Source: Nitrospira sp. (lineage in GTDB: Bacteria; Nitrospirota; Nitrospiria; Nitrospirales; Nitrospiraceae). Taken from it: a DNA stretch of 36,990 bases. The DNA is taken from positions 1 through 36,990 of the forward strand of contig JAHBWT010000041.1 in NCBI GenBank assembly GCA_019636815.1, given 5' to 3'. Shown piece by piece: positions 1 through 36,990 of this stretch. The number at the start of each line of letters is the position of its first letter. Position 1 is the stretch's first letter. A model generated the notes under the pieces. That model was not told where the DNA came from and searched no databases. It was given only the letters and a program-made list of their open reading frames with translations. Made by a program: the position numbers and the translations under genes.

Positions 1-1473
1 GCGGATATAGCGGGTCCAGGCTCGCGCGTTCGAGCGGCTGTGCAACCACCAGCCGACGTAGAGCAGCATAGCCGCGGCCAGCAATGCGGTGATGCCTTCG
101 GTCAGTTCGCGGTTGGCGCCCGAAATGCTGAGCATGTAGCGGGCGAGGCCCCATGTCATGGCGCCCAGCACTATGGCTCCGATCCAACCGAGATGGATAT
201 AGGGGAGCGCGTCACGCCGGCCGGTTTTGACGACGAAGGCAACGATGGTCGACACGATCAAAATCGACTCCAATCCTTCGCGCAGCAAGATGACCAAAGA
301 ACTCAGGAAAGCCGTATTCGGGGATAAGCTGCTGTCTGATAGTGTGTCAGCGGCGAGATCGAGCAGGGTCTTGATTTTCATCGTCTGTGTGGTCACGGCC
401 TCGGATGGCCGCCCCTCGTCGATGGCCGTGCGCAGCGCCATCATCTCGCGCTCAGTTTCCGCGCGCAGCGGCGCGTCAACGTTGTTCAGCGCCGATTCAA
501 TCAGCTCGAAACCCTCGAGATACGCAGCGATCGCAAGGCGCCGCGCATCGTCTCGGTTCCCATGGGCATAGGCCTGTGCGGCCTTATCGAGGGTGATGCG
601 TGAGAAAGTCAGCGGTTCGTGAAAAGCAGTCTGCAGCATATGTGGCTGGAGTGTGAGATAGGCGCGTACGGCGTCGATCGTCGAGCCGACAGGGGCTTGT
701 TGATCGGGTGTCTTTGTCGCCAGTGCGCGCAAACTGTGGAAATCTGTTTTCCCCTCTCCTTGCTGCCACAGTGACTCACCTTTCCTCACCAATTCAGGGT
801 CGGTGCGTAGACTGGCAACGAAGAAAGCCAGAGCCCAGCGGTCGGCTTCTGAGAGTTCGGTGAAGGCGCGCATCGGTGTGCCGCGCACGCCAAGCGAGAT
901 GGTATTGTAGAGCCCGTACAGGCTGCGCTGCCGCATGCGAGTGTCATCGTGGAAGTCGCTGGGTGCCGGGTCCATCCCCGCGGCCAGTGGCCCATCGCCT
1001 CGACCCTGCTGGCCATGGCACATGGCGCAGTGCTGCGCAAACAACGTCCCGGCTTGCTGAAGGTCAGGAGGCTGCCGCGGCGCCACGCTCAGCTTCCACG
1101 CCTGAATCACGCCAGTCAGCAGCTGATCGGCGAGCGCTGAAATCTCGCGGCCTGACGCTTTGGCCTCGATGCGGGCCAGCAGCTCGCGCGCCTGCTGCAG
1201 CAGCAGGGCCTGTTCGGGAACAGCAGGTAACTGGCCAAGGAGAGAGAGGGCGTGGGTGGCGAACTCGCGTTGTTCCGCATACTCCTCAGCGTGGATCACC
1301 TGACCATCCTGCACAGACCCAGGGTAGTCGACGCCGATATAATCGAGCATGTGGGCGATGGTCTGCGCTTTCTCGTCATCCGCTGGTGCTGCCAGCGCGA
1401 CATCGGCCAGGCTCGCGGCCAACAGCAGTATTGTGAGCCACCATGGCAAGGCGTTCAGGAGGAACGTACGCAT
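1..1473 (-). CDS. Cytochrome c-FTR1 family iron permease fusion (3' end outside window)
   Basis: The reverse strand is open for 491 codons from an ATG at 1473 to the window edge, so the protein is C-terminally partial. It begins with a hydrophobic signal sequence ending near ADVALA (about residue 24). A haem-binding CAMCH motif at about residues 149-153 lies in a cytochrome c domain. The last ~100 residues are membrane helices carrying REGLE at about 396-400, the ferric-binding motif of the FTR1/EfeU permeases. Known family role: oxidation-coupled high-affinity iron import across the inner membrane; the fused haem domain probably serves electron transfer. A GTG at 1482 is an alternative in-frame start, with a stop codon shortly upstream. 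A strong purine-rich stretch (1508-1521) is too far upstream to serve either start. It is divergent from the RND pump genes. Function is confident at family level; the C-terminus is unseen. Confidence 0.88.
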   Translation of the reverse strand, partial: MRTFLLNALPWWLTILLLAASLADVALAAPADDEKAQTIAHMLDYIGVDYPGSVQDGQVIHAEEYAEQREFATHALSLLGQLPAVPEQALLLQQARELLARIEAKASGREISALADQLLTGVIQAWKLSVAPRQPPDLQQAGTLFAQHCAMCHGQQGRGDGPLAAGMDPAPSDFHDDTRMRQRSLYGLYNTISLGVRGTPMRAFTELSEADRWALAFFVASLRTDPELVRKGESLWQQGEGKTDFHSLRALATKTPDQQAPVGSTIDAVRAYLTLQPHMLQTAFHEPLTFSRITLDKAAQAYAHGNRDDARRLAIAAYLEGFELIESALNNVDAPLRAETEREMMALRTAIDEGRPSEAVTTQTMKIKTLLDLAADTLSDSSLSPNTAFLSSLVILLREGLESILIVSTIVAFVVKTGRRDALPYIHLGWIGAIVLGAMTWGLARYMLSISGANRELTEGITALLAAAMLLYVGWWLHSRSNARAWTRYIR

Positions 1474-1685
1474 TGGCTTCACGGTGTCCCCGTCTTCTGC
1501 TCGTTCAGCCTCTCCTCCTTAACAGAATCTGTCCTGACGTAAATTGTGCTGGAGGATGTCGATACCTGCATTGTTCGGTCCCGAGCGCATGTCGAGGCGA
1601 AGACTAAAGGATACGTGCGGATTTCCGCAAGACGTCCCTGCCGCTTCGAAGGTCTTTTAATATTTGAGAGAGATCCTGGAAGGGA

Positions 1686-1714
1686 GGTGAGGTTTCGGGT
1701 AGGTCATTCGTCTA
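1686..1714 (+). promoter_or_regulatory. Putative ECF sigma promoter, copy 1 (upstream of RND pump)
   Basis: GGTGAGGTTT at 1686-1695 and CATTCGTCTA at 1705-1714 begin exactly 19 nt apart. The same pair in the same register occurs at 9032, 14000 and 19337. The CGTC core is typical of ECF -10 elements. The adaptor start codon lies 46 nt downstream. The assignment to the FecI-like sigma factors in this window is inferred from position and recurrence. The rest of the 1474-1760 intergenic gap holds nothing else that I recognise. Confidence 0.6.
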
Positions 1715-1760
1715 CTATATGTCTTACTGCGTCTGCATCGCTTCACCGTAGATATCCGGC

Positions 1761-2840
1761 ATGACTGTGGATATGAAATCGAAGACCCTCGTTGCACTGA
1801 TCGGAACCTGCGCTGTGGCAGCAGGTATCGCAGTCAAATTGGGAAGCTGGTCAACGAGCGAATCTTCCAGCGGTGTGCCTGAACCGGAGCCTCTCGTCAT
1901 GGTGGAAATCGCTCCTGTCACTGTTGGTTCAATCACAGAATCGATTCAGGCGGTCGGCACGTTGGAAGCCATCGCCTCCATCACGGTGAGGCCCGAGATC
2001 GCGGGCGTCATACACCGGATCCATTTTCAGGACGGACAGGTCGTCGAACGCGCGGCTCCGCTCTTGGAACTGGACCCGGAAGAACTCCAGTCACAAGTCA
2101 ATCAAGCGACGGCGGAGGAGAAAATGATGCTGGTGACGTACGAGCGGTTGAAGCAGCTTAACGATCGGCAAGAGGTCATCGTGCCGGTTCAACAGATCGA
2201 CGAAGCCAAAATGGCCTGGCACGCAGCGGCGGCGAACAGCCTTTTGTATGCGACCCGTCTCAAGAAAACCATCATCCGTGCGCCGTTCAGCGGAACGCTG
2301 GGGCTTCGTCGTGTCTCGGTCGGGGATTACGTACAACCTGGGCAAGCCATCGTCAATCTGGAAGATTTAAGCACGCTCCACGTGGATTTCAAAGTCGCAG
2401 AAGTGTGGTTGAGCCGCCTGCATGTCGGTCAGAAGCTCATGGTCATGACCGAGGCCTTTCCGAACACGCCGTTCGAGGGACAGGTGACGGCGATCGATCC
2501 CAGAGTCGATGCCACCAACCGGACGGTCGCGGTTCGCGCTGCGATCCCGAATCCGACGGGCACCCTTCGCCCCGGTCTTTTTGTCACCGTTCGGTTGACC
2601 GTGGGAGAAGATGCCCATGCGCTGCTTATTCCGGAAGAGGCCGGGTTTCTACGCCAGGATAAGACCATGGTGTTTCGGGTTGAGGAGCACGCGGCCCGAC
2701 TGAGAGAAGTCACGTTAGGTGCGCGTGAACGGGGGATGGTCCACGTGCGTGCCGGGTTGAACGAGGGAGATGCTGTGGTTCGGACCGGCATCCACAAGCT
2801 CCACGATGGCAATCGTGTCTCGATTAAATCATCGGAGTAA
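1761..2840 (+). CDS. RND efflux periplasmic adaptor (HlyD/MFP family)
   Basis: A 359-residue membrane fusion protein. An N-terminal hydrophobic anchor (about residues 8-25) is followed by a lipoyl/barrel-sandwich half with IRPEIAG-like spacing (seen as VRPEIAGVI near 77-85). Next come a coiled-coil hairpin (about 110-150), the second lipoyl half (IIRAPFSGTLGLR) and a beta-barrel (RPGLFVTVRL). Such proteins bridge the inner-membrane RND pump to an outer-membrane channel. The permease follows after 56 nt, so the two form an operon. An in-frame ATG at 1773 is an alternative start and neither has a strong ribosome binding site. The ECF-like promoter motif 46 nt upstream suggests iron-starvation control, and hence possible siderophore export; the substrate itself cannot be read from the sequence. 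Confidence 0.9.
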   Translation: MTVDMKSKTLVALIGTCAVAAGIAVKLGSWSTSESSSGVPEPEPLVMVEIAPVTVGSITESIQAVGTLEAIASITVRPEIAGVIHRIHFQDGQVVERAAPLLELDPEELQSQVNQATAEEKMMLVTYERLKQLNDRQEVIVPVQQIDEAKMAWHAAAANSLLYATRLKKTIIRAPFSGTLGLRRVSVGDYVQPGQAIVNLEDLSTLHVDFKVAEVWLSRLHVGQKLMVMTEAFPNTPFEGQVTAIDPRVDATNRTVAVRAAIPNPTGTLRPGLFVTVRLTVGEDAHALLIPEEAGFLRQDKTMVFRVEEHAARLREVTLGARERGMVHVRAGLNEGDAVVRTGIHKLHDGNRVSIKSSE

Positions 2841-2896
2841 CAGCGAGCCGTCTTGCCCGATCTGCGTGTGTCCTTCCGGTACCATTCAGAGTCATC

Positions 2897-5800
2897 ATGA
2901 GCCTTTCTGAGACCTGTATTCATCGTCCGGTGTTCGCCATCGTGATGACGCTGTTACTGGTGTTGTTCGGACTCTTGAACTTCTCGCGATTGCCCGTTCG
3001 CGAGTACCCCGACATCAAGCCGCCGATCGTCTCGGTCCGAACGGTCTATCCAGGGGCCAGCGTCTCCGTGCTGGAGTCTGACGTGACCACACCGCTTGAG
3101 GATGCGCTCAGCGGCATTCAGGGGCTCCGGACGATCGCCTCAGCCAGCCGCGAAGAAGTGTCCTCGATCGCGATGGAATTTGAACTGGGACGAGATCTGG
3201 ACAGTGCCACCAACGATGTCCGCGATCGGGTCTCCCAGGTCCGTCCGGTGCTGCCGTTGGGGATTCTTGAACCCCATGTTGAAAAAGCCGCAGCGGAGAA
3301 TACCGAAGTCTTGTGGCTGGCCGTCTCCAGCGACCGCCATTCCGAACTGGACATGTCCGATATCGCTGACCGGTTCATCAAGGCGCGGCTGGTGATGATC
3401 CCCGGCGTGTCGGCGACGTATCTCGACGGTGAACGACGCTATGCCATGCGGATTTGGTTGGATCCCGATCAACTCGCGGCGCGCCGTCTGACCGTTCAGG
3501 ATGTGGAAGACGCGATCCGAAATCAGAATGCTTCGATTCCGGCTGGCCGCATCGAAAGCGAGCAAGTGGAATTCAGCGTCTCCCTGAAAGGAACCTTACA
3601 GACTCCGAAGCAATTCGAATCGCTCATTGTCGCCTACCGTGAGGGGTATCCGGTTCGTCTGGGAGACGTGGCACATGTTGAGTTAGCCGCGGAGGATACC
3701 CGCAAGTTGGTACGGTTCAACGGCAAGCCATCGTTGGGCATTTCCGTGTCTCGGCAGTCCAAGGCCAACACGTTGGCAGTGGTGCGTGCCGTCAGAGAGC
3801 AACTTCCGTCCATTGCAGCGGGGTTGCCGGAGGGTATGGACCTGACACTGGCCTGGGACAGTTCGACGCCGATCGAACGGTCGTTGGACGAAGTGTACGT
3901 GGCCTTGGGGTTGTCGTTGATGCTCGTGGTGGTAGTGATTTTTTGTTTTCTCGGAAGTGTGCGGGCGACACTCATACCGGCAGTCGCAATTCCGGCCTCG
4001 ATCGTCGGGACCTTCACGATTATGACGGTCACCGGGTGTTCGCTGAACGTGCTGACCTTGCTGGGGCTCGTGCTCGCGGTCGGTCTCGTGGTGGATGATG
4101 CCATCATCGTCCTCGAAAATATTCATCGTCGGATCGGGGCGGGGGTATTTCCCGTCAAAGCGGCCATCGAGGGCACGAAAGAAATCGCCTTTGCCGTGGT
4201 TGCGACGACGGTTGCGCTTGTCACGGTCTTCGTTCCGATTGTGTTCTTGACCGGTATTGTCGGTCGTCTGTTTTCAGAGTTGGCCATTGCTGTCGCGTCG
4301 GCGGTGCTGTTGTCCGGCTTCGTGGCGCTGACCCTCACACCGATGATGTGCGGACGATTGCTTCACCAAGACCGGGGACGTGTCACTCGATTTCAATTTG
4401 CCGCAGGGTTCGCAGAAGCCGTGACCCAAGGCTACCGTCGTGTGCTGGCATGGGGCATCCGGGCCAGAACGGTGGTGATCCTGGCGGTCGTTGCAGCGAG
4501 CCTCGCGAGCGCGACGCTCTTGAATCGTCTCCCGTCCGAATTGGCCCCGCTTGAAGACGCAGGGTGGTTTTCCGGTTTTCTCACTGCGCCGCAAGGCGCC
4601 ACGCTTCGGTATACCGACACCTACGCCAAAGAGCTGGAATCTTTGCTCCAAACGGTGCCTGAAATCGCCCACACGTATACGGTAGTCGCCCGCGGGGACC
4701 GTCCGACGATGGTCAATCGCGCGGTGAGTTGGGTGACGCTGAAAGATTGGGATGAACGAAGCCGGAGTCAGCAGGGGATTGTTGCGAGCCTGAATCAAGA
4801 ACTCGGCAGGTTAGCTGGCGTGAAAGCGTATCTGTTGAACCCGCCATCGATCAATGAGTGGTCCGAGAAGACGCCCGTGCAGTTTGTTCTCGGGGGATTG
4901 GATTATGAGGAACTGCAGCAGACCGCCGAGCAACTGGTGGCCCGGTTGGTGAACCACTCCGGATTCGTCTCGCCCGAAATGGATATCGCGTTGAATGCGC
5001 CGCACCTGGTCGTTGAAACGCATCGCGACAAGAGCGCCGATCTCGGCGTGTCCGTCGCCTCCATCGGCCGGACGCTGGAGACCTTGCTCAGCGGAAGACC
5101 GGTGAATACGTTCATGCAGAACGGTCGCCAGTACAAGGTGATCGTCAAAGTGGACGACCGGCATCGCAAGAAGCCATCCGATATCAGTCAGCTCTATGTG
5201 CGGGGGAATGATGGGGCATTGGTCCAGCTCAATAACGTCGTGACGGTCAAGGAAGTGCCCGCACCGGAAGCCTTGAACCACTTCGACCGCATGCGTGCCG
5301 TCACCATCGGCGCGGGGTTGGCTGATGGGTTTACGTTGGGAGAGGCGTTGCGCTACCTGGATGAAACCTCGCGCGAGATCATTAAGCCGGGCATGCGGAC
5401 GGCCTATGCCGGAGAATCCAAGACCTTCGCGGAAAGCAATCGAAACCTCTATCTGACATTTGTCTTGGCGTTGGCGGTCATCTTCCTGGTGCTCGCGGCG
5501 CAGTTCGAAAGTTTTCGGCATCCATGGACGATTCTGCTGGCGGTACCGCCGGCCATATCAGGGGCGGCGCTCTCTTTGGCCGCGATCGATGGAACCCTCA
5601 CCATTTATAGTCAAATAGGACTGGTGATTCTGATCGGGCTGGTGACGAAGAATGCGATTCTGATCGTGGAATTCGCCAATCAGCTTCGTGAACGGGGATT
5701 CGATGTGTCTCAGGCAGTCATTGAAGCCGCCGTGCTACGACTTCGCCCTATCCTGATGACGACCTGCGCGACGATCCTCGGCGCCTTGCCGCTCGCACTG

Positions 5801-5956
5801 GCTACCGGTGCAGGAGCGGCCGGCCGTCAGCAGATCGGAGTCGTGATCATCGGTGGGCTGCTGGTGTCAACTCTCGTGACGCTTTTCCTGGTGCCGGCCG
5901 GCTATGCGATCTTCTCTGGGCACAAGCCGGGTTCTACGGAAGAAGCGACGGGATAG
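2897..5956 (+). CDS. RND efflux inner-membrane permease (AcrB/MexB-like, HAE1 type)
   Basis: A 1019-residue proton-driven resistance-nodulation-division pump of normal family length. It opens with the classical MSLSETCIHRPVFAIVMTLL start and the REYPDIKPPIVSVRTVYPGAS porter signature. The proton-relay aspartates are present in TM4 (VGLVVDDAIIV, D400/D401), as is the TM10 lysine (GLVTKNAILIVEF, K918), so the pump looks functional. It is cotranscribed with the upstream adaptor. The following outer-membrane channel gene is broken, so the pump must borrow a TolC encoded elsewhere or be impaired. Substrate is unknown; neighbouring siderophore-type genes make a siderophore or metal-chelate a reasonable guess. 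Confidence 0.93.
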   Translation: MSLSETCIHRPVFAIVMTLLLVLFGLLNFSRLPVREYPDIKPPIVSVRTVYPGASVSVLESDVTTPLEDALSGIQGLRTIASASREEVSSIAMEFELGRDLDSATNDVRDRVSQVRPVLPLGILEPHVEKAAAENTEVLWLAVSSDRHSELDMSDIADRFIKARLVMIPGVSATYLDGERRYAMRIWLDPDQLAARRLTVQDVEDAIRNQNASIPAGRIESEQVEFSVSLKGTLQTPKQFESLIVAYREGYPVRLGDVAHVELAAEDTRKLVRFNGKPSLGISVSRQSKANTLAVVRAVREQLPSIAAGLPEGMDLTLAWDSSTPIERSLDEVYVALGLSLMLVVVVIFCFLGSVRATLIPAVAIPASIVGTFTIMTVTGCSLNVLTLLGLVLAVGLVVDDAIIVLENIHRRIGAGVFPVKAAIEGTKEIAFAVVATTVALVTVFVPIVFLTGIVGRLFSELAIAVASAVLLSGFVALTLTPMMCGRLLHQDRGRVTRFQFAAGFAEAVTQGYRRVLAWGIRARTVVILAVVAASLASATLLNRLPSELAPLEDAGWFSGFLTAPQGATLRYTDTYAKELESLLQTVPEIAHTYTVVARGDRPTMVNRAVSWVTLKDWDERSRSQQGIVASLNQELGRLAGVKAYLLNPPSINEWSEKTPVQFVLGGLDYEELQQTAEQLVARLVNHSGFVSPEMDIALNAPHLVVETHRDKSADLGVSVASIGRTLETLLSGRPVNTFMQNGRQYKVIVKVDDRHRKKPSDISQLYVRGNDGALVQLNNVVTVKEVPAPEALNHFDRMRAVTIGAGLADGFTLGEALRYLDETSREIIKPGMRTAYAGESKTFAESNRNLYLTFVLALAVIFLVLAAQFESFRHPWTILLAVPPAISGAALSLAAIDGTLTIYSQIGLVILIGLVTKNAILIVEFANQLRERGFDVSQAVIEAAVLRLRPILMTTCATILGALPLALATGAGAAGRQQIGVVIIGGLLVSTLVTLFLVPAGYAIFSGHKPGSTEEATG

Positions 5957-5958
5957 CC

Positions 5959-6360
5959 ATGGAGAAGAACGGTTTGCTTCGCCGATGGCCTACGGTCGTC
6001 ATGCTCATGTGATGTCCGTTCGTCGATGTGCTGCAGGCCGAGGCTGCCGTTGCGTCTAGAGTGGAGCAGATCTTGGTGGCTGAGAAGGCCATTCGGGATG
6101 AGGAAGATCAATTGCGGACGCTCCTCAATCCAGATGAAGCTGAGCTACGGCAAACAGTCCGCCTCACGCCCCTCGACGCGCCGATCACCTATATGGAGAT
6201 CCTCAGCCTCGAAGAAGCCATCGAGACCGCGATCACACAGCGCCCAGAAATTACTCAGGCAAAAAAGAGCGTCGTCTCGGCAAGACTGTGTGTGGATGGC
6301 GATGCGGCGCGTCGAGCCGGTGGGAGGAAGGGGTTGACAGAGACGAAGTCCGCCATGTAG
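5959..6360 (+). pseudogene. Remnant of TolC-family outer-membrane channel gene
   Basis: A start right after the permease stop gives a short signal-like peptide (MEKNGLLRRWPTVVMLM), then TGA at 6010. The same frame continues without a start as DVLQAEAAVASR...LLNPDE...PITYMEILSLEEAIETAITQRPEITQAKKSVVSARL. That is the coiled-coil repeat region of TolC-type outer-membrane factors. After about 6285 the similarity ends, and the reading runs into unrelated residues to a stop at 6360. The signal region is therefore fused to a central fragment, with large internal and 3' parts missing. It was originally the third gene of the pump operon. Intact members are about 450-500 residues, so this cannot make a channel. 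Confidence 0.75.
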
Positions 6361-6361
6361 T

Positions 6362-6380
6362 GATAGCAATTATCAAAATC
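6362..6380 (+). promoter_or_regulatory. Putative Fur box
   Basis: GATAGCAATTATCAAAATC matches 13 of 19 positions of the classical Fur consensus GATAATGATAATCATTATC, counted by eye. It lies directly upstream of the structured leader and the tonB-sigma-fecR genes, where iron repression would be expected. No Fur gene is in the window, and the box preference of this organism's Fur is unknown. Confidence 0.45.
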
Positions 6381-6391
6381 ACTAATCGAGA

Positions 6392-6485
6392 CCTCTGCAT
6401 GCAGAGGGACTCGGCAAGAGGCCAGAGGACTTTAAGTCCAGAGCCCCTGATCGTCCAGGAGACGGTCAGGGGCTTTTTGTTGTGG
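6392..6485 (+). promoter_or_regulatory. Structured leader with terminator, conserved element copy A
   Basis: A perfect 16-nt palindrome (6392-6407) is followed by GGCCAG (6420-6425), a small GGACT/AGTCC hairpin (6427-6439) and AGAGCCC (6440-6446). Then comes a terminator-like hairpin whose arms AGCCCCTGA (6442-6450) and TCAGGGGCT (6466-6474) are perfectly complementary, a T-run and GTTGTGG. The tonB start lies 24 nt after the T-run, so this is a leader terminator and not an end-of-gene signal. The block GGCCAG-N13/14-AGAGCCC-hairpin-T-run-GTTGTG recurs at 10961 and 17536 before other iron genes. This suggests transcription attenuation; the signal sensed is unknown. Confidence 0.6.
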
Positions 6486-6501
6486 TGGAAGTCGAGTCGA
6501 A

Positions 6502-7359
6502 ATGGGGTTTGGTCCCAGCATAGCACAAAAGACCGCCAGACTCGGATGGGGCGTTTCCGGTTTCCTGCACGGCATCATTCTGGCTGCGGCAGCCGTTTCC
6601 GTTCAGGTTATGACACCGCAGGCGGTGCCACAACGAGAGCTGTTTCGCTGGGAGGTTTCCCTATCGGCGGCGCCCAGAAGCGAAGCCGTGGTGTCGAATG
6701 GGCTGCAGCGCGCAACTGACGCCTCTGCCTCAGAGGCTCGTTTGCCGGAGGCTCTAGATGTTCCATCTTTGGAGCGGACGGCAGCGTCTCCATTGCGCCT
6801 TGATGAAGAACGACAGTATCCCACTGCATCTGCCGAACATTCAGCGCCTCCGCTCTTCCCATCGTCACGGAGTAGGTCGGTGCAAAATCACTCTCACCAA
6901 CGCACGGCTGTTATGGACGTCGCAAGGCCAGCAGAATCGCTCGTGCCTCCTCCCGAAATCGAAAGTCGGCGAGAATCCAATCACGTCGAAGTCGAAACTC
7001 GGCCGGAACATGTGACGGTTCTTCAACGGCCACAAGCTGTCACCCACGCTCTCGTCAACAGGACCATTCTTCCGGACTACGGATGGCTGAGGGAGACGCT
7101 GCGATCAAGATTGGAAGAAGTCAAACGCTATCCGGCGGGGGCGCGGGCCGTTCACGCGCAAGGCCTCGTGGTCGTCCAAGTTCGTGTGGACGGCGACGGT
7201 TGCCTGAGAGATCCGGAGGTTAAAGAAAGCTCAGGCTCTGCTCTGCTCGATCGCGCAGCCATGGCTGCGGTTCAGGCGGCGTCGCCTCTGGCACTCCGTC
7301 ACCGACTGGAAGGGGCACCGCTGGTGATGCTGGTACCTCTGAGCTATCGCTTGGAATGA
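6502..7359 (+). CDS. TonB-like energy transducer (I)
   Basis: A 285-residue protein with one N-terminal membrane helix (about residues 17-38), a long low-complexity periplasmic linker and a C-terminal TonB domain. The domain runs from LEEVKRYP through VVVQVRVDGDG and ESSGSALLDRAAMAAV to the closing PLSYRLE. TonB proteins pass proton-motive energy from ExbB/ExbD to outer-membrane receptors. ExbB/ExbD are not encoded here. The linker is less proline-rich than in classical TonB. The ECF sigma gene follows after 6 nt, so the two are cotranscribed. Upstream lie a Fur-like box and a leader terminator, which suggests double iron control. A purine stretch (GTGGAAG, about 15 nt upstream) is a modest ribosome binding site. 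Confidence 0.85.
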   Translation: MGFGPSIAQKTARLGWGVSGFLHGIILAAAAVSVQVMTPQAVPQRELFRWEVSLSAAPRSEAVVSNGLQRATDASASEARLPEALDVPSLERTAASPLRLDEERQYPTASAEHSAPPLFPSSRSRSVQNHSHQRTAVMDVARPAESLVPPPEIESRRESNHVEVETRPEHVTVLQRPQAVTHALVNRTILPDYGWLRETLRSRLEEVKRYPAGARAVHAQGLVVVQVRVDGDGCLRDPEVKESSGSALLDRAAMAAVQAASPLALRHRLEGAPLVMLVPLSYRLE

Positions 7360-7365
7360 CGTCGC

Positions 7366-7875
7366 ATGTCTGATCAACGTCTCGCGCTCGAAACCTCCTT
7401 GTTTCAGGGGTACTACCAAGAGATGCTCCGATTCTTGACGGCCAAGCTGGGGTGTCGTGAACAGGCGGCCGATGTGGTGCAAGACACCTTTCTGCGTGTG
7501 CGAGGCGTGAAAGATCTGGAGGCGATCAGCCAGCCGCGAGCGTTTTTGTACAAGACTGCCCTCAACCTTACGGTCGACCTGTTTCGTCGGCGACAGATCC
7601 GATCTGAAAGGACGATTCAACCGGCGGAGATGAACCGGGTGCCGTCCGGGATGCCTCGGCAGGATTGCGAAGTCGAAGCCAAGGAACGTGTGCGGCTGCT
7701 CTATGCCGCGATCGACGACCTGCCGTCGAAATGTCGGCAGGTTTTTTTGCTTCACAAGTTTAAGGGGCTGTCCCATGCTGACATCGCTCAGAGGTTGGGG
7801 ATTTCAAAAAACATGGTGGAGAAACATGTCATGAAGGCGATGGATCGCTGCCGTCGACAAGTTGAAGAGGCCTGA
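7366..7875 (+). CDS. ECF sigma factor, FecI-like (I)
   Basis: A 169-residue sigma-70 family protein with only regions 2 and 4, as in ECF factors. Region 2 includes the core-binding stretch AADVVQDTFLRV (about 34-45). Region 4 includes LPSKCRQVFLLHKFKGLSHADIAQRLGISKNMVEKHV (about 118-155), a helix-turn-helix for the -35 element. FecI-type sigmas are activated through an outer-membrane receptor, TonB and a FecR regulator when a ferri-siderophore binds, and all of those partners are encoded nearby. It lies between tonB I and fecR I, with a short hairpin before fecR. Probable targets are the motif copies at 1686, 9032, 14000 and 19337, though the second sigma in the window could also use them. 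Confidence 0.92.
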   Translation: MSDQRLALETSLFQGYYQEMLRFLTAKLGCREQAADVVQDTFLRVRGVKDLEAISQPRAFLYKTALNLTVDLFRRRQIRSERTIQPAEMNRVPSGMPRQDCEVEAKERVRLLYAAIDDLPSKCRQVFLLHKFKGLSHADIAQRLGISKNMVEKHVMKAMDRCRRQVEEA

Positions 7876-7876
7876 G

Positions 7877-7897
7877 GATGAGCGTCTTCCGCTCATC
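7877..7897 (+). repeat. Perfect hairpin between sigma I and fecR I
   Basis: GATGAGCG, a TCTTC loop and CGCTCATC form a perfect 8-bp stem immediately after the sigma stop codon. No T-run follows, so it is not a classical terminator. It may protect the mRNA 3' end or set the ratio of sigma factor to anti-sigma factor. Confidence 0.55.
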
Positions 7898-7956
7898 AAG
7901 CGCGTCAACGAGATTCGGTGTCAGGGTTCTCACCGTTTCTGCGTCTTAAGTACCAG

Positions 7957-9012
7957 ATGGATATCCCGAAGGCCCTGAAAGTTAAGGAGACAGAGGAGAG
8001 AGGCGCAGAGCAATCCGGATCGGACGGCCGCTCGTCGGCGGCCGAGGAAGCGCTTCATTGGTTCGTGCGGCTGAAGGCCGGCTATATCACGGATGGAGAC
8101 CGAGCCCAATTTCAGGTTTGGTGTGACGGGCAGGTGTTCCGTCGCGATGAGTTCGACAAGCTGACCGAAATCTGGGATGACCTCGACGACATTGGGCCGT
8201 TGCTCGAACGAGAGGTGGATCGGGCGGATGCCAAATCGCAATCGACGGGTCGGCGGTTCTCGGTTCGACCTCAAGGACGCAGAAGCAGCTACGGCTTCTC
8301 GGCAGCGCTGGTGGCTTCACTTCTGGCGGTCGTCGCGGGAGGGTGGTGGTTTGTCGACCGAGCCGAAATCGCCGACTATAGAACGGCCAGAGGCGAGCAG
8401 CGAACGGTCGTACTGCCCGATGGAACCCGAATGGTCTTGAATACGGAAACGGCGGTCACGACCGAAATGTCCATGTTCAAGCGAACGGTCGTGCTGCACC
8501 AAGGCGAAGCCTTGTTCATCGTCACCCATGACGATAGGAAACCCTTCAGAGTCGAAGCAGGCAGCAGAACGGTTCGGGATATTGGCACTCAGTTTACGGT
8601 AAGGCGGGACCACACGCAGGTGACGGTCTCGGTGGTCGAGGGAGTGGTCGAGGTGCAGAGCTCGAACGAGGCAGCATCGGCGAAACAACAGACGACGTTA
8701 ACTGCCGGGGAGCGGGCTTCATACAGCGAGCAGGGAGGACTTTCTTCCATAACGACGGTCGATGTCGCCGCCGTGATGGCCTGGACGACCGGCGACATCG
8801 TCTTCGACCAACGGCCGTTGGCCGAGGTCGTTCAAGAATTCGGACGGTATCATCGGGGAGAGATCCGCGTCCTCGATCCACGATTGAGCGATCGCAAAAT
8901 CAGCGGTCGCTTCAGTCTGCGCGATCGCGAGGCCTTTCTACGGGCCGTGAAAGCGGCCACTCAGGCGAAATCGACCCATGTCGGCGAGAACGTCATCATC
9001 CTGAACGAATAA
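7957..9012 (+). CDS. FecR-family sigma regulator / anti-sigma factor (I)
   Basis: The N-terminal cytoplasmic domain has the FecR_N signature (EEALHWFVRLKAG, then FQVWCD and FDKLTEIWDDLDD). One membrane helix follows (near SAALVASLLAVVAGGWWF). The periplasmic FecR domain includes ARGEQRTVVLPDGTRMVLN, FRVEAGSRTVRDIGTQFTV and VVEGVVEV, and a C-terminal STN-like portion ends in NVIILNE. FecR proteins hold the ECF sigma inactive and relay the receptor signal across the inner membrane. The ATG at 7957 gives 351 residues. A GTG at 7918 would add 13; neither has a clear ribosome binding site, so the start is uncertain. It lies downstream of sigma I and upstream of an ECF-like promoter that serves the second tonB. 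Confidence 0.9.
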   Translation: MDIPKALKVKETEERGAEQSGSDGRSSAAEEALHWFVRLKAGYITDGDRAQFQVWCDGQVFRRDEFDKLTEIWDDLDDIGPLLEREVDRADAKSQSTGRRFSVRPQGRRSSYGFSAALVASLLAVVAGGWWFVDRAEIADYRTARGEQRTVVLPDGTRMVLNTETAVTTEMSMFKRTVVLHQGEALFIVTHDDRKPFRVEAGSRTVRDIGTQFTVRRDHTQVTVSVVEGVVEVQSSNEAASAKQQTTLTAGERASYSEQGGLSSITTVDVAAVMAWTTGDIVFDQRPLAEVVQEFGRYHRGEIRVLDPRLSDRKISGRFSLRDREAFLRAVKAATQAKSTHVGENVIILNE

Positions 9013-9031
9013 AGATTTCTTTCAACGCGCA

Positions 9032-9060
9032 GGTGAGGTTTTTGAAGTCACATTCGTCCT
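9032..9060 (+). promoter_or_regulatory. Putative ECF sigma promoter, copy 2 (upstream of tonB II)
   Basis: GGTGAGGTTT at 9032-9041 and CATTCGTC at 9051-9058 keep the same 19-nt register as the other three copies. The motif lies just after fecR I and about 100 nt before tonB II. It would let the sigma factor encoded just upstream boost its own energy-transduction gene. Confidence 0.6.
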
Positions 9061-9161
9061 CTATATATGACGGGGGAGTGGTCTGTCTCCCGCCTGCTCG
9101 AAACGATTCAGTCTGTGGATAAGGCACCTTCTGTCACGGGTCTGGAGAAAGAAATTCGGCG

Positions 9162-9989
9162 ATGACCATCGGTGAGTTCAACCGGCTGATCCGCATCGAG
9201 AGACGGCATCACGCGCATAGTTGGGCGGCGTCCCTGCTGTATCACGTGATCGGCCTCTCCGGCGCCCTGTTCTTCATGTCCGAGATCGATAAACCGGTCT
9301 TTCTTGACACCTTTCAATGGGAAGTGTCTATGGTAGAGGCGGCGACAACGCAGCAGCCGCCTCCTCTTTCCCCTCCTCCGACACCGGTTCCTCCTCAACC
9401 TCGTCATGTCAAGCGAACAGCCGATCCTCGTCCGCCGGTCGAAACGCTTCAGACGGTACAGCACGCTGATCATGAGATCGTGACGCCGCAGATCCAGACT
9501 CCGGTGGAGACGGCGCAGTCGGCAGATACCCCGCCGGTTGTTGCCCAGGCGGTCACCACCACGCACACCACAGTTGTGGAGCGTGCGGTCGAACAGTCCA
9601 CGGTAGTGCAGGAAGAAGCGTTTGATGTCGGCTCCGACCTGCCGACCGTCGAGCACCGGACCGTCCTGCATCAGGAGGTGCGGTACCGCCGGACCCAAGC
9701 GGACTACGGCTGGCTGCGCGACTTGCTTTGGAAACGAATCGAAGAGTTGAAGCGCTATCCGACATTGGCAAGAGCCAATCACTGGGAGGGCAAAGTCGTC
9801 GTGCAGGCGGTCATCAAAGCGGACGGCACGGTGGGAGCTCTCAGCGTCGCCGAAAGCTCGGGCCATGCGTTGCTGGACGAAGAGGCGTTGGTGGTCATGA
9901 AGAAGGCATCGCCCTTGAGGTTGAAACATCAGTTGGAGACGTCGCAGATTACTATTTTGATTCCAATCAGTTATCGCTTGGAAGGGTAA
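9162..9989 (+). CDS. TonB energy transducer (II)
   Basis: A 275-residue TonB protein with an N-terminal helix (about residues 22-40, SWAASLLYHVIGLSGALFFM) and a classical proline-rich linker (PPPLSPPPTPVPPQP, near 66-80). The C-terminal TonB domain has EELKRYPTLAR, GKVVVQAVIKADG, SGHALLDEEAL and a closing IPISYRLEG. It spans the periplasm and energises outer-membrane receptors. The start is well supported by GGAGAAAG upstream. Its C-terminal domain resembles TonB I closely, so the two probably arose by duplication. Its linker differs, and it sits behind an ECF-like promoter and not a Fur/attenuator leader. The pair may serve different receptors or different induction states. Confidence 0.9.
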   Translation: MTIGEFNRLIRIERRHHAHSWAASLLYHVIGLSGALFFMSEIDKPVFLDTFQWEVSMVEAATTQQPPPLSPPPTPVPPQPRHVKRTADPRPPVETLQTVQHADHEIVTPQIQTPVETAQSADTPPVVAQAVTTTHTTVVERAVEQSTVVQEEAFDVGSDLPTVEHRTVLHQEVRYRRTQADYGWLRDLLWKRIEELKRYPTLARANHWEGKVVVQAVIKADGTVGALSVAESSGHALLDEEALVVMKKASPLRLKHQLETSQITILIPISYRLEG

Positions 9990-10042
9990 CAAGCAGCTGA
10001 GGAATACCCAGCCGCGCGAGACACGCACAAAGGAGAATGACG

Positions 10043-10501
10043 ATGAATCGCCAGACGATCGCACGTTTTAGAGTCCGACCGGCTGTGTTCGTATATGCGC
10101 TAGGCATGCTCTCCCTACTCGGTAGTCCAGCCTGGGCGGAAAGCAAGAGCCCAAAAGTATTCCACGCCGTGGCTGTTGATGCCAAGAGCGTGGAAACGGA
10201 CGTCAAGAACGTGATCTTCTATTACGAAGAAAAGATCAGCGAAACCGCCTTCGTGCCGCACGAAATGCGCGAGTTGCCCGTGAAGCGCGGCACCGCCACT
10301 GTCAAGATCAAGTTTGACGGCATCAAACACATTGATCTCAAGTCATCGGGGAGCGGCACTCCGCCAAACGTCACAGTGACGCTCAACGACGGCAAGACCG
10401 GAGATTTTGTCTTGGCCATCCCGGGCAGTTTCAAAGGGCAATCCGAGTTCGGAGAAGTCGAATTGCCTGCGGCGGAGCTGAAAAAGCTCACGTTCAAATA
10501 G
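10043..10501 (+). CDS. Small secreted protein of unknown function
   Basis: A 152-residue protein with a clear signal peptide (hydrophobic stretch VFVYALGMLSLLGS, cleavage likely after AWA, about residue 32). The mature part is about 120 residues and rich in beta-type alternation (TATVKIKFDGIKHIDLKS, NVTVTLNDGKTGDFVLAIPG), with no cysteines that I can see. I do not recognise the family. The start at 10043 is preferred over the ATG at 10037 because AAAGGAG (10029-10035) is properly spaced only for the former. It follows tonB II by about 50 nt in the same direction and is probably cotranscribed, which suggests a periplasmic or surface role in iron handling; this is inference from position only. 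Confidence 0.75.
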   Translation: MNRQTIARFRVRPAVFVYALGMLSLLGSPAWAESKSPKVFHAVAVDAKSVETDVKNVIFYYEEKISETAFVPHEMRELPVKRGTATVKIKFDGIKHIDLKSSGSGTPPNVTVTLNDGKTGDFVLAIPGSFKGQSEFGEVELPAAELKKLTFK

Positions 10502-10588
10502 CCGTCGCCATACTTCCGCGTCCGACCTGCGCGATAGATTCCGCCTCGACGAGGTCCGAGTCGACCCGGCACCACGAGGGAGAAGCGC

Positions 10589-10747
10589 ATGTCCCGTTGT
10601 TCTTCCGAAGATGTTGTCCTGCTCGTTCGATCCTACGTCAGGTTTTCGCACGCTCGTGCGTTACATCTCCCGTGGATGAGATGCGGTCTCTCCGTATCCG
10701 GCCGAGCGGGTCTCCCGCGCTGTGCCGGGCATGAGGTGAGACGATGA
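10589..10747 (+). CDS. Possible 52-residue leader ORF overlapping the Com-like gene
   Basis: A short frame with a good ribosome binding site (GAGGGAGAAG just upstream) ends in a TGA that overlaps the ATG of the next gene, a typical translational-coupling arrangement. The peptide is basic, with five cysteines (Cys4, Cys32, and others near the end), and resembles nothing I know. It could be a real small protein, a coupling leader or chance. Upstream bases 10502-10588 contain nothing recognisable. Confidence 0.3.
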   Translation: MSRCSSEDVVLLVRSYVRFSHARALHLPWMRCGLSVSGRAGLPRCAGHEVRR

Positions 10748-10929
10748 GCGAGTCGCGCGCACCGTCGGCTTCGAGCTCGGACGTCCGGTGCCATTGCGGG
10801 AAACTGATGGCCCGCTGGCAAGGCGAGAGCCTGGTCATCAAGTGCTCGCGCTGCGGACGGTTCGTTCTGATTCACTCATCGGCCATTACCGGCATACCGC
10901 CTCGCGGAATGACGCCGGGTCCGCGGTAA
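10744..10929 (+). CDS. Com-like zinc-ribbon protein
   Basis: A 61-residue protein whose core reads RCHCGKLMARWQ...LVIKCSRCGRFV. This is the layout of the Com family: two cysteine knuckles around a GKL(L/M) turn and an IKC(P/S)RC second knuckle. Phage Mu Com (about the same length) is a zinc-binding RNA-binding protein that activates mom translation by altering mRNA structure. The first knuckle here is CxC, one residue shorter than the usual CxxC. GAGGTGAG is a strong ribosome binding site. The next element downstream, 31 nt after the stop, is a conserved hairpin leader in front of a TonB-dependent receptor, so an action on that RNA is conceivable. No methylase gene such as mom is nearby. Confidence 0.65.
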   Translation: MSESRAPSASSSDVRCHCGKLMARWQGESLVIKCSRCGRFVLIHSSAITGIPPRGMTPGPR

Positions 10930-10960
10930 CGTCCTTCCACACACAACGATTCTCTAACAA

Positions 10961-11020
10961 GGCCAGCGGATCGTGAATCCAGAGCCCACGGCTGCCACGC
11001 AGTCGGCGGGCTCTTGTTGT
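10961..11020 (+). promoter_or_regulatory. Structured leader with terminator, conserved element copy B
   Basis: GGCCAG (10961-10966), a small GGAT/ATCC hairpin (10968-10980) and AGAGCCC (10981-10987) are followed by an inner GGCTG/CAGTC stem. GGGCTCT (11008-11014) pairs perfectly with AGAGCCC, and TGTTGTG comes next. Sequence, order and spacing match copies A (6420) and C (17536), although the T-run is weaker here. It lies between the Com-like gene and the receptor, about 47-62 nt before the receptor start. Confidence 0.6.
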
Positions 11021-11075
11021 GTTTGGCCCAGAACATCGTCATGAACCGTGATCGGCACAGATGAGAAAGGGACAT

Positions 11076-13835
11076 ATGAGTCGAATCAAGGTCACGCGAG
11101 GAAGGAAGCAGAAGAGAGATAAAGCGGCGATTGCAAGGGTCGCTACGGCATGGAGACAACGGGAAGAGGTGGGCAGGAACTCCTCGACAGGTTGTGTGCT
11201 CTGGGGACTGCTCGTGGGGATGTCCTCGCTCGCCCTCGGCCTCTATCATCCGGCCATGGCGCAGGATGAACCGGGCCGGGACCGTCAGCCGGCGCCACGC
11301 GAGCTGGGGCGAGGTCTCGGACCGTGGAATACATTTCCTCCCGTCAAGCCGGAGTTAAATCCTCTCGATCGTCCTCTCCTGCCGGAGGAGCGCCGGTACC
11401 ATACTCGTGGCGCCGTTGGCCTCATGGTGCAGCAGGAGATGGATGGTCCACCCAAACAACACTTCGAGATTCCTGCCGGCGCGTTGGGCCCGGCCTTGGC
11501 GGTCTTTTCACGCCAGACCGATTTGCAGTTGCTGTATCTCTCCGAGCTCATTGAGGGGCGCACGACACAGGGCGTGCAAGGCGACTATACGCCGGAGGAC
11601 GGACTCAAGACCCTCTTGTCCGGCACCGGATTGCAGTATCAATTTTCTGATTCAAAGACCGTCGTTCTCCAACCGGCCGGCCCATCAGGAGCCGCGAAGC
11701 TGGACCAATCATCGGCGAATCTTGCCGACCAACCGAAGCCGATCAAAGTACCGGAAGTCGTCGTCAAGGACGCCCGAGAACGGCCAACCTGGACCACTCC
11801 AGTGGACGGCTACAAGGTGGACCACGTCTCAACCGTCACGCGCAGCACCATGTCTACCGATGAAGCGCCTACATCAATTGGTGTCGTTACGCGTGATCTG
11901 ATTCGCGACACCTTCGCGCGCACGCAGAACGACGCCTTAGAACACGTGAGCGGTGTGTCTCGAAGTAACACGCTACTAGGGCGAGGAGAGGGAATCGCGA
12001 TCAGAGGATTCGTCGTGAATACTTTCAATGGATCCTTAAACGGTCTGAAAGCCAATGGACTGCCGACTGACGGCGTGTTCGCGCCGGATTGGGGCATCGT
12101 CGAACGTTATGAAATCGTGAAGGGGCCAGCCTCGATCGTCGGCGGTGCGGCCAATCCGGGCGGGATTATTAATCGCATCACGAAGACGCCGCAGCGCTCG
12201 AATTTCACGACGGTAGAAACTAATATCGGTTCGTATGGCTTGTACAGGGGCCTGATCGATGCCAACGGTGTCATGCCGAAGCACGAGCACATTCGCGGTC
12301 GATTGGTCTTCGCCGTCGAAGAGGGCGGCAACTTTGTCGACAACACACCGGTCCGGCAGTACACCGTCGCTCCATCAGTGGAGTTTGACCTCTTCAGAGG
12401 CGCCGGCAAGTTGTTGCTGGTTGGGACGTATCAACATTTCGACGGCGCCAGCTATCCCGGTTGGCCGCTCACGACCGATGGAAACATGCTGAACGTCCCG
12501 CGCACGAGAAACTTTGGCGGCGGAGCGCCCAACGGCGCGCGTACGCAATACACGGGATATAACGGAGAAGTTCATTACAATCATCAATTCATTCATGACA
12601 TCAAACTCTCTATTAAAGGCAAATATTCCAAGTCCGATCTTTCCGACAAGAACATTTACGCATATACCTTCGGTGGTCTTCCGCCAAGTGGAGATACATT
12701 GGTCAGCTCGAGCTTACGGCAGAATCGATTTGATACCTATGCGGGCGAGTTGGTTCTTAGCAAAGAATTCGATCTCTTGGGAAAGAAACACGAAATTCTG
12801 GCCGGCGCCGACCATCGCGACATGACGAACAACTTCCTTCTAGGCTATGCTTATTTGCCGGTTGGACAGGCACCGATTCTCGATAGCGTGTTCAATCCTA
12901 GGAATGTCTTTCGGGCGCCTTCTGATTCGTTTTTGGTCACCCAAGCCAGTGGGCCCTTTCGAGTGGATTTGAAACAAACCGGCGCTTTTGGTCAGGCAAT
13001 CTTCCGCCCATTCGAGCGGCTGACGTTGGTCTTTGCAGGACGGCACGACAGAGCCGAATCGCAACGTCTGCTCAAGGAGAGCGGTGAACTGTTCGACCAG
13101 ACCAAGTCAGGCTGGACGGGCCGTGCTGGCGCCACGGTAAAGATGACATCCTGGATGAATATCTATGCTGGCCTTCAGCAGTCGTTTCAACCACAACCAT
13201 TCTCTCTTACGCGTGATAACCAAATGTTGGAACCGGAAACCGGCATTAATTACGAGGTTGGTGCCAAGTTGAACCTGCTCGACGAGCGACTCCGTCTCAG
13301 CACGGCCTTGTTTCGCACCTATCGTCGCGATGTGGCGACGGTCGATCCAACGGATATTCGATTTACGGTCGCTATCGGGGAACAGCGTCATCAAGGGGTG
13401 GAGTTTGATGTGAACGGCCAGCCGATTCCCGGCCTCAACTTGTCAGCGAACATCACCTATCTTGATGCCAAAATTACCGAAGATAATGATCTGACTCGTA
13501 TCGGGAGCCGTCCGGTCCGAGTGCCACGCTCATACTTCGGGCAGGTGTTCGCGACCTATCAACTTCAATCTGGGCCGTTACAGGGATTCGGGTTCGGTGG
13601 CGGAGTCTATTTTCAAGATGGATTCGAAGTCGGCCTGCCAAACCAATTCAGAACGAATGGATATCAGCGAGTCGATGCAATGCTGTTCTATCGTGGCAAC
13701 AAGCGATATGACGTGACCATCAACATCCGGAACTTACTCAACGAGAAATATATCGAGTTTCCGAACCTTATTCATGGTCAGAACATTTTTGGCGCGCCGA
13801 TCACCGCTGTCGGCAGCGTGCGCGTGTTCTTCTAG
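11076..13835 (+). CDS. TonB-dependent siderophore receptor with STN signalling domain (I)
   Basis: An outer-membrane beta-barrel receptor of about 919 residues. A long basic pre-signal is followed by a hydrophobic signal core (VLWGLLVGMSSLALGLYHPAMA). The STN domain (FEIPAGALGPALAVFSRQTDLQLLYLS ... YTPEDGLKTLLSGTGLQY, about 130-200) contacts FecR in such transducers. The TonB-box region IKVPEVVVKD, the plug (SIGVVTRDLIRD, IAIRGFVVN, IEIVKGPASIVGG-like) and the barrel follow. The C-terminus VGSVRVFF ends in the aromatic residue typical of outer-membrane barrels. ATG 11076 is preferred for its AGAAAGGGA ribosome binding site; ATG 11061 adds five residues. Upstream is leader element B and no ECF motif. 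It probably binds a ferri-siderophore and signals to a FecR/FecI pair; the ligand is unknown. Confidence 0.92.
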   Translation: MSRIKVTRGRKQKRDKAAIARVATAWRQREEVGRNSSTGCVLWGLLVGMSSLALGLYHPAMAQDEPGRDRQPAPRELGRGLGPWNTFPPVKPELNPLDRPLLPEERRYHTRGAVGLMVQQEMDGPPKQHFEIPAGALGPALAVFSRQTDLQLLYLSELIEGRTTQGVQGDYTPEDGLKTLLSGTGLQYQFSDSKTVVLQPAGPSGAAKLDQSSANLADQPKPIKVPEVVVKDARERPTWTTPVDGYKVDHVSTVTRSTMSTDEAPTSIGVVTRDLIRDTFARTQNDALEHVSGVSRSNTLLGRGEGIAIRGFVVNTFNGSLNGLKANGLPTDGVFAPDWGIVERYEIVKGPASIVGGAANPGGIINRITKTPQRSNFTTVETNIGSYGLYRGLIDANGVMPKHEHIRGRLVFAVEEGGNFVDNTPVRQYTVAPSVEFDLFRGAGKLLLVGTYQHFDGASYPGWPLTTDGNMLNVPRTRNFGGGAPNGARTQYTGYNGEVHYNHQFIHDIKLSIKGKYSKSDLSDKNIYAYTFGGLPPSGDTLVSSSLRQNRFDTYAGELVLSKEFDLLGKKHEILAGADHRDMTNNFLLGYAYLPVGQAPILDSVFNPRNVFRAPSDSFLVTQASGPFRVDLKQTGAFGQAIFRPFERLTLVFAGRHDRAESQRLLKESGELFDQTKSGWTGRAGATVKMTSWMNIYAGLQQSFQPQPFSLTRDNQMLEPETGINYEVGAKLNLLDERLRLSTALFRTYRRDVATVDPTDIRFTVAIGEQRHQGVEFDVNGQPIPGLNLSANITYLDAKITEDNDLTRIGSRPVRVPRSYFGQVFATYQLQSGPLQGFGFGGGVYFQDGFEVGLPNQFRTNGYQRVDAMLFYRGNKRYDVTINIRNLLNEKYIEFPNLIHGQNIFGAPITAVGSVRVFF

Positions 13836-13999
13836 CTCAGAAATAAGTGCGTACGGAGAAAAGGCCTCATTAGACAAGACAACACGTGAGCATAGCGGAC
13901 CTGCTCACCTATCCAGGCAGTCCAACGCTGAGCCGCACAGCGGAACTGCGTTTCTAAAGGCTTGCAATTTCGAGATATTAATCGGCTCACTCGATTGCC

Positions 14000-14028
14000 A
14001 GTGCGGTTTCTGCTTCCTCATTCGTCTA
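14000..14028 (+). promoter_or_regulatory. Putative ECF sigma promoter, copy 3 (upstream of DUF3649-PepSY operon)
   Basis: AGTGCGGTTT at 14000-14009 and CATTCGTCTA at 14019-14028 keep the 19-nt register, with one substitution in the GTGAGG core. The first operon gene starts 40 nt downstream. The preceding gap (13836-13999) holds one imperfectly explained inverted repeat, GTGAGCA/TGCTCAC (13886-13908), without a T-run. Confidence 0.55.
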
Positions 14029-14068
14029 CTTCTTTAAGGCTCCTTTCGGTGGAGTCTGCAATGTAGCG

Positions 14069-14368
14069 ATGGGCAAGCGAACTAGATCACCGCTCTCTTG
14101 GAAACACGTCGCCTCCCGCGTCGGAGCCGCCGCGCTGGGCGGCTACGCCTTCACCTATGCGTTTACCGCCTGCCTGACGCTGCTGCTACCGCTTCCCAGG
14201 ACCGAGGCGCTCTTGACTGCCGCCATGCTTTCGTTTCTCCTATACGCTGGAGCCATCATCTGGGCCTTTACGGCCGCGACACCATGGCGTGCCTGGCTTG
14301 GTCTGTTGGCCCCCACGGCGGTGTTCACGGCCATTGCAACACCATTGGCTCTCGCCATGGGTCAATGA
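14069..14368 (+). CDS. DUF3649-type small membrane protein
   Basis: A 99-residue protein with three hydrophobic helices (about 18-40, 48-68 and 75-96) and a basic N-terminus. Size, topology and position before a PepSY_TM protein match the DUF3649 family, found in iron-uptake loci with TonB-dependent receptors. Its biochemical role is not established. The PepSY gene follows after 36 nt. No strong ribosome binding site is visible; GGTGGAG lies rather far upstream. Family assignment rests on context and helix pattern. Confidence 0.7.
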   Translation: MGKRTRSPLSWKHVASRVGAAALGGYAFTYAFTACLTLLLPLPRTEALLTAAMLSFLLYAGAIIWAFTAATPWRAWLGLLAPTAVFTAIATPLALAMGQ

Positions 14369-14404
14369 AGTCAACATGACCGCGCGTAGGCGCCCGGACA
14401 TACC

Positions 14405-15943
14405 ATGAAAGAGAGCTTTACTCAGTCGATGGATTGGCTCCATACGTGGGGCGGCCTCCTATTCGGCTGGGTTCTGTTCACAATCTTCCTGACCGGCACG
14501 CTCACCGTCTTCGACAAAGAAATTACCTTCTGGATGCAGCCGGAGCTGCATCATGTGGACTCGGCTCACGTCAATATCAAGGCCGTTGAACAGCAGTTGA
14601 CTCGGCTTGGATCCAATTCGGACCGATGGTGGATCGAATTGCCATCTGTTCGGACTCCGGCGGTTACGATTTTCTGGCAGAGGGACGACCAGGAGAACTT
14701 CGAAGAGCGGTGGCTTGATCCCACGACCGGAGAGATTCTTCAAGTTCGTGACACCCGGGGCGGTGATTTCTTTTACCGCTTTCATTATTCCTTGCATCTC
14801 AATCGAACCGGGGTGTGGATCGTCGGTGCCTCGGCGATGGTCATGCTGGTCGCGCTTGTCACCGGCCTGGTCATCCACCATCGAATCTTCAAAGACTTTT
14901 TTTCCTTTCGTCCCCGCGCAACATTCCATCGGGCCTGGTTGGATGCGCACAATGTGACCAGTGTGCTGGTGCTTCCTTTTCATTTTGTGATCACCTTCAC
15001 AGGTCTGGTCATTTTCTGGACCATCTACATGCCGGCGGGGATTCAATTCTTGTATGGAGGAAACAGCGACAAGGTTTTTCACGAGCTTGAAGGACATCTT
15101 GAGCGGGAACCGGCGCGGAGTCCTGCCGCATTAGCCTCACTCAGTGACATGGAACGGCAAGCCCGAGCCCATTGGAACGGTGGATCCACGGAGTCGATTG
15201 AGGTCCAACATCCGGGCGACCGGCATGCCATCGTGAATGTGTCGCGCCGCGCCGCCGACCGCCTGGCGCTGATGTCCGACCGTGTCACGTTCGACGGGGC
15301 GACCGGCGAGCTGTTGCAGGTGTGGAAGGGGGAGTTGCCGGTCTTCACGACCTATTCCGTCCTGATTGGCCTGCATTACATATGGTTCGATCATGATGCC
15401 ATCCGGTGGCTCTACTTCGGCATGAGTCTGGCGGCCACGGTCATGATCGCCACGGGGCTGCTGCTGTGGATCATCAAGCGGCGAGACCGGCATACCGAGC
15501 GTCCGCTCGGCTTTCGAATCGTCGAATCTCTCAACGTGGCCGTCGTCGCCGGACTGCTGGTAGCGATTGCCGTCTATTTTGTGGCCAATCGCCTGCTTCC
15601 GGTCGCGCTGCCTGACCGTGCGGATTGGGAGATGGGAGCCTTTTTTCTCGTATGGAGTCTGTGCACGACACACAGTGTCGTCAGAGCCCACTCCCAACAG
15701 GCGTGGAGAGAGCAGTTGAGTGTGGCCGCGCTCCTATTTGCCCTGATCCCACTCTGCAACATGGCGACAATCGACAGCCACCTCCTCGTCACGCTACCGG
15801 CTGGAAATTGGCGACTGGCGTCGGTCGATCTTCTGTGCCTTCTTGCGGGGCTTCTGCTGGGGTGGGCGGCGTGGCTGGTGAATAGACCGGTGGAACAGGT
15901 TCATCCATCAAGCGCTTCGCTCACAGGTGCCGAACAGGCGTGA
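14405..15943 (+). CDS. PepSY-associated TM helix protein (iron-regulated membrane protein)
   Basis: A 512-residue inner-membrane protein. It begins SMDWLHTWGGLLFGWVLF, the hallmark first helix of PepSY_TM proteins, with a histidine near the membrane edge. A periplasmic loop contains PepSY-like sequence (about 45-130), followed by helices near 138-160 and 185-215, a second loop, and further helices near 325-350, 365-390 and 400-505. Conserved histidines (HYSLHLNRTGVW, HNVTSVLVLPFHFVITFTG) resemble those of the FhuF/FpvG-type reductive iron-release proteins. Known members sit beside siderophore receptors and are thought to release iron in the periplasm. It is the middle gene of a three-gene operon behind an ECF-like promoter. 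Reductase activity is inferred. Confidence 0.88.
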   Translation: MKESFTQSMDWLHTWGGLLFGWVLFTIFLTGTLTVFDKEITFWMQPELHHVDSAHVNIKAVEQQLTRLGSNSDRWWIELPSVRTPAVTIFWQRDDQENFEERWLDPTTGEILQVRDTRGGDFFYRFHYSLHLNRTGVWIVGASAMVMLVALVTGLVIHHRIFKDFFSFRPRATFHRAWLDAHNVTSVLVLPFHFVITFTGLVIFWTIYMPAGIQFLYGGNSDKVFHELEGHLEREPARSPAALASLSDMERQARAHWNGGSTESIEVQHPGDRHAIVNVSRRAADRLALMSDRVTFDGATGELLQVWKGELPVFTTYSVLIGLHYIWFDHDAIRWLYFGMSLAATVMIATGLLLWIIKRRDRHTERPLGFRIVESLNVAVVAGLLVAIAVYFVANRLLPVALPDRADWEMGAFFLVWSLCTTHSVVRAHSQQAWREQLSVAALLFALIPLCNMATIDSHLLVTLPAGNWRLASVDLLCLLAGLLLGWAAWLVNRPVEQVHPSSASLTGAEQA

Positions 15944-15944
15944 C

Positions 15945-16268
15945 ATGAGGTGGATGACTCTGATCCTCTGCTACAACGGATGGCTCGGCTTATGTCTGGC
16001 TATGCCCAAATACTGCAGGCAAGTCCTTCAACAGGATGCCGCTCCGCCGAGTCAGCATATCTTGAGGATAATCGGTTGGGCCTGCCTGATGGGATCGTTG
16101 GGCGTTTCCGTGGCGGTCGAAGGGTGGTCGTTCGGACCAGTGGCATGGGTCGGCCATCTGGCGGTCATGGGCCTCGCGCTGGTGTGTCTCTTGCCGTATG
16201 TACCCCGTATCGTCCTCGCCCTGGGTGCGCTTGGAATGGCATCCGTCATCGCCCTGTGGTTCACGTGA
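15945..16268 (+). CDS. DUF3325-type small membrane protein
   Basis: A 107-residue membrane protein starting one base after the PepSY stop, with helices near 3-18, 42-60, 66-84 and 88-105. The N-terminal pattern (LILCYNGWLGLCLAMPKYCRQV) and place as third gene fit DUF3325, a family seen in the DUF3649-PepSY-DUF3325 siderophore-uptake cassette. Function is unknown. An overlapping GTG start at 15927 would add six residues, but ATG 15945 fits operon spacing better. Confidence 0.7.
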   Translation: MRWMTLILCYNGWLGLCLAMPKYCRQVLQQDAAPPSQHILRIIGWACLMGSLGVSVAVEGWSFGPVAWVGHLAVMGLALVCLLPYVPRIVLALGALGMASVIALWFT

Positions 16269-16611
16269 CAACCTGACGCAGTCAAAATTCTCGATACCAA
16301 TTGCCTTGACTTTGCATTCTCGCTTAGGCATACGGACAATTATGATCAGTTCCAGTTTAACAACCTGTTCAGCCGATCAATCATGACGAGTGGTGTCTCG
16401 TGGATATTATCATTCTGATTCTTATCCTCTTTCTAGGTTGGTTTGGGTGGGCGACGCTTCGCGACTCATCGAGCTAGCCCGATGTCCGAGCGCGATCGAT
16501 TGACACCCTCAGAATTGTAACTCGATGACGGACTGCTGCGTACGACATTGATGGCCCGATACGCGGTGTTTAAGAGTACTCATCGCCTGGCTCGTCACAC
16601 AAAGGGATCGT
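16269..16611. other. Intergenic gap before the lipoprotein gene
   Basis: This 343-base stretch is relatively AT-rich at 16280-16440, contrasting with its neighbours. No terminator, RNA gene or copy of the two conserved regulatory motifs is visible. The only coding-like signal is the 25-codon hydrophobic frame at 16400-16477, listed separately. Confidence 0.4.
16400..16477 (+). CDS. Possible 25-residue single-helix membrane peptide
   Basis: A GTG-started frame encodes VDIIILILILFLGWFGWATL followed by a short polar tail RDSSS. That is a ready-made transmembrane helix with an aromatic girdle. It has no convincing ribosome binding site. Its position between iron genes gives no function. It could be a real small membrane protein or an accident of AT-rich sequence. 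Confidence 0.25.
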   Translation: MDIIILILILFLGWFGWATLRDSSS

Positions 16612-17235
16612 ATGAAATGGCTGGTATTCACGGGATCCATGATATATCTGTGCTCTTCACTCTCCGGCTGTGCGTCCTCTTCAATCAACGGAAATAACCC
16701 GGTTGAAGTGACCAGTCACATTGAGATCACGCGCGATGAATTTACAATCGTCATCAAACAGGATGAAGTGACAAAGGTCACCTCATACACAGGTCCCAAC
16801 TGTGCCAAAAATCCTGTCGACCATATCGTGCTGATTCGCGCGTGGCAAACACGGGATGAACCTGTCACGTACCAGATCTACGTGTCTGACAGATACACCC
16901 ATGAGCAGCTGCACGGCGGGATAGGCGGGAAACTGTACGACACGGTGCACGATATCGATGGGAATGTGTTACCCACGGAGGTGCTTTCGCGCAGCGTCAG
17001 TTGGTGCGGAAAGAACGAGTGCCAGTATGTAGAGGCTGTGGGGGTCGCCATTACCCGGCCGTATCTGGAGGATCGGATCGCTCGCGGACTCACACTGAAG
17101 ATCGGAGGAACAAGAGGAAGCGCAACGGCCAATGTCCCAGCTGCTTACGTGCAGGCGTTTCTCAAAAGGGTGCCGGAGCAAGGGATACGACGGCAGAGAG
17201 TGGATGCAGACCCTATACAAAGGACAAAAAATTGA
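16612..17235 (+). CDS. Lipoprotein of unknown function
   Basis: A 207-residue protein with a type II signal peptide: MKWLVFTGSMIYLCSSLSGC, with lipobox LSGC and the lipidated cysteine at residue 20. The mature part is mostly beta-like and polar, with three further cysteines at about positions 63, 124 and 129 (the last two in WCGKNECQ), so disulfides are possible. AAAGGGA is a good ribosome binding site. I do not recognise the family. It precedes sigma factor II but is separated from it by 377 bases, so an operon is unlikely. The base composition is lower in GC than its neighbours, hinting at separate acquisition. Confidence 0.8.
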   Translation: MKWLVFTGSMIYLCSSLSGCASSSINGNNPVEVTSHIEITRDEFTIVIKQDEVTKVTSYTGPNCAKNPVDHIVLIRAWQTRDEPVTYQIYVSDRYTHEQLHGGIGGKLYDTVHDIDGNVLPTEVLSRSVSWCGKNECQYVEAVGVAITRPYLEDRIARGLTLKIGGTRGSATANVPAAYVQAFLKRVPEQGIRRQRVDADPIQRTKN

Positions 17236-17535
17236 AGCGAAGATGTCGCTCCGGAAACCCAAATAAAAAAGCACAGTACTTTTTCAAGACAAGAACGGAG
17301 CCTCATCGAACAGGGTACAGTTTACATCTTGTTCTTGACAATGTTCCATTACCGGCACTCTCCAGCCTCTCGGTGTCAGTGGTATCGTTGTCGGCGGGAA
17401 AGACGTGGTCGCCTACCGACACCATAATTGCAGCCTAGAATGGTTGCTGCGGCGATTACATGGGGGTAGACAGAGACAACCCGGGTTTGTAATTATGAGC
17501 GCTCAAATCGGTTTTCATCATCATAGTTTCTGAGC
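17236..17535. other. Intergenic gap before sigma II leader
   Basis: No gene is supported here. A weak AAAAAG/CTTTTT hairpin lies at about 17267-17285 and could end the lipoprotein transcript. On the reverse strand, 17504-17522 reads GATGATGAAAACCGATTTG, matching 12 of 19 positions of the Fur consensus by eye; this is too weak to call but sits where a Fur site would be expected. Confidence 0.3.
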
Positions 17536-17600
17536 GGCCAGCACTGTACAGGTCAGAGCCCACGCTTCTAAGAAGTTGCGTGGGTTTTTTGTTGTGGGGA
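17536..17600 (+). promoter_or_regulatory. Structured leader with terminator, conserved element copy C
   Basis: GGCCAG (17536-17541), 13 nt, and AGAGCCC (17555-17561) are followed by a terminator hairpin with perfect arms CCCACGC (17559-17565) and GCGTGGG (17578-17584), a six-T run and GTTGTGG. The sigma II start lies 23 nt after the T-run. The order matches copies A and B; here the small upstream hairpin is poorly formed. Confidence 0.6.
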
Positions 17601-17612
17601 CCGCATGTACGC

Positions 17613-18128
17613 ATGAACCCGACGTGGCAAGATATCGAGCAGCTGTACCATGAGCATAGGCATGAGCTGTTGCGGTCGCTCATCCGCATCGTGCGATGTG
17701 AGCAGGCTGCAGCGGATTTGGTGCAAGAGACCTACTTGCGACTCGTCAAGCGCGATCAGTCCTGCGCTGTCACCCACCCCCGCGCATTGCTGTTTCGAAC
17801 CGCCACGAACCTGGCGATTGATTATCTTCGCCGAGGGAAATTCGAACAGGCGGGTGGTCATGTGTCGGACTTCGCTTCCGAGACGCCCTCGGGTGCGCCA
17901 TCCGCCGAACGGGTCTTGTTCGACAAGCAACGCGTGCGGATTTTTTCGAACGCCATCGATAGTCTGACTCCTCGCTGTCGAGAGGCCTTTCTATTGCACC
18001 GCGTCCACGGCTGCTCCTACCGAGAAATCGCCGACCGCCTCTCGGTAACGGAAAGCGCGGTCGAAAAACTCATCATGCGGGCCTTGCTCCATTGCCGCAA
18101 CAAACTTCAGCAGCATGATGCGGAATGA
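17613..18128 (+). CDS. ECF sigma factor, FecI-like (II)
   Basis: A 171-residue two-domain ECF sigma. Region 2 contains AAADLVQETYLRLV (about 32-45). Region 4 contains LTPRCREAFLLHRVHGCSYREIADRLSVTESAVEKLIMRAL (about 118-158). It is of the same iron-starvation type as sigma I but clearly divergent, so not a recent duplicate. The ATG at 17613 overlaps the stop of a three-codon frame (ATGTACGCATGA), which might couple translation; GGGGA lies about 12 nt upstream. fecR II follows after 56 nt and a receptor after that, giving a complete sigma-FecR-receptor set. Leader element C immediately precedes it, suggesting attenuated expression. Confidence 0.92.
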   Translation: MNPTWQDIEQLYHEHRHELLRSLIRIVRCEQAAADLVQETYLRLVKRDQSCAVTHPRALLFRTATNLAIDYLRRGKFEQAGGHVSDFASETPSGAPSAERVLFDKQRVRIFSNAIDSLTPRCREAFLLHRVHGCSYREIADRLSVTESAVEKLIMRALLHCRNKLQQHDAE

Positions 18129-18184
18129 TGTGAGGGACTGACAGAGATATCCGTCACAAGATATACTCTGACGGGCGGTGTCTG

Positions 18185-19213
18185 ATGCCGTTGCCCGGTC
18201 GGACAGTGGTCATGCCCGACTCAAATCAACAGCCCTTCCTCCCTGCGATGTCTGCCCCTGCCGCTTCACACTCTGAGGAAGCGATGGCTTGGTTCGCACG
18301 CCTCCGGTCTGAGCGCTGTTCTCCTGACGAACAGCAAGCTTTTGAATCGTGGCGAAACCAGACCCCTTCTCATGCCCGAGCCTATGAGGAAGTCTTGGCG
18401 CTCTGGGATGATCCGGATTTACGAGAAGCGGCAAACGAGGCCGCTCTTGCTTTGCCGCGGTCGGAACCAGGTGCGGCCGTCCGTTTCCGGCCGCAGATTC
18501 AGGTGCGGCAGTTCATGATTGCGGCCATGATCGCAGGACTGGTTGTTCTGACTGGCCTACAATTGGACCTTCCGGTCCGATTGCTATCGGATCACAGCAC
18601 GTCGACGGGAGAACAGCGCGTCGTGACATTATCCGATCACTCAACCGTTACGCTGAATGCACAAAGCGCGATCGACGAGGCATTTGACGACTCGACTCGC
18701 CGCGTGCGCTTGCTCAAAGGAGAAGCGTTTTTCCAGGTGGCCCATAATGAGCTCAAGCCATTTGTGGTAGACAGCGGTGCGATTACTGCGCGCGCGGTGG
18801 GGACGGCGTTTGTCGTCCGGCAAGAATCAAACGGCATCCGAGTGACGGTTACCGAGGGTGTGGTGGAACTGGCACCCCTCCAGCCGGCTTGGCCATCGTT
18901 ACGGTTGACGGTGGGTCAACAAGTGTCTGTCACGACGGAGAGAGTGAGCCCTGTTCAAGGAGTAGATCCCAGTCAAGCCACCGCATGGCTGAGGGGTCGC
19001 CTGGTCGTCGACAATGTCCGGTTTGGAGATGTCATCGACGAACTCCGCAGATATTATCCAGGCACGATCCTGATCTGGAATAGTGCGATGAATGAAATTC
19101 GTGTCAGCGGCAATTACAATATCGCCGATCCCGCCGCGATGCTGATCGCACTCAACGAAACCCTTCCGGTCAATATGGCGAAAATGTCCGATCGTATCGT
19201 CATCTTCTTCTAG
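18185..19213 (+). CDS. FecR-family sigma regulator / anti-sigma factor (II)
   Basis: A 342-residue FecR protein. The cytoplasmic FecR_N region (SEEAMAWFARLRSERCSPDEQQAFESW) is followed by a membrane helix (about residues 110-128, MIAAMIAGLVVLTGLQL). The periplasmic FecR domain includes STGEQRVVTLSDHSTVTLN, VRLLKGEAFFQV, ITARAVGTAFVV and VTEGVVELA. The C-terminal STN-like region ends in DRIVIFF. It should bind sigma II in the cytoplasm and the STN domain of receptor II in the periplasm. The longest start (18185) is given; ATG 18212 is possible. The gene is followed by an ECF-like promoter and then receptor II. Confidence 0.9.
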   Translation: MPLPGRTVVMPDSNQQPFLPAMSAPAASHSEEAMAWFARLRSERCSPDEQQAFESWRNQTPSHARAYEEVLALWDDPDLREAANEAALALPRSEPGAAVRFRPQIQVRQFMIAAMIAGLVVLTGLQLDLPVRLLSDHSTSTGEQRVVTLSDHSTVTLNAQSAIDEAFDDSTRRVRLLKGEAFFQVAHNELKPFVVDSGAITARAVGTAFVVRQESNGIRVTVTEGVVELAPLQPAWPSLRLTVGQQVSVTTERVSPVQGVDPSQATAWLRGRLVVDNVRFGDVIDELRRYYPGTILIWNSAMNEIRVSGNYNIADPAAMLIALNETLPVNMAKMSDRIVIFF

Positions 19214-19336
19214 TCGGTGTGGCTTGCCACGTCCTCGATCGAGTCTGCTCGACGCCTTTGCTTACACGACATTGCACCCGTGACAAGATCTTCACCTCTC
19301 TATGTCTCTCAGGAGAAAATTATTATTTAAAGATGA

Positions 19337-19365
19337 TGTGAGGTCTCGGTTCACTCCTTCGTCTA
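19337..19365 (+). promoter_or_regulatory. Putative ECF sigma promoter, copy 4 (upstream of receptor II)
   Basis: TGTGAGGTCT at 19337-19346 and CCTTCGTCTA at 19356-19365 again begin 19 nt apart. The receptor start lies 46 nt downstream, the same distance as at the RND pump. Confidence 0.6.
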
Positions 19366-19411
19366 TGGATGGCAGGCCGCTTGCGGACATCTAGGTAACG
19401 GAGGGACACGC

Positions 19412-21958
19412 ATGGAAACGAAGTTTCCGCGTATTATCATGATCACGCAGCAACACACATGGGCTACGGCACTTTGCGTTCTGCTCACCATCATAACTCA
19501 ATCATACGATGTATGTGCGCAGGCGACTCTAGAGTGGAGCGGCGCCTCTCCGATCGCCTTCGATATTTCCGGACAATCGTTAACATCCGCGTTGAACGCG
19601 TTCGCTGAAACATCCGGACTACAAGTTAGTTACCCGGCCGAAATGACCAAGGGACTCTCATCGTCAACCGTGACGGGAACCTATCTGCCTGAAGAGGCTC
19701 TCGGGGTTTTGCTGAGTGGAACGGGATTAACCTATCGATTTACGAACGCCAACACGGTGACTTTGGTACAGAGAGTACCAGCGAGTGCAGATCCCGTTCC
19801 CCTGCAGCCACAATCTTCTGACGCTCCAACATCGGCCAACATGCAGAAACCTATTAAGGTACCGGAGATTGTGGTGAAGGAGGTGCGAGAGCGGAAAGAT
19901 TCCTATACTGTCGATGAGGTCTCGAGCGCGACCAGGATTCCTGTGCCGGTTCACGACACCCCTCGTTCCATCGATGTTGTGACCAAGCAGGTGCTGGAGG
20001 ATCAAAAAGTGATCCGGTTCAGTGAGGCTCTGCGGAATGTCAGCGGTGTGTCTCAGTTCAGCACACAGGGTGGCGGAGGTGGTAGCGTCATGATTCGTGG
20101 ATTTGAATCGGACCTGAACGTGTTCAAAAATGGATTCCGCGATGACAGCTTTTTCAGTGCTTTTTCCCAGCGCGATATCATCAACATCGAGAGTATCGAA
20201 GTCATCAAAGGCCCGCCTTCCTACTTATTCGGCCGGGCCGATCCTGGAGGGATCATTAATCAAATCACAAAAGCTCCCCTGAAGAATCCATACTACTCGG
20301 CCGAAATGATTCTCGGCAATTACGACCTCTATCGTCCCACCATCGACATCGGCGGACCGTTGAACGAGAGCAAAACCCTCACCTATCGGTTCAATGGTTT
20401 GTACGAATCGGCAGGCAGCTATCGGGACGGCGTACGCTCGCAACGGATCTTTCTCGCACCCACTATCGGGTGGGAGGTGGGACCACGGACGACATTCCGG
20501 TTCGAGGCCGAATATATGTATGATCGGGTACCCATCGATCGAGGCTTGGTCGCAATCGGTGGGGGAGTTGCGCCGATCTCCGTCAGTACGTTCTTGGGCG
20601 ATCCGACAAGAAAGAAAGAAGTGAACCATGGGAAAGCCACGCTAACCTTGCTGCATGACTTCAATGACATGTTCAGATGGCGGACCGCATTCAGAACGGC
20701 GGTGACGCGCAGCCAATACTCAAGCTTGGAATCGTGGTTTGTGATAGACGAAAACACTGGAATCCTAGACCTGGCGCGATTTGAAATTCCCACGACGCTT
20801 CAGAGCCACTACTTGCAAAATGAATTGCATGGAAAGTTTTCGACCGGCCCGATCAAACACAAGACGATTATCGGTGTTGAACTGGGACGCGAGGTTTCGT
20901 CGGCTTCAGTATCCGGCGATTTCGGCGGTGATACAACCACTCCGGGCGCCTTTAACTTTATCAACATCTTTAATCCCACCGATCGGTTGTTCGTGGATAC
21001 GCCCCTGACTAAATTCAGCAATACCAAGAACGTCAACGATATACTGGGTTTCTATTTTGGCGATCATGTAACCCTCCTTGAGAATCTCCATCTGCATGGT
21101 GGCGGGCGATTTGATTACTTTAAGCAATCACTCGTCAATCGTCCTCACGACCTGGATCCGAATCAGACTGAGGATAGCCAAACCAATCTTGCATTCAGTC
21201 CGTCGGTCGGCTTGACCTATCAACCCTGGAAACCGATTGCACTGTTCGCTAACTACACGGAGTCGTTTGCTCCTCAAGACGCCGGCGTTCGAAGTATTAG
21301 CGGTGGTCTGTTCAATCCGGAACGAGGGAAGGCTTATGAAGGAGGTGTGAAGTTCCAATTTTTCGATAACAGGTTGCGCGCGAAAGTAGCCGCGTTCAAC
21401 ATCAAGAAGCGGAATGTATTGACTGCTGATCCGCTCAATGGATTTGCTTTTTCTGTGGCGACGGGTGAACAGCGCAGCCAGGGCATCGAGTTCGACGTAG
21501 CGGGAAGAATTGTGCCCGGATGGGACATCATCGCTAGCTATGCGTATATTGACGCGCGAGTCACGAAGGATCTGATGTTTCTCGAAGGAAGCCGTGTCAC
21601 CAATTCCCCGCTACACCAGGGAAGCCTCTGGACCACCTACTTTTTGCAGGATGGTCCGTTGAAGGGTCTTGGTGCTGGAATCGGGATGTACTCGCAAGGC
21701 AGGCGAAACGGGGTGTTCCAATGCACGGATCCGGCCAATTGTCAGGCACCGTTTGAACTTCCCGGATACGTCCGGATGGATGCCGCCGTGTACTACCGCA
21801 GGCCGGAAGTGTTTACCCGAACGAATTTGCTTGCCGCCTTGAACTTCACCAACGTGCTGGATCAACGGTACTTCACAGGCTCGCAAAACTTCAGGGAAAT
21901 TATCTATACCGGCGCACCCTTCACCGTGATCGGCTCCGTGAAGCTGGAGTTTTATTGA
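19412..21958 (+). CDS. TonB-dependent siderophore receptor with STN signalling domain (II)
   Basis: An 848-residue outer-membrane receptor with a good ribosome binding site (GGAGGG). A signal peptide (hydrophobic TWATALCVLLTIITQ, cleavage near VCAQA) is followed by an STN domain (FDISGQSLTSALNAFAETSGLQVSY ... LGVLLSGTGLTYRF, about 50-115) and a TonB-box region IKVPEIVVKE. The plug includes PRSIDVVTKQVLED, VMIRGFESD and IEVIKGPPSYLFGRADPGGIIN. The barrel ends with VIGSVKLEFY, terminal tyrosine typical. It should import a ferri-siderophore using TonB energy and signal to FecR II/sigma II. The TonB-box motif IKVPE(V/I)VVK is nearly the same as in receptor I, so either TonB could serve both. The ligand is unknown. 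Confidence 0.94.
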   Translation: METKFPRIIMITQQHTWATALCVLLTIITQSYDVCAQATLEWSGASPIAFDISGQSLTSALNAFAETSGLQVSYPAEMTKGLSSSTVTGTYLPEEALGVLLSGTGLTYRFTNANTVTLVQRVPASADPVPLQPQSSDAPTSANMQKPIKVPEIVVKEVRERKDSYTVDEVSSATRIPVPVHDTPRSIDVVTKQVLEDQKVIRFSEALRNVSGVSQFSTQGGGGGSVMIRGFESDLNVFKNGFRDDSFFSAFSQRDIINIESIEVIKGPPSYLFGRADPGGIINQITKAPLKNPYYSAEMILGNYDLYRPTIDIGGPLNESKTLTYRFNGLYESAGSYRDGVRSQRIFLAPTIGWEVGPRTTFRFEAEYMYDRVPIDRGLVAIGGGVAPISVSTFLGDPTRKKEVNHGKATLTLLHDFNDMFRWRTAFRTAVTRSQYSSLESWFVIDENTGILDLARFEIPTTLQSHYLQNELHGKFSTGPIKHKTIIGVELGREVSSASVSGDFGGDTTTPGAFNFINIFNPTDRLFVDTPLTKFSNTKNVNDILGFYFGDHVTLLENLHLHGGGRFDYFKQSLVNRPHDLDPNQTEDSQTNLAFSPSVGLTYQPWKPIALFANYTESFAPQDAGVRSISGGLFNPERGKAYEGGVKFQFFDNRLRAKVAAFNIKKRNVLTADPLNGFAFSVATGEQRSQGIEFDVAGRIVPGWDIIASYAYIDARVTKDLMFLEGSRVTNSPLHQGSLWTTYFLQDGPLKGLGAGIGMYSQGRRNGVFQCTDPANCQAPFELPGYVRMDAAVYYRRPEVFTRTNLLAALNFTNVLDQRYFTGSQNFREIIYTGAPFTVIGSVKLEFY

Positions 21959-22014
21959 TATTGGACGAGGTCGTCCGAACTCATAATCCGTCCAGTGCCT
22001 TAGTCCACAATAAG

Positions 22015-22050
22015 CCCCATTTTTTCTTCCTGCCCAGGTTGGGGGTTTTT
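22015..22050 (+). terminator. Probable rho-independent terminator of receptor II
   Basis: CCCCA (22015-22019) pairs with TGGGG (22040-22044). A short CCTG/CAGG inner stem lies in the loop, and a T-run (22046-22050) follows. It sits about 57 nt after the receptor stop codon. Confidence 0.55.
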
Positions 22051-22165
22051 CATTCTTATTACGTCCACTAAAAGAAAGTCGTGTCCATCGCATCCAGCGA
22101 GCGAACATGGGCCCGATGATCGGTCATCATGTATGGTGGAGGCCGTTTCTACTCCAGCGGGAGGT

Positions 22166-22185
22166 CCCCGCCTGTAAAGGCGGGG
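22166..22185 (+). repeat. Left-end palindrome of the IS200/IS605 relic
   Basis: CCCCGCC, TGTAAA loop, GGCGGGG. The same loop and stem core recurs at 22655-22684 on the other side of the transposase relic. Subterminal hairpins of this kind are the recognition ends of IS200/IS605 elements. Confidence 0.7.
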
Positions 22186-22225
22186 GTGTGAGCAAGGTTC
22201 CGCGGCTTCCGGTAGACTGAGCTGC

Positions 22226-22654
22226 GTGAAACTGCACAAAGCGGCCCACACAGTCTACAAGACGCAGTACCATATTGTGTGGGTGACCAGATTCCGACGC
22301 AAGATCCTTGTCGAGGGCGTGGCCAAGTAGTTGCGGGGTAAGATCCAGGAAGTGCGGAAATATTATCCTGACTGGCAGTTCACGGAGATCGGGATCGATA
22401 AGGATCAGGTGCATGTGCACAGGGTGATCCCACAGAAATACAGCGTGAGTGTTGCCGTGGAGACGATCAAGCAGAACACGAACCGAAGGCTGCGGAACAA
22501 GTTGCGGTTTCTGGATAGGGGGGTATTGGGATCGCGGCGGAATCTGGTCAACCGGCTACTTTGTGTCCACGGTGGGGATTACGGAAGAAATCATGAGGGG
22601 GTACGTAGCTCGACAAGGGAAGGAAGACGCGGGACAAGCGCAGCTTGAATTCTG
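22226..22654 (+). pseudogene. Inactivated IS200/IS605-family transposase (TnpA, Y1 HUH type)
   Basis: The reconstructed frame starts at a GTG (MKLHKAAHTVYKTQYHIVW) and reads as a Y1 transposase. The HUH metal motif is visible as VHVHRVIPQKYSVS, and the catalytic-tyrosine region as STGYFVSTVGITEEIMRGYV. Two lesions inactivate it: TAG at 22328-22330, where the family usually has tyrosine, and a +1 shift in a six-G run at 22518-22523, after which the frame continues to the stop at 22652-22654. Length is normal at about 143 residues. No accessory TnpB gene is present. The element is flanked by matching palindromes, so the ends are still recognisable. Confidence 0.85.
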
Positions 22655-22684
22655 AGATTCCCCCGCCTGTAAAGGCGGGGGAAT
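22655..22684 (+). repeat. Right-end palindrome of the IS200/IS605 relic
   Basis: A perfect 12-bp stem, GATTCCCCCGCC / GGCGGGGGAATC, with a TGTAAA loop, directly after the transposase stop. It is longer than the left copy, which keeps only the central 7 bp. Confidence 0.75.
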
Positions 22685-22932
22685 CTACTACTTGGGGACG
22701 GAGAAGAAAATTTTCCTCGACACCTCAGGCAGTGTAGCTCGTGTCAGGAAGCATTGTGTGCTCCGTTCATTGAGGTAAAAGAGTCGACCAGTCAATATTC
22801 AACCTGCCAATAGCGCGGGTCGATTTCTGGAAATCAAACATTCCCCTTCTTCCCCTCCTCATGGTACGGTCCAGTCCCGATTTGATCGGTGACCAGCATT
22901 GTGGGTCTATTTTTGAGTTAGGGGGAATTGGC

Positions 22933-24720
22933 ATGACTACTCTAAATGATGTCGAACGTAGTCGCTCATCGCTGCTCCACGCGGTGCAAATGGCGCTGAA
23001 CGAAAACACCCCTCATGTGGCCAAGCGCATTTGCGATGACCATCTCCGGTCCGCCCCTAATGACCCCGATGCCCATCGGTATCTTGGACACGTGTTGCTT
23101 CTCCTGGGCAAGCACGACCAGGCGCAGACTATTGCGACCCGGGCCACCGAACTGGCACCGCAGGACCCCCGCACCTGGTCCGACCTGGGACGGATCCTGG
23201 TATCGGCTCGCAAGATTCGCGACGCGATTCTCTGCTTCGAACAGGCTGTCGCCCTCGCCCCGGACTATGCCGACGGCTGGCACAACCTTAGCCTGGCGCT
23301 CAAGCAGACGGGCCAATCAGAGCGGGCCTTCGAGGCGGTGAAACAAGCTTTGTTGGTTGATCCGACGCGCGCCGACAGCTACATCGTGCTCGGCAACCTA
23401 TTGGTCGAGCATGAGCAACTCGATGAGGCCCTCGTCTGCTTCGAACAGGCAGTGGCCCATGATCCTCAGCCTAGCCGGGCTCAGGCGCGTCTCGCGCAGG
23501 AGCTCTCGCAGCGGGGTGACGTGGAGCGGGCGCAATCGCTGTTGCAGCACTCCATCGCGCTGGATCCGAACGATGTGGACAATTGGGTCGATCTGGGCCG
23601 AACGCTGGAGGATCGTGGGCAAGCCGAGGCGGCGCTAAGCTGTTACCGCACGGTCCTCCGGAAACAACCGGGCCATGCATTCGTGCTTGGACAGTATTTG
23701 GCCCTCGTCAAAGGCGACGAAGGCTTTGAGTGGTTGGAGCAAGTCGAGCGGGCGCTCGACCGGCCAGGAGATTCCAAGGAAGGCAAGGCCTTGATTGGGT
23801 ATGGGCTTGCGAAATTCTACGACCGACGCGGCTCCTACAAAGAGGCGACCCACGCTGCGACCCGAGCCAATGCGGCCAGACGGAGCGTTACTGGACCACT
23901 GAATCGAGAGGGGTTGCGCACGCGCATCGACGCCATCATGGCAGCCTACACCCCCGAGTTCTTCAGCGAACGACGCCACATGGGTCTCGGCACCGACCAA
24001 CCCGTGTTCATTGTAGGGCTACCGCGCTCGGGCACCACGCTGACGGAACAAATTCTGGCGGCGCATCCGTTCATGCATGGGGCTGGCGAATTGCCGGACC
24101 TCGCGCGCTTGGCTCGTCACGTCGTGACCGAACATGACGCGGCTCCATGGCAGGCCGCCGTACAGCTGGAAGACGAGACGGCGAGCCAACGACTGGCGCA
24201 TGACTATTTGAACGCTCTCCGGCGCCAGGCGCCGCCGGATTGTCCTCGCATTAGCGACAAGCAGCCGCTCAACTTTTTCCATTTGGCCTTCGCCGCGCTG
24301 CTCTTTCCCAATGCCCGGGTGATTCACTGTCGGAGAGACGCCCGCGACAACGCGCTCTCGATCTGGATGGAGAATTTCAATCCCGATCAGCGCTATGCCA
24401 CGGATTTTGACGACCTGGCGTTCTTTATTTCCCAGGAGCGGCGGCTCATGGCGCATTGGCAGCAGGTGCTGCCGCTGAACATATTGCATGTTCAGTACGA
24501 AGAGGTGGTGGCCGATCTGGAAGGGCAGGCACGCAGGCTGATCGCGTTTCTCGGGGCGCCTTGGGATGAGCGCTGTCTTAACTTTCACCAGCACGACCGC
24601 GCGGTACAGACCCCCAGTCGTTGGCAGGTGCGGCAACCAATCTATTCCCGGTCCGTGGGACGGTGGAAGTCCTATGCTCCCTATCTCCCGGAATTGAGCA
24701 AGGCGTTCCCAAAACCTTGA
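22933..24720 (+). CDS. TPR-repeat sulfotransferase
   Basis: A 595-residue fusion. Residues about 20-300 are tandem tetratricopeptide repeats (for example AHRYLGHVLLLLGKHDQA, ADGWHNLSLALKQTGQ, VDNWVDLGRTLEDRGQ). From about 355 to 590 it is a sulfotransferase with the PAPS-binding loop GLPRSGTTL at 362-370 and the second signature around VIHCRRDARDNALSIW. Such enzymes transfer sulfate from PAPS to a carbohydrate, lipid or protein; the TPR part probably binds the acceptor. ATG 22933 is chosen because AGGGGGAA is well spaced; an in-frame ATG at 22861 lacks support. It stands alone between mobile-element debris and NRPS remnants, so its acceptor cannot be inferred. The bases from 22685 to 22932 hold nothing else recognised. 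Confidence 0.88.
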   Translation: MTTLNDVERSRSSLLHAVQMALNENTPHVAKRICDDHLRSAPNDPDAHRYLGHVLLLLGKHDQAQTIATRATELAPQDPRTWSDLGRILVSARKIRDAILCFEQAVALAPDYADGWHNLSLALKQTGQSERAFEAVKQALLVDPTRADSYIVLGNLLVEHEQLDEALVCFEQAVAHDPQPSRAQARLAQELSQRGDVERAQSLLQHSIALDPNDVDNWVDLGRTLEDRGQAEAALSCYRTVLRKQPGHAFVLGQYLALVKGDEGFEWLEQVERALDRPGDSKEGKALIGYGLAKFYDRRGSYKEATHAATRANAARRSVTGPLNREGLRTRIDAIMAAYTPEFFSERRHMGLGTDQPVFIVGLPRSGTTLTEQILAAHPFMHGAGELPDLARLARHVVTEHDAAPWQAAVQLEDETASQRLAHDYLNALRRQAPPDCPRISDKQPLNFFHLAFAALLFPNARVIHCRRDARDNALSIWMENFNPDQRYATDFDDLAFFISQERRLMAHWQQVLPLNILHVQYEEVVADLEGQARRLIAFLGAPWDERCLNFHQHDRAVQTPSRWQVRQPIYSRSVGRWKSYAPYLPELSKAFPKP

Positions 24721-24878
24721 TCGCGCCAGGCCCGTTCAGCTGTCTGTCACGTGCGTTCGTGTTCCTACCACCGGGTTTTCGGTTTCGGTTCGTCTTATGT
24801 ATGTGTGCGGACGCGGCGTGCCCGTGCCATTCACCGCCTCGGCAGTGGACGCCGACGCGCCTGATTGTAAACTGAGTT

Positions 24879-25351
24879 GGAGGATTGATTGCATTCGAGC
24901 TGGCCGGGAACTAAGACGACGAGCATGGGCTCGGCCGGTTCATCTCTTCGTATCAGGCACGTCGGCTCCCCCCCACCTTGCCGATGTCGAACCACTTTAT
25001 GACCTGCCTGATGCGGTATTTCTTGAACGGATGCGTGATCTCCAAAGCATACCACAAGAGGTATTGACCATCTGGAACTGATGCAAGTGATGCTGCCTGT
25101 ACTTCGGACCGACTTTCATTGCGGGACATCTTATAAGGACGAATCTCCGTTGGACAGCCCGATTTCTGTGCTCGATGGCATCGGTGACGGTTGTGTGAAA
25201 CCTAAGAGATTTGAGCAAGGGCGACCGCACACCAAAGAAAGGTTTCAGTTATGGCTGTTTCAAGGGGGACCATTTTTTCGTGAGAAACGCTCAAGGACCG
25301 TTGCTGGAAACTCTTTTCACCGTATCGCCTCAACAGCAGAAGGATTGCCCG
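24879..25351 (+). pseudogene. Broken type II (NRPS-associated) thioesterase
   Basis: Across three frames the translation reads GGLIAFELA, then RELRRRAWARPVHLFVSGTSAPPHL..LPDAVFLERM..IPQEVL, then HLELMQVMLPVLRTDF..SPLDSPISVLDG, and finally GDHFFVRNAQGPLLETL. This is the second half of a GrsT/RifR-type editing thioesterase, with the catalytic-Asp and His regions still visible. Frameshifts fall near 24905, near 25066-25070 and in or near the five-G run at 25264-25268. Everything before the GxSxG nucleophile is missing, and the motif itself is eroded. The final segment is in frame with the downstream phosphopantetheinyl transferase. Upstream 24721-24878 shows nothing recognised. These enzymes free misloaded carrier domains in nonribosomal peptide synthesis, for example of siderophores. 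Confidence 0.75.
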
Positions 25352-26119
25352 ATGACTACGGAAGGGTTTGTTACCCCGATACAACCACCCTCATGGTCCT
25401 TATCAGACGGTGATGTGCATGTGTGGTGCGCCGATTTGCGTGAGCAATGGCCGGAATCCGCTCTGTACAGCCTGCTCAGTGAGGACGAGCGGGTTCGTGC
25501 ATGGAGTTTTGCGTTCGAGGAAGACCGCAGGCGGTATCTTCACGCCCGCGGCTTCCTGAGGATTTTGCTCGGGAACTATCTCGGCCGGTCACCGGGTTCA
25601 GTCCGATTGACGACCGGACGTAATGGGAAACCTTGCTTACCACCGGATAATAGGGTGTTGCGATTCAATATCTCCCATGCGCGCGTGCTCGTTCTCTGTG
25701 CCCTGGCGCGTGAGCGCGAGGTCGGTGTCGATGTAGAATGGCGGGATCGGAAATTTTTGTGGCGTGACGTTGTAGCTTACATCTGTTCAGAACGCGAACA
25801 GACAGCGTTGTCCTCACTCGCCGAACCGGTACAGTCAGACACATTTTTTTCGTGGTGGACTCTGAAGGAAGCCTACGTCAAGGCCCTCGGTGCAGGGCTG
25901 GAATTGCCGTTGAATCGAATTGATGTTGCCGACGGATTAGAAACCCGGTTTGCCGCACCGGTTTGCGACAATCTCACAGATCATCGCTGGGCCATGCTGA
26001 CCCTTCCCATGGGCTCTGATTATGCCGGGGCGTTGGTCACCGAAGGTATTCCTGCCCGTGTGCGCTGTTTTCAATGGGCATGGGTTTGGGGAAAGTCCGG
26101 ATTGCCGGATCGCAAATGA
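25352..26119 (+). CDS. Sfp-type 4'-phosphopantetheinyl transferase
   Basis: A 255-residue enzyme of normal Sfp/Gsp length. The magnesium-binding motif GVDVEW lies at about 125-130, and WTLKEAYVKALG at about 169-180 supplies the catalytic lysine and glutamate; RDRRRYLHARGFLR-like sequence (EEDRRRYLHARGFLRILL) precedes them. It transfers phosphopantetheine from CoA to carrier proteins of NRPS/PKS systems. ATG 25352 is chosen because AGAAGGA is well placed; the frame is open further upstream into the thioesterase relic. All motifs look intact, so it is probably active and may serve carrier proteins elsewhere in the genome. Its link with a dead type II thioesterase suggests a lost siderophore or peptide cluster. 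Confidence 0.9.
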   Translation: MTTEGFVTPIQPPSWSLSDGDVHVWCADLREQWPESALYSLLSEDERVRAWSFAFEEDRRRYLHARGFLRILLGNYLGRSPGSVRLTTGRNGKPCLPPDNRVLRFNISHARVLVLCALAREREVGVDVEWRDRKFLWRDVVAYICSEREQTALSSLAEPVQSDTFFSWWTLKEAYVKALGAGLELPLNRIDVADGLETRFAAPVCDNLTDHRWAMLTLPMGSDYAGALVTEGIPARVRCFQWAWVWGKSGLPDRK

Positions 26120-26760
26120 ACCGTGTAGAGATTGAGGAGCATCATGGCCTATGAGCCACATCCAACCGAAAAACCACAGTAAGCTTTCTGGGCCACGGGA
26201 TCGAACGTCTGCCGCTTCGGTCCACATCAAAATGGGTCCATACGGATTAATATGTTTATAGAGTCCGTTGGTATCCGTGAGGGAGGAATTCCTGTCCTTG
26301 GTCTTTAACCGCTTGGCAGAGAGCCTCCACCGACGGGACGACCCACATCGGCGAAGAGGGCGAATGCGCGCGCAGATAGACGAAGACCACTCAACTGCTC
26401 CTCCCATACCGACGCTGTTCATCGGCAAGCCGGGCGGGGTGCGCGCCGACAGCGGAGCCATGAACACCGGCTCGGACCCAGACCGGACATCTTACAATTC
26501 GGAGGGCTGAATCAATGCCGCCACCCAGCTGGAGCTGCCCATGACACTTCCAGAAGCTCCAGCGCAGGTATGCTGCCACGACTGCCATCAGCGCGGCGAT
26601 CACCAACGCATCCCGTTGCGCCTCCTCAATAAGAGGCCGATAGTATGTCGCCCGACCACGCCTGGCTTCCCTCAATGTTGATGCCTCAGGTGGGGCACCA
26701 GCGCTTCTGTATGGACTGGAAAACTCTTGCCACCGCGCCATCGTGATAAGTCTCTACTCG
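26120..26760. other. Degenerate unrecognised region
   Basis: No convincing gene. On the forward strand a 12-codon frame (MAYEPHPTEKPQ, from 26145) has a weak ribosome binding site. On the reverse strand, open stretches in different frames look like fragments of former genes, for example one reading QKRWCPT-stop-GINIEG (a possible broken zinc ribbon, around 26680-26715) and one around 26160-26260 with a hydrophobic LLWFFGWMWL segment. A 116-codon reverse frame (26391-26741) has no supported start or family. I read the region as decayed accessory DNA. Confidence 0.35.
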
Positions 26761-27060
26761 ATTTACGCTCGGTGTGATAACAAACGTCGGCCTCCCATGT
26801 TTTGAAGCGCTGTTCAGTTTTCCTTTGCAAGACTCCTCTCCTCTGTGGGCTTACGTTCAGACCACAATGAGGTAGAGGTTGGAACGCAAGTCTCTAAATA
26901 TTAACCCTACGTGTTCCCGGCGTGTTCTCTGTACCGCAAAACTCCCCTAAATTCCCCTGAATTGCACTCAGCCCAACTGAGTCCGAAAAACAGGTAAACT
27001 CCGCTGCTGTGGCGCTGTTCAGCTGTTCTGACAAGGACTTGTAGGGACGTCTCTGAGAGG

Positions 27061-27098
27061 TTACAAAACCGCTGCTCTGCCGATTGAGCTACGCCAGC
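27061..27098 (-). pseudogene. 5' half of a tRNA-Thr(UGU) gene
   Basis: Read on the minus strand from 27098: acceptor 5' strand GCTGGCG, then TA, the D-arm GCTCAATCGGCAGAGC, the anticodon 5' stem GCGGT and the loop TTTGTAA with anticodon TGT. The match stops exactly at the end of the anticodon loop; the next bases (CCTCTCAGAG...) do not pair, and no T-arm or acceptor 3' strand (CGCCAGC) follows in the next several hundred bases. It is therefore a half tRNA gene, probably a recombination or integration scar. A hypothetical reading frame over it (AGVAQSAEQRF) is the usual false ORF of such tRNAs. Confidence 0.7.
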
Positions 27099-27477
27099 GT
27101 CATAACGATATGAAGGAGTGACAGTTCTACCGACTCTCGGCCGTGGGGTCAAGTGTTCCGGGCTGGCTCTTCTGAGAGGTCTTGCGGCACACGGTGAAGG
27201 TAAGTCCCAAGCTTACTGGCAGCTTGGGTAAGGACTTCCTCTCGAAGGTAACCCTTCAGCAGGCGCGACGGACCAACACCACACTGAGTTCAACACACCG
27301 CGGCGAATTCGGGACGGTCAAGCGGGTGCTCTTCATACCCTTTCCTTTCATGTTCCTCTCCGGACCACCGGTTCCGGCCTCTGCCTCCTGTTTCCTCCGT
27401 GACCTGCGCGATGCCTCTCCTCCCATGAGAGAATTATCATCAGTTCAACTCTTCGCCACGACCTTCTCCCGACCATG
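27099..27477. other. Gene-free stretch beside the tRNA half
   Basis: Contains a strong inverted repeat, CCCAAGCT / AGCTTGGG (27206-27228, 7-nt loop), enclosed by AAGTCC / GGACTT at 27203 and 27232. No T-run follows on either strand. No supported gene; the forward 127-codon frame (27182-27565) runs antisense into the higA fragment and shows no family features. The 26761-27060 stretch on the other side of the tRNA half is likewise unassigned. Confidence 0.35.
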
Positions 27478-27726
27478 TCACGCAACCACGACTGTTTCTT
27501 TCTTGGGCGTGATCCTCGTGACTCTGATTTTGCTTGCCGTCTTTTCTGCTTCTGCTAAATCGTAGTCCATCTGAAGCCCAAGCCACACTTCCGCCCGGCT
27601 GCCAAAAGCCTTGGAAAGCCGGATCGCCATTTCCGGCGAAATTCCCGACTTCCCATTCAGCAGATTGTTCAGATTCTGTCGCGTCACGCCCAGTCGGGCC
27701 GCCACTTCGGTGACTGTCAGACCCAA
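27478..27726 (-). pseudogene. Truncated HigA-type antitoxin (HTH)
   Basis: An 82-codon reverse frame reads [61 protein letters not shown]. This is the XRE-type helix-turn-helix core and C-terminus of the HigA/VapI addiction-module antidote family. The N-terminal stretch that normally precedes it (HPGE..L.EEFL) is absent; upstream in frame the sequence is unrelated, and the only start is a TTG. No HigB toxin gene lies upstream. It may be an inactive remnant or a shortened orphan DNA-binding protein. Confidence 0.6.
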
Positions 27727-27860
27727 GGGCCAAATCGGATCACGATCGCTTCCTGAGGTCCTTAGCCCAATAGTTGATATGACTTGCTTTGGCTTCCGCA
27801 GGTTATTATTCTAAGCCCGCGGATAATTTCGTATTCCAAATTGAGTGAGATGGAACGAGT

Positions 27861-29312
27861 ATGAGCCAAGTTCACGTGCTGGTTGTCGATGACGATCCCG
27901 CGTTGCGCGATATTCTCCAGGAAGCACTCATGCAGGAGAGCTATGCCGTGTCCACGGCGGAGGACGGGGCAGGGGCAATTCAAGCGGTCAAAGAGACCGT
28001 GGTCCATATTGTGATCACGGATTATCAATTGCCCGATATCGATGGGCTCGAGGTCATCGACCGCCTTTCTAAGCTTGACGCGAAGATCATTCCCATTGTG
28101 ATGACCGGATTCGGCACGATTGAAACGGCCGTCCGTGCCATGAAGTCCGGCGCGTTTGACTTCATTACCAAGCCGTTTGACCTCGGAACCGTCTCGGCGG
28201 TCGTGCGGAAGGCCGCGGAATTTCATCGCCTTCGACAAGAAAATCATCTTCTGCGACGGGCCGTACGGGATCAATATCGATTGGAGCAATTGGTGGGGGT
28301 CAGCGAACCCATGCAACAGGTGTTGGAGTTCGTCCAAAAGGTGGCCGACAGCGACAGCACGGTCATGATACAGGGCGAAAGCGGGACCGGCAAAGAGCTG
28401 GTCGCACGGATGCTCCACTTCAACAGTCTGAGGAGGGACCGGCCATTGGTTCCGGTGAACTGCGGCGCGATCCCCGAAAATCTGCTCGAATCGGAACTCT
28501 TTGGGCACGAGAAGGGCGCCTTCACCGGCGCGACGCATGCGCGCATGGGCCGTTTTGAACTCGCGCATGGAGGCACGATTTTTCTGGATGAAATCGGCGA
28601 AATGAGCCTCCCGCTACAAGTGAAGCTGCTCCGCGTGCTGCAGGAGAGGGAATTCGAGCGGGTGGGAGGAAACCGGACGATTCATGTCGACGTGCGCATT
28701 ATCGCCGCGACGAATCAGGATCTGGAAACAATGGTCGAGGAGAAGCGATTTCGCCGGGATCTGTTCTATCGGCTCAATGTGATCCCCATGGTCATTCCGC
28801 CGCTCCGAGAACGCCGTACCGATATTCCGCTCCTGATCGACCACTTTCTGAACCGATTCAATCAGAGCAAGCACACCGAGGTCGTCGGGCTTGATGATGA
28901 GGCGCGTCGCTTGCTGACCGAATACGACTGGCCGGGAAACATTCGGGAATTGGAAAATATGATGGAACGGCTGGTCGTCCTCAAGAAGCAGGGTCTCCTG
29001 TCTTCACAAGATCTTCCTCAGAAGATCAGCCGGAGATCGATGATCCCTGAGCTGAAAGAACAATTCATACGGCTGAGCGAGGATGGCATTCATCTCTCCA
29101 GAGAGGTGGAACAGTACGAGAAACACCTCATCATGGAGGCCTTGAAGAAAGCCAATGGGGTCACTTCCCGAGCGGCCGAACTACTCCATCTCAACCGAAC
29201 GACGTTGGTTGAAAAGCTCAAGCGCAAAGGCGTTGATCCACGATCTCAGGCGGAAACTCTTCCGTTATGGCCGCGAGCCTCCAGTCAAAAGATTGACGAC
29301 CTTTCGACGTAG
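27861..29312 (+). CDS. Sigma-54-dependent response regulator, FleQ/FlrA-like flagellar activator
   Basis: A 483-residue NtrC-family protein. The receiver domain (about 4-120) has acidic residues DDDP and phospho-acceptor D54 in ITDYQLPDIDG. The AAA+ domain has Walker A GESGTGKE, GAFTGA (219-224, sigma-54 contact) and a Walker B-like GTIFLDEIGEM. The C-terminal Fis-type HTH ends RAAELLHLNRTTLVEKLKRKG, the RTTLVEK pattern of FleQ/FlrA. Unlike classical FleQ, the receiver keeps a full phosphorylation site. It probably starts the flagellar hierarchy, with the kinase and second regulator 2.3 kb downstream and flgBC-fliEF beyond. The ribosome binding site is moderate. Assignment as FleQ-type rests on the HTH and context. 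Confidence 0.88.
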   Translation: MSQVHVLVVDDDPALRDILQEALMQESYAVSTAEDGAGAIQAVKETVVHIVITDYQLPDIDGLEVIDRLSKLDAKIIPIVMTGFGTIETAVRAMKSGAFDFITKPFDLGTVSAVVRKAAEFHRLRQENHLLRRAVRDQYRLEQLVGVSEPMQQVLEFVQKVADSDSTVMIQGESGTGKELVARMLHFNSLRRDRPLVPVNCGAIPENLLESELFGHEKGAFTGATHARMGRFELAHGGTIFLDEIGEMSLPLQVKLLRVLQEREFERVGGNRTIHVDVRIIAATNQDLETMVEEKRFRRDLFYRLNVIPMVIPPLRERRTDIPLLIDHFLNRFNQSKHTEVVGLDDEARRLLTEYDWPGNIRELENMMERLVVLKKQGLLSSQDLPQKISRRSMIPELKEQFIRLSEDGIHLSREVEQYEKHLIMEALKKANGVTSRAAELLHLNRTTLVEKLKRKGVDPRSQAETLPLWPRASSQKIDDLST

Positions 29313-29430
29313 CCGGCGCCAATCCTGACGCGATCTTTCCAGCAGCGCGATTCCTCCAGAAAAGCATACGGATTTCCTTGGAGTTTTTCATCAACGTCCA
29401 GGGCATGAGCTTTGCTCGTGCCCTATTGCC

Positions 29431-31611
29431 GTGCGTCGACGCTGCTCACGATATCGTCAGTTCATCTTTTCGATTGCCGTCTGGATGGCATTCCTTCCCG
29501 TGGCGATCGGTGAGTCTATTCCTCCGTCTTCTTCAAACCGTGCGAGTACATCGCCGGTTGAACGTCCGGCCACGGCGCAAGCGCCAACGTGGATTGAAAG
29601 ATTTGCGCAACCTCTACCCGATGATGGGCCGAGACCGGAAGGTCAGTCCTCAGGGATTGATGGACTCGCGTGGCAAGAGGGGCAATCCGCCTACAAGAAA
29701 GGAGCGTGGGGGGAGGCTCAACGCTTTTTTGAAAAGATCGTGAACGATCATCCCAAAAGTTCGCTTGTCCCATCGGCGAAAGCGTTCTTGGTGGAGGTAT
29801 CGCTTCGGGATGAGTCTGTGGGATACAACCGATCCGAGGCCATTCAGGAGTACAAAAAACTCCTGCGCGACCATCCACAGTCCTCCAACGCGAGGAGGGC
29901 GGAGTGGCGGATCGCGGATTTGTACTTTGAACAAGGGTGGTTTCAAGAGGCACAGGCGTTTTACGAGCAAGCCATGGCACATTCCGTCCATCTTCCGTTC
30001 GACGGGAATCGAGCCTTGCTGGGGCTAGGACAGACGTTCATGGCCACGGGGAAATGGCGAGACGCCGAGCACGCCTTTGCGAACCTGCGAAAACGAAGTG
30101 ACAACGATCACTTGCTTCAGGGCGCGACGGTGGGATTGGCTCATGCGCTATTCAGACAAAAACGCCTTGCCGAAGCGCAACCCTTCTACGATCTGAGCTA
30201 TCGGCGGTGGCCCCATCTCGTCAAGGGCGATCCTGTAATGCTTCAGCGGTATGCTGTGACGGAGGCGCAGTTGCAGCATGATGTCGCCGCGCGAGACTTG
30301 ATGCTGCTCTTCTACAATTTGTATCCACGCCATGGGTATGCGCCGAGGGCCTTGCTGCACGTGGCTGAAAACTTGCGAAGTGCCGGCCAGCGACCGCTTG
30401 CCGAGTTCGTGTATGCCCTGATCCCCTCGATTTATCCGAAAAGCCAGCTGGACTCAACGGTTAAGTTACGGCTCGCCACGCTGCTCACAGAGAATAACCT
30501 GTCAGCCGCCGGGAAGATCCTGAGTCCTACCGTCAGTGCCATGCTCAACAACGTGCCCGCTCTGATTCAGACCGATCGTTCCTATCGGGCGATGCTAGAG
30601 GAAATCGCGATTCGAGAAGCCGATAACCCTACAGGGAGCGAGGCGCTGTTTTACCTCGGGCAAGAGTACGAAAAGGCAGGCGATTTGGATCGCGCCCTCC
30701 GCACGTATAAGGAGGCCACCTTTCGTGTCGCGACTGGAAGCGAATCATGGGCCATGAAAGCCATGGAGCGTTTGTCAGCCATCCTCATACCCTGGATCGA
30801 GGCGGCGATCGCGTCGCATGATGATTGGACGGTCGTCAGTTTGTTTCACCGACACGGAGCCATGGCCGAGCAACGGTACGTTCATTCTCCGGTGCTGCTG
30901 GAAATCGCCGAATCCCACCGGCGTCTGGGGTTCACCGCCGAAGCTGCGCGGCTGTTTCAGCAAGTTGTTAAAGCGCATAAAGATTCGGCTCTGGTTGAAC
31001 CTGCCTTGATCGGGCTGGGAAAACTCTACCTGGACCAACAAGATCCGGAGGCGGCCAGGAAAGTACTTGAGCGATACCGCTTTCAGTTTCCCCTCGGAAG
31101 ATACGAAGGGGAGGTCCTGCATCTTTTGATCGGCGCCATGCGGCAACAGCGAGATCTGCAAGGCCTCCTCCATCTCTGCCGAACGTGGCTCTTGCGCCAT
31201 CCGGTTCATCGTGAGCGTCCCGCCATGTATCTGCAGCTGGCCAAGACGTTGGGCGAACTGGACAAGCTGCGTGAGTCCGTCATCGCCTATGAAGAAGCGT
31301 TCAGATCCGGTGCGACACGGTCCGCTGATACGCTGTTGTCCTATGCGGATACGTTGTCGCGTGTGAATCGGCATGAGTCGGCGATCGCGGCCTATCAATC
31401 GGTCCTGGAAAAGAACCCGAGTGCCGGCCAAGCCGAATGGGCGCATTTACAAACGGCCAAGCATTGGACGGTACTGAAGCAATACGATCGAGCCACCGTT
31501 GCCTTGGCGGAGCTCGATGTCGCCGGCGATCAGATGGTCAACCGCATTGCTGCATCCCTCAAGATCAGCCTGCAAACGGCTCGGCAATCCCAGAAGGCGA
31601 AGGGGCTATGA
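29431..31611 (+). CDS. Secreted tetratricopeptide-repeat protein in flagellar locus
   Basis: A 726-residue protein with an N-terminal signal sequence (RRRCSRYRQFIFSIAVWMAFLPVAIG, cleavage near residue 28). Then come about a dozen TPR-like helical repeats, such as AYKKGAWGEAQRFFEKIV, AEWRIADLYFEQGWFQEAQ, ALFYLGQEYEKAGDLDRALRTY and SVIAYEEAFRSG. It is therefore a periplasmic or surface scaffold of the YbgF/CpoB type, but far longer. The GTG start lacks a good ribosome binding site; an in-frame ATG at 29487 would cut the signal, so GTG is preferred. Its stop overlaps the histidine kinase start (ATGA), showing translational coupling. Position suggests a role in flagellar assembly or in input to the kinase; no enzyme motif is present. 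Confidence 0.8.
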   Translation: MRRRCSRYRQFIFSIAVWMAFLPVAIGESIPPSSSNRASTSPVERPATAQAPTWIERFAQPLPDDGPRPEGQSSGIDGLAWQEGQSAYKKGAWGEAQRFFEKIVNDHPKSSLVPSAKAFLVEVSLRDESVGYNRSEAIQEYKKLLRDHPQSSNARRAEWRIADLYFEQGWFQEAQAFYEQAMAHSVHLPFDGNRALLGLGQTFMATGKWRDAEHAFANLRKRSDNDHLLQGATVGLAHALFRQKRLAEAQPFYDLSYRRWPHLVKGDPVMLQRYAVTEAQLQHDVAARDLMLLFYNLYPRHGYAPRALLHVAENLRSAGQRPLAEFVYALIPSIYPKSQLDSTVKLRLATLLTENNLSAAGKILSPTVSAMLNNVPALIQTDRSYRAMLEEIAIREADNPTGSEALFYLGQEYEKAGDLDRALRTYKEATFRVATGSESWAMKAMERLSAILIPWIEAAIASHDDWTVVSLFHRHGAMAEQRYVHSPVLLEIAESHRRLGFTAEAARLFQQVVKAHKDSALVEPALIGLGKLYLDQQDPEAARKVLERYRFQFPLGRYEGEVLHLLIGAMRQQRDLQGLLHLCRTWLLRHPVHRERPAMYLQLAKTLGELDKLRESVIAYEEAFRSGATRSADTLLSYADTLSRVNRHESAIAAYQSVLEKNPSAGQAEWAHLQTAKHWTVLKQYDRATVALAELDVAGDQMVNRIAASLKISLQTARQSQKAKGL

Positions 31612-32909
31612 CAAACGCCACGACCGGGCAACCGGAAGAACGGGCGCTGCTTCAAGCAGCATTCAGGAGTTTTGATGAAGCCGCGCAGACGTTGCAACAG
31701 TCGTATCACGCTTTGACGGCACGCGTGGAGCAAATGGATGTCGAGCTGGCGCACAGCAACGAGGCGCTTCGCCGGCAGCTTTGCGAGAACGAGGCCATGC
31801 GAGTGCATCTCAATGGCATTCTCGAGTCATTGTCAACGGGAGTGTTGGTGGTCGATGAACGCGGGGGCATTGCCCGCAGCAATCACGCCGCCGAGGCCAT
31901 ACTCGGCGCCACCGACGCGACGTTGCGCGACCGCGTGGCATCCGAGGTCCTCACCGCGCTTGGTTTGAGCGTGTGTGATCGGCCCCAACGCTTTGGGCAG
32001 GCCGTGGTCTCAATCAGTCAGGTTCCGATGCGCGACGCTTCCGGGGGGAGGTCCAGTCACCTGATTCTGATTCAAGATGTCACTCGCCTCTATCAGCTCG
32101 AAGAACAGTTACAGAGGAAAGATCGCCTGGCCGCCATGGGAGAGCTCATCGGTCGGATCGCACACGAAATCAGAAATCCATTGGGTAGTGTCGAGCTCTT
32201 CTCGTCCATGCTTCAACGGGATCTCCCCAAGGATTCTCCTGCCAAACGGTACGCCGAGCAGATATCACAGGCCGTCCAATCGATGGATCGACTGCTCGCC
32301 AATCTCCTCGTCTATACGAGACCGGCGCGCATGGCTCGCGGATGGTTTCTTGCCGAACACGTGATCGGTGATTCCATGAAGCTGGCAGCCCATGCGATTA
32401 CCAAAGTGCCGGTAGAGGTTCGGGTGGACCTCGATCAGGACATTCCATTGCTTTGGTGTCACGAAGGGCAGTTGAAACAAGTGATCGTAAATTTAGTCGT
32501 CAATGCCGTGCAGGCCATGCCCAACGGCGGTCTCTTGACGATCCGCCTGCACAAAGAGCCCTCACAGACGCTTGGGGCAGCGGCCGTCCGGTTGGCGGTG
32601 AGCGATACCGGCCTCGGCATCGATCCGGAGTACCGCTCACGCATGTTTGACCCTTTCTTTACGATGAAGGATGAGGGAACCGGCCTCGGTCTCGCAATTG
32701 TCCATTCAATCGTCGAGGCACACCACGGACGGATTGATGTTGAGAGCACGATCAAGCAAGGCTCCACATTCGCCATCATCCTCCCGCATCCGTCGACGGC
32801 GTCGGCCTCAAGTGAGTGTCAGGCGTTGGGCGGGACCGAGAGCGAATTCAGTGAGGACGAACATGTGGACCGTGAGTTGGCGTTAACGGAGGACTGGGTC
32901 CATGAATGA
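31608..32909 (+). CDS. Sensor histidine kinase, FleS/FlrB-like
   Basis: A 433-residue soluble kinase with no membrane helix. Order: an N-terminal coiled coil (about 15-65), a PAS-like domain (HLNGILESLSTGVLVVDERG, about 68-165), a HisKA domain with phospho-acceptor H186 in IAHEIRNPLGSVELF, and HATPase_c with the N box (QVIVNLVVNAVQAMP), G1 (VSDTGLGI) and G2 (GTGLGLAIVHSIVEAHHG). The start overlaps the stop of the TPR gene, and AAGGGG is a good ribosome binding site. Its last 8 bases overlap the following regulator, its obvious partner. This arrangement, kinase then NtrC-type regulator upstream of flgB, matches FleSR/FlrBC. The cytoplasmic position suggests it senses flagellar assembly state. 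Confidence 0.9.
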   Translation: MTNATTGQPEERALLQAAFRSFDEAAQTLQQSYHALTARVEQMDVELAHSNEALRRQLCENEAMRVHLNGILESLSTGVLVVDERGGIARSNHAAEAILGATDATLRDRVASEVLTALGLSVCDRPQRFGQAVVSISQVPMRDASGGRSSHLILIQDVTRLYQLEEQLQRKDRLAAMGELIGRIAHEIRNPLGSVELFSSMLQRDLPKDSPAKRYAEQISQAVQSMDRLLANLLVYTRPARMARGWFLAEHVIGDSMKLAAHAITKVPVEVRVDLDQDIPLLWCHEGQLKQVIVNLVVNAVQAMPNGGLLTIRLHKEPSQTLGAAAVRLAVSDTGLGIDPEYRSRMFDPFFTMKDEGTGLGLAIVHSIVEAHHGRIDVESTIKQGSTFAIILPHPSTASASSECQALGGTESEFSEDEHVDRELALTEDWVHE

Positions 32910-34314
32910 ACGCGAGAAGAACGGCTCTCTTATCGACAATGGCGAGGAAAGCGAGCGGATACTGATCGTTGATGACGACCCATCGATGCGAACGGCGCTG
33001 ACGGAAACGGTCAAGAGACTCGGGTATTCACCCCAAGCAGCGGTTGACGGGAACGATGCCATGGAACGCCTCGTCAGGTTTCGTCCCTGGTTGGTGCTGA
33101 CCGATCTCAGGATGCCTCGGCTGAGCGGTCTCGACTTGATCAAAGAGATCAGGTCGCGAGCGCCGCAGGTCACGATCGTCCTCATGACGGCGTATGGGAC
33201 GATCGAAACCGCCGTTGAAGCCATGAAGCTTGGCGCGAGCGAGTATCTTCTGAAACCATTTTCAATGGACGTCCTGGAGCGCATGATCGTGAGTCTTAAG
33301 GCGGGACGAGAAGAAGGCATCCCGGCCGGTGCGTCTGCTCAATCGACAGAAAGCCGAGCCATCTTAACCCAAGACCCAGGAATGGTCAGGCTCCTAAGTA
33401 CGATCGAGGGAGTCGCCGCGAGCCAGGCCACCGTGCTGATTCACGGGGAAAGCGGCACGGGTAAAGAGCTCCTGGCGCGGTTTATCCATGCCAGAAGTCC
33501 GCGGGCCCATCGGCCGTTTATCGCGGTCAATTGCGCGGCGCTGCCGGAGGGCTTGCTGGAGAGTGAACTGTTCGGGCACGAACGTGGCGCATTCACCGGC
33601 GCCTTGATCAGGAAAATCGGCAAGTTCGAGATGGCTCATACGGGCACACTGCTCCTGGATGAAATCAGTGAGATGAATCTGCCTCTTCAAGCGAAACTGC
33701 TGCGTGTGCTCCAAGAGCGCGAGGTGGATCGGATTGGAGGGCGCGATCCGGTTCCGGTCAATATTCGAGTCATCGCGACGACGAATCGGGCGCTCTATCG
33801 AGAGGTGGAGGGAGGCCGCTTTCGTGAGGATCTCTATTATCGTTTGAACGTATTTCCCATTACCGTTCCGCCGCTCCGCGAACGTGCGATCGATATCCCG
33901 TTGCTCGCCAGACATTTTGCGGCTCAATCCGCCTTGAGGAACGGTCTCACACCGCCGACTGTTTCGGAAGCCGCTCTGGCGCATCTTCAACGGTTGGCAT
34001 GGAAGGGAAACGTACGGGAATTGGAGAATGTGATGGAGCGAGCGGTTCTGTTGGCGGGGGACGGACCGATTCTTTCCGAGCATTGTCCTGCGGAGACGTC
34101 CGGCGAAACAGTGGGGCCGCCGCTTCGTCCTCAACAACCGGCCAACGGTTCACTGTGGGAGATGGAGCGGGAGTTGATTTTTAAGACACTGGCTCGTGTG
34201 AACGATAATCGCACGCATGCCGCGAAAGAACTGGGGATCAGCATCCGCACATTGCGGAACAAACTGCGGGAGTATCGCGAAAGCGAGAGGCCATTGTCCA
34301 TTCCAGCGCCATGA
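32902..34314 (+). CDS. Sigma-54-dependent response regulator, FleR/FlrC-like
   Basis: A 470-residue NtrC-family protein. The receiver (about 18-130) has DDDP and phospho-acceptor D68 in LTDLRMPRLSG. AAA+ features are GESGTGKE, GAFTGA at 229-234 and LLLDEISEM. The Fis-type HTH ends AAKELGISIRTLRNKLREYRE, the pattern of FleR/FlrC. GGAGGA precedes the start, which overlaps the kinase gene. Phosphorylated by the kinase, it should activate middle flagellar genes with sigma-54; a good sigma-54 promoter lies directly downstream, before flgB. The clear difference of its HTH from that of the upstream activator supports distinct DNA targets. Confidence 0.9.
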   Translation: MNEREKNGSLIDNGEESERILIVDDDPSMRTALTETVKRLGYSPQAAVDGNDAMERLVRFRPWLVLTDLRMPRLSGLDLIKEIRSRAPQVTIVLMTAYGTIETAVEAMKLGASEYLLKPFSMDVLERMIVSLKAGREEGIPAGASAQSTESRAILTQDPGMVRLLSTIEGVAASQATVLIHGESGTGKELLARFIHARSPRAHRPFIAVNCAALPEGLLESELFGHERGAFTGALIRKIGKFEMAHTGTLLLDEISEMNLPLQAKLLRVLQEREVDRIGGRDPVPVNIRVIATTNRALYREVEGGRFREDLYYRLNVFPITVPPLRERAIDIPLLARHFAAQSALRNGLTPPTVSEAALAHLQRLAWKGNVRELENVMERAVLLAGDGPILSEHCPAETSGETVGPPLRPQQPANGSLWEMERELIFKTLARVNDNRTHAAKELGISIRTLRNKLREYRESERPLSIPAP

Positions 34315-34450
34315 GTATGGCAAGAATTGCCGATCGGCAAGTTTGTGCCGGGCAGTTTCTCTATGCCGGGTGGAACGGCCGTACAGGGCATCGAAAAGAG
34401 CTGGGAGAAATGTCAGACGCGGACCTCAGGCTGAGCCGAATTGTCTGGCG

Positions 34451-34466
34451 CGGCATTATGGTTGCA
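34451..34466 (+). promoter_or_regulatory. Putative sigma-54 promoter of flgBC-fliEF
   Basis: CGGCATTATGGTTGCA has GG and GC separated by 10 bases, as in the -24/-12 consensus TGGCAC-N5-TTGCA, with the TTGC box intact. flgB begins 49 nt downstream. Two sigma-54 activators are encoded immediately upstream, which makes use of this site very likely. Confidence 0.6.
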
Positions 34467-34514
34467 GGGGTATTAGAGCCAGCCCGTTGCGATGCGGGAG
34501 AAGGGACATGAGCG

Positions 34515-34925
34515 ATGACAATTTTTGATCGAACCATGCGGTTGCTCCAACGGACGCTCGATCTTCGCAGCGCCCGGCAACGGGTGATCGCCTCGAACTT
34601 GGCCAATGAAGAAACACCAGGCTATCGCGCGTCCGAATTGACGTTTATGGACCAATTACAGTCTGCGCGGAAAGGACGCCTTCCGATCGTGTTGGCGGCG
34701 ACGCAATCCCGGCATTTTGGCGTGCACGGGCCGCAAGGGGTGCAAGCCGTGACGGGAAAACTCGCCGAAGTGCCGGCAGGCGATCTCCCGCTCGACGCCA
34801 ACTCCGTCAACCTTGAGCTGGAGATGGCCAAATTATCCGAGAACGCGATGCAGTACAACGCCGCTGCGACGATATTGGCTGCCAAGTTTCGAGGGTTGCT
34901 GAGCGCCATACGAGATGCGCGATAA
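34515..34925 (+). CDS. flgB: Flagellar basal-body rod protein FlgB
   Basis: A 136-residue proximal rod protein. The N-terminal rod signature (LQRTLDLRSARQRVIASNLANEETPGYRA) and the C-terminal helix (LELEMAKLSENAMQYNAAATILAAKFRGL) pair in the assembled rod. Length is normal. AAGGGA precedes the start; an overlapping ATG at 34509 gives only six codons. The gene is first in a flgB-flgC-fliE-fliF series behind a sigma-54 promoter. Confidence 0.95.
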   Translation: MTIFDRTMRLLQRTLDLRSARQRVIASNLANEETPGYRASELTFMDQLQSARKGRLPIVLAATQSRHFGVHGPQGVQAVTGKLAEVPAGDLPLDANSVNLELEMAKLSENAMQYNAAATILAAKFRGLLSAIRDAR

Positions 34926-34995
34926 ACGAATACTTGTGCCAGGGTGGGTCCCTGCAGTCGGTTGCCGGTGATGAAGTAGGCCTAGGAGGTGTTGT

Positions 34996-35445
34996 ATGGA
35001 GATGTCCGACAGTCTGGCGGTCTCGGTGTCCGGTTTGGATGCGCAACGGCGGCGGCTCAATGTCATCGCCAGTAATCTAGCGAACGCGCAGTCGACGAAG
35101 ACCCCAAATGGTGGGCCATACAAACGCCGGGATGTCGTCTTCCGCTCAACAGCGGTTCCCAGCTCGTTTCAGCGGGCCTTCCGTCAAGTCGCGGTTGGGC
35201 CCTCGTCTCATGCGCTCGAAGGGGTCACTGTGGCAAGAGTGGTGGAAGATCCCAAACCGGGACAACTGATGTATGACCCGCATCACCCGGACGCCGATCC
35301 CAAGGGGTTTGTTCGCCTTCCCAACGTCAACGTCATGGAAGAAATGGTGAACATGATCGGCGCATCACGGGCCTACGAAGCCAACGTGCAAGCGATCAAC
35401 GCGACGCGCGCCATGTGGAACAAGGCGCTTGAGATCGGGAGGTAG
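34996..35445 (+). CDS. flgC: Flagellar basal-body rod protein FlgC
   Basis: A 149-residue rod protein. The N-terminus (SLAVSVSGLDAQRRRLNVIASNLANAQSTKTPNGGPYKRR) and the C-terminal VNVMEEMVNMIGASRAYEANVQAINATRAM are diagnostic of FlgC. GGAGGT is an excellent ribosome binding site. It lies 70 nt after flgB and joins fliE by a 2-nt gap. Confidence 0.96.
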   Translation: MEMSDSLAVSVSGLDAQRRRLNVIASNLANAQSTKTPNGGPYKRRDVVFRSTAVPSSFQRAFRQVAVGPSSHALEGVTVARVVEDPKPGQLMYDPHHPDADPKGFVRLPNVNVMEEMVNMIGASRAYEANVQAINATRAMWNKALEIGR

Positions 35446-35447
35446 AG

Positions 35448-35759
35448 ATGAGTCAGCTGCATGGTGTGACATCCGGCATTGCTCCCATTGCCGATGTGGC
35501 GCAATCAGGGCCGGCAGGCGGCGCCGGCGCCTCAGGAACATCCGGGTTCTTGGACTCCCTCAAGTCGGCTATCGGGAAAGTCAATGATGCAGAGATGGAA
35601 GCCGGTCGGGCCATCGATGCCCTCATGACCGGCGAAACACAGGACATTCACCGCACGATGGTCGCGTTGCAACAGGCAGACGTGTCGTTTCAGCTCATGA
35701 TGCAGATCAGAAACAAGCTGGTTGCGGCGTATGAAGAGATTCAACGGATGCAGGTGTGA
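35448..35759 (+). CDS. fliE: Flagellar hook-basal body protein FliE
   Basis: A 103-residue protein with the FliE pattern: a flexible Gly/Ala-rich N-terminus, FLDSLKSAIGKVNDAEMEAGRAIDALMTGE, then IHRTMVALQQADVSFQLMMQIRNKLVAAYEEIQRMQV. FliE links the MS ring to the rod. The ribosome binding site GGGAGGTAG overlaps the flgC stop. Confidence 0.95.
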   Translation: MSQLHGVTSGIAPIADVAQSGPAGGAGASGTSGFLDSLKSAIGKVNDAEMEAGRAIDALMTGETQDIHRTMVALQQADVSFQLMMQIRNKLVAAYEEIQRMQV

Positions 35760-35791
35760 TTCACCGCGCAGCATGAGGGTGTGAGGCCGGT

Positions 35792-36990
35792 ATGTTGTCT
35801 ACGTTCACCATCAATCAACGGATGATCATCCTCGTTGCCTTGGCGGGGTCGGTTGCCGGTCTTATTGCCCTCACGTTATGGACCCAGCAACCGGATATGC
35901 AGGTGCTGTTCACCAACCTTGGCAGTGAAGATGCGGCGGCCATCATCGATAAGCTCAAAGAGACGAAGGTGCCGTATGAAACAACCGGCGGCGGGTCGAC
36001 TGTGCTGGTGCCGAGCGAACAGGTCCATGACTTGCGGCTACAACTTGCGACGCAAGGGCTTCCGCACGGCGGCGGGGTCGGATTCGAGATTTTCGACCGC
36101 ACCTCGATCGGCATGTCGGAGTTCGTCCAAAAACTCAACTATCGTCGTGCCTTGCAGGGTGAATTGGCGAGGACGATTGCACAGATGCCGGAGGTGGAAC
36201 GAGCTCGGGTCCATTTGGCCATCCCAGAACGTCGACTGTTTGCGAGCGAACAAGAAAAAGCGCGCGGCTCCGTCATCCTGTCGCTTCGCAATGGACAACA
36301 ATTGGGTCAAGCTCAAGTACAGGGAGTCATTCATCTCGTATCAAGCAGCGTGGAGGGTCTCCAAGCTCGGGATGTGACCGTCGTCGATGGGCATGGCCGC
36401 ATGTTGTCGGCTACCGCGACGGATGAGACGTCCGGTTTAACCAATGCGCAGCTGGATTATCAACGCAGTATTGAAAAAGATGTGGAGACGCGCATCCAGA
36501 CAATGCTCGAGCGCATCGTGGGACCGAATAAGGCGGTGGTGCGGGTATCCAGTCTCGTGGATTTTCGAAAGGTCGAGACGACGGAAGAACGCTATGATCC
36601 GAACAGCCAGGTGGTTCGGAGTGAACAGCGAGGGCAAGAAAAGGCCAATGGTTCCAACGGGGTCGGTGGCGGAGTGCCGGGTGTTCAGTCGAATGTCCCG
36701 CCGGGTACGGATCAGGAGCCTGCACAAACCAGTTCAAACCACAGTCAAACGAAAAATGAAACCGTGAACTATGAGATTAGCCGAACGGTGTCGAAAATCG
36801 TGGAGCCCGTCGGTGTCATCAAACAACTGTCCGTTGCCGTGCTCGTCGATGGGATGTATGAACCTGTAAAAGCCGGTGAAGGAGGGGCAACGGGCACACC
36901 GGCCGCGGCGCGAAAATATACACCGCGTTCGGAAGAAGATTTAAAACGGATCGAGGACATCGTCAAGAAAGCGATGGGATTTTCCGCCGA
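35792..36990 (+). CDS. fliF: Flagellar MS-ring protein FliF (3' end outside window)
   Basis: The first 399 codons of FliF are present; families run about 520-570 residues. An N-terminal membrane helix (about 12-30, IILVALAGSVAGLIALTLW) is followed by the ring-building domains (VLFTNLGSEDAAAIIDKLKETKVPYE, GVGFEIFDRTSIGMSEFVQKLNYRRALQGELARTI and VERARVHLAIPERRLF, then SSSVEGL..DVTVVDGHGRML). A disordered linker with NETVNYEISRTVSKIVEP and an RBM3-type region (IKQLSVAVLVDG) come next. The second membrane helix and the FliG-binding tail lie beyond the edge. ATG 35792 is preceded by GTGAGG. FliF forms the inner-membrane ring and export housing; position after fliE is the usual order. Confidence 0.96.
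   Translation, partial: MLSTFTINQRMIILVALAGSVAGLIALTLWTQQPDMQVLFTNLGSEDAAAIIDKLKETKVPYETTGGGSTVLVPSEQVHDLRLQLATQGLPHGGGVGFEIFDRTSIGMSEFVQKLNYRRALQGELARTIAQMPEVERARVHLAIPERRLFASEQEKARGSVILSLRNGQQLGQAQVQGVIHLVSSSVEGLQARDVTVVDGHGRMLSATATDETSGLTNAQLDYQRSIEKDVETRIQTMLERIVGPNKAVVRVSSLVDFRKVETTEERYDPNSQVVRSEQRGQEKANGSNGVGGGVPGVQSNVPPGTDQEPAQTSSNHSQTKNETVNYEISRTVSKIVEPVGVIKQLSVAVLVDGMYEPVKAGEGGATGTPAAARKYTPRSEEDLKRIEDIVKKAMGFSA

Follow-up and report, generated by a model that had tools for sequence, protein, structure and literature searches.

A family of short cis-acting RNA elements in Nitrospiraceae, with a Com-family protein as its likely partner

The window we have analyzed, the whole stretch of 36,990 nucleotides from a Nitrospira sp. 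contig, contains three copies of an element that belongs to a family of cis-acting RNA elements of about 60 nt, found in Nitrospiraceae. Sequence evidence points to a likely partner, a trans-acting RNA-binding protein of the Com family encoded beside the element. This likely partner is what is new here.

All three copies lie on the forward strand, as do the genes behind them. Copy 1 (6419–6484, type 1) precedes tonB I (6502–7359), which is followed by fecI I (7366–7875), fecR (7918–9012) and tonB II (9162–9989). It has two CCAGAG boxes (6422–6427 and 6438–6443), a small hairpin (6427–6439), a terminator (6440–6476) and a T-rich tail. Copy 2 (10960–11021) is placed between a com-like gene (10744–10929), whose stop codon is 31 nt away, and the gene for a TonB-dependent siderophore receptor, receptor I (11076–13835; its reading frame is open from 11061, the ATG at 11076 having the better Shine-Dalgarno site). 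Its boxes are CCAGCG (10963–10968) and CCAGAG (10979–10984), its small hairpin spans 10968–10980 and its terminator 10981–11014. Copy 3 (17535–17596) is found ahead of the sigma factor gene fecI II (17613–18128), followed by fecR (18185–19213) and receptor II (19412–21958); its first box is CCAGCA (17538–17543), its second CAGAGCCC (17554–17561), and its terminator spans 17555–17588. The first box is thus different in each copy. The reading frame of fecI II begins at GTG 17580, inside the terminator, and its start is most likely the in-frame ATG at 17613. Upstream of copy 1, a putative tonB I promoter was assigned by sequence only (6334–6375, forward strand; TTGACA 6334–6339, 18 nt, TAGTGA 6358–6363). 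It is overlapped by a Fur-like box, TGATAGCAATTATCA (6361–6375; Fur-like score 13/19). No phage genes surround the locus within the window.

The order reported in the first-pass annotation, GGCCAG, 13 or 14 nt, AGAGCCC, hairpin, T-rich tail and GTTGTG, is exact in all three copies (6420–6484, 10961–11021 and 17536–17596), and the compensating terminator arms are as described there. GGCCAG followed by AGAGCCC is matched 3 times in the window (0.02 expected), and the full strict pattern has 3 matches in the 4.0 Mb genome, all of them in the window (reversed control: 0). The three cores fold with z-scores of -5.9, -2.1 and -3.8. Relaxed copies are found elsewhere in the same genome at C66:19203 (74 bits) and C16:6220 (39 bits); another one, C111:47544 (28 bits), is doubtful. 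In related genomes the strict pattern finds nothing, since it contains the exact AGAGCCC...TTGTTGTG, a local feature. The order stands in the window, but neither this tail nor the invariant AGAGCCC is a general property of the element. The family in relatives was revealed only by a protein-guided search.

A covariance-model search of related genomes, which the earlier annotation had proposed, found further copies in 51 of 59 congeneric genomes. In a sample of the phylum, the family was found mainly in Nitrospiraceae. The parts kept in relatives are GGCCA, a small covarying hairpin, GAGCCC, a terminator ending in GGGCT or GGGT, and a T-rich tail. Box 1 is (GG)CCAG[A/C]G and is followed by a hairpin of 3–5 bp, free in sequence. 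Box 2 is CC[A/G]GAGCCC, which doubles as the 5' arm of the terminator, GAGCCC being paired with GGGCU[C]. Structure and conservation were computed from 76 divergent copies: Both stems covary, with 219 double-sided changes against 63 in shuffles, and 92% of the cells are paired, against less than 50% when slid. Such strong covariation bears out the earlier proposal of selection on RNA structure. Searches of Rfam 15 at gathering and relaxed thresholds gave no family match, in agreement with the statement that no named RNA family has this layout.

The computed position of the element with respect to genes is also characteristic. A start codon with a Shine-Dalgarno site is found at most 60 nt downstream in 75 of 115 copies; the control strand gives 7 of 115, and random positions give 9%. 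The genes whose Shine-Dalgarno site is directly preceded by copies include fecI, tonB, receptor, exbB-like, bfd-like and HD-GYP genes. A GC-rich hairpin with a U-tract lies between the promoter, assigned from its sequence, and the start codon on the same strand, the layout of a transcription attenuator. An attenuator or riboregulator of iron signalling had been suggested: The attenuator-like layout, the terminator before gene starts and the presence of many iron genes agree with this. A restriction to iron signalling does not hold, because the element's most widespread setting is an HD-GYP gene preceded by a com-porin-FMN_bind locus.

There is no sign of a switch made of RNA alone: a helix that would compete with the terminator could not be detected. 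The duplex energy between the upstream sequence and the 5' arm is no better than in shuffles (mean z +0.34; z < -2 in 0 of 108), so a trans-acting factor would be needed.

The protein encoded at 10744–10929 is a candidate for this role. It is a Cys4 zinc ribbon of 61 amino acids, homologous to Zn_ribbon_Com, which we propose as the RNA-binding regulator. Judged by its sequence it appears to be a member of PF10122 (E=1.6e-4, 21.5 bits, just under the curated cut-off of 22.9 bits), and 7 of 21 relatives match this family at E<=0.01. A profile-profile comparison with phage and plasmid Com proteins gives 96.5% and E=7.7e-10. The pattern RCxCG...KCxRC, with its four cysteines as zinc ligands, is invariant in the 21 relatives; the first cysteine pair is CxC instead of CxxC. 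A PF10122 family search of its own genome gave no match, but none was obtained with the controls either, so this result says nothing for or against. Among plasmids there was no similar DNA, and the window protein matched at chance level only; among the phages searched there was one weak match (E=0.9), a gene annotated as Com.

A scan of genome contigs with a Com profile, from which the best 80 loci were taken, gave nearly exclusively contigs titled Nitrospira or Nitrospirota, with one Nitrosospira. Computation links these com loci to the element: In 62 of the 80 an element is found on the same strand within 4 kb of com, and in 15 it lies within 120 nt of the com stop codon. Both occur together in 36 of 39 genomes of the phylum sample; in the genus the co-occurrence counts are 47/4/1/7. 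As the genomes are related, p-values for co-occurrence are inflated throughout. One genome which is 99% complete (G018) has the element, and com was not detected in it. Small CxxC proteins adjoining elements were also considered as the regulator; these comprise several kinds and are less constantly present than com.

A second type of element, without a terminator, is found 3' of many com genes. In 51 of 51 folds its box is base-paired to the beginning of the following reading frame; 0.9% of synonymous controls are equally good. In these loci of related genomes com is directly upstream, and the box adjoins a stem in which the translation start is concealed; CUCGGGGCUC is found within the predicted stem of the com-porin type-2 leader. 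Strict pattern searches found no type 2 element in the genome of the window, and no type-2 box was found in viral contigs.

The Com family is so far known mainly from phages, and it has been studied as a phage protein turning on one gene. In phage Mu, Com is an RNA-binding translational activator which acts on mom (PMC6483171). Its published motif is GAG(N)2CC, with melting of the mom inhibitory stem, and its target is described as CC(N)2-3GAG in a hairpin loop (PMC6483171). Of these, only GAG(N)2CC is found exactly, in type 2 (GAGUCCC). Type 1 boxes have CC-N-GAG, with a spacing one base shorter than the published target, and flank a hairpin instead of lying in its loop. The linkage to com and the resemblance of the boxes to the SELEX motif are circumstantial evidence that the window protein may bind RNA in a sequence-specific way. 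As in Mu, a homologous Cys4 zinc-ribbon protein is encoded immediately upstream of the target, a box with CC and GAG adjoins an inhibitory stem, and in type 2 the following gene has its Shine-Dalgarno site and start codon enclosed in the stem. Unlike Mu, the Nitrospira system is chromosomal; a genome has one or a few com genes and several boxes, the inhibitory stem is most often a transcription terminator, and the targets are iron and redox genes. No report of Com in iron control, or of this RNA, was found in the open-access literature searched.

The explanation we favor, which we consider reasonably probable, is binding of the boxes by the Com-like protein, which would thereby block the inhibitory stem; the outcome would be antitermination in type 1 and translation activation in type 2. 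Com binding, its activating direction and the signal are our inferences. The chromosomal zinc-ribbon protein, encoded in the same loci, would bind both boxes on the nascent RNA. With Com holding the GAG at the base of the 5' arm, the terminator could not close, so RNA polymerase would read through into the gene. In type 2, Com binding to the box would free the ribosome site, as at phage Mu mom. At copy 1 there would be two controls, the Fur-like promoter for initiation and Com for elongation. Points against this explanation are the shorter spacing in type 1, boxes that flank the hairpin, the variable first box, the PF10122 score just under the cut-off with matches in 7 of 21 relatives, and genome G018.

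The same element and partner might act with the opposite sign, which we consider unlikely: Com would stabilize the hairpin-terminator unit and repress downstream genes, for example as negative feedback behind com. The linkage evidence is identical in this case, and autoregulation would suit elements directly behind or before com. However, box 2 forms part of the terminator's 5' arm, and a protein that keeps it unpaired should work against termination. In type 2 this box belongs to a stem at the start codon, and Com of phage Mu activates its target (PMC6483171).

It is improbable that these are ordinary terminators of upstream genes, or unregulated terminators between operons. In the HD-GYP context the element is about 30 nt past the stop codon of the preceding co-directional gene, and a same-strand gene lies within 60 nt in 19 of 63 tested copies; nevertheless, in 13 of the 63 the upstream gene belongs to the opposite strand, and in 24 it shares the strand but is more than 150 nt away. 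GGCCA is specific to the element terminators (it precedes 87 of 94 of these, and 4 of 53 terminators of other kinds in these loci), the distance to the downstream Shine-Dalgarno start is fixed, and com is linked. Slightly less probable is a riboswitch for a metabolite or a metal, whose aptamer, formed by GGCCAG and the hairpin, would be very small. Conserved letters and covarying stems before genes of one theme, and a terminator directly before the Shine-Dalgarno site, would suit it; against it are a sensor of only about 25 nt, the missing alternative fold, the reuse of the box without a terminator beside com, and the tight linkage to an RNA-binding protein gene. Very unlikely is a Fur-controlled small RNA transcribed ahead of each iron gene, with the element as its 3' end: many iron-type copies have Fur-like boxes and promoter-like hexamers a few tens of nt before them, which would yield a transcript of roughly 100 nt with a terminator end, but the leader from the Fur-like box to GGCCAG seems unconserved by eye, many copies sit between close co-directional genes, and the Shine-Dalgarno distance is fixed.

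Antitermination by Com, our preferred reading, may be compared with other known systems. BglG/LicT-RAT and ANTAR proteins are examples of protein-dependent antitermination. As in these, a short leader element overlapping the 5' arm of an intrinsic terminator would be the site of action of an RNA-binding protein; unlike them, this protein is a zinc ribbon of an unrelated family, the boxes are short direct repeats, and no alternative antiterminator hairpin was found. Iron and metal riboswitches such as czcD/NiCo have a 5' leader with a terminator before metal-related genes, an arrangement shared by the element, which differs in having no Rfam match or competing fold and a likely protein partner. 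The genes behind the window copies, and the Fur-like boxes followed by many iron-type copies, recall Fur and FecI-FecR control of iron uptake; control by the element after transcription initiation would be a further layer, outside the known Fec scheme.

We are evenly divided about a broader reading, in which Com-family zinc-ribbon proteins are cellular RNA-binding regulators, with a chromosomal regulon of iron and flavin-redox genes where one box has two outputs, antitermination and translation activation; the Cys4 site might be a metal sensor. If true, a protein family met until now mainly in phages would run a regulon in bacteria. Protein and element together would form a compact protein-RNA antitermination system (61 amino acids and about 60 nt), testable in E. 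coli. One box with two expression platforms would offer a natural comparison of a single RNA-binding event controlling transcription or translation. Control at the level of elongation would be put on top of Fur and FecI, and relatives of Com would govern a regulon in nitrite-oxidising and comammox bacteria, organisms of importance to the nitrogen cycle in which genetic manipulation is difficult.

The three copies of a GGCCAG/AGAGCCC/terminator arrangement described in the first-pass annotation are borne out when the sequence is read again. They are found on the forward strand at 6419-6484 (before tonB I), 10960-11021 (before receptor I) and 17535-17596 (before fecI II). By chance 0.02 matches to GGCCAG...AGAGCCC would be expected in the window; three are found, and these copies are the sole matches to the full strict pattern in the 4.0 Mb genome. 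Compared with shuffled sequences, the three cores have more stable folds (z = -5.9, -2.1 and -3.8). The window contains Fec-type iron systems: tonB, fecI, fecR, tonB, receptor, PepSY protein, fecI, fecR, receptor. Two ORFs within this cluster, 10037-10501 and 16612-17235, have no Pfam match.

From 5' to 3', this type-1 element contains (GG)CCAG[A/C]G, a hairpin of 3-5 bp whose sequence is free, CC[A/G]GAGCCC, an intrinsic terminator, a T-rich tract and an SD site. GAGCCC in the second box is also the 5' arm of the terminator. Three stretches are invariant: CCA of the first box, GAGCCC of the second, and GGG of the 3' arm. The boxes resemble each other as direct repeats and lie 14-19 nt apart: copy 1 has CCAGAG in both, in copies 2 and 3 the first box deviates.

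The strict pattern has no matches among 97 relatives. In many congeners, nevertheless, loci orthologous to fecI II have the element shortly upstream of fecI, with arms which differ and yet compensate. The first-pass annotation had proposed a covariance-model search and a comparison with Rfam. A model built on 25 copies detects further copies in 51 of 59 congeneric genomes, up to 7 per genome, and no Rfam family matches the element. The model also detects the element in 39 of the 148 genomes sampled across the phylum, and almost all of these belong to the family or order of the window. When 76 divergent copies are aligned by sequence alone, 92.1% of stem cells are standard pairs, double-sided changes are found in 219 cells (63 in shuffles), and sliding the structure by 1-3 columns lowers pairing below 50%.

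The element is more than the mere end of the gene before it: in 13 of 63 tested copies the upstream gene runs on the opposite strand, and in another 24 it is over 150 nt away. GGCCA precedes 87 of 94 element terminators and 4 of 53 other terminators in the same loci; the first of these counts is partly by construction, because the covariance model itself contains GGCCA. Of 115 non-redundant copies, 75 are followed by a start codon with an SD site no more than 60 nt downstream; the corresponding figures are 7 for the opposite-strand control and 9% for random positions. A riboswitch has a competing fold, while the type-1 element has none: we have sought upstream sequences competing for the 5' arm of the terminator and found none, and thus no switch is evident in the RNA by itself.

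Genes downstream of the element include fecI, tonB, receptors, exbB-like, bfd-like and small zinc-ribbon genes, many of them with a Fur-like box upstream. The commonest context across genomes is an HD-GYP gene. In Candidatus Nitrospira defluvii (locus L237, 2616-8135) the conserved order is com, porin O/P (PF07396), small protein, FMN_bind protein, 172-aa membrane protein, element and HD-GYP, with ApbE on the opposite strand; com codes for a small zinc-ribbon protein. This locus has the appearance of an extracytoplasmic redox system based on flavins. At another locus (L088, 3827-3989) a tonB-like gene is preceded by two type-1 elements in tandem, with 36 nt between them. Small CxxC proteins of several kinds recur beside elements (CRRCGG...RCVNCGW; CRRCHEPICHRNPQLWCIKC; loci L131, L132, L138-L145 and others); one of each kind was checked, with no confident Pfam match.

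The com-like ORF of the window (10744-10929) codes for a Cys4 zinc ribbon of 61 aa, a relative of phage Mu Com, and ends 31 nt before copy 2. Its match to PF10122 is slightly below the cut-off (E=1.6e-4), profile-profile comparison matches it to Com (96.5%, E=7.7e-10), and its sole phage match (E=0.9) is annotated as Com. Com-like ORFs turn up repeatedly where the element is present, in many cases 22-45 nt ahead of it. In the phylum sample 39 genomes have com and 36 of them also the element (Fisher 2e-27; 7e-6 outside the family of the window); within the genus both are found in 47 genomes, only the element in 4, only com in 1 and neither in 7 (p = 7e-6), all these p-values being inflated by shared ancestry. 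In three of the four element-only genomes (G013, G019, G026), to judge from coordinates, the element lies so near a contig end that com, if 3.3 kb upstream, would fall outside the contig. Among the best 80 com loci, fetched by protein alone and partly overlapping the genomes searched earlier, 62 have a type-1 element on the same strand as com and no more than 4 kb away; in 15 of these it is within 120 nt past the com stop. In a distant family (f13, genome G121) the element again directly follows com. One locus (L295, genome G170, 1769-2274) has an element on each side of com, which would fit autoregulation.

Visual inspection of the com loci that lack a type-1 element shows, in most of them, RGACCAGAGACCnnnnGAGTCCCGAGTC, 35-88 nt past the com stop and 31-38 nt ahead of the ATG of a porin gene. 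This type-2 motif was not predicted; it came to light once type 1 had been analysed. A regular expression detects it in 43 of the best 80 com loci (2 are a variant) and once or twice per genome in 36 of 59 congeneric genomes (reversed controls 0); the com-only genome (G033) has it in place of the type-1 element. The strict type-2 pattern has no match in the genome of the window. In all 51 folds, GAGUCCCGAG of the motif pairs with CUCGGGGCUC in the early part of the porin ORF, though these folds come from closely related sequences and are not independent events; only 0.9% of synonymous controls reach equally good pairing. Next to com, then, the box is found without the terminator, in a stem that encloses the start codon, as does the structure that inhibits translation of mom in phage Mu. 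The structure and position of the element, its linkage to com and the re-use of its box are established computationally.

SELEX with Com selected GAG(N)2CC, in most cases with the motif in bipartite form; binding required CC(N)2-3GAG within a loop, with GA protected, and Com is taken to open the inhibitory stem in mom mRNA (PMC6483171). The type-1 box differs in spacing, with one base between CC and GAG. The com genes of Pseudomonas and Comamonas plasmids and a Pseudomonas phage (L299, L300, L301, L282) show repeated CC(N)1-3GAG shortly ahead of the next gene's start, an uncontrolled observation; in P. amygdali com lies 11 nt ahead of a GH68 (levansucrase-type) gene. In the open literature searched we have found no protein of the Com family that has a chromosomal regulon of several genes and a terminator as its platform.

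By analogy with mom, we infer that Com would bind both CCNGAG boxes of the element; the direction of the effect and the signal are likewise inferred. Such action would resemble Com/mom control, and also protein-dependent antitermination: In type 1, binding would keep the foot of the terminator from closing, in type 2 it would keep the start-codon stem from closing.

Follow-up and report, generated by a model that had tools for sequence, protein, structure and literature searches.

The window, that is, the whole stretch of 36,990 nt of Nitrospira sp. DNA that was analysed, carries on its forward strand an ATG-initiated ORF for a Com-like zinc-ribbon protein of 61 aa (10744-10929), found in the ORF list and among the profile matches, with the cysteine arrangement CxC...CxxC (RCHCGKL...KCSRC) and an SD-like purine-rich stretch ahead of it at 10733-10738. 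The first-pass annotation had described this protein, placed its end 31 nt before a structured RNA element termed B and put a receptor gene behind that element, and all of this was borne out: the ORF is present, 31 nt separate the last base of its stop codon (10929) from the GGCC at 10961 with which element B starts, and the forward-strand gene at 11061-13835 (start possibly at 11076) contains the Pfam domains STN, Plug and TonB_dep_Rec of a TonB-dependent receptor. Element B is composed of a hairpin (10961-10986, forward strand), in which an internal loop (CAGC/AGA) separates P1 (GGC/GCC) from P2 (GGAT/ATCC), and a terminator-like stem (10981-11014, forward strand), whose 5′ arm, AGAGCCC, overlaps the 3′ arm of the hairpin and whose U tract (TTGTTGTG) is weak. 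Folded in isolation, the hairpin formed both P1 and P2 at -5.3 kcal/mol, and the R1 covariance model matched the element at 10954-11022 with 51.2 bits.

Two further forward-strand elements, A (6420-6484) and C (17536-17596), share with B (10961-11022) the sequence GGCCAG-N-CAGAGCCC followed by a terminator-like hairpin. The hairpin of element A (6420-6445) folded in isolation at -8.1 kcal/mol with P1 and P2, and its terminator (6440-6484) is followed 17 nt on by the next start codon (6502); the covariance match spans 6413-6484 with 71.6 bits. The forward-strand ORF that starts there (6502-7359) is labelled tonB-like from its position and from the likeness of its 3′-end DNA to the second tonB, and it heads a series that continues with FecI (7366-7875) and with FecR and TonB (7918-9989). 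Element C is divergent, with a hairpin region (17536-17560) whose isolated fold lacks P1 and P2, followed by a terminator (17555-17596) and covered by a covariance match at 17529-17596 with 49.8 bits. Behind it lie a forward-strand fecI-like sigma factor gene (17613-18128), recognised by DNA likeness to the first fecI and drawn from an in-frame ATG at 17613 picked by eye, the listed ORF beginning at 17580, and then fecR (18185-19213).

The surroundings in the window are those of a FecI/FecR/TonB/TonB-dependent receptor cluster, not those of a prophage. A prophage remnant was considered and rejected, since no phage or methyltransferase genes were found among the scanned neighbours and the element was unsupported in viral contigs, where none of 58 element pattern matches fitted the covariance model. 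Separately, four copies of GTGAGGTTT-N-CATTCGTCTACT were noticed in the window, at 1687-1716, 9033-9062, 14001-14030 and 19338-19367, upstream of HlyD, TonB, DUF3649/PepSY and second receptor genes, respectively; we take their spacing and CGTC core to resemble those of ECF (FecI-type) promoters.

When the 4.0-Mb source genome was searched with the pattern GGCCAGN{6,22}CAGAGCCC, four matches were obtained, all reported forward, three of them in the window and one beside a second Com gene, and the reversed-pattern control gave 0 and 2 matches in the same genome. A covariance model search retrieved five element copies at E <= 1e-8. The element pattern thus exceeds chance in this genome. The fifth element (G000:C66:19203-19272, reverse strand; L168) is on a contig with no Com match and lies ahead of a small zinc-ribbon-like ORF that contains two CxxC pairs (MTSNCRRCGG...) and is by eye unrelated to Com. 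Two clear Com-like genes are present in the source genome, the second (G000:C16) with an element 24 nt behind it. The Com search gave two further hits there, L005 (E 0.003) and L006 (E 0.44), both dismissed as chance matches; L005 falls within a long sensor-kinase-like ORF.

Relationship of the window protein to phage Com was assessed by several profile comparisons. Against Pfam PF10122 (Com) it scored 21.4 bits (E 1.8e-4), narrowly below the curated cut-off of 22.9 bits, and 8 of 16 relatives matched the same model at E <= 0.1; PHROG 6417, 'translational regulator', matched it at E 8.6e-5. Aligning 18 Nitrospirota rows with five phage Com rows by hhalign gave a probability of 95 (E 3.8e-8) over 33 columns in the zinc knuckle region. 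Four cysteines are invariant, and the first knuckle is C-x-C in all 18 Nitrospirota rows versus C-x2-C in the five phage Coms, so that none of the 18 has the phage-type spacing. Because it falls short of the Pfam cut-off and lacks the CxxC knuckle, the window protein is not filed as a Com member; it most likely works like Com all the same. Its AlphaFold model has a mean pLDDT of 74.9, and Foldseek returned no PDB match at E <= 0.001 (rank 2 was an aIF2-beta zinc ribbon, E 0.77), so the fold comparison adds little. A PDB sequence search with the Com-like profile was uninformative, with a best E of 0.02. Profile search of genome contigs with the Com protein alignment found 164 relatives in 174 stretches, and among the best 80 of these 164, 79 were titled Nitrospira or other Nitrospirota and one was titled uncultured Nitrosospira. 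The phage Com genes that we fetched (Mu, B3, AP3, Smp131) precede mom or methyltransferases; no mom or DNA methyltransferase was found next to the Com-like gene in the window or in the scanned loci, where uptake genes are located instead.

Rfam release 15 has no counterpart of the RNA family to which elements A, B and C belong: no Rfam 15 model matched in the window at gathering score, and a permissive search around element A returned chance-level matches only. The general layout is a P1 of GGC/GCC, an internal loop of CAGA/NGA and a P2 of about 4 bp, and the 3′ arm of this hairpin doubles as the 5′ arm of an inhibitory structure that is stronger. In most cases this structure is an intrinsic terminator located a few nt ahead of a start codon; in porin leaders it is a predicted stem with codons of the porin gene itself, around the ribosome-binding site. 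This overlap of hairpin 3′ arm and terminator 5′ arm, which characterises RAT-type antiterminators, was found in A, in B and in the alignment consensus. Many more elements came from related loci. An alignment of 29 elements folds as P2 (4 bp) plus a terminator stem of 15 bp, and of the 19 pairs in these two stems 10 have changes on both sides; P1 is missing from the consensus fold because its 3′ arm belongs to the terminator 5′ arm, and the isolated hairpins of A and B do form P1, a 4 x 3 internal loop and P2. The middle pair of canonical P1 is G-C in 81 of 89 rows and mismatched in 7, a count that leaves 3 of 92 rows unmatched and uses a pattern presupposing G and C at the outer P1 positions. 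Position relative to genes was scored for 86 elements (92 plus-strand R1 matches minus five weak hits and one truncated by a contig end), and an ORF of at least 90 aa begins within 250 nt of 78 of them, and within 60 nt of 64. Mean folding energy was -6.3 kcal/mol for isolated hairpins versus -25.7 kcal/mol for terminators, calculated from 78 of the 85 distinct sequences. A kink-turn was considered for the internal loop by eye and set aside, as the A/G and A/C variation of the loop does not fit.

The sequence around P2 can be compared with the known RNA site of Com. As published for Mu Com, the 62-aa protein binds a hairpin beside a translation-inhibition structure of the mom mRNA and activates translation, SELEX with a Com zinc finger yielded a core of GAG(N)2CC, often present twice around a stem of 3-4 nt, and the proposed site is CC(N)2-3GAG with a crucial GA dinucleotide (PMC6483171). 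Of 85 distinct elements of the present family, 75 have CC-N-GAG 3′ of the short stem and 53 have it 5′ of the stem, compared with 7.5% in shuffled sequences. This is close to the Com SELEX site, differing in a spacer of 1 nt instead of 2-3 nt, which may reflect the diverged protein.

The first-pass annotation had also suggested a genome survey for co-occurrence, and held that an element widespread in genomes without the Com-like gene would speak against a link between the two. Such a survey of 295 genomes of the phylum revealed strong coupling, with 92 genomes having both Com and element, 16 Com only, 6 the element only and 181 neither (Com in 108, element in 98; Fisher p 2e-51, phylogeny ignored). 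Far from being widespread without Com, the element was seen in 6 of 187 genomes lacking a Com match. In a set of 78 relatives, Com was found in 57, the element in 56 and both in 52. Com followed by an element was also observed in other families of the phylum (G083, G202, G234, G266, G284, G219, G225, G302). At the level of loci, proximity was scored over the 150 rows listed for Com and for the element alike: 128 of these elements have a listed Com no more than 10 kb away, in 127 cases on the same strand, and the other 22 have none within that distance. The distances peak at about +3.35 kb, which is the product of one conserved gene order and hence not independent evidence. As a control, 128 TonB receptor barrels were located in 18 genomes: an element lies within 8 kb on the same strand for 21 of 24 receptors with Com within 15 kb, versus 5 of 104 receptors without. 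Elements thus track Com rather than TonB receptors, and with the survey and this control the Com-element link is no longer just positional in one genome.

Exceptions to the pairing were inspected individually. Nine genomes of the two surveys have an element and no Com match (G013, G018, G019, G026, G133, G176, G263, G266, G276), and an explanation is available for three of the six element-only genomes among the 295: G018 and G176 have a run of 100 N (an assembly gap or a withheld stretch) upstream of the porin gene, the usual place of Com, and G266 has a sub-threshold Com-like ORF (E 0.0016) 17 nt ahead of the element. The elements of G013, G019 and G026 are near a contig end, so that the usual Com position falls off the contig, and G133, G263 and G276 have weak element matches and no explanation for the missing Com. 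A search for the Com-like pattern over 20 loci found none in the loci of Com-negative genomes. On the other side, 5 of the 16 Com-only genomes (G082, G224, G253, G269, G285) have CxxC-type proteins, at least three (G221, G295, G315) show by eye a terminatorless hairpin, and the remaining ones are without explanation; 25 of 84 Com genes have no element in the next 130 nt downstream. Some other Nitrospirota (L209, L212, L215) have phage-like small proteins of the CxxC Com type, and the best element match behind these reaches just 15.5 bits, so that the element seems to accompany the CxC type. In several genomes, runs of N are found again and again where Com and porin genes meet, ahead of the porin gene in L159 and L160 and behind a porin-type hairpin in L033 and L059, perhaps because tandem copies of the locus break assemblies.

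A second Com subfamily is followed by a variant hairpin, GACCAGAGACC...GAGTCCCGAGTC, with no terminator and ahead of a porin gene, whose identity rests on a match to the phosphate-selective porin family by the product scanned in one locus. Porin-type P1 is GAC/GTC or GGC/GTC, its middle pair being A-U in 14 and G-U in 5 of 19 distinct hairpins. A CTCGGGGCTC-like partner for the hairpin arm is kept in all 43 porin leaders, and in all 43 the 3′ arm of the hairpin can pair with codons ~7-10 of the porin gene, forming a predicted inhibitory stem around the start region. The codons concerned show synonymous constraint: codons 7-9 are Leu CTC in 37 of 39, Gly GGG in 39 of 39 and Ala GCT in 35 of 38 rows, counts affected by wrong start codon assignment for a few of the 43. 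Leu 15, by contrast, uses at least four codons and Ala 22 all four. The outer stem is paired in 99.5% of alignment cells and has no two-sided changes. One of four porin leaders folded (L102) had another minimum-energy fold, in which the SD-like stretch is paired with the same codons. Such a start-region structure is inapplicable to element B, which is of the terminator type.

Other arrangements were noted in passing. In L170, L171 and L172, from other families, com is followed by two tandem elements, of which the one has a terminator and the other immediately precedes the Shine-Dalgarno sequence of a porin-like gene, an arrangement of two switches in series; an ApbE-like gene follows in L170 and L172. 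In a third Com subfamily (L052 10647 and 10963; L056 12996 and 13322), com is flanked by an element ahead of it and a hairpin behind it, and an AraC-like regulator and an exporter operon of the HlyD/MacB type lie downstream, a layout that hints at autoregulation.

Taken together, we put the probability at about two in three that the Com-like protein and the elements together make up a single riboregulatory system of the chromosome, in which binding would relieve the blocks. The action of a Com protein on the leader elements, as the first-pass annotation had proposed, is in this sense supported but not proven. The antiterminator-like layout, the translational version and the likeness to the SELEX-defined Com site go beyond what that annotation described. 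With no protein bound, the inhibitory structure would prevail and transcription would stop or translation would be blocked. The hairpins are weak and the terminators strong, so the default should be off and a binder would be needed to tip the balance. The Com-like protein would bind the nascent hairpin at its CC-N-GAG repeats and hold it together, and transcription or translation of the uptake genes could then proceed, the putative targets including genes for TonB, TonB-dependent receptor, FecI, porin, an HD-domain protein and a PepSY protein. Since com lies directly ahead of element B, expression of the receptor may be gated by the dose of Com from the same transcript, and control of elements A and C would be exerted in trans. 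The driving signal may be zinc, iron or the dosage of Com. The proposed logic is that of RAT antitermination and of com-mom. A wider reading, which we hold with less confidence while still judging it more likely than not, is that a diverged Com-type zinc ribbon serves a Nitrospirota regulon as a general RNA switch-binder. One hairpin code, the CC-N-GAG repeats around a short stem, would then be used for antitermination before TonB, FecI, receptor and HD-domain genes and for translation activation before porin genes, with Com made from within operons under its own control.

Three other explanations of the same features were weighed. The layout, in which a conserved hairpin of small size overlaps a terminator ahead of transport genes, is that of a riboswitch, and the elements could be small-molecule or metal riboswitches with expression platforms, the Com-like genes merely belonging to the same regulon or neighbourhood, as the 22 of 150 listed elements with no listed Com within 10 kb might suggest. 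Set against this are the coupling to Com at genome level (92/16/6/181), the rarity of elements at receptors without Com nearby (5 of 104), the resemblance of the repeats to the known Com site together with the lack of an Rfam match, and a variable P2 loop that leaves few invariant letters for a ligand pocket, and we consider this explanation unlikely. Alternatively, each element might be no more than an intrinsic terminator of the usual kind for the transcript ahead of it (for B, that of com), with a conserved flank of unrelated role. Element B does lie between com and the receptor gene and the terminator stems are strong, but for 64 of 86 elements the next start codon is no more than 60 nt away, P2 shows covariation separate from that of the terminator, and the hairpin persists without a terminator in the 43 porin leaders, with P1 pair changes of its own, all of which makes this very improbable.

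The remaining explanation accepts binding and reverses its outcome: the Com-like protein would repress, favouring termination or blocking initiation, for example closing uptake operons when metal-loaded. It draws on the same co-occurrence and site evidence, on the four cysteines of a zinc module in the protein and on the uptake function of the genes. The hairpin and the inhibitory stem share an arm, however, hence stabilising the hairpin should relieve inhibition, and Mu Com is an activator (PMC6483171). Repression is therefore, in our estimation, slightly less likely still than the riboswitch, and relief of the inhibitory structures by a bound Com-like protein is the reading that we prefer.

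No earlier description of a Com-element system in Nitrospira was found in the portion of the literature searched for it. The wider reading, if true, would make this a new class of antitermination that depends on a protein, and the first case of a Com system with a role other than phage DNA modification. What has been a phage Mu curiosity would become a conserved bacterial mode of gene control; the RNA family would be an addition to those in Rfam release 15, and nutrient uptake in nitrifying Nitrospira would come under a defined post-initiation control. As many natural hairpin variants occur beside their likely cognate proteins, RNA recognition by Com becomes testable.

Compared with com-mom of phage Mu, the Nitrospirota arrangement likewise has a zinc protein of ~60 aa whose gene immediately precedes a putative target gene. 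The hairpin that it would bind carries CC and GAG blocks and adjoins an RNA structure that would inhibit expression, and the porin leaders have the start region held inside a predicted inhibitory stem. The Nitrospirota arrangement differs in being chromosomal and kept across the phylum, in having many putative targets, in the CxC first knuckle and CC-N1-GAG spacing, and in that most targets are transcription terminators, not translation blocks. BglG, SacY and LicT act on RAT hairpins that overlap the 5′ arm of a terminator, and stabilisation of the hairpin by the protein leads to antitermination; the overlap logic is the same here, whereas protein family, RNA sequence and RNA structure are different. 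Transcription-terminating riboswitches are alike in leader position and in their mutually exclusive structures, but in Nitrospirota a candidate protein partner co-occurs with the element.
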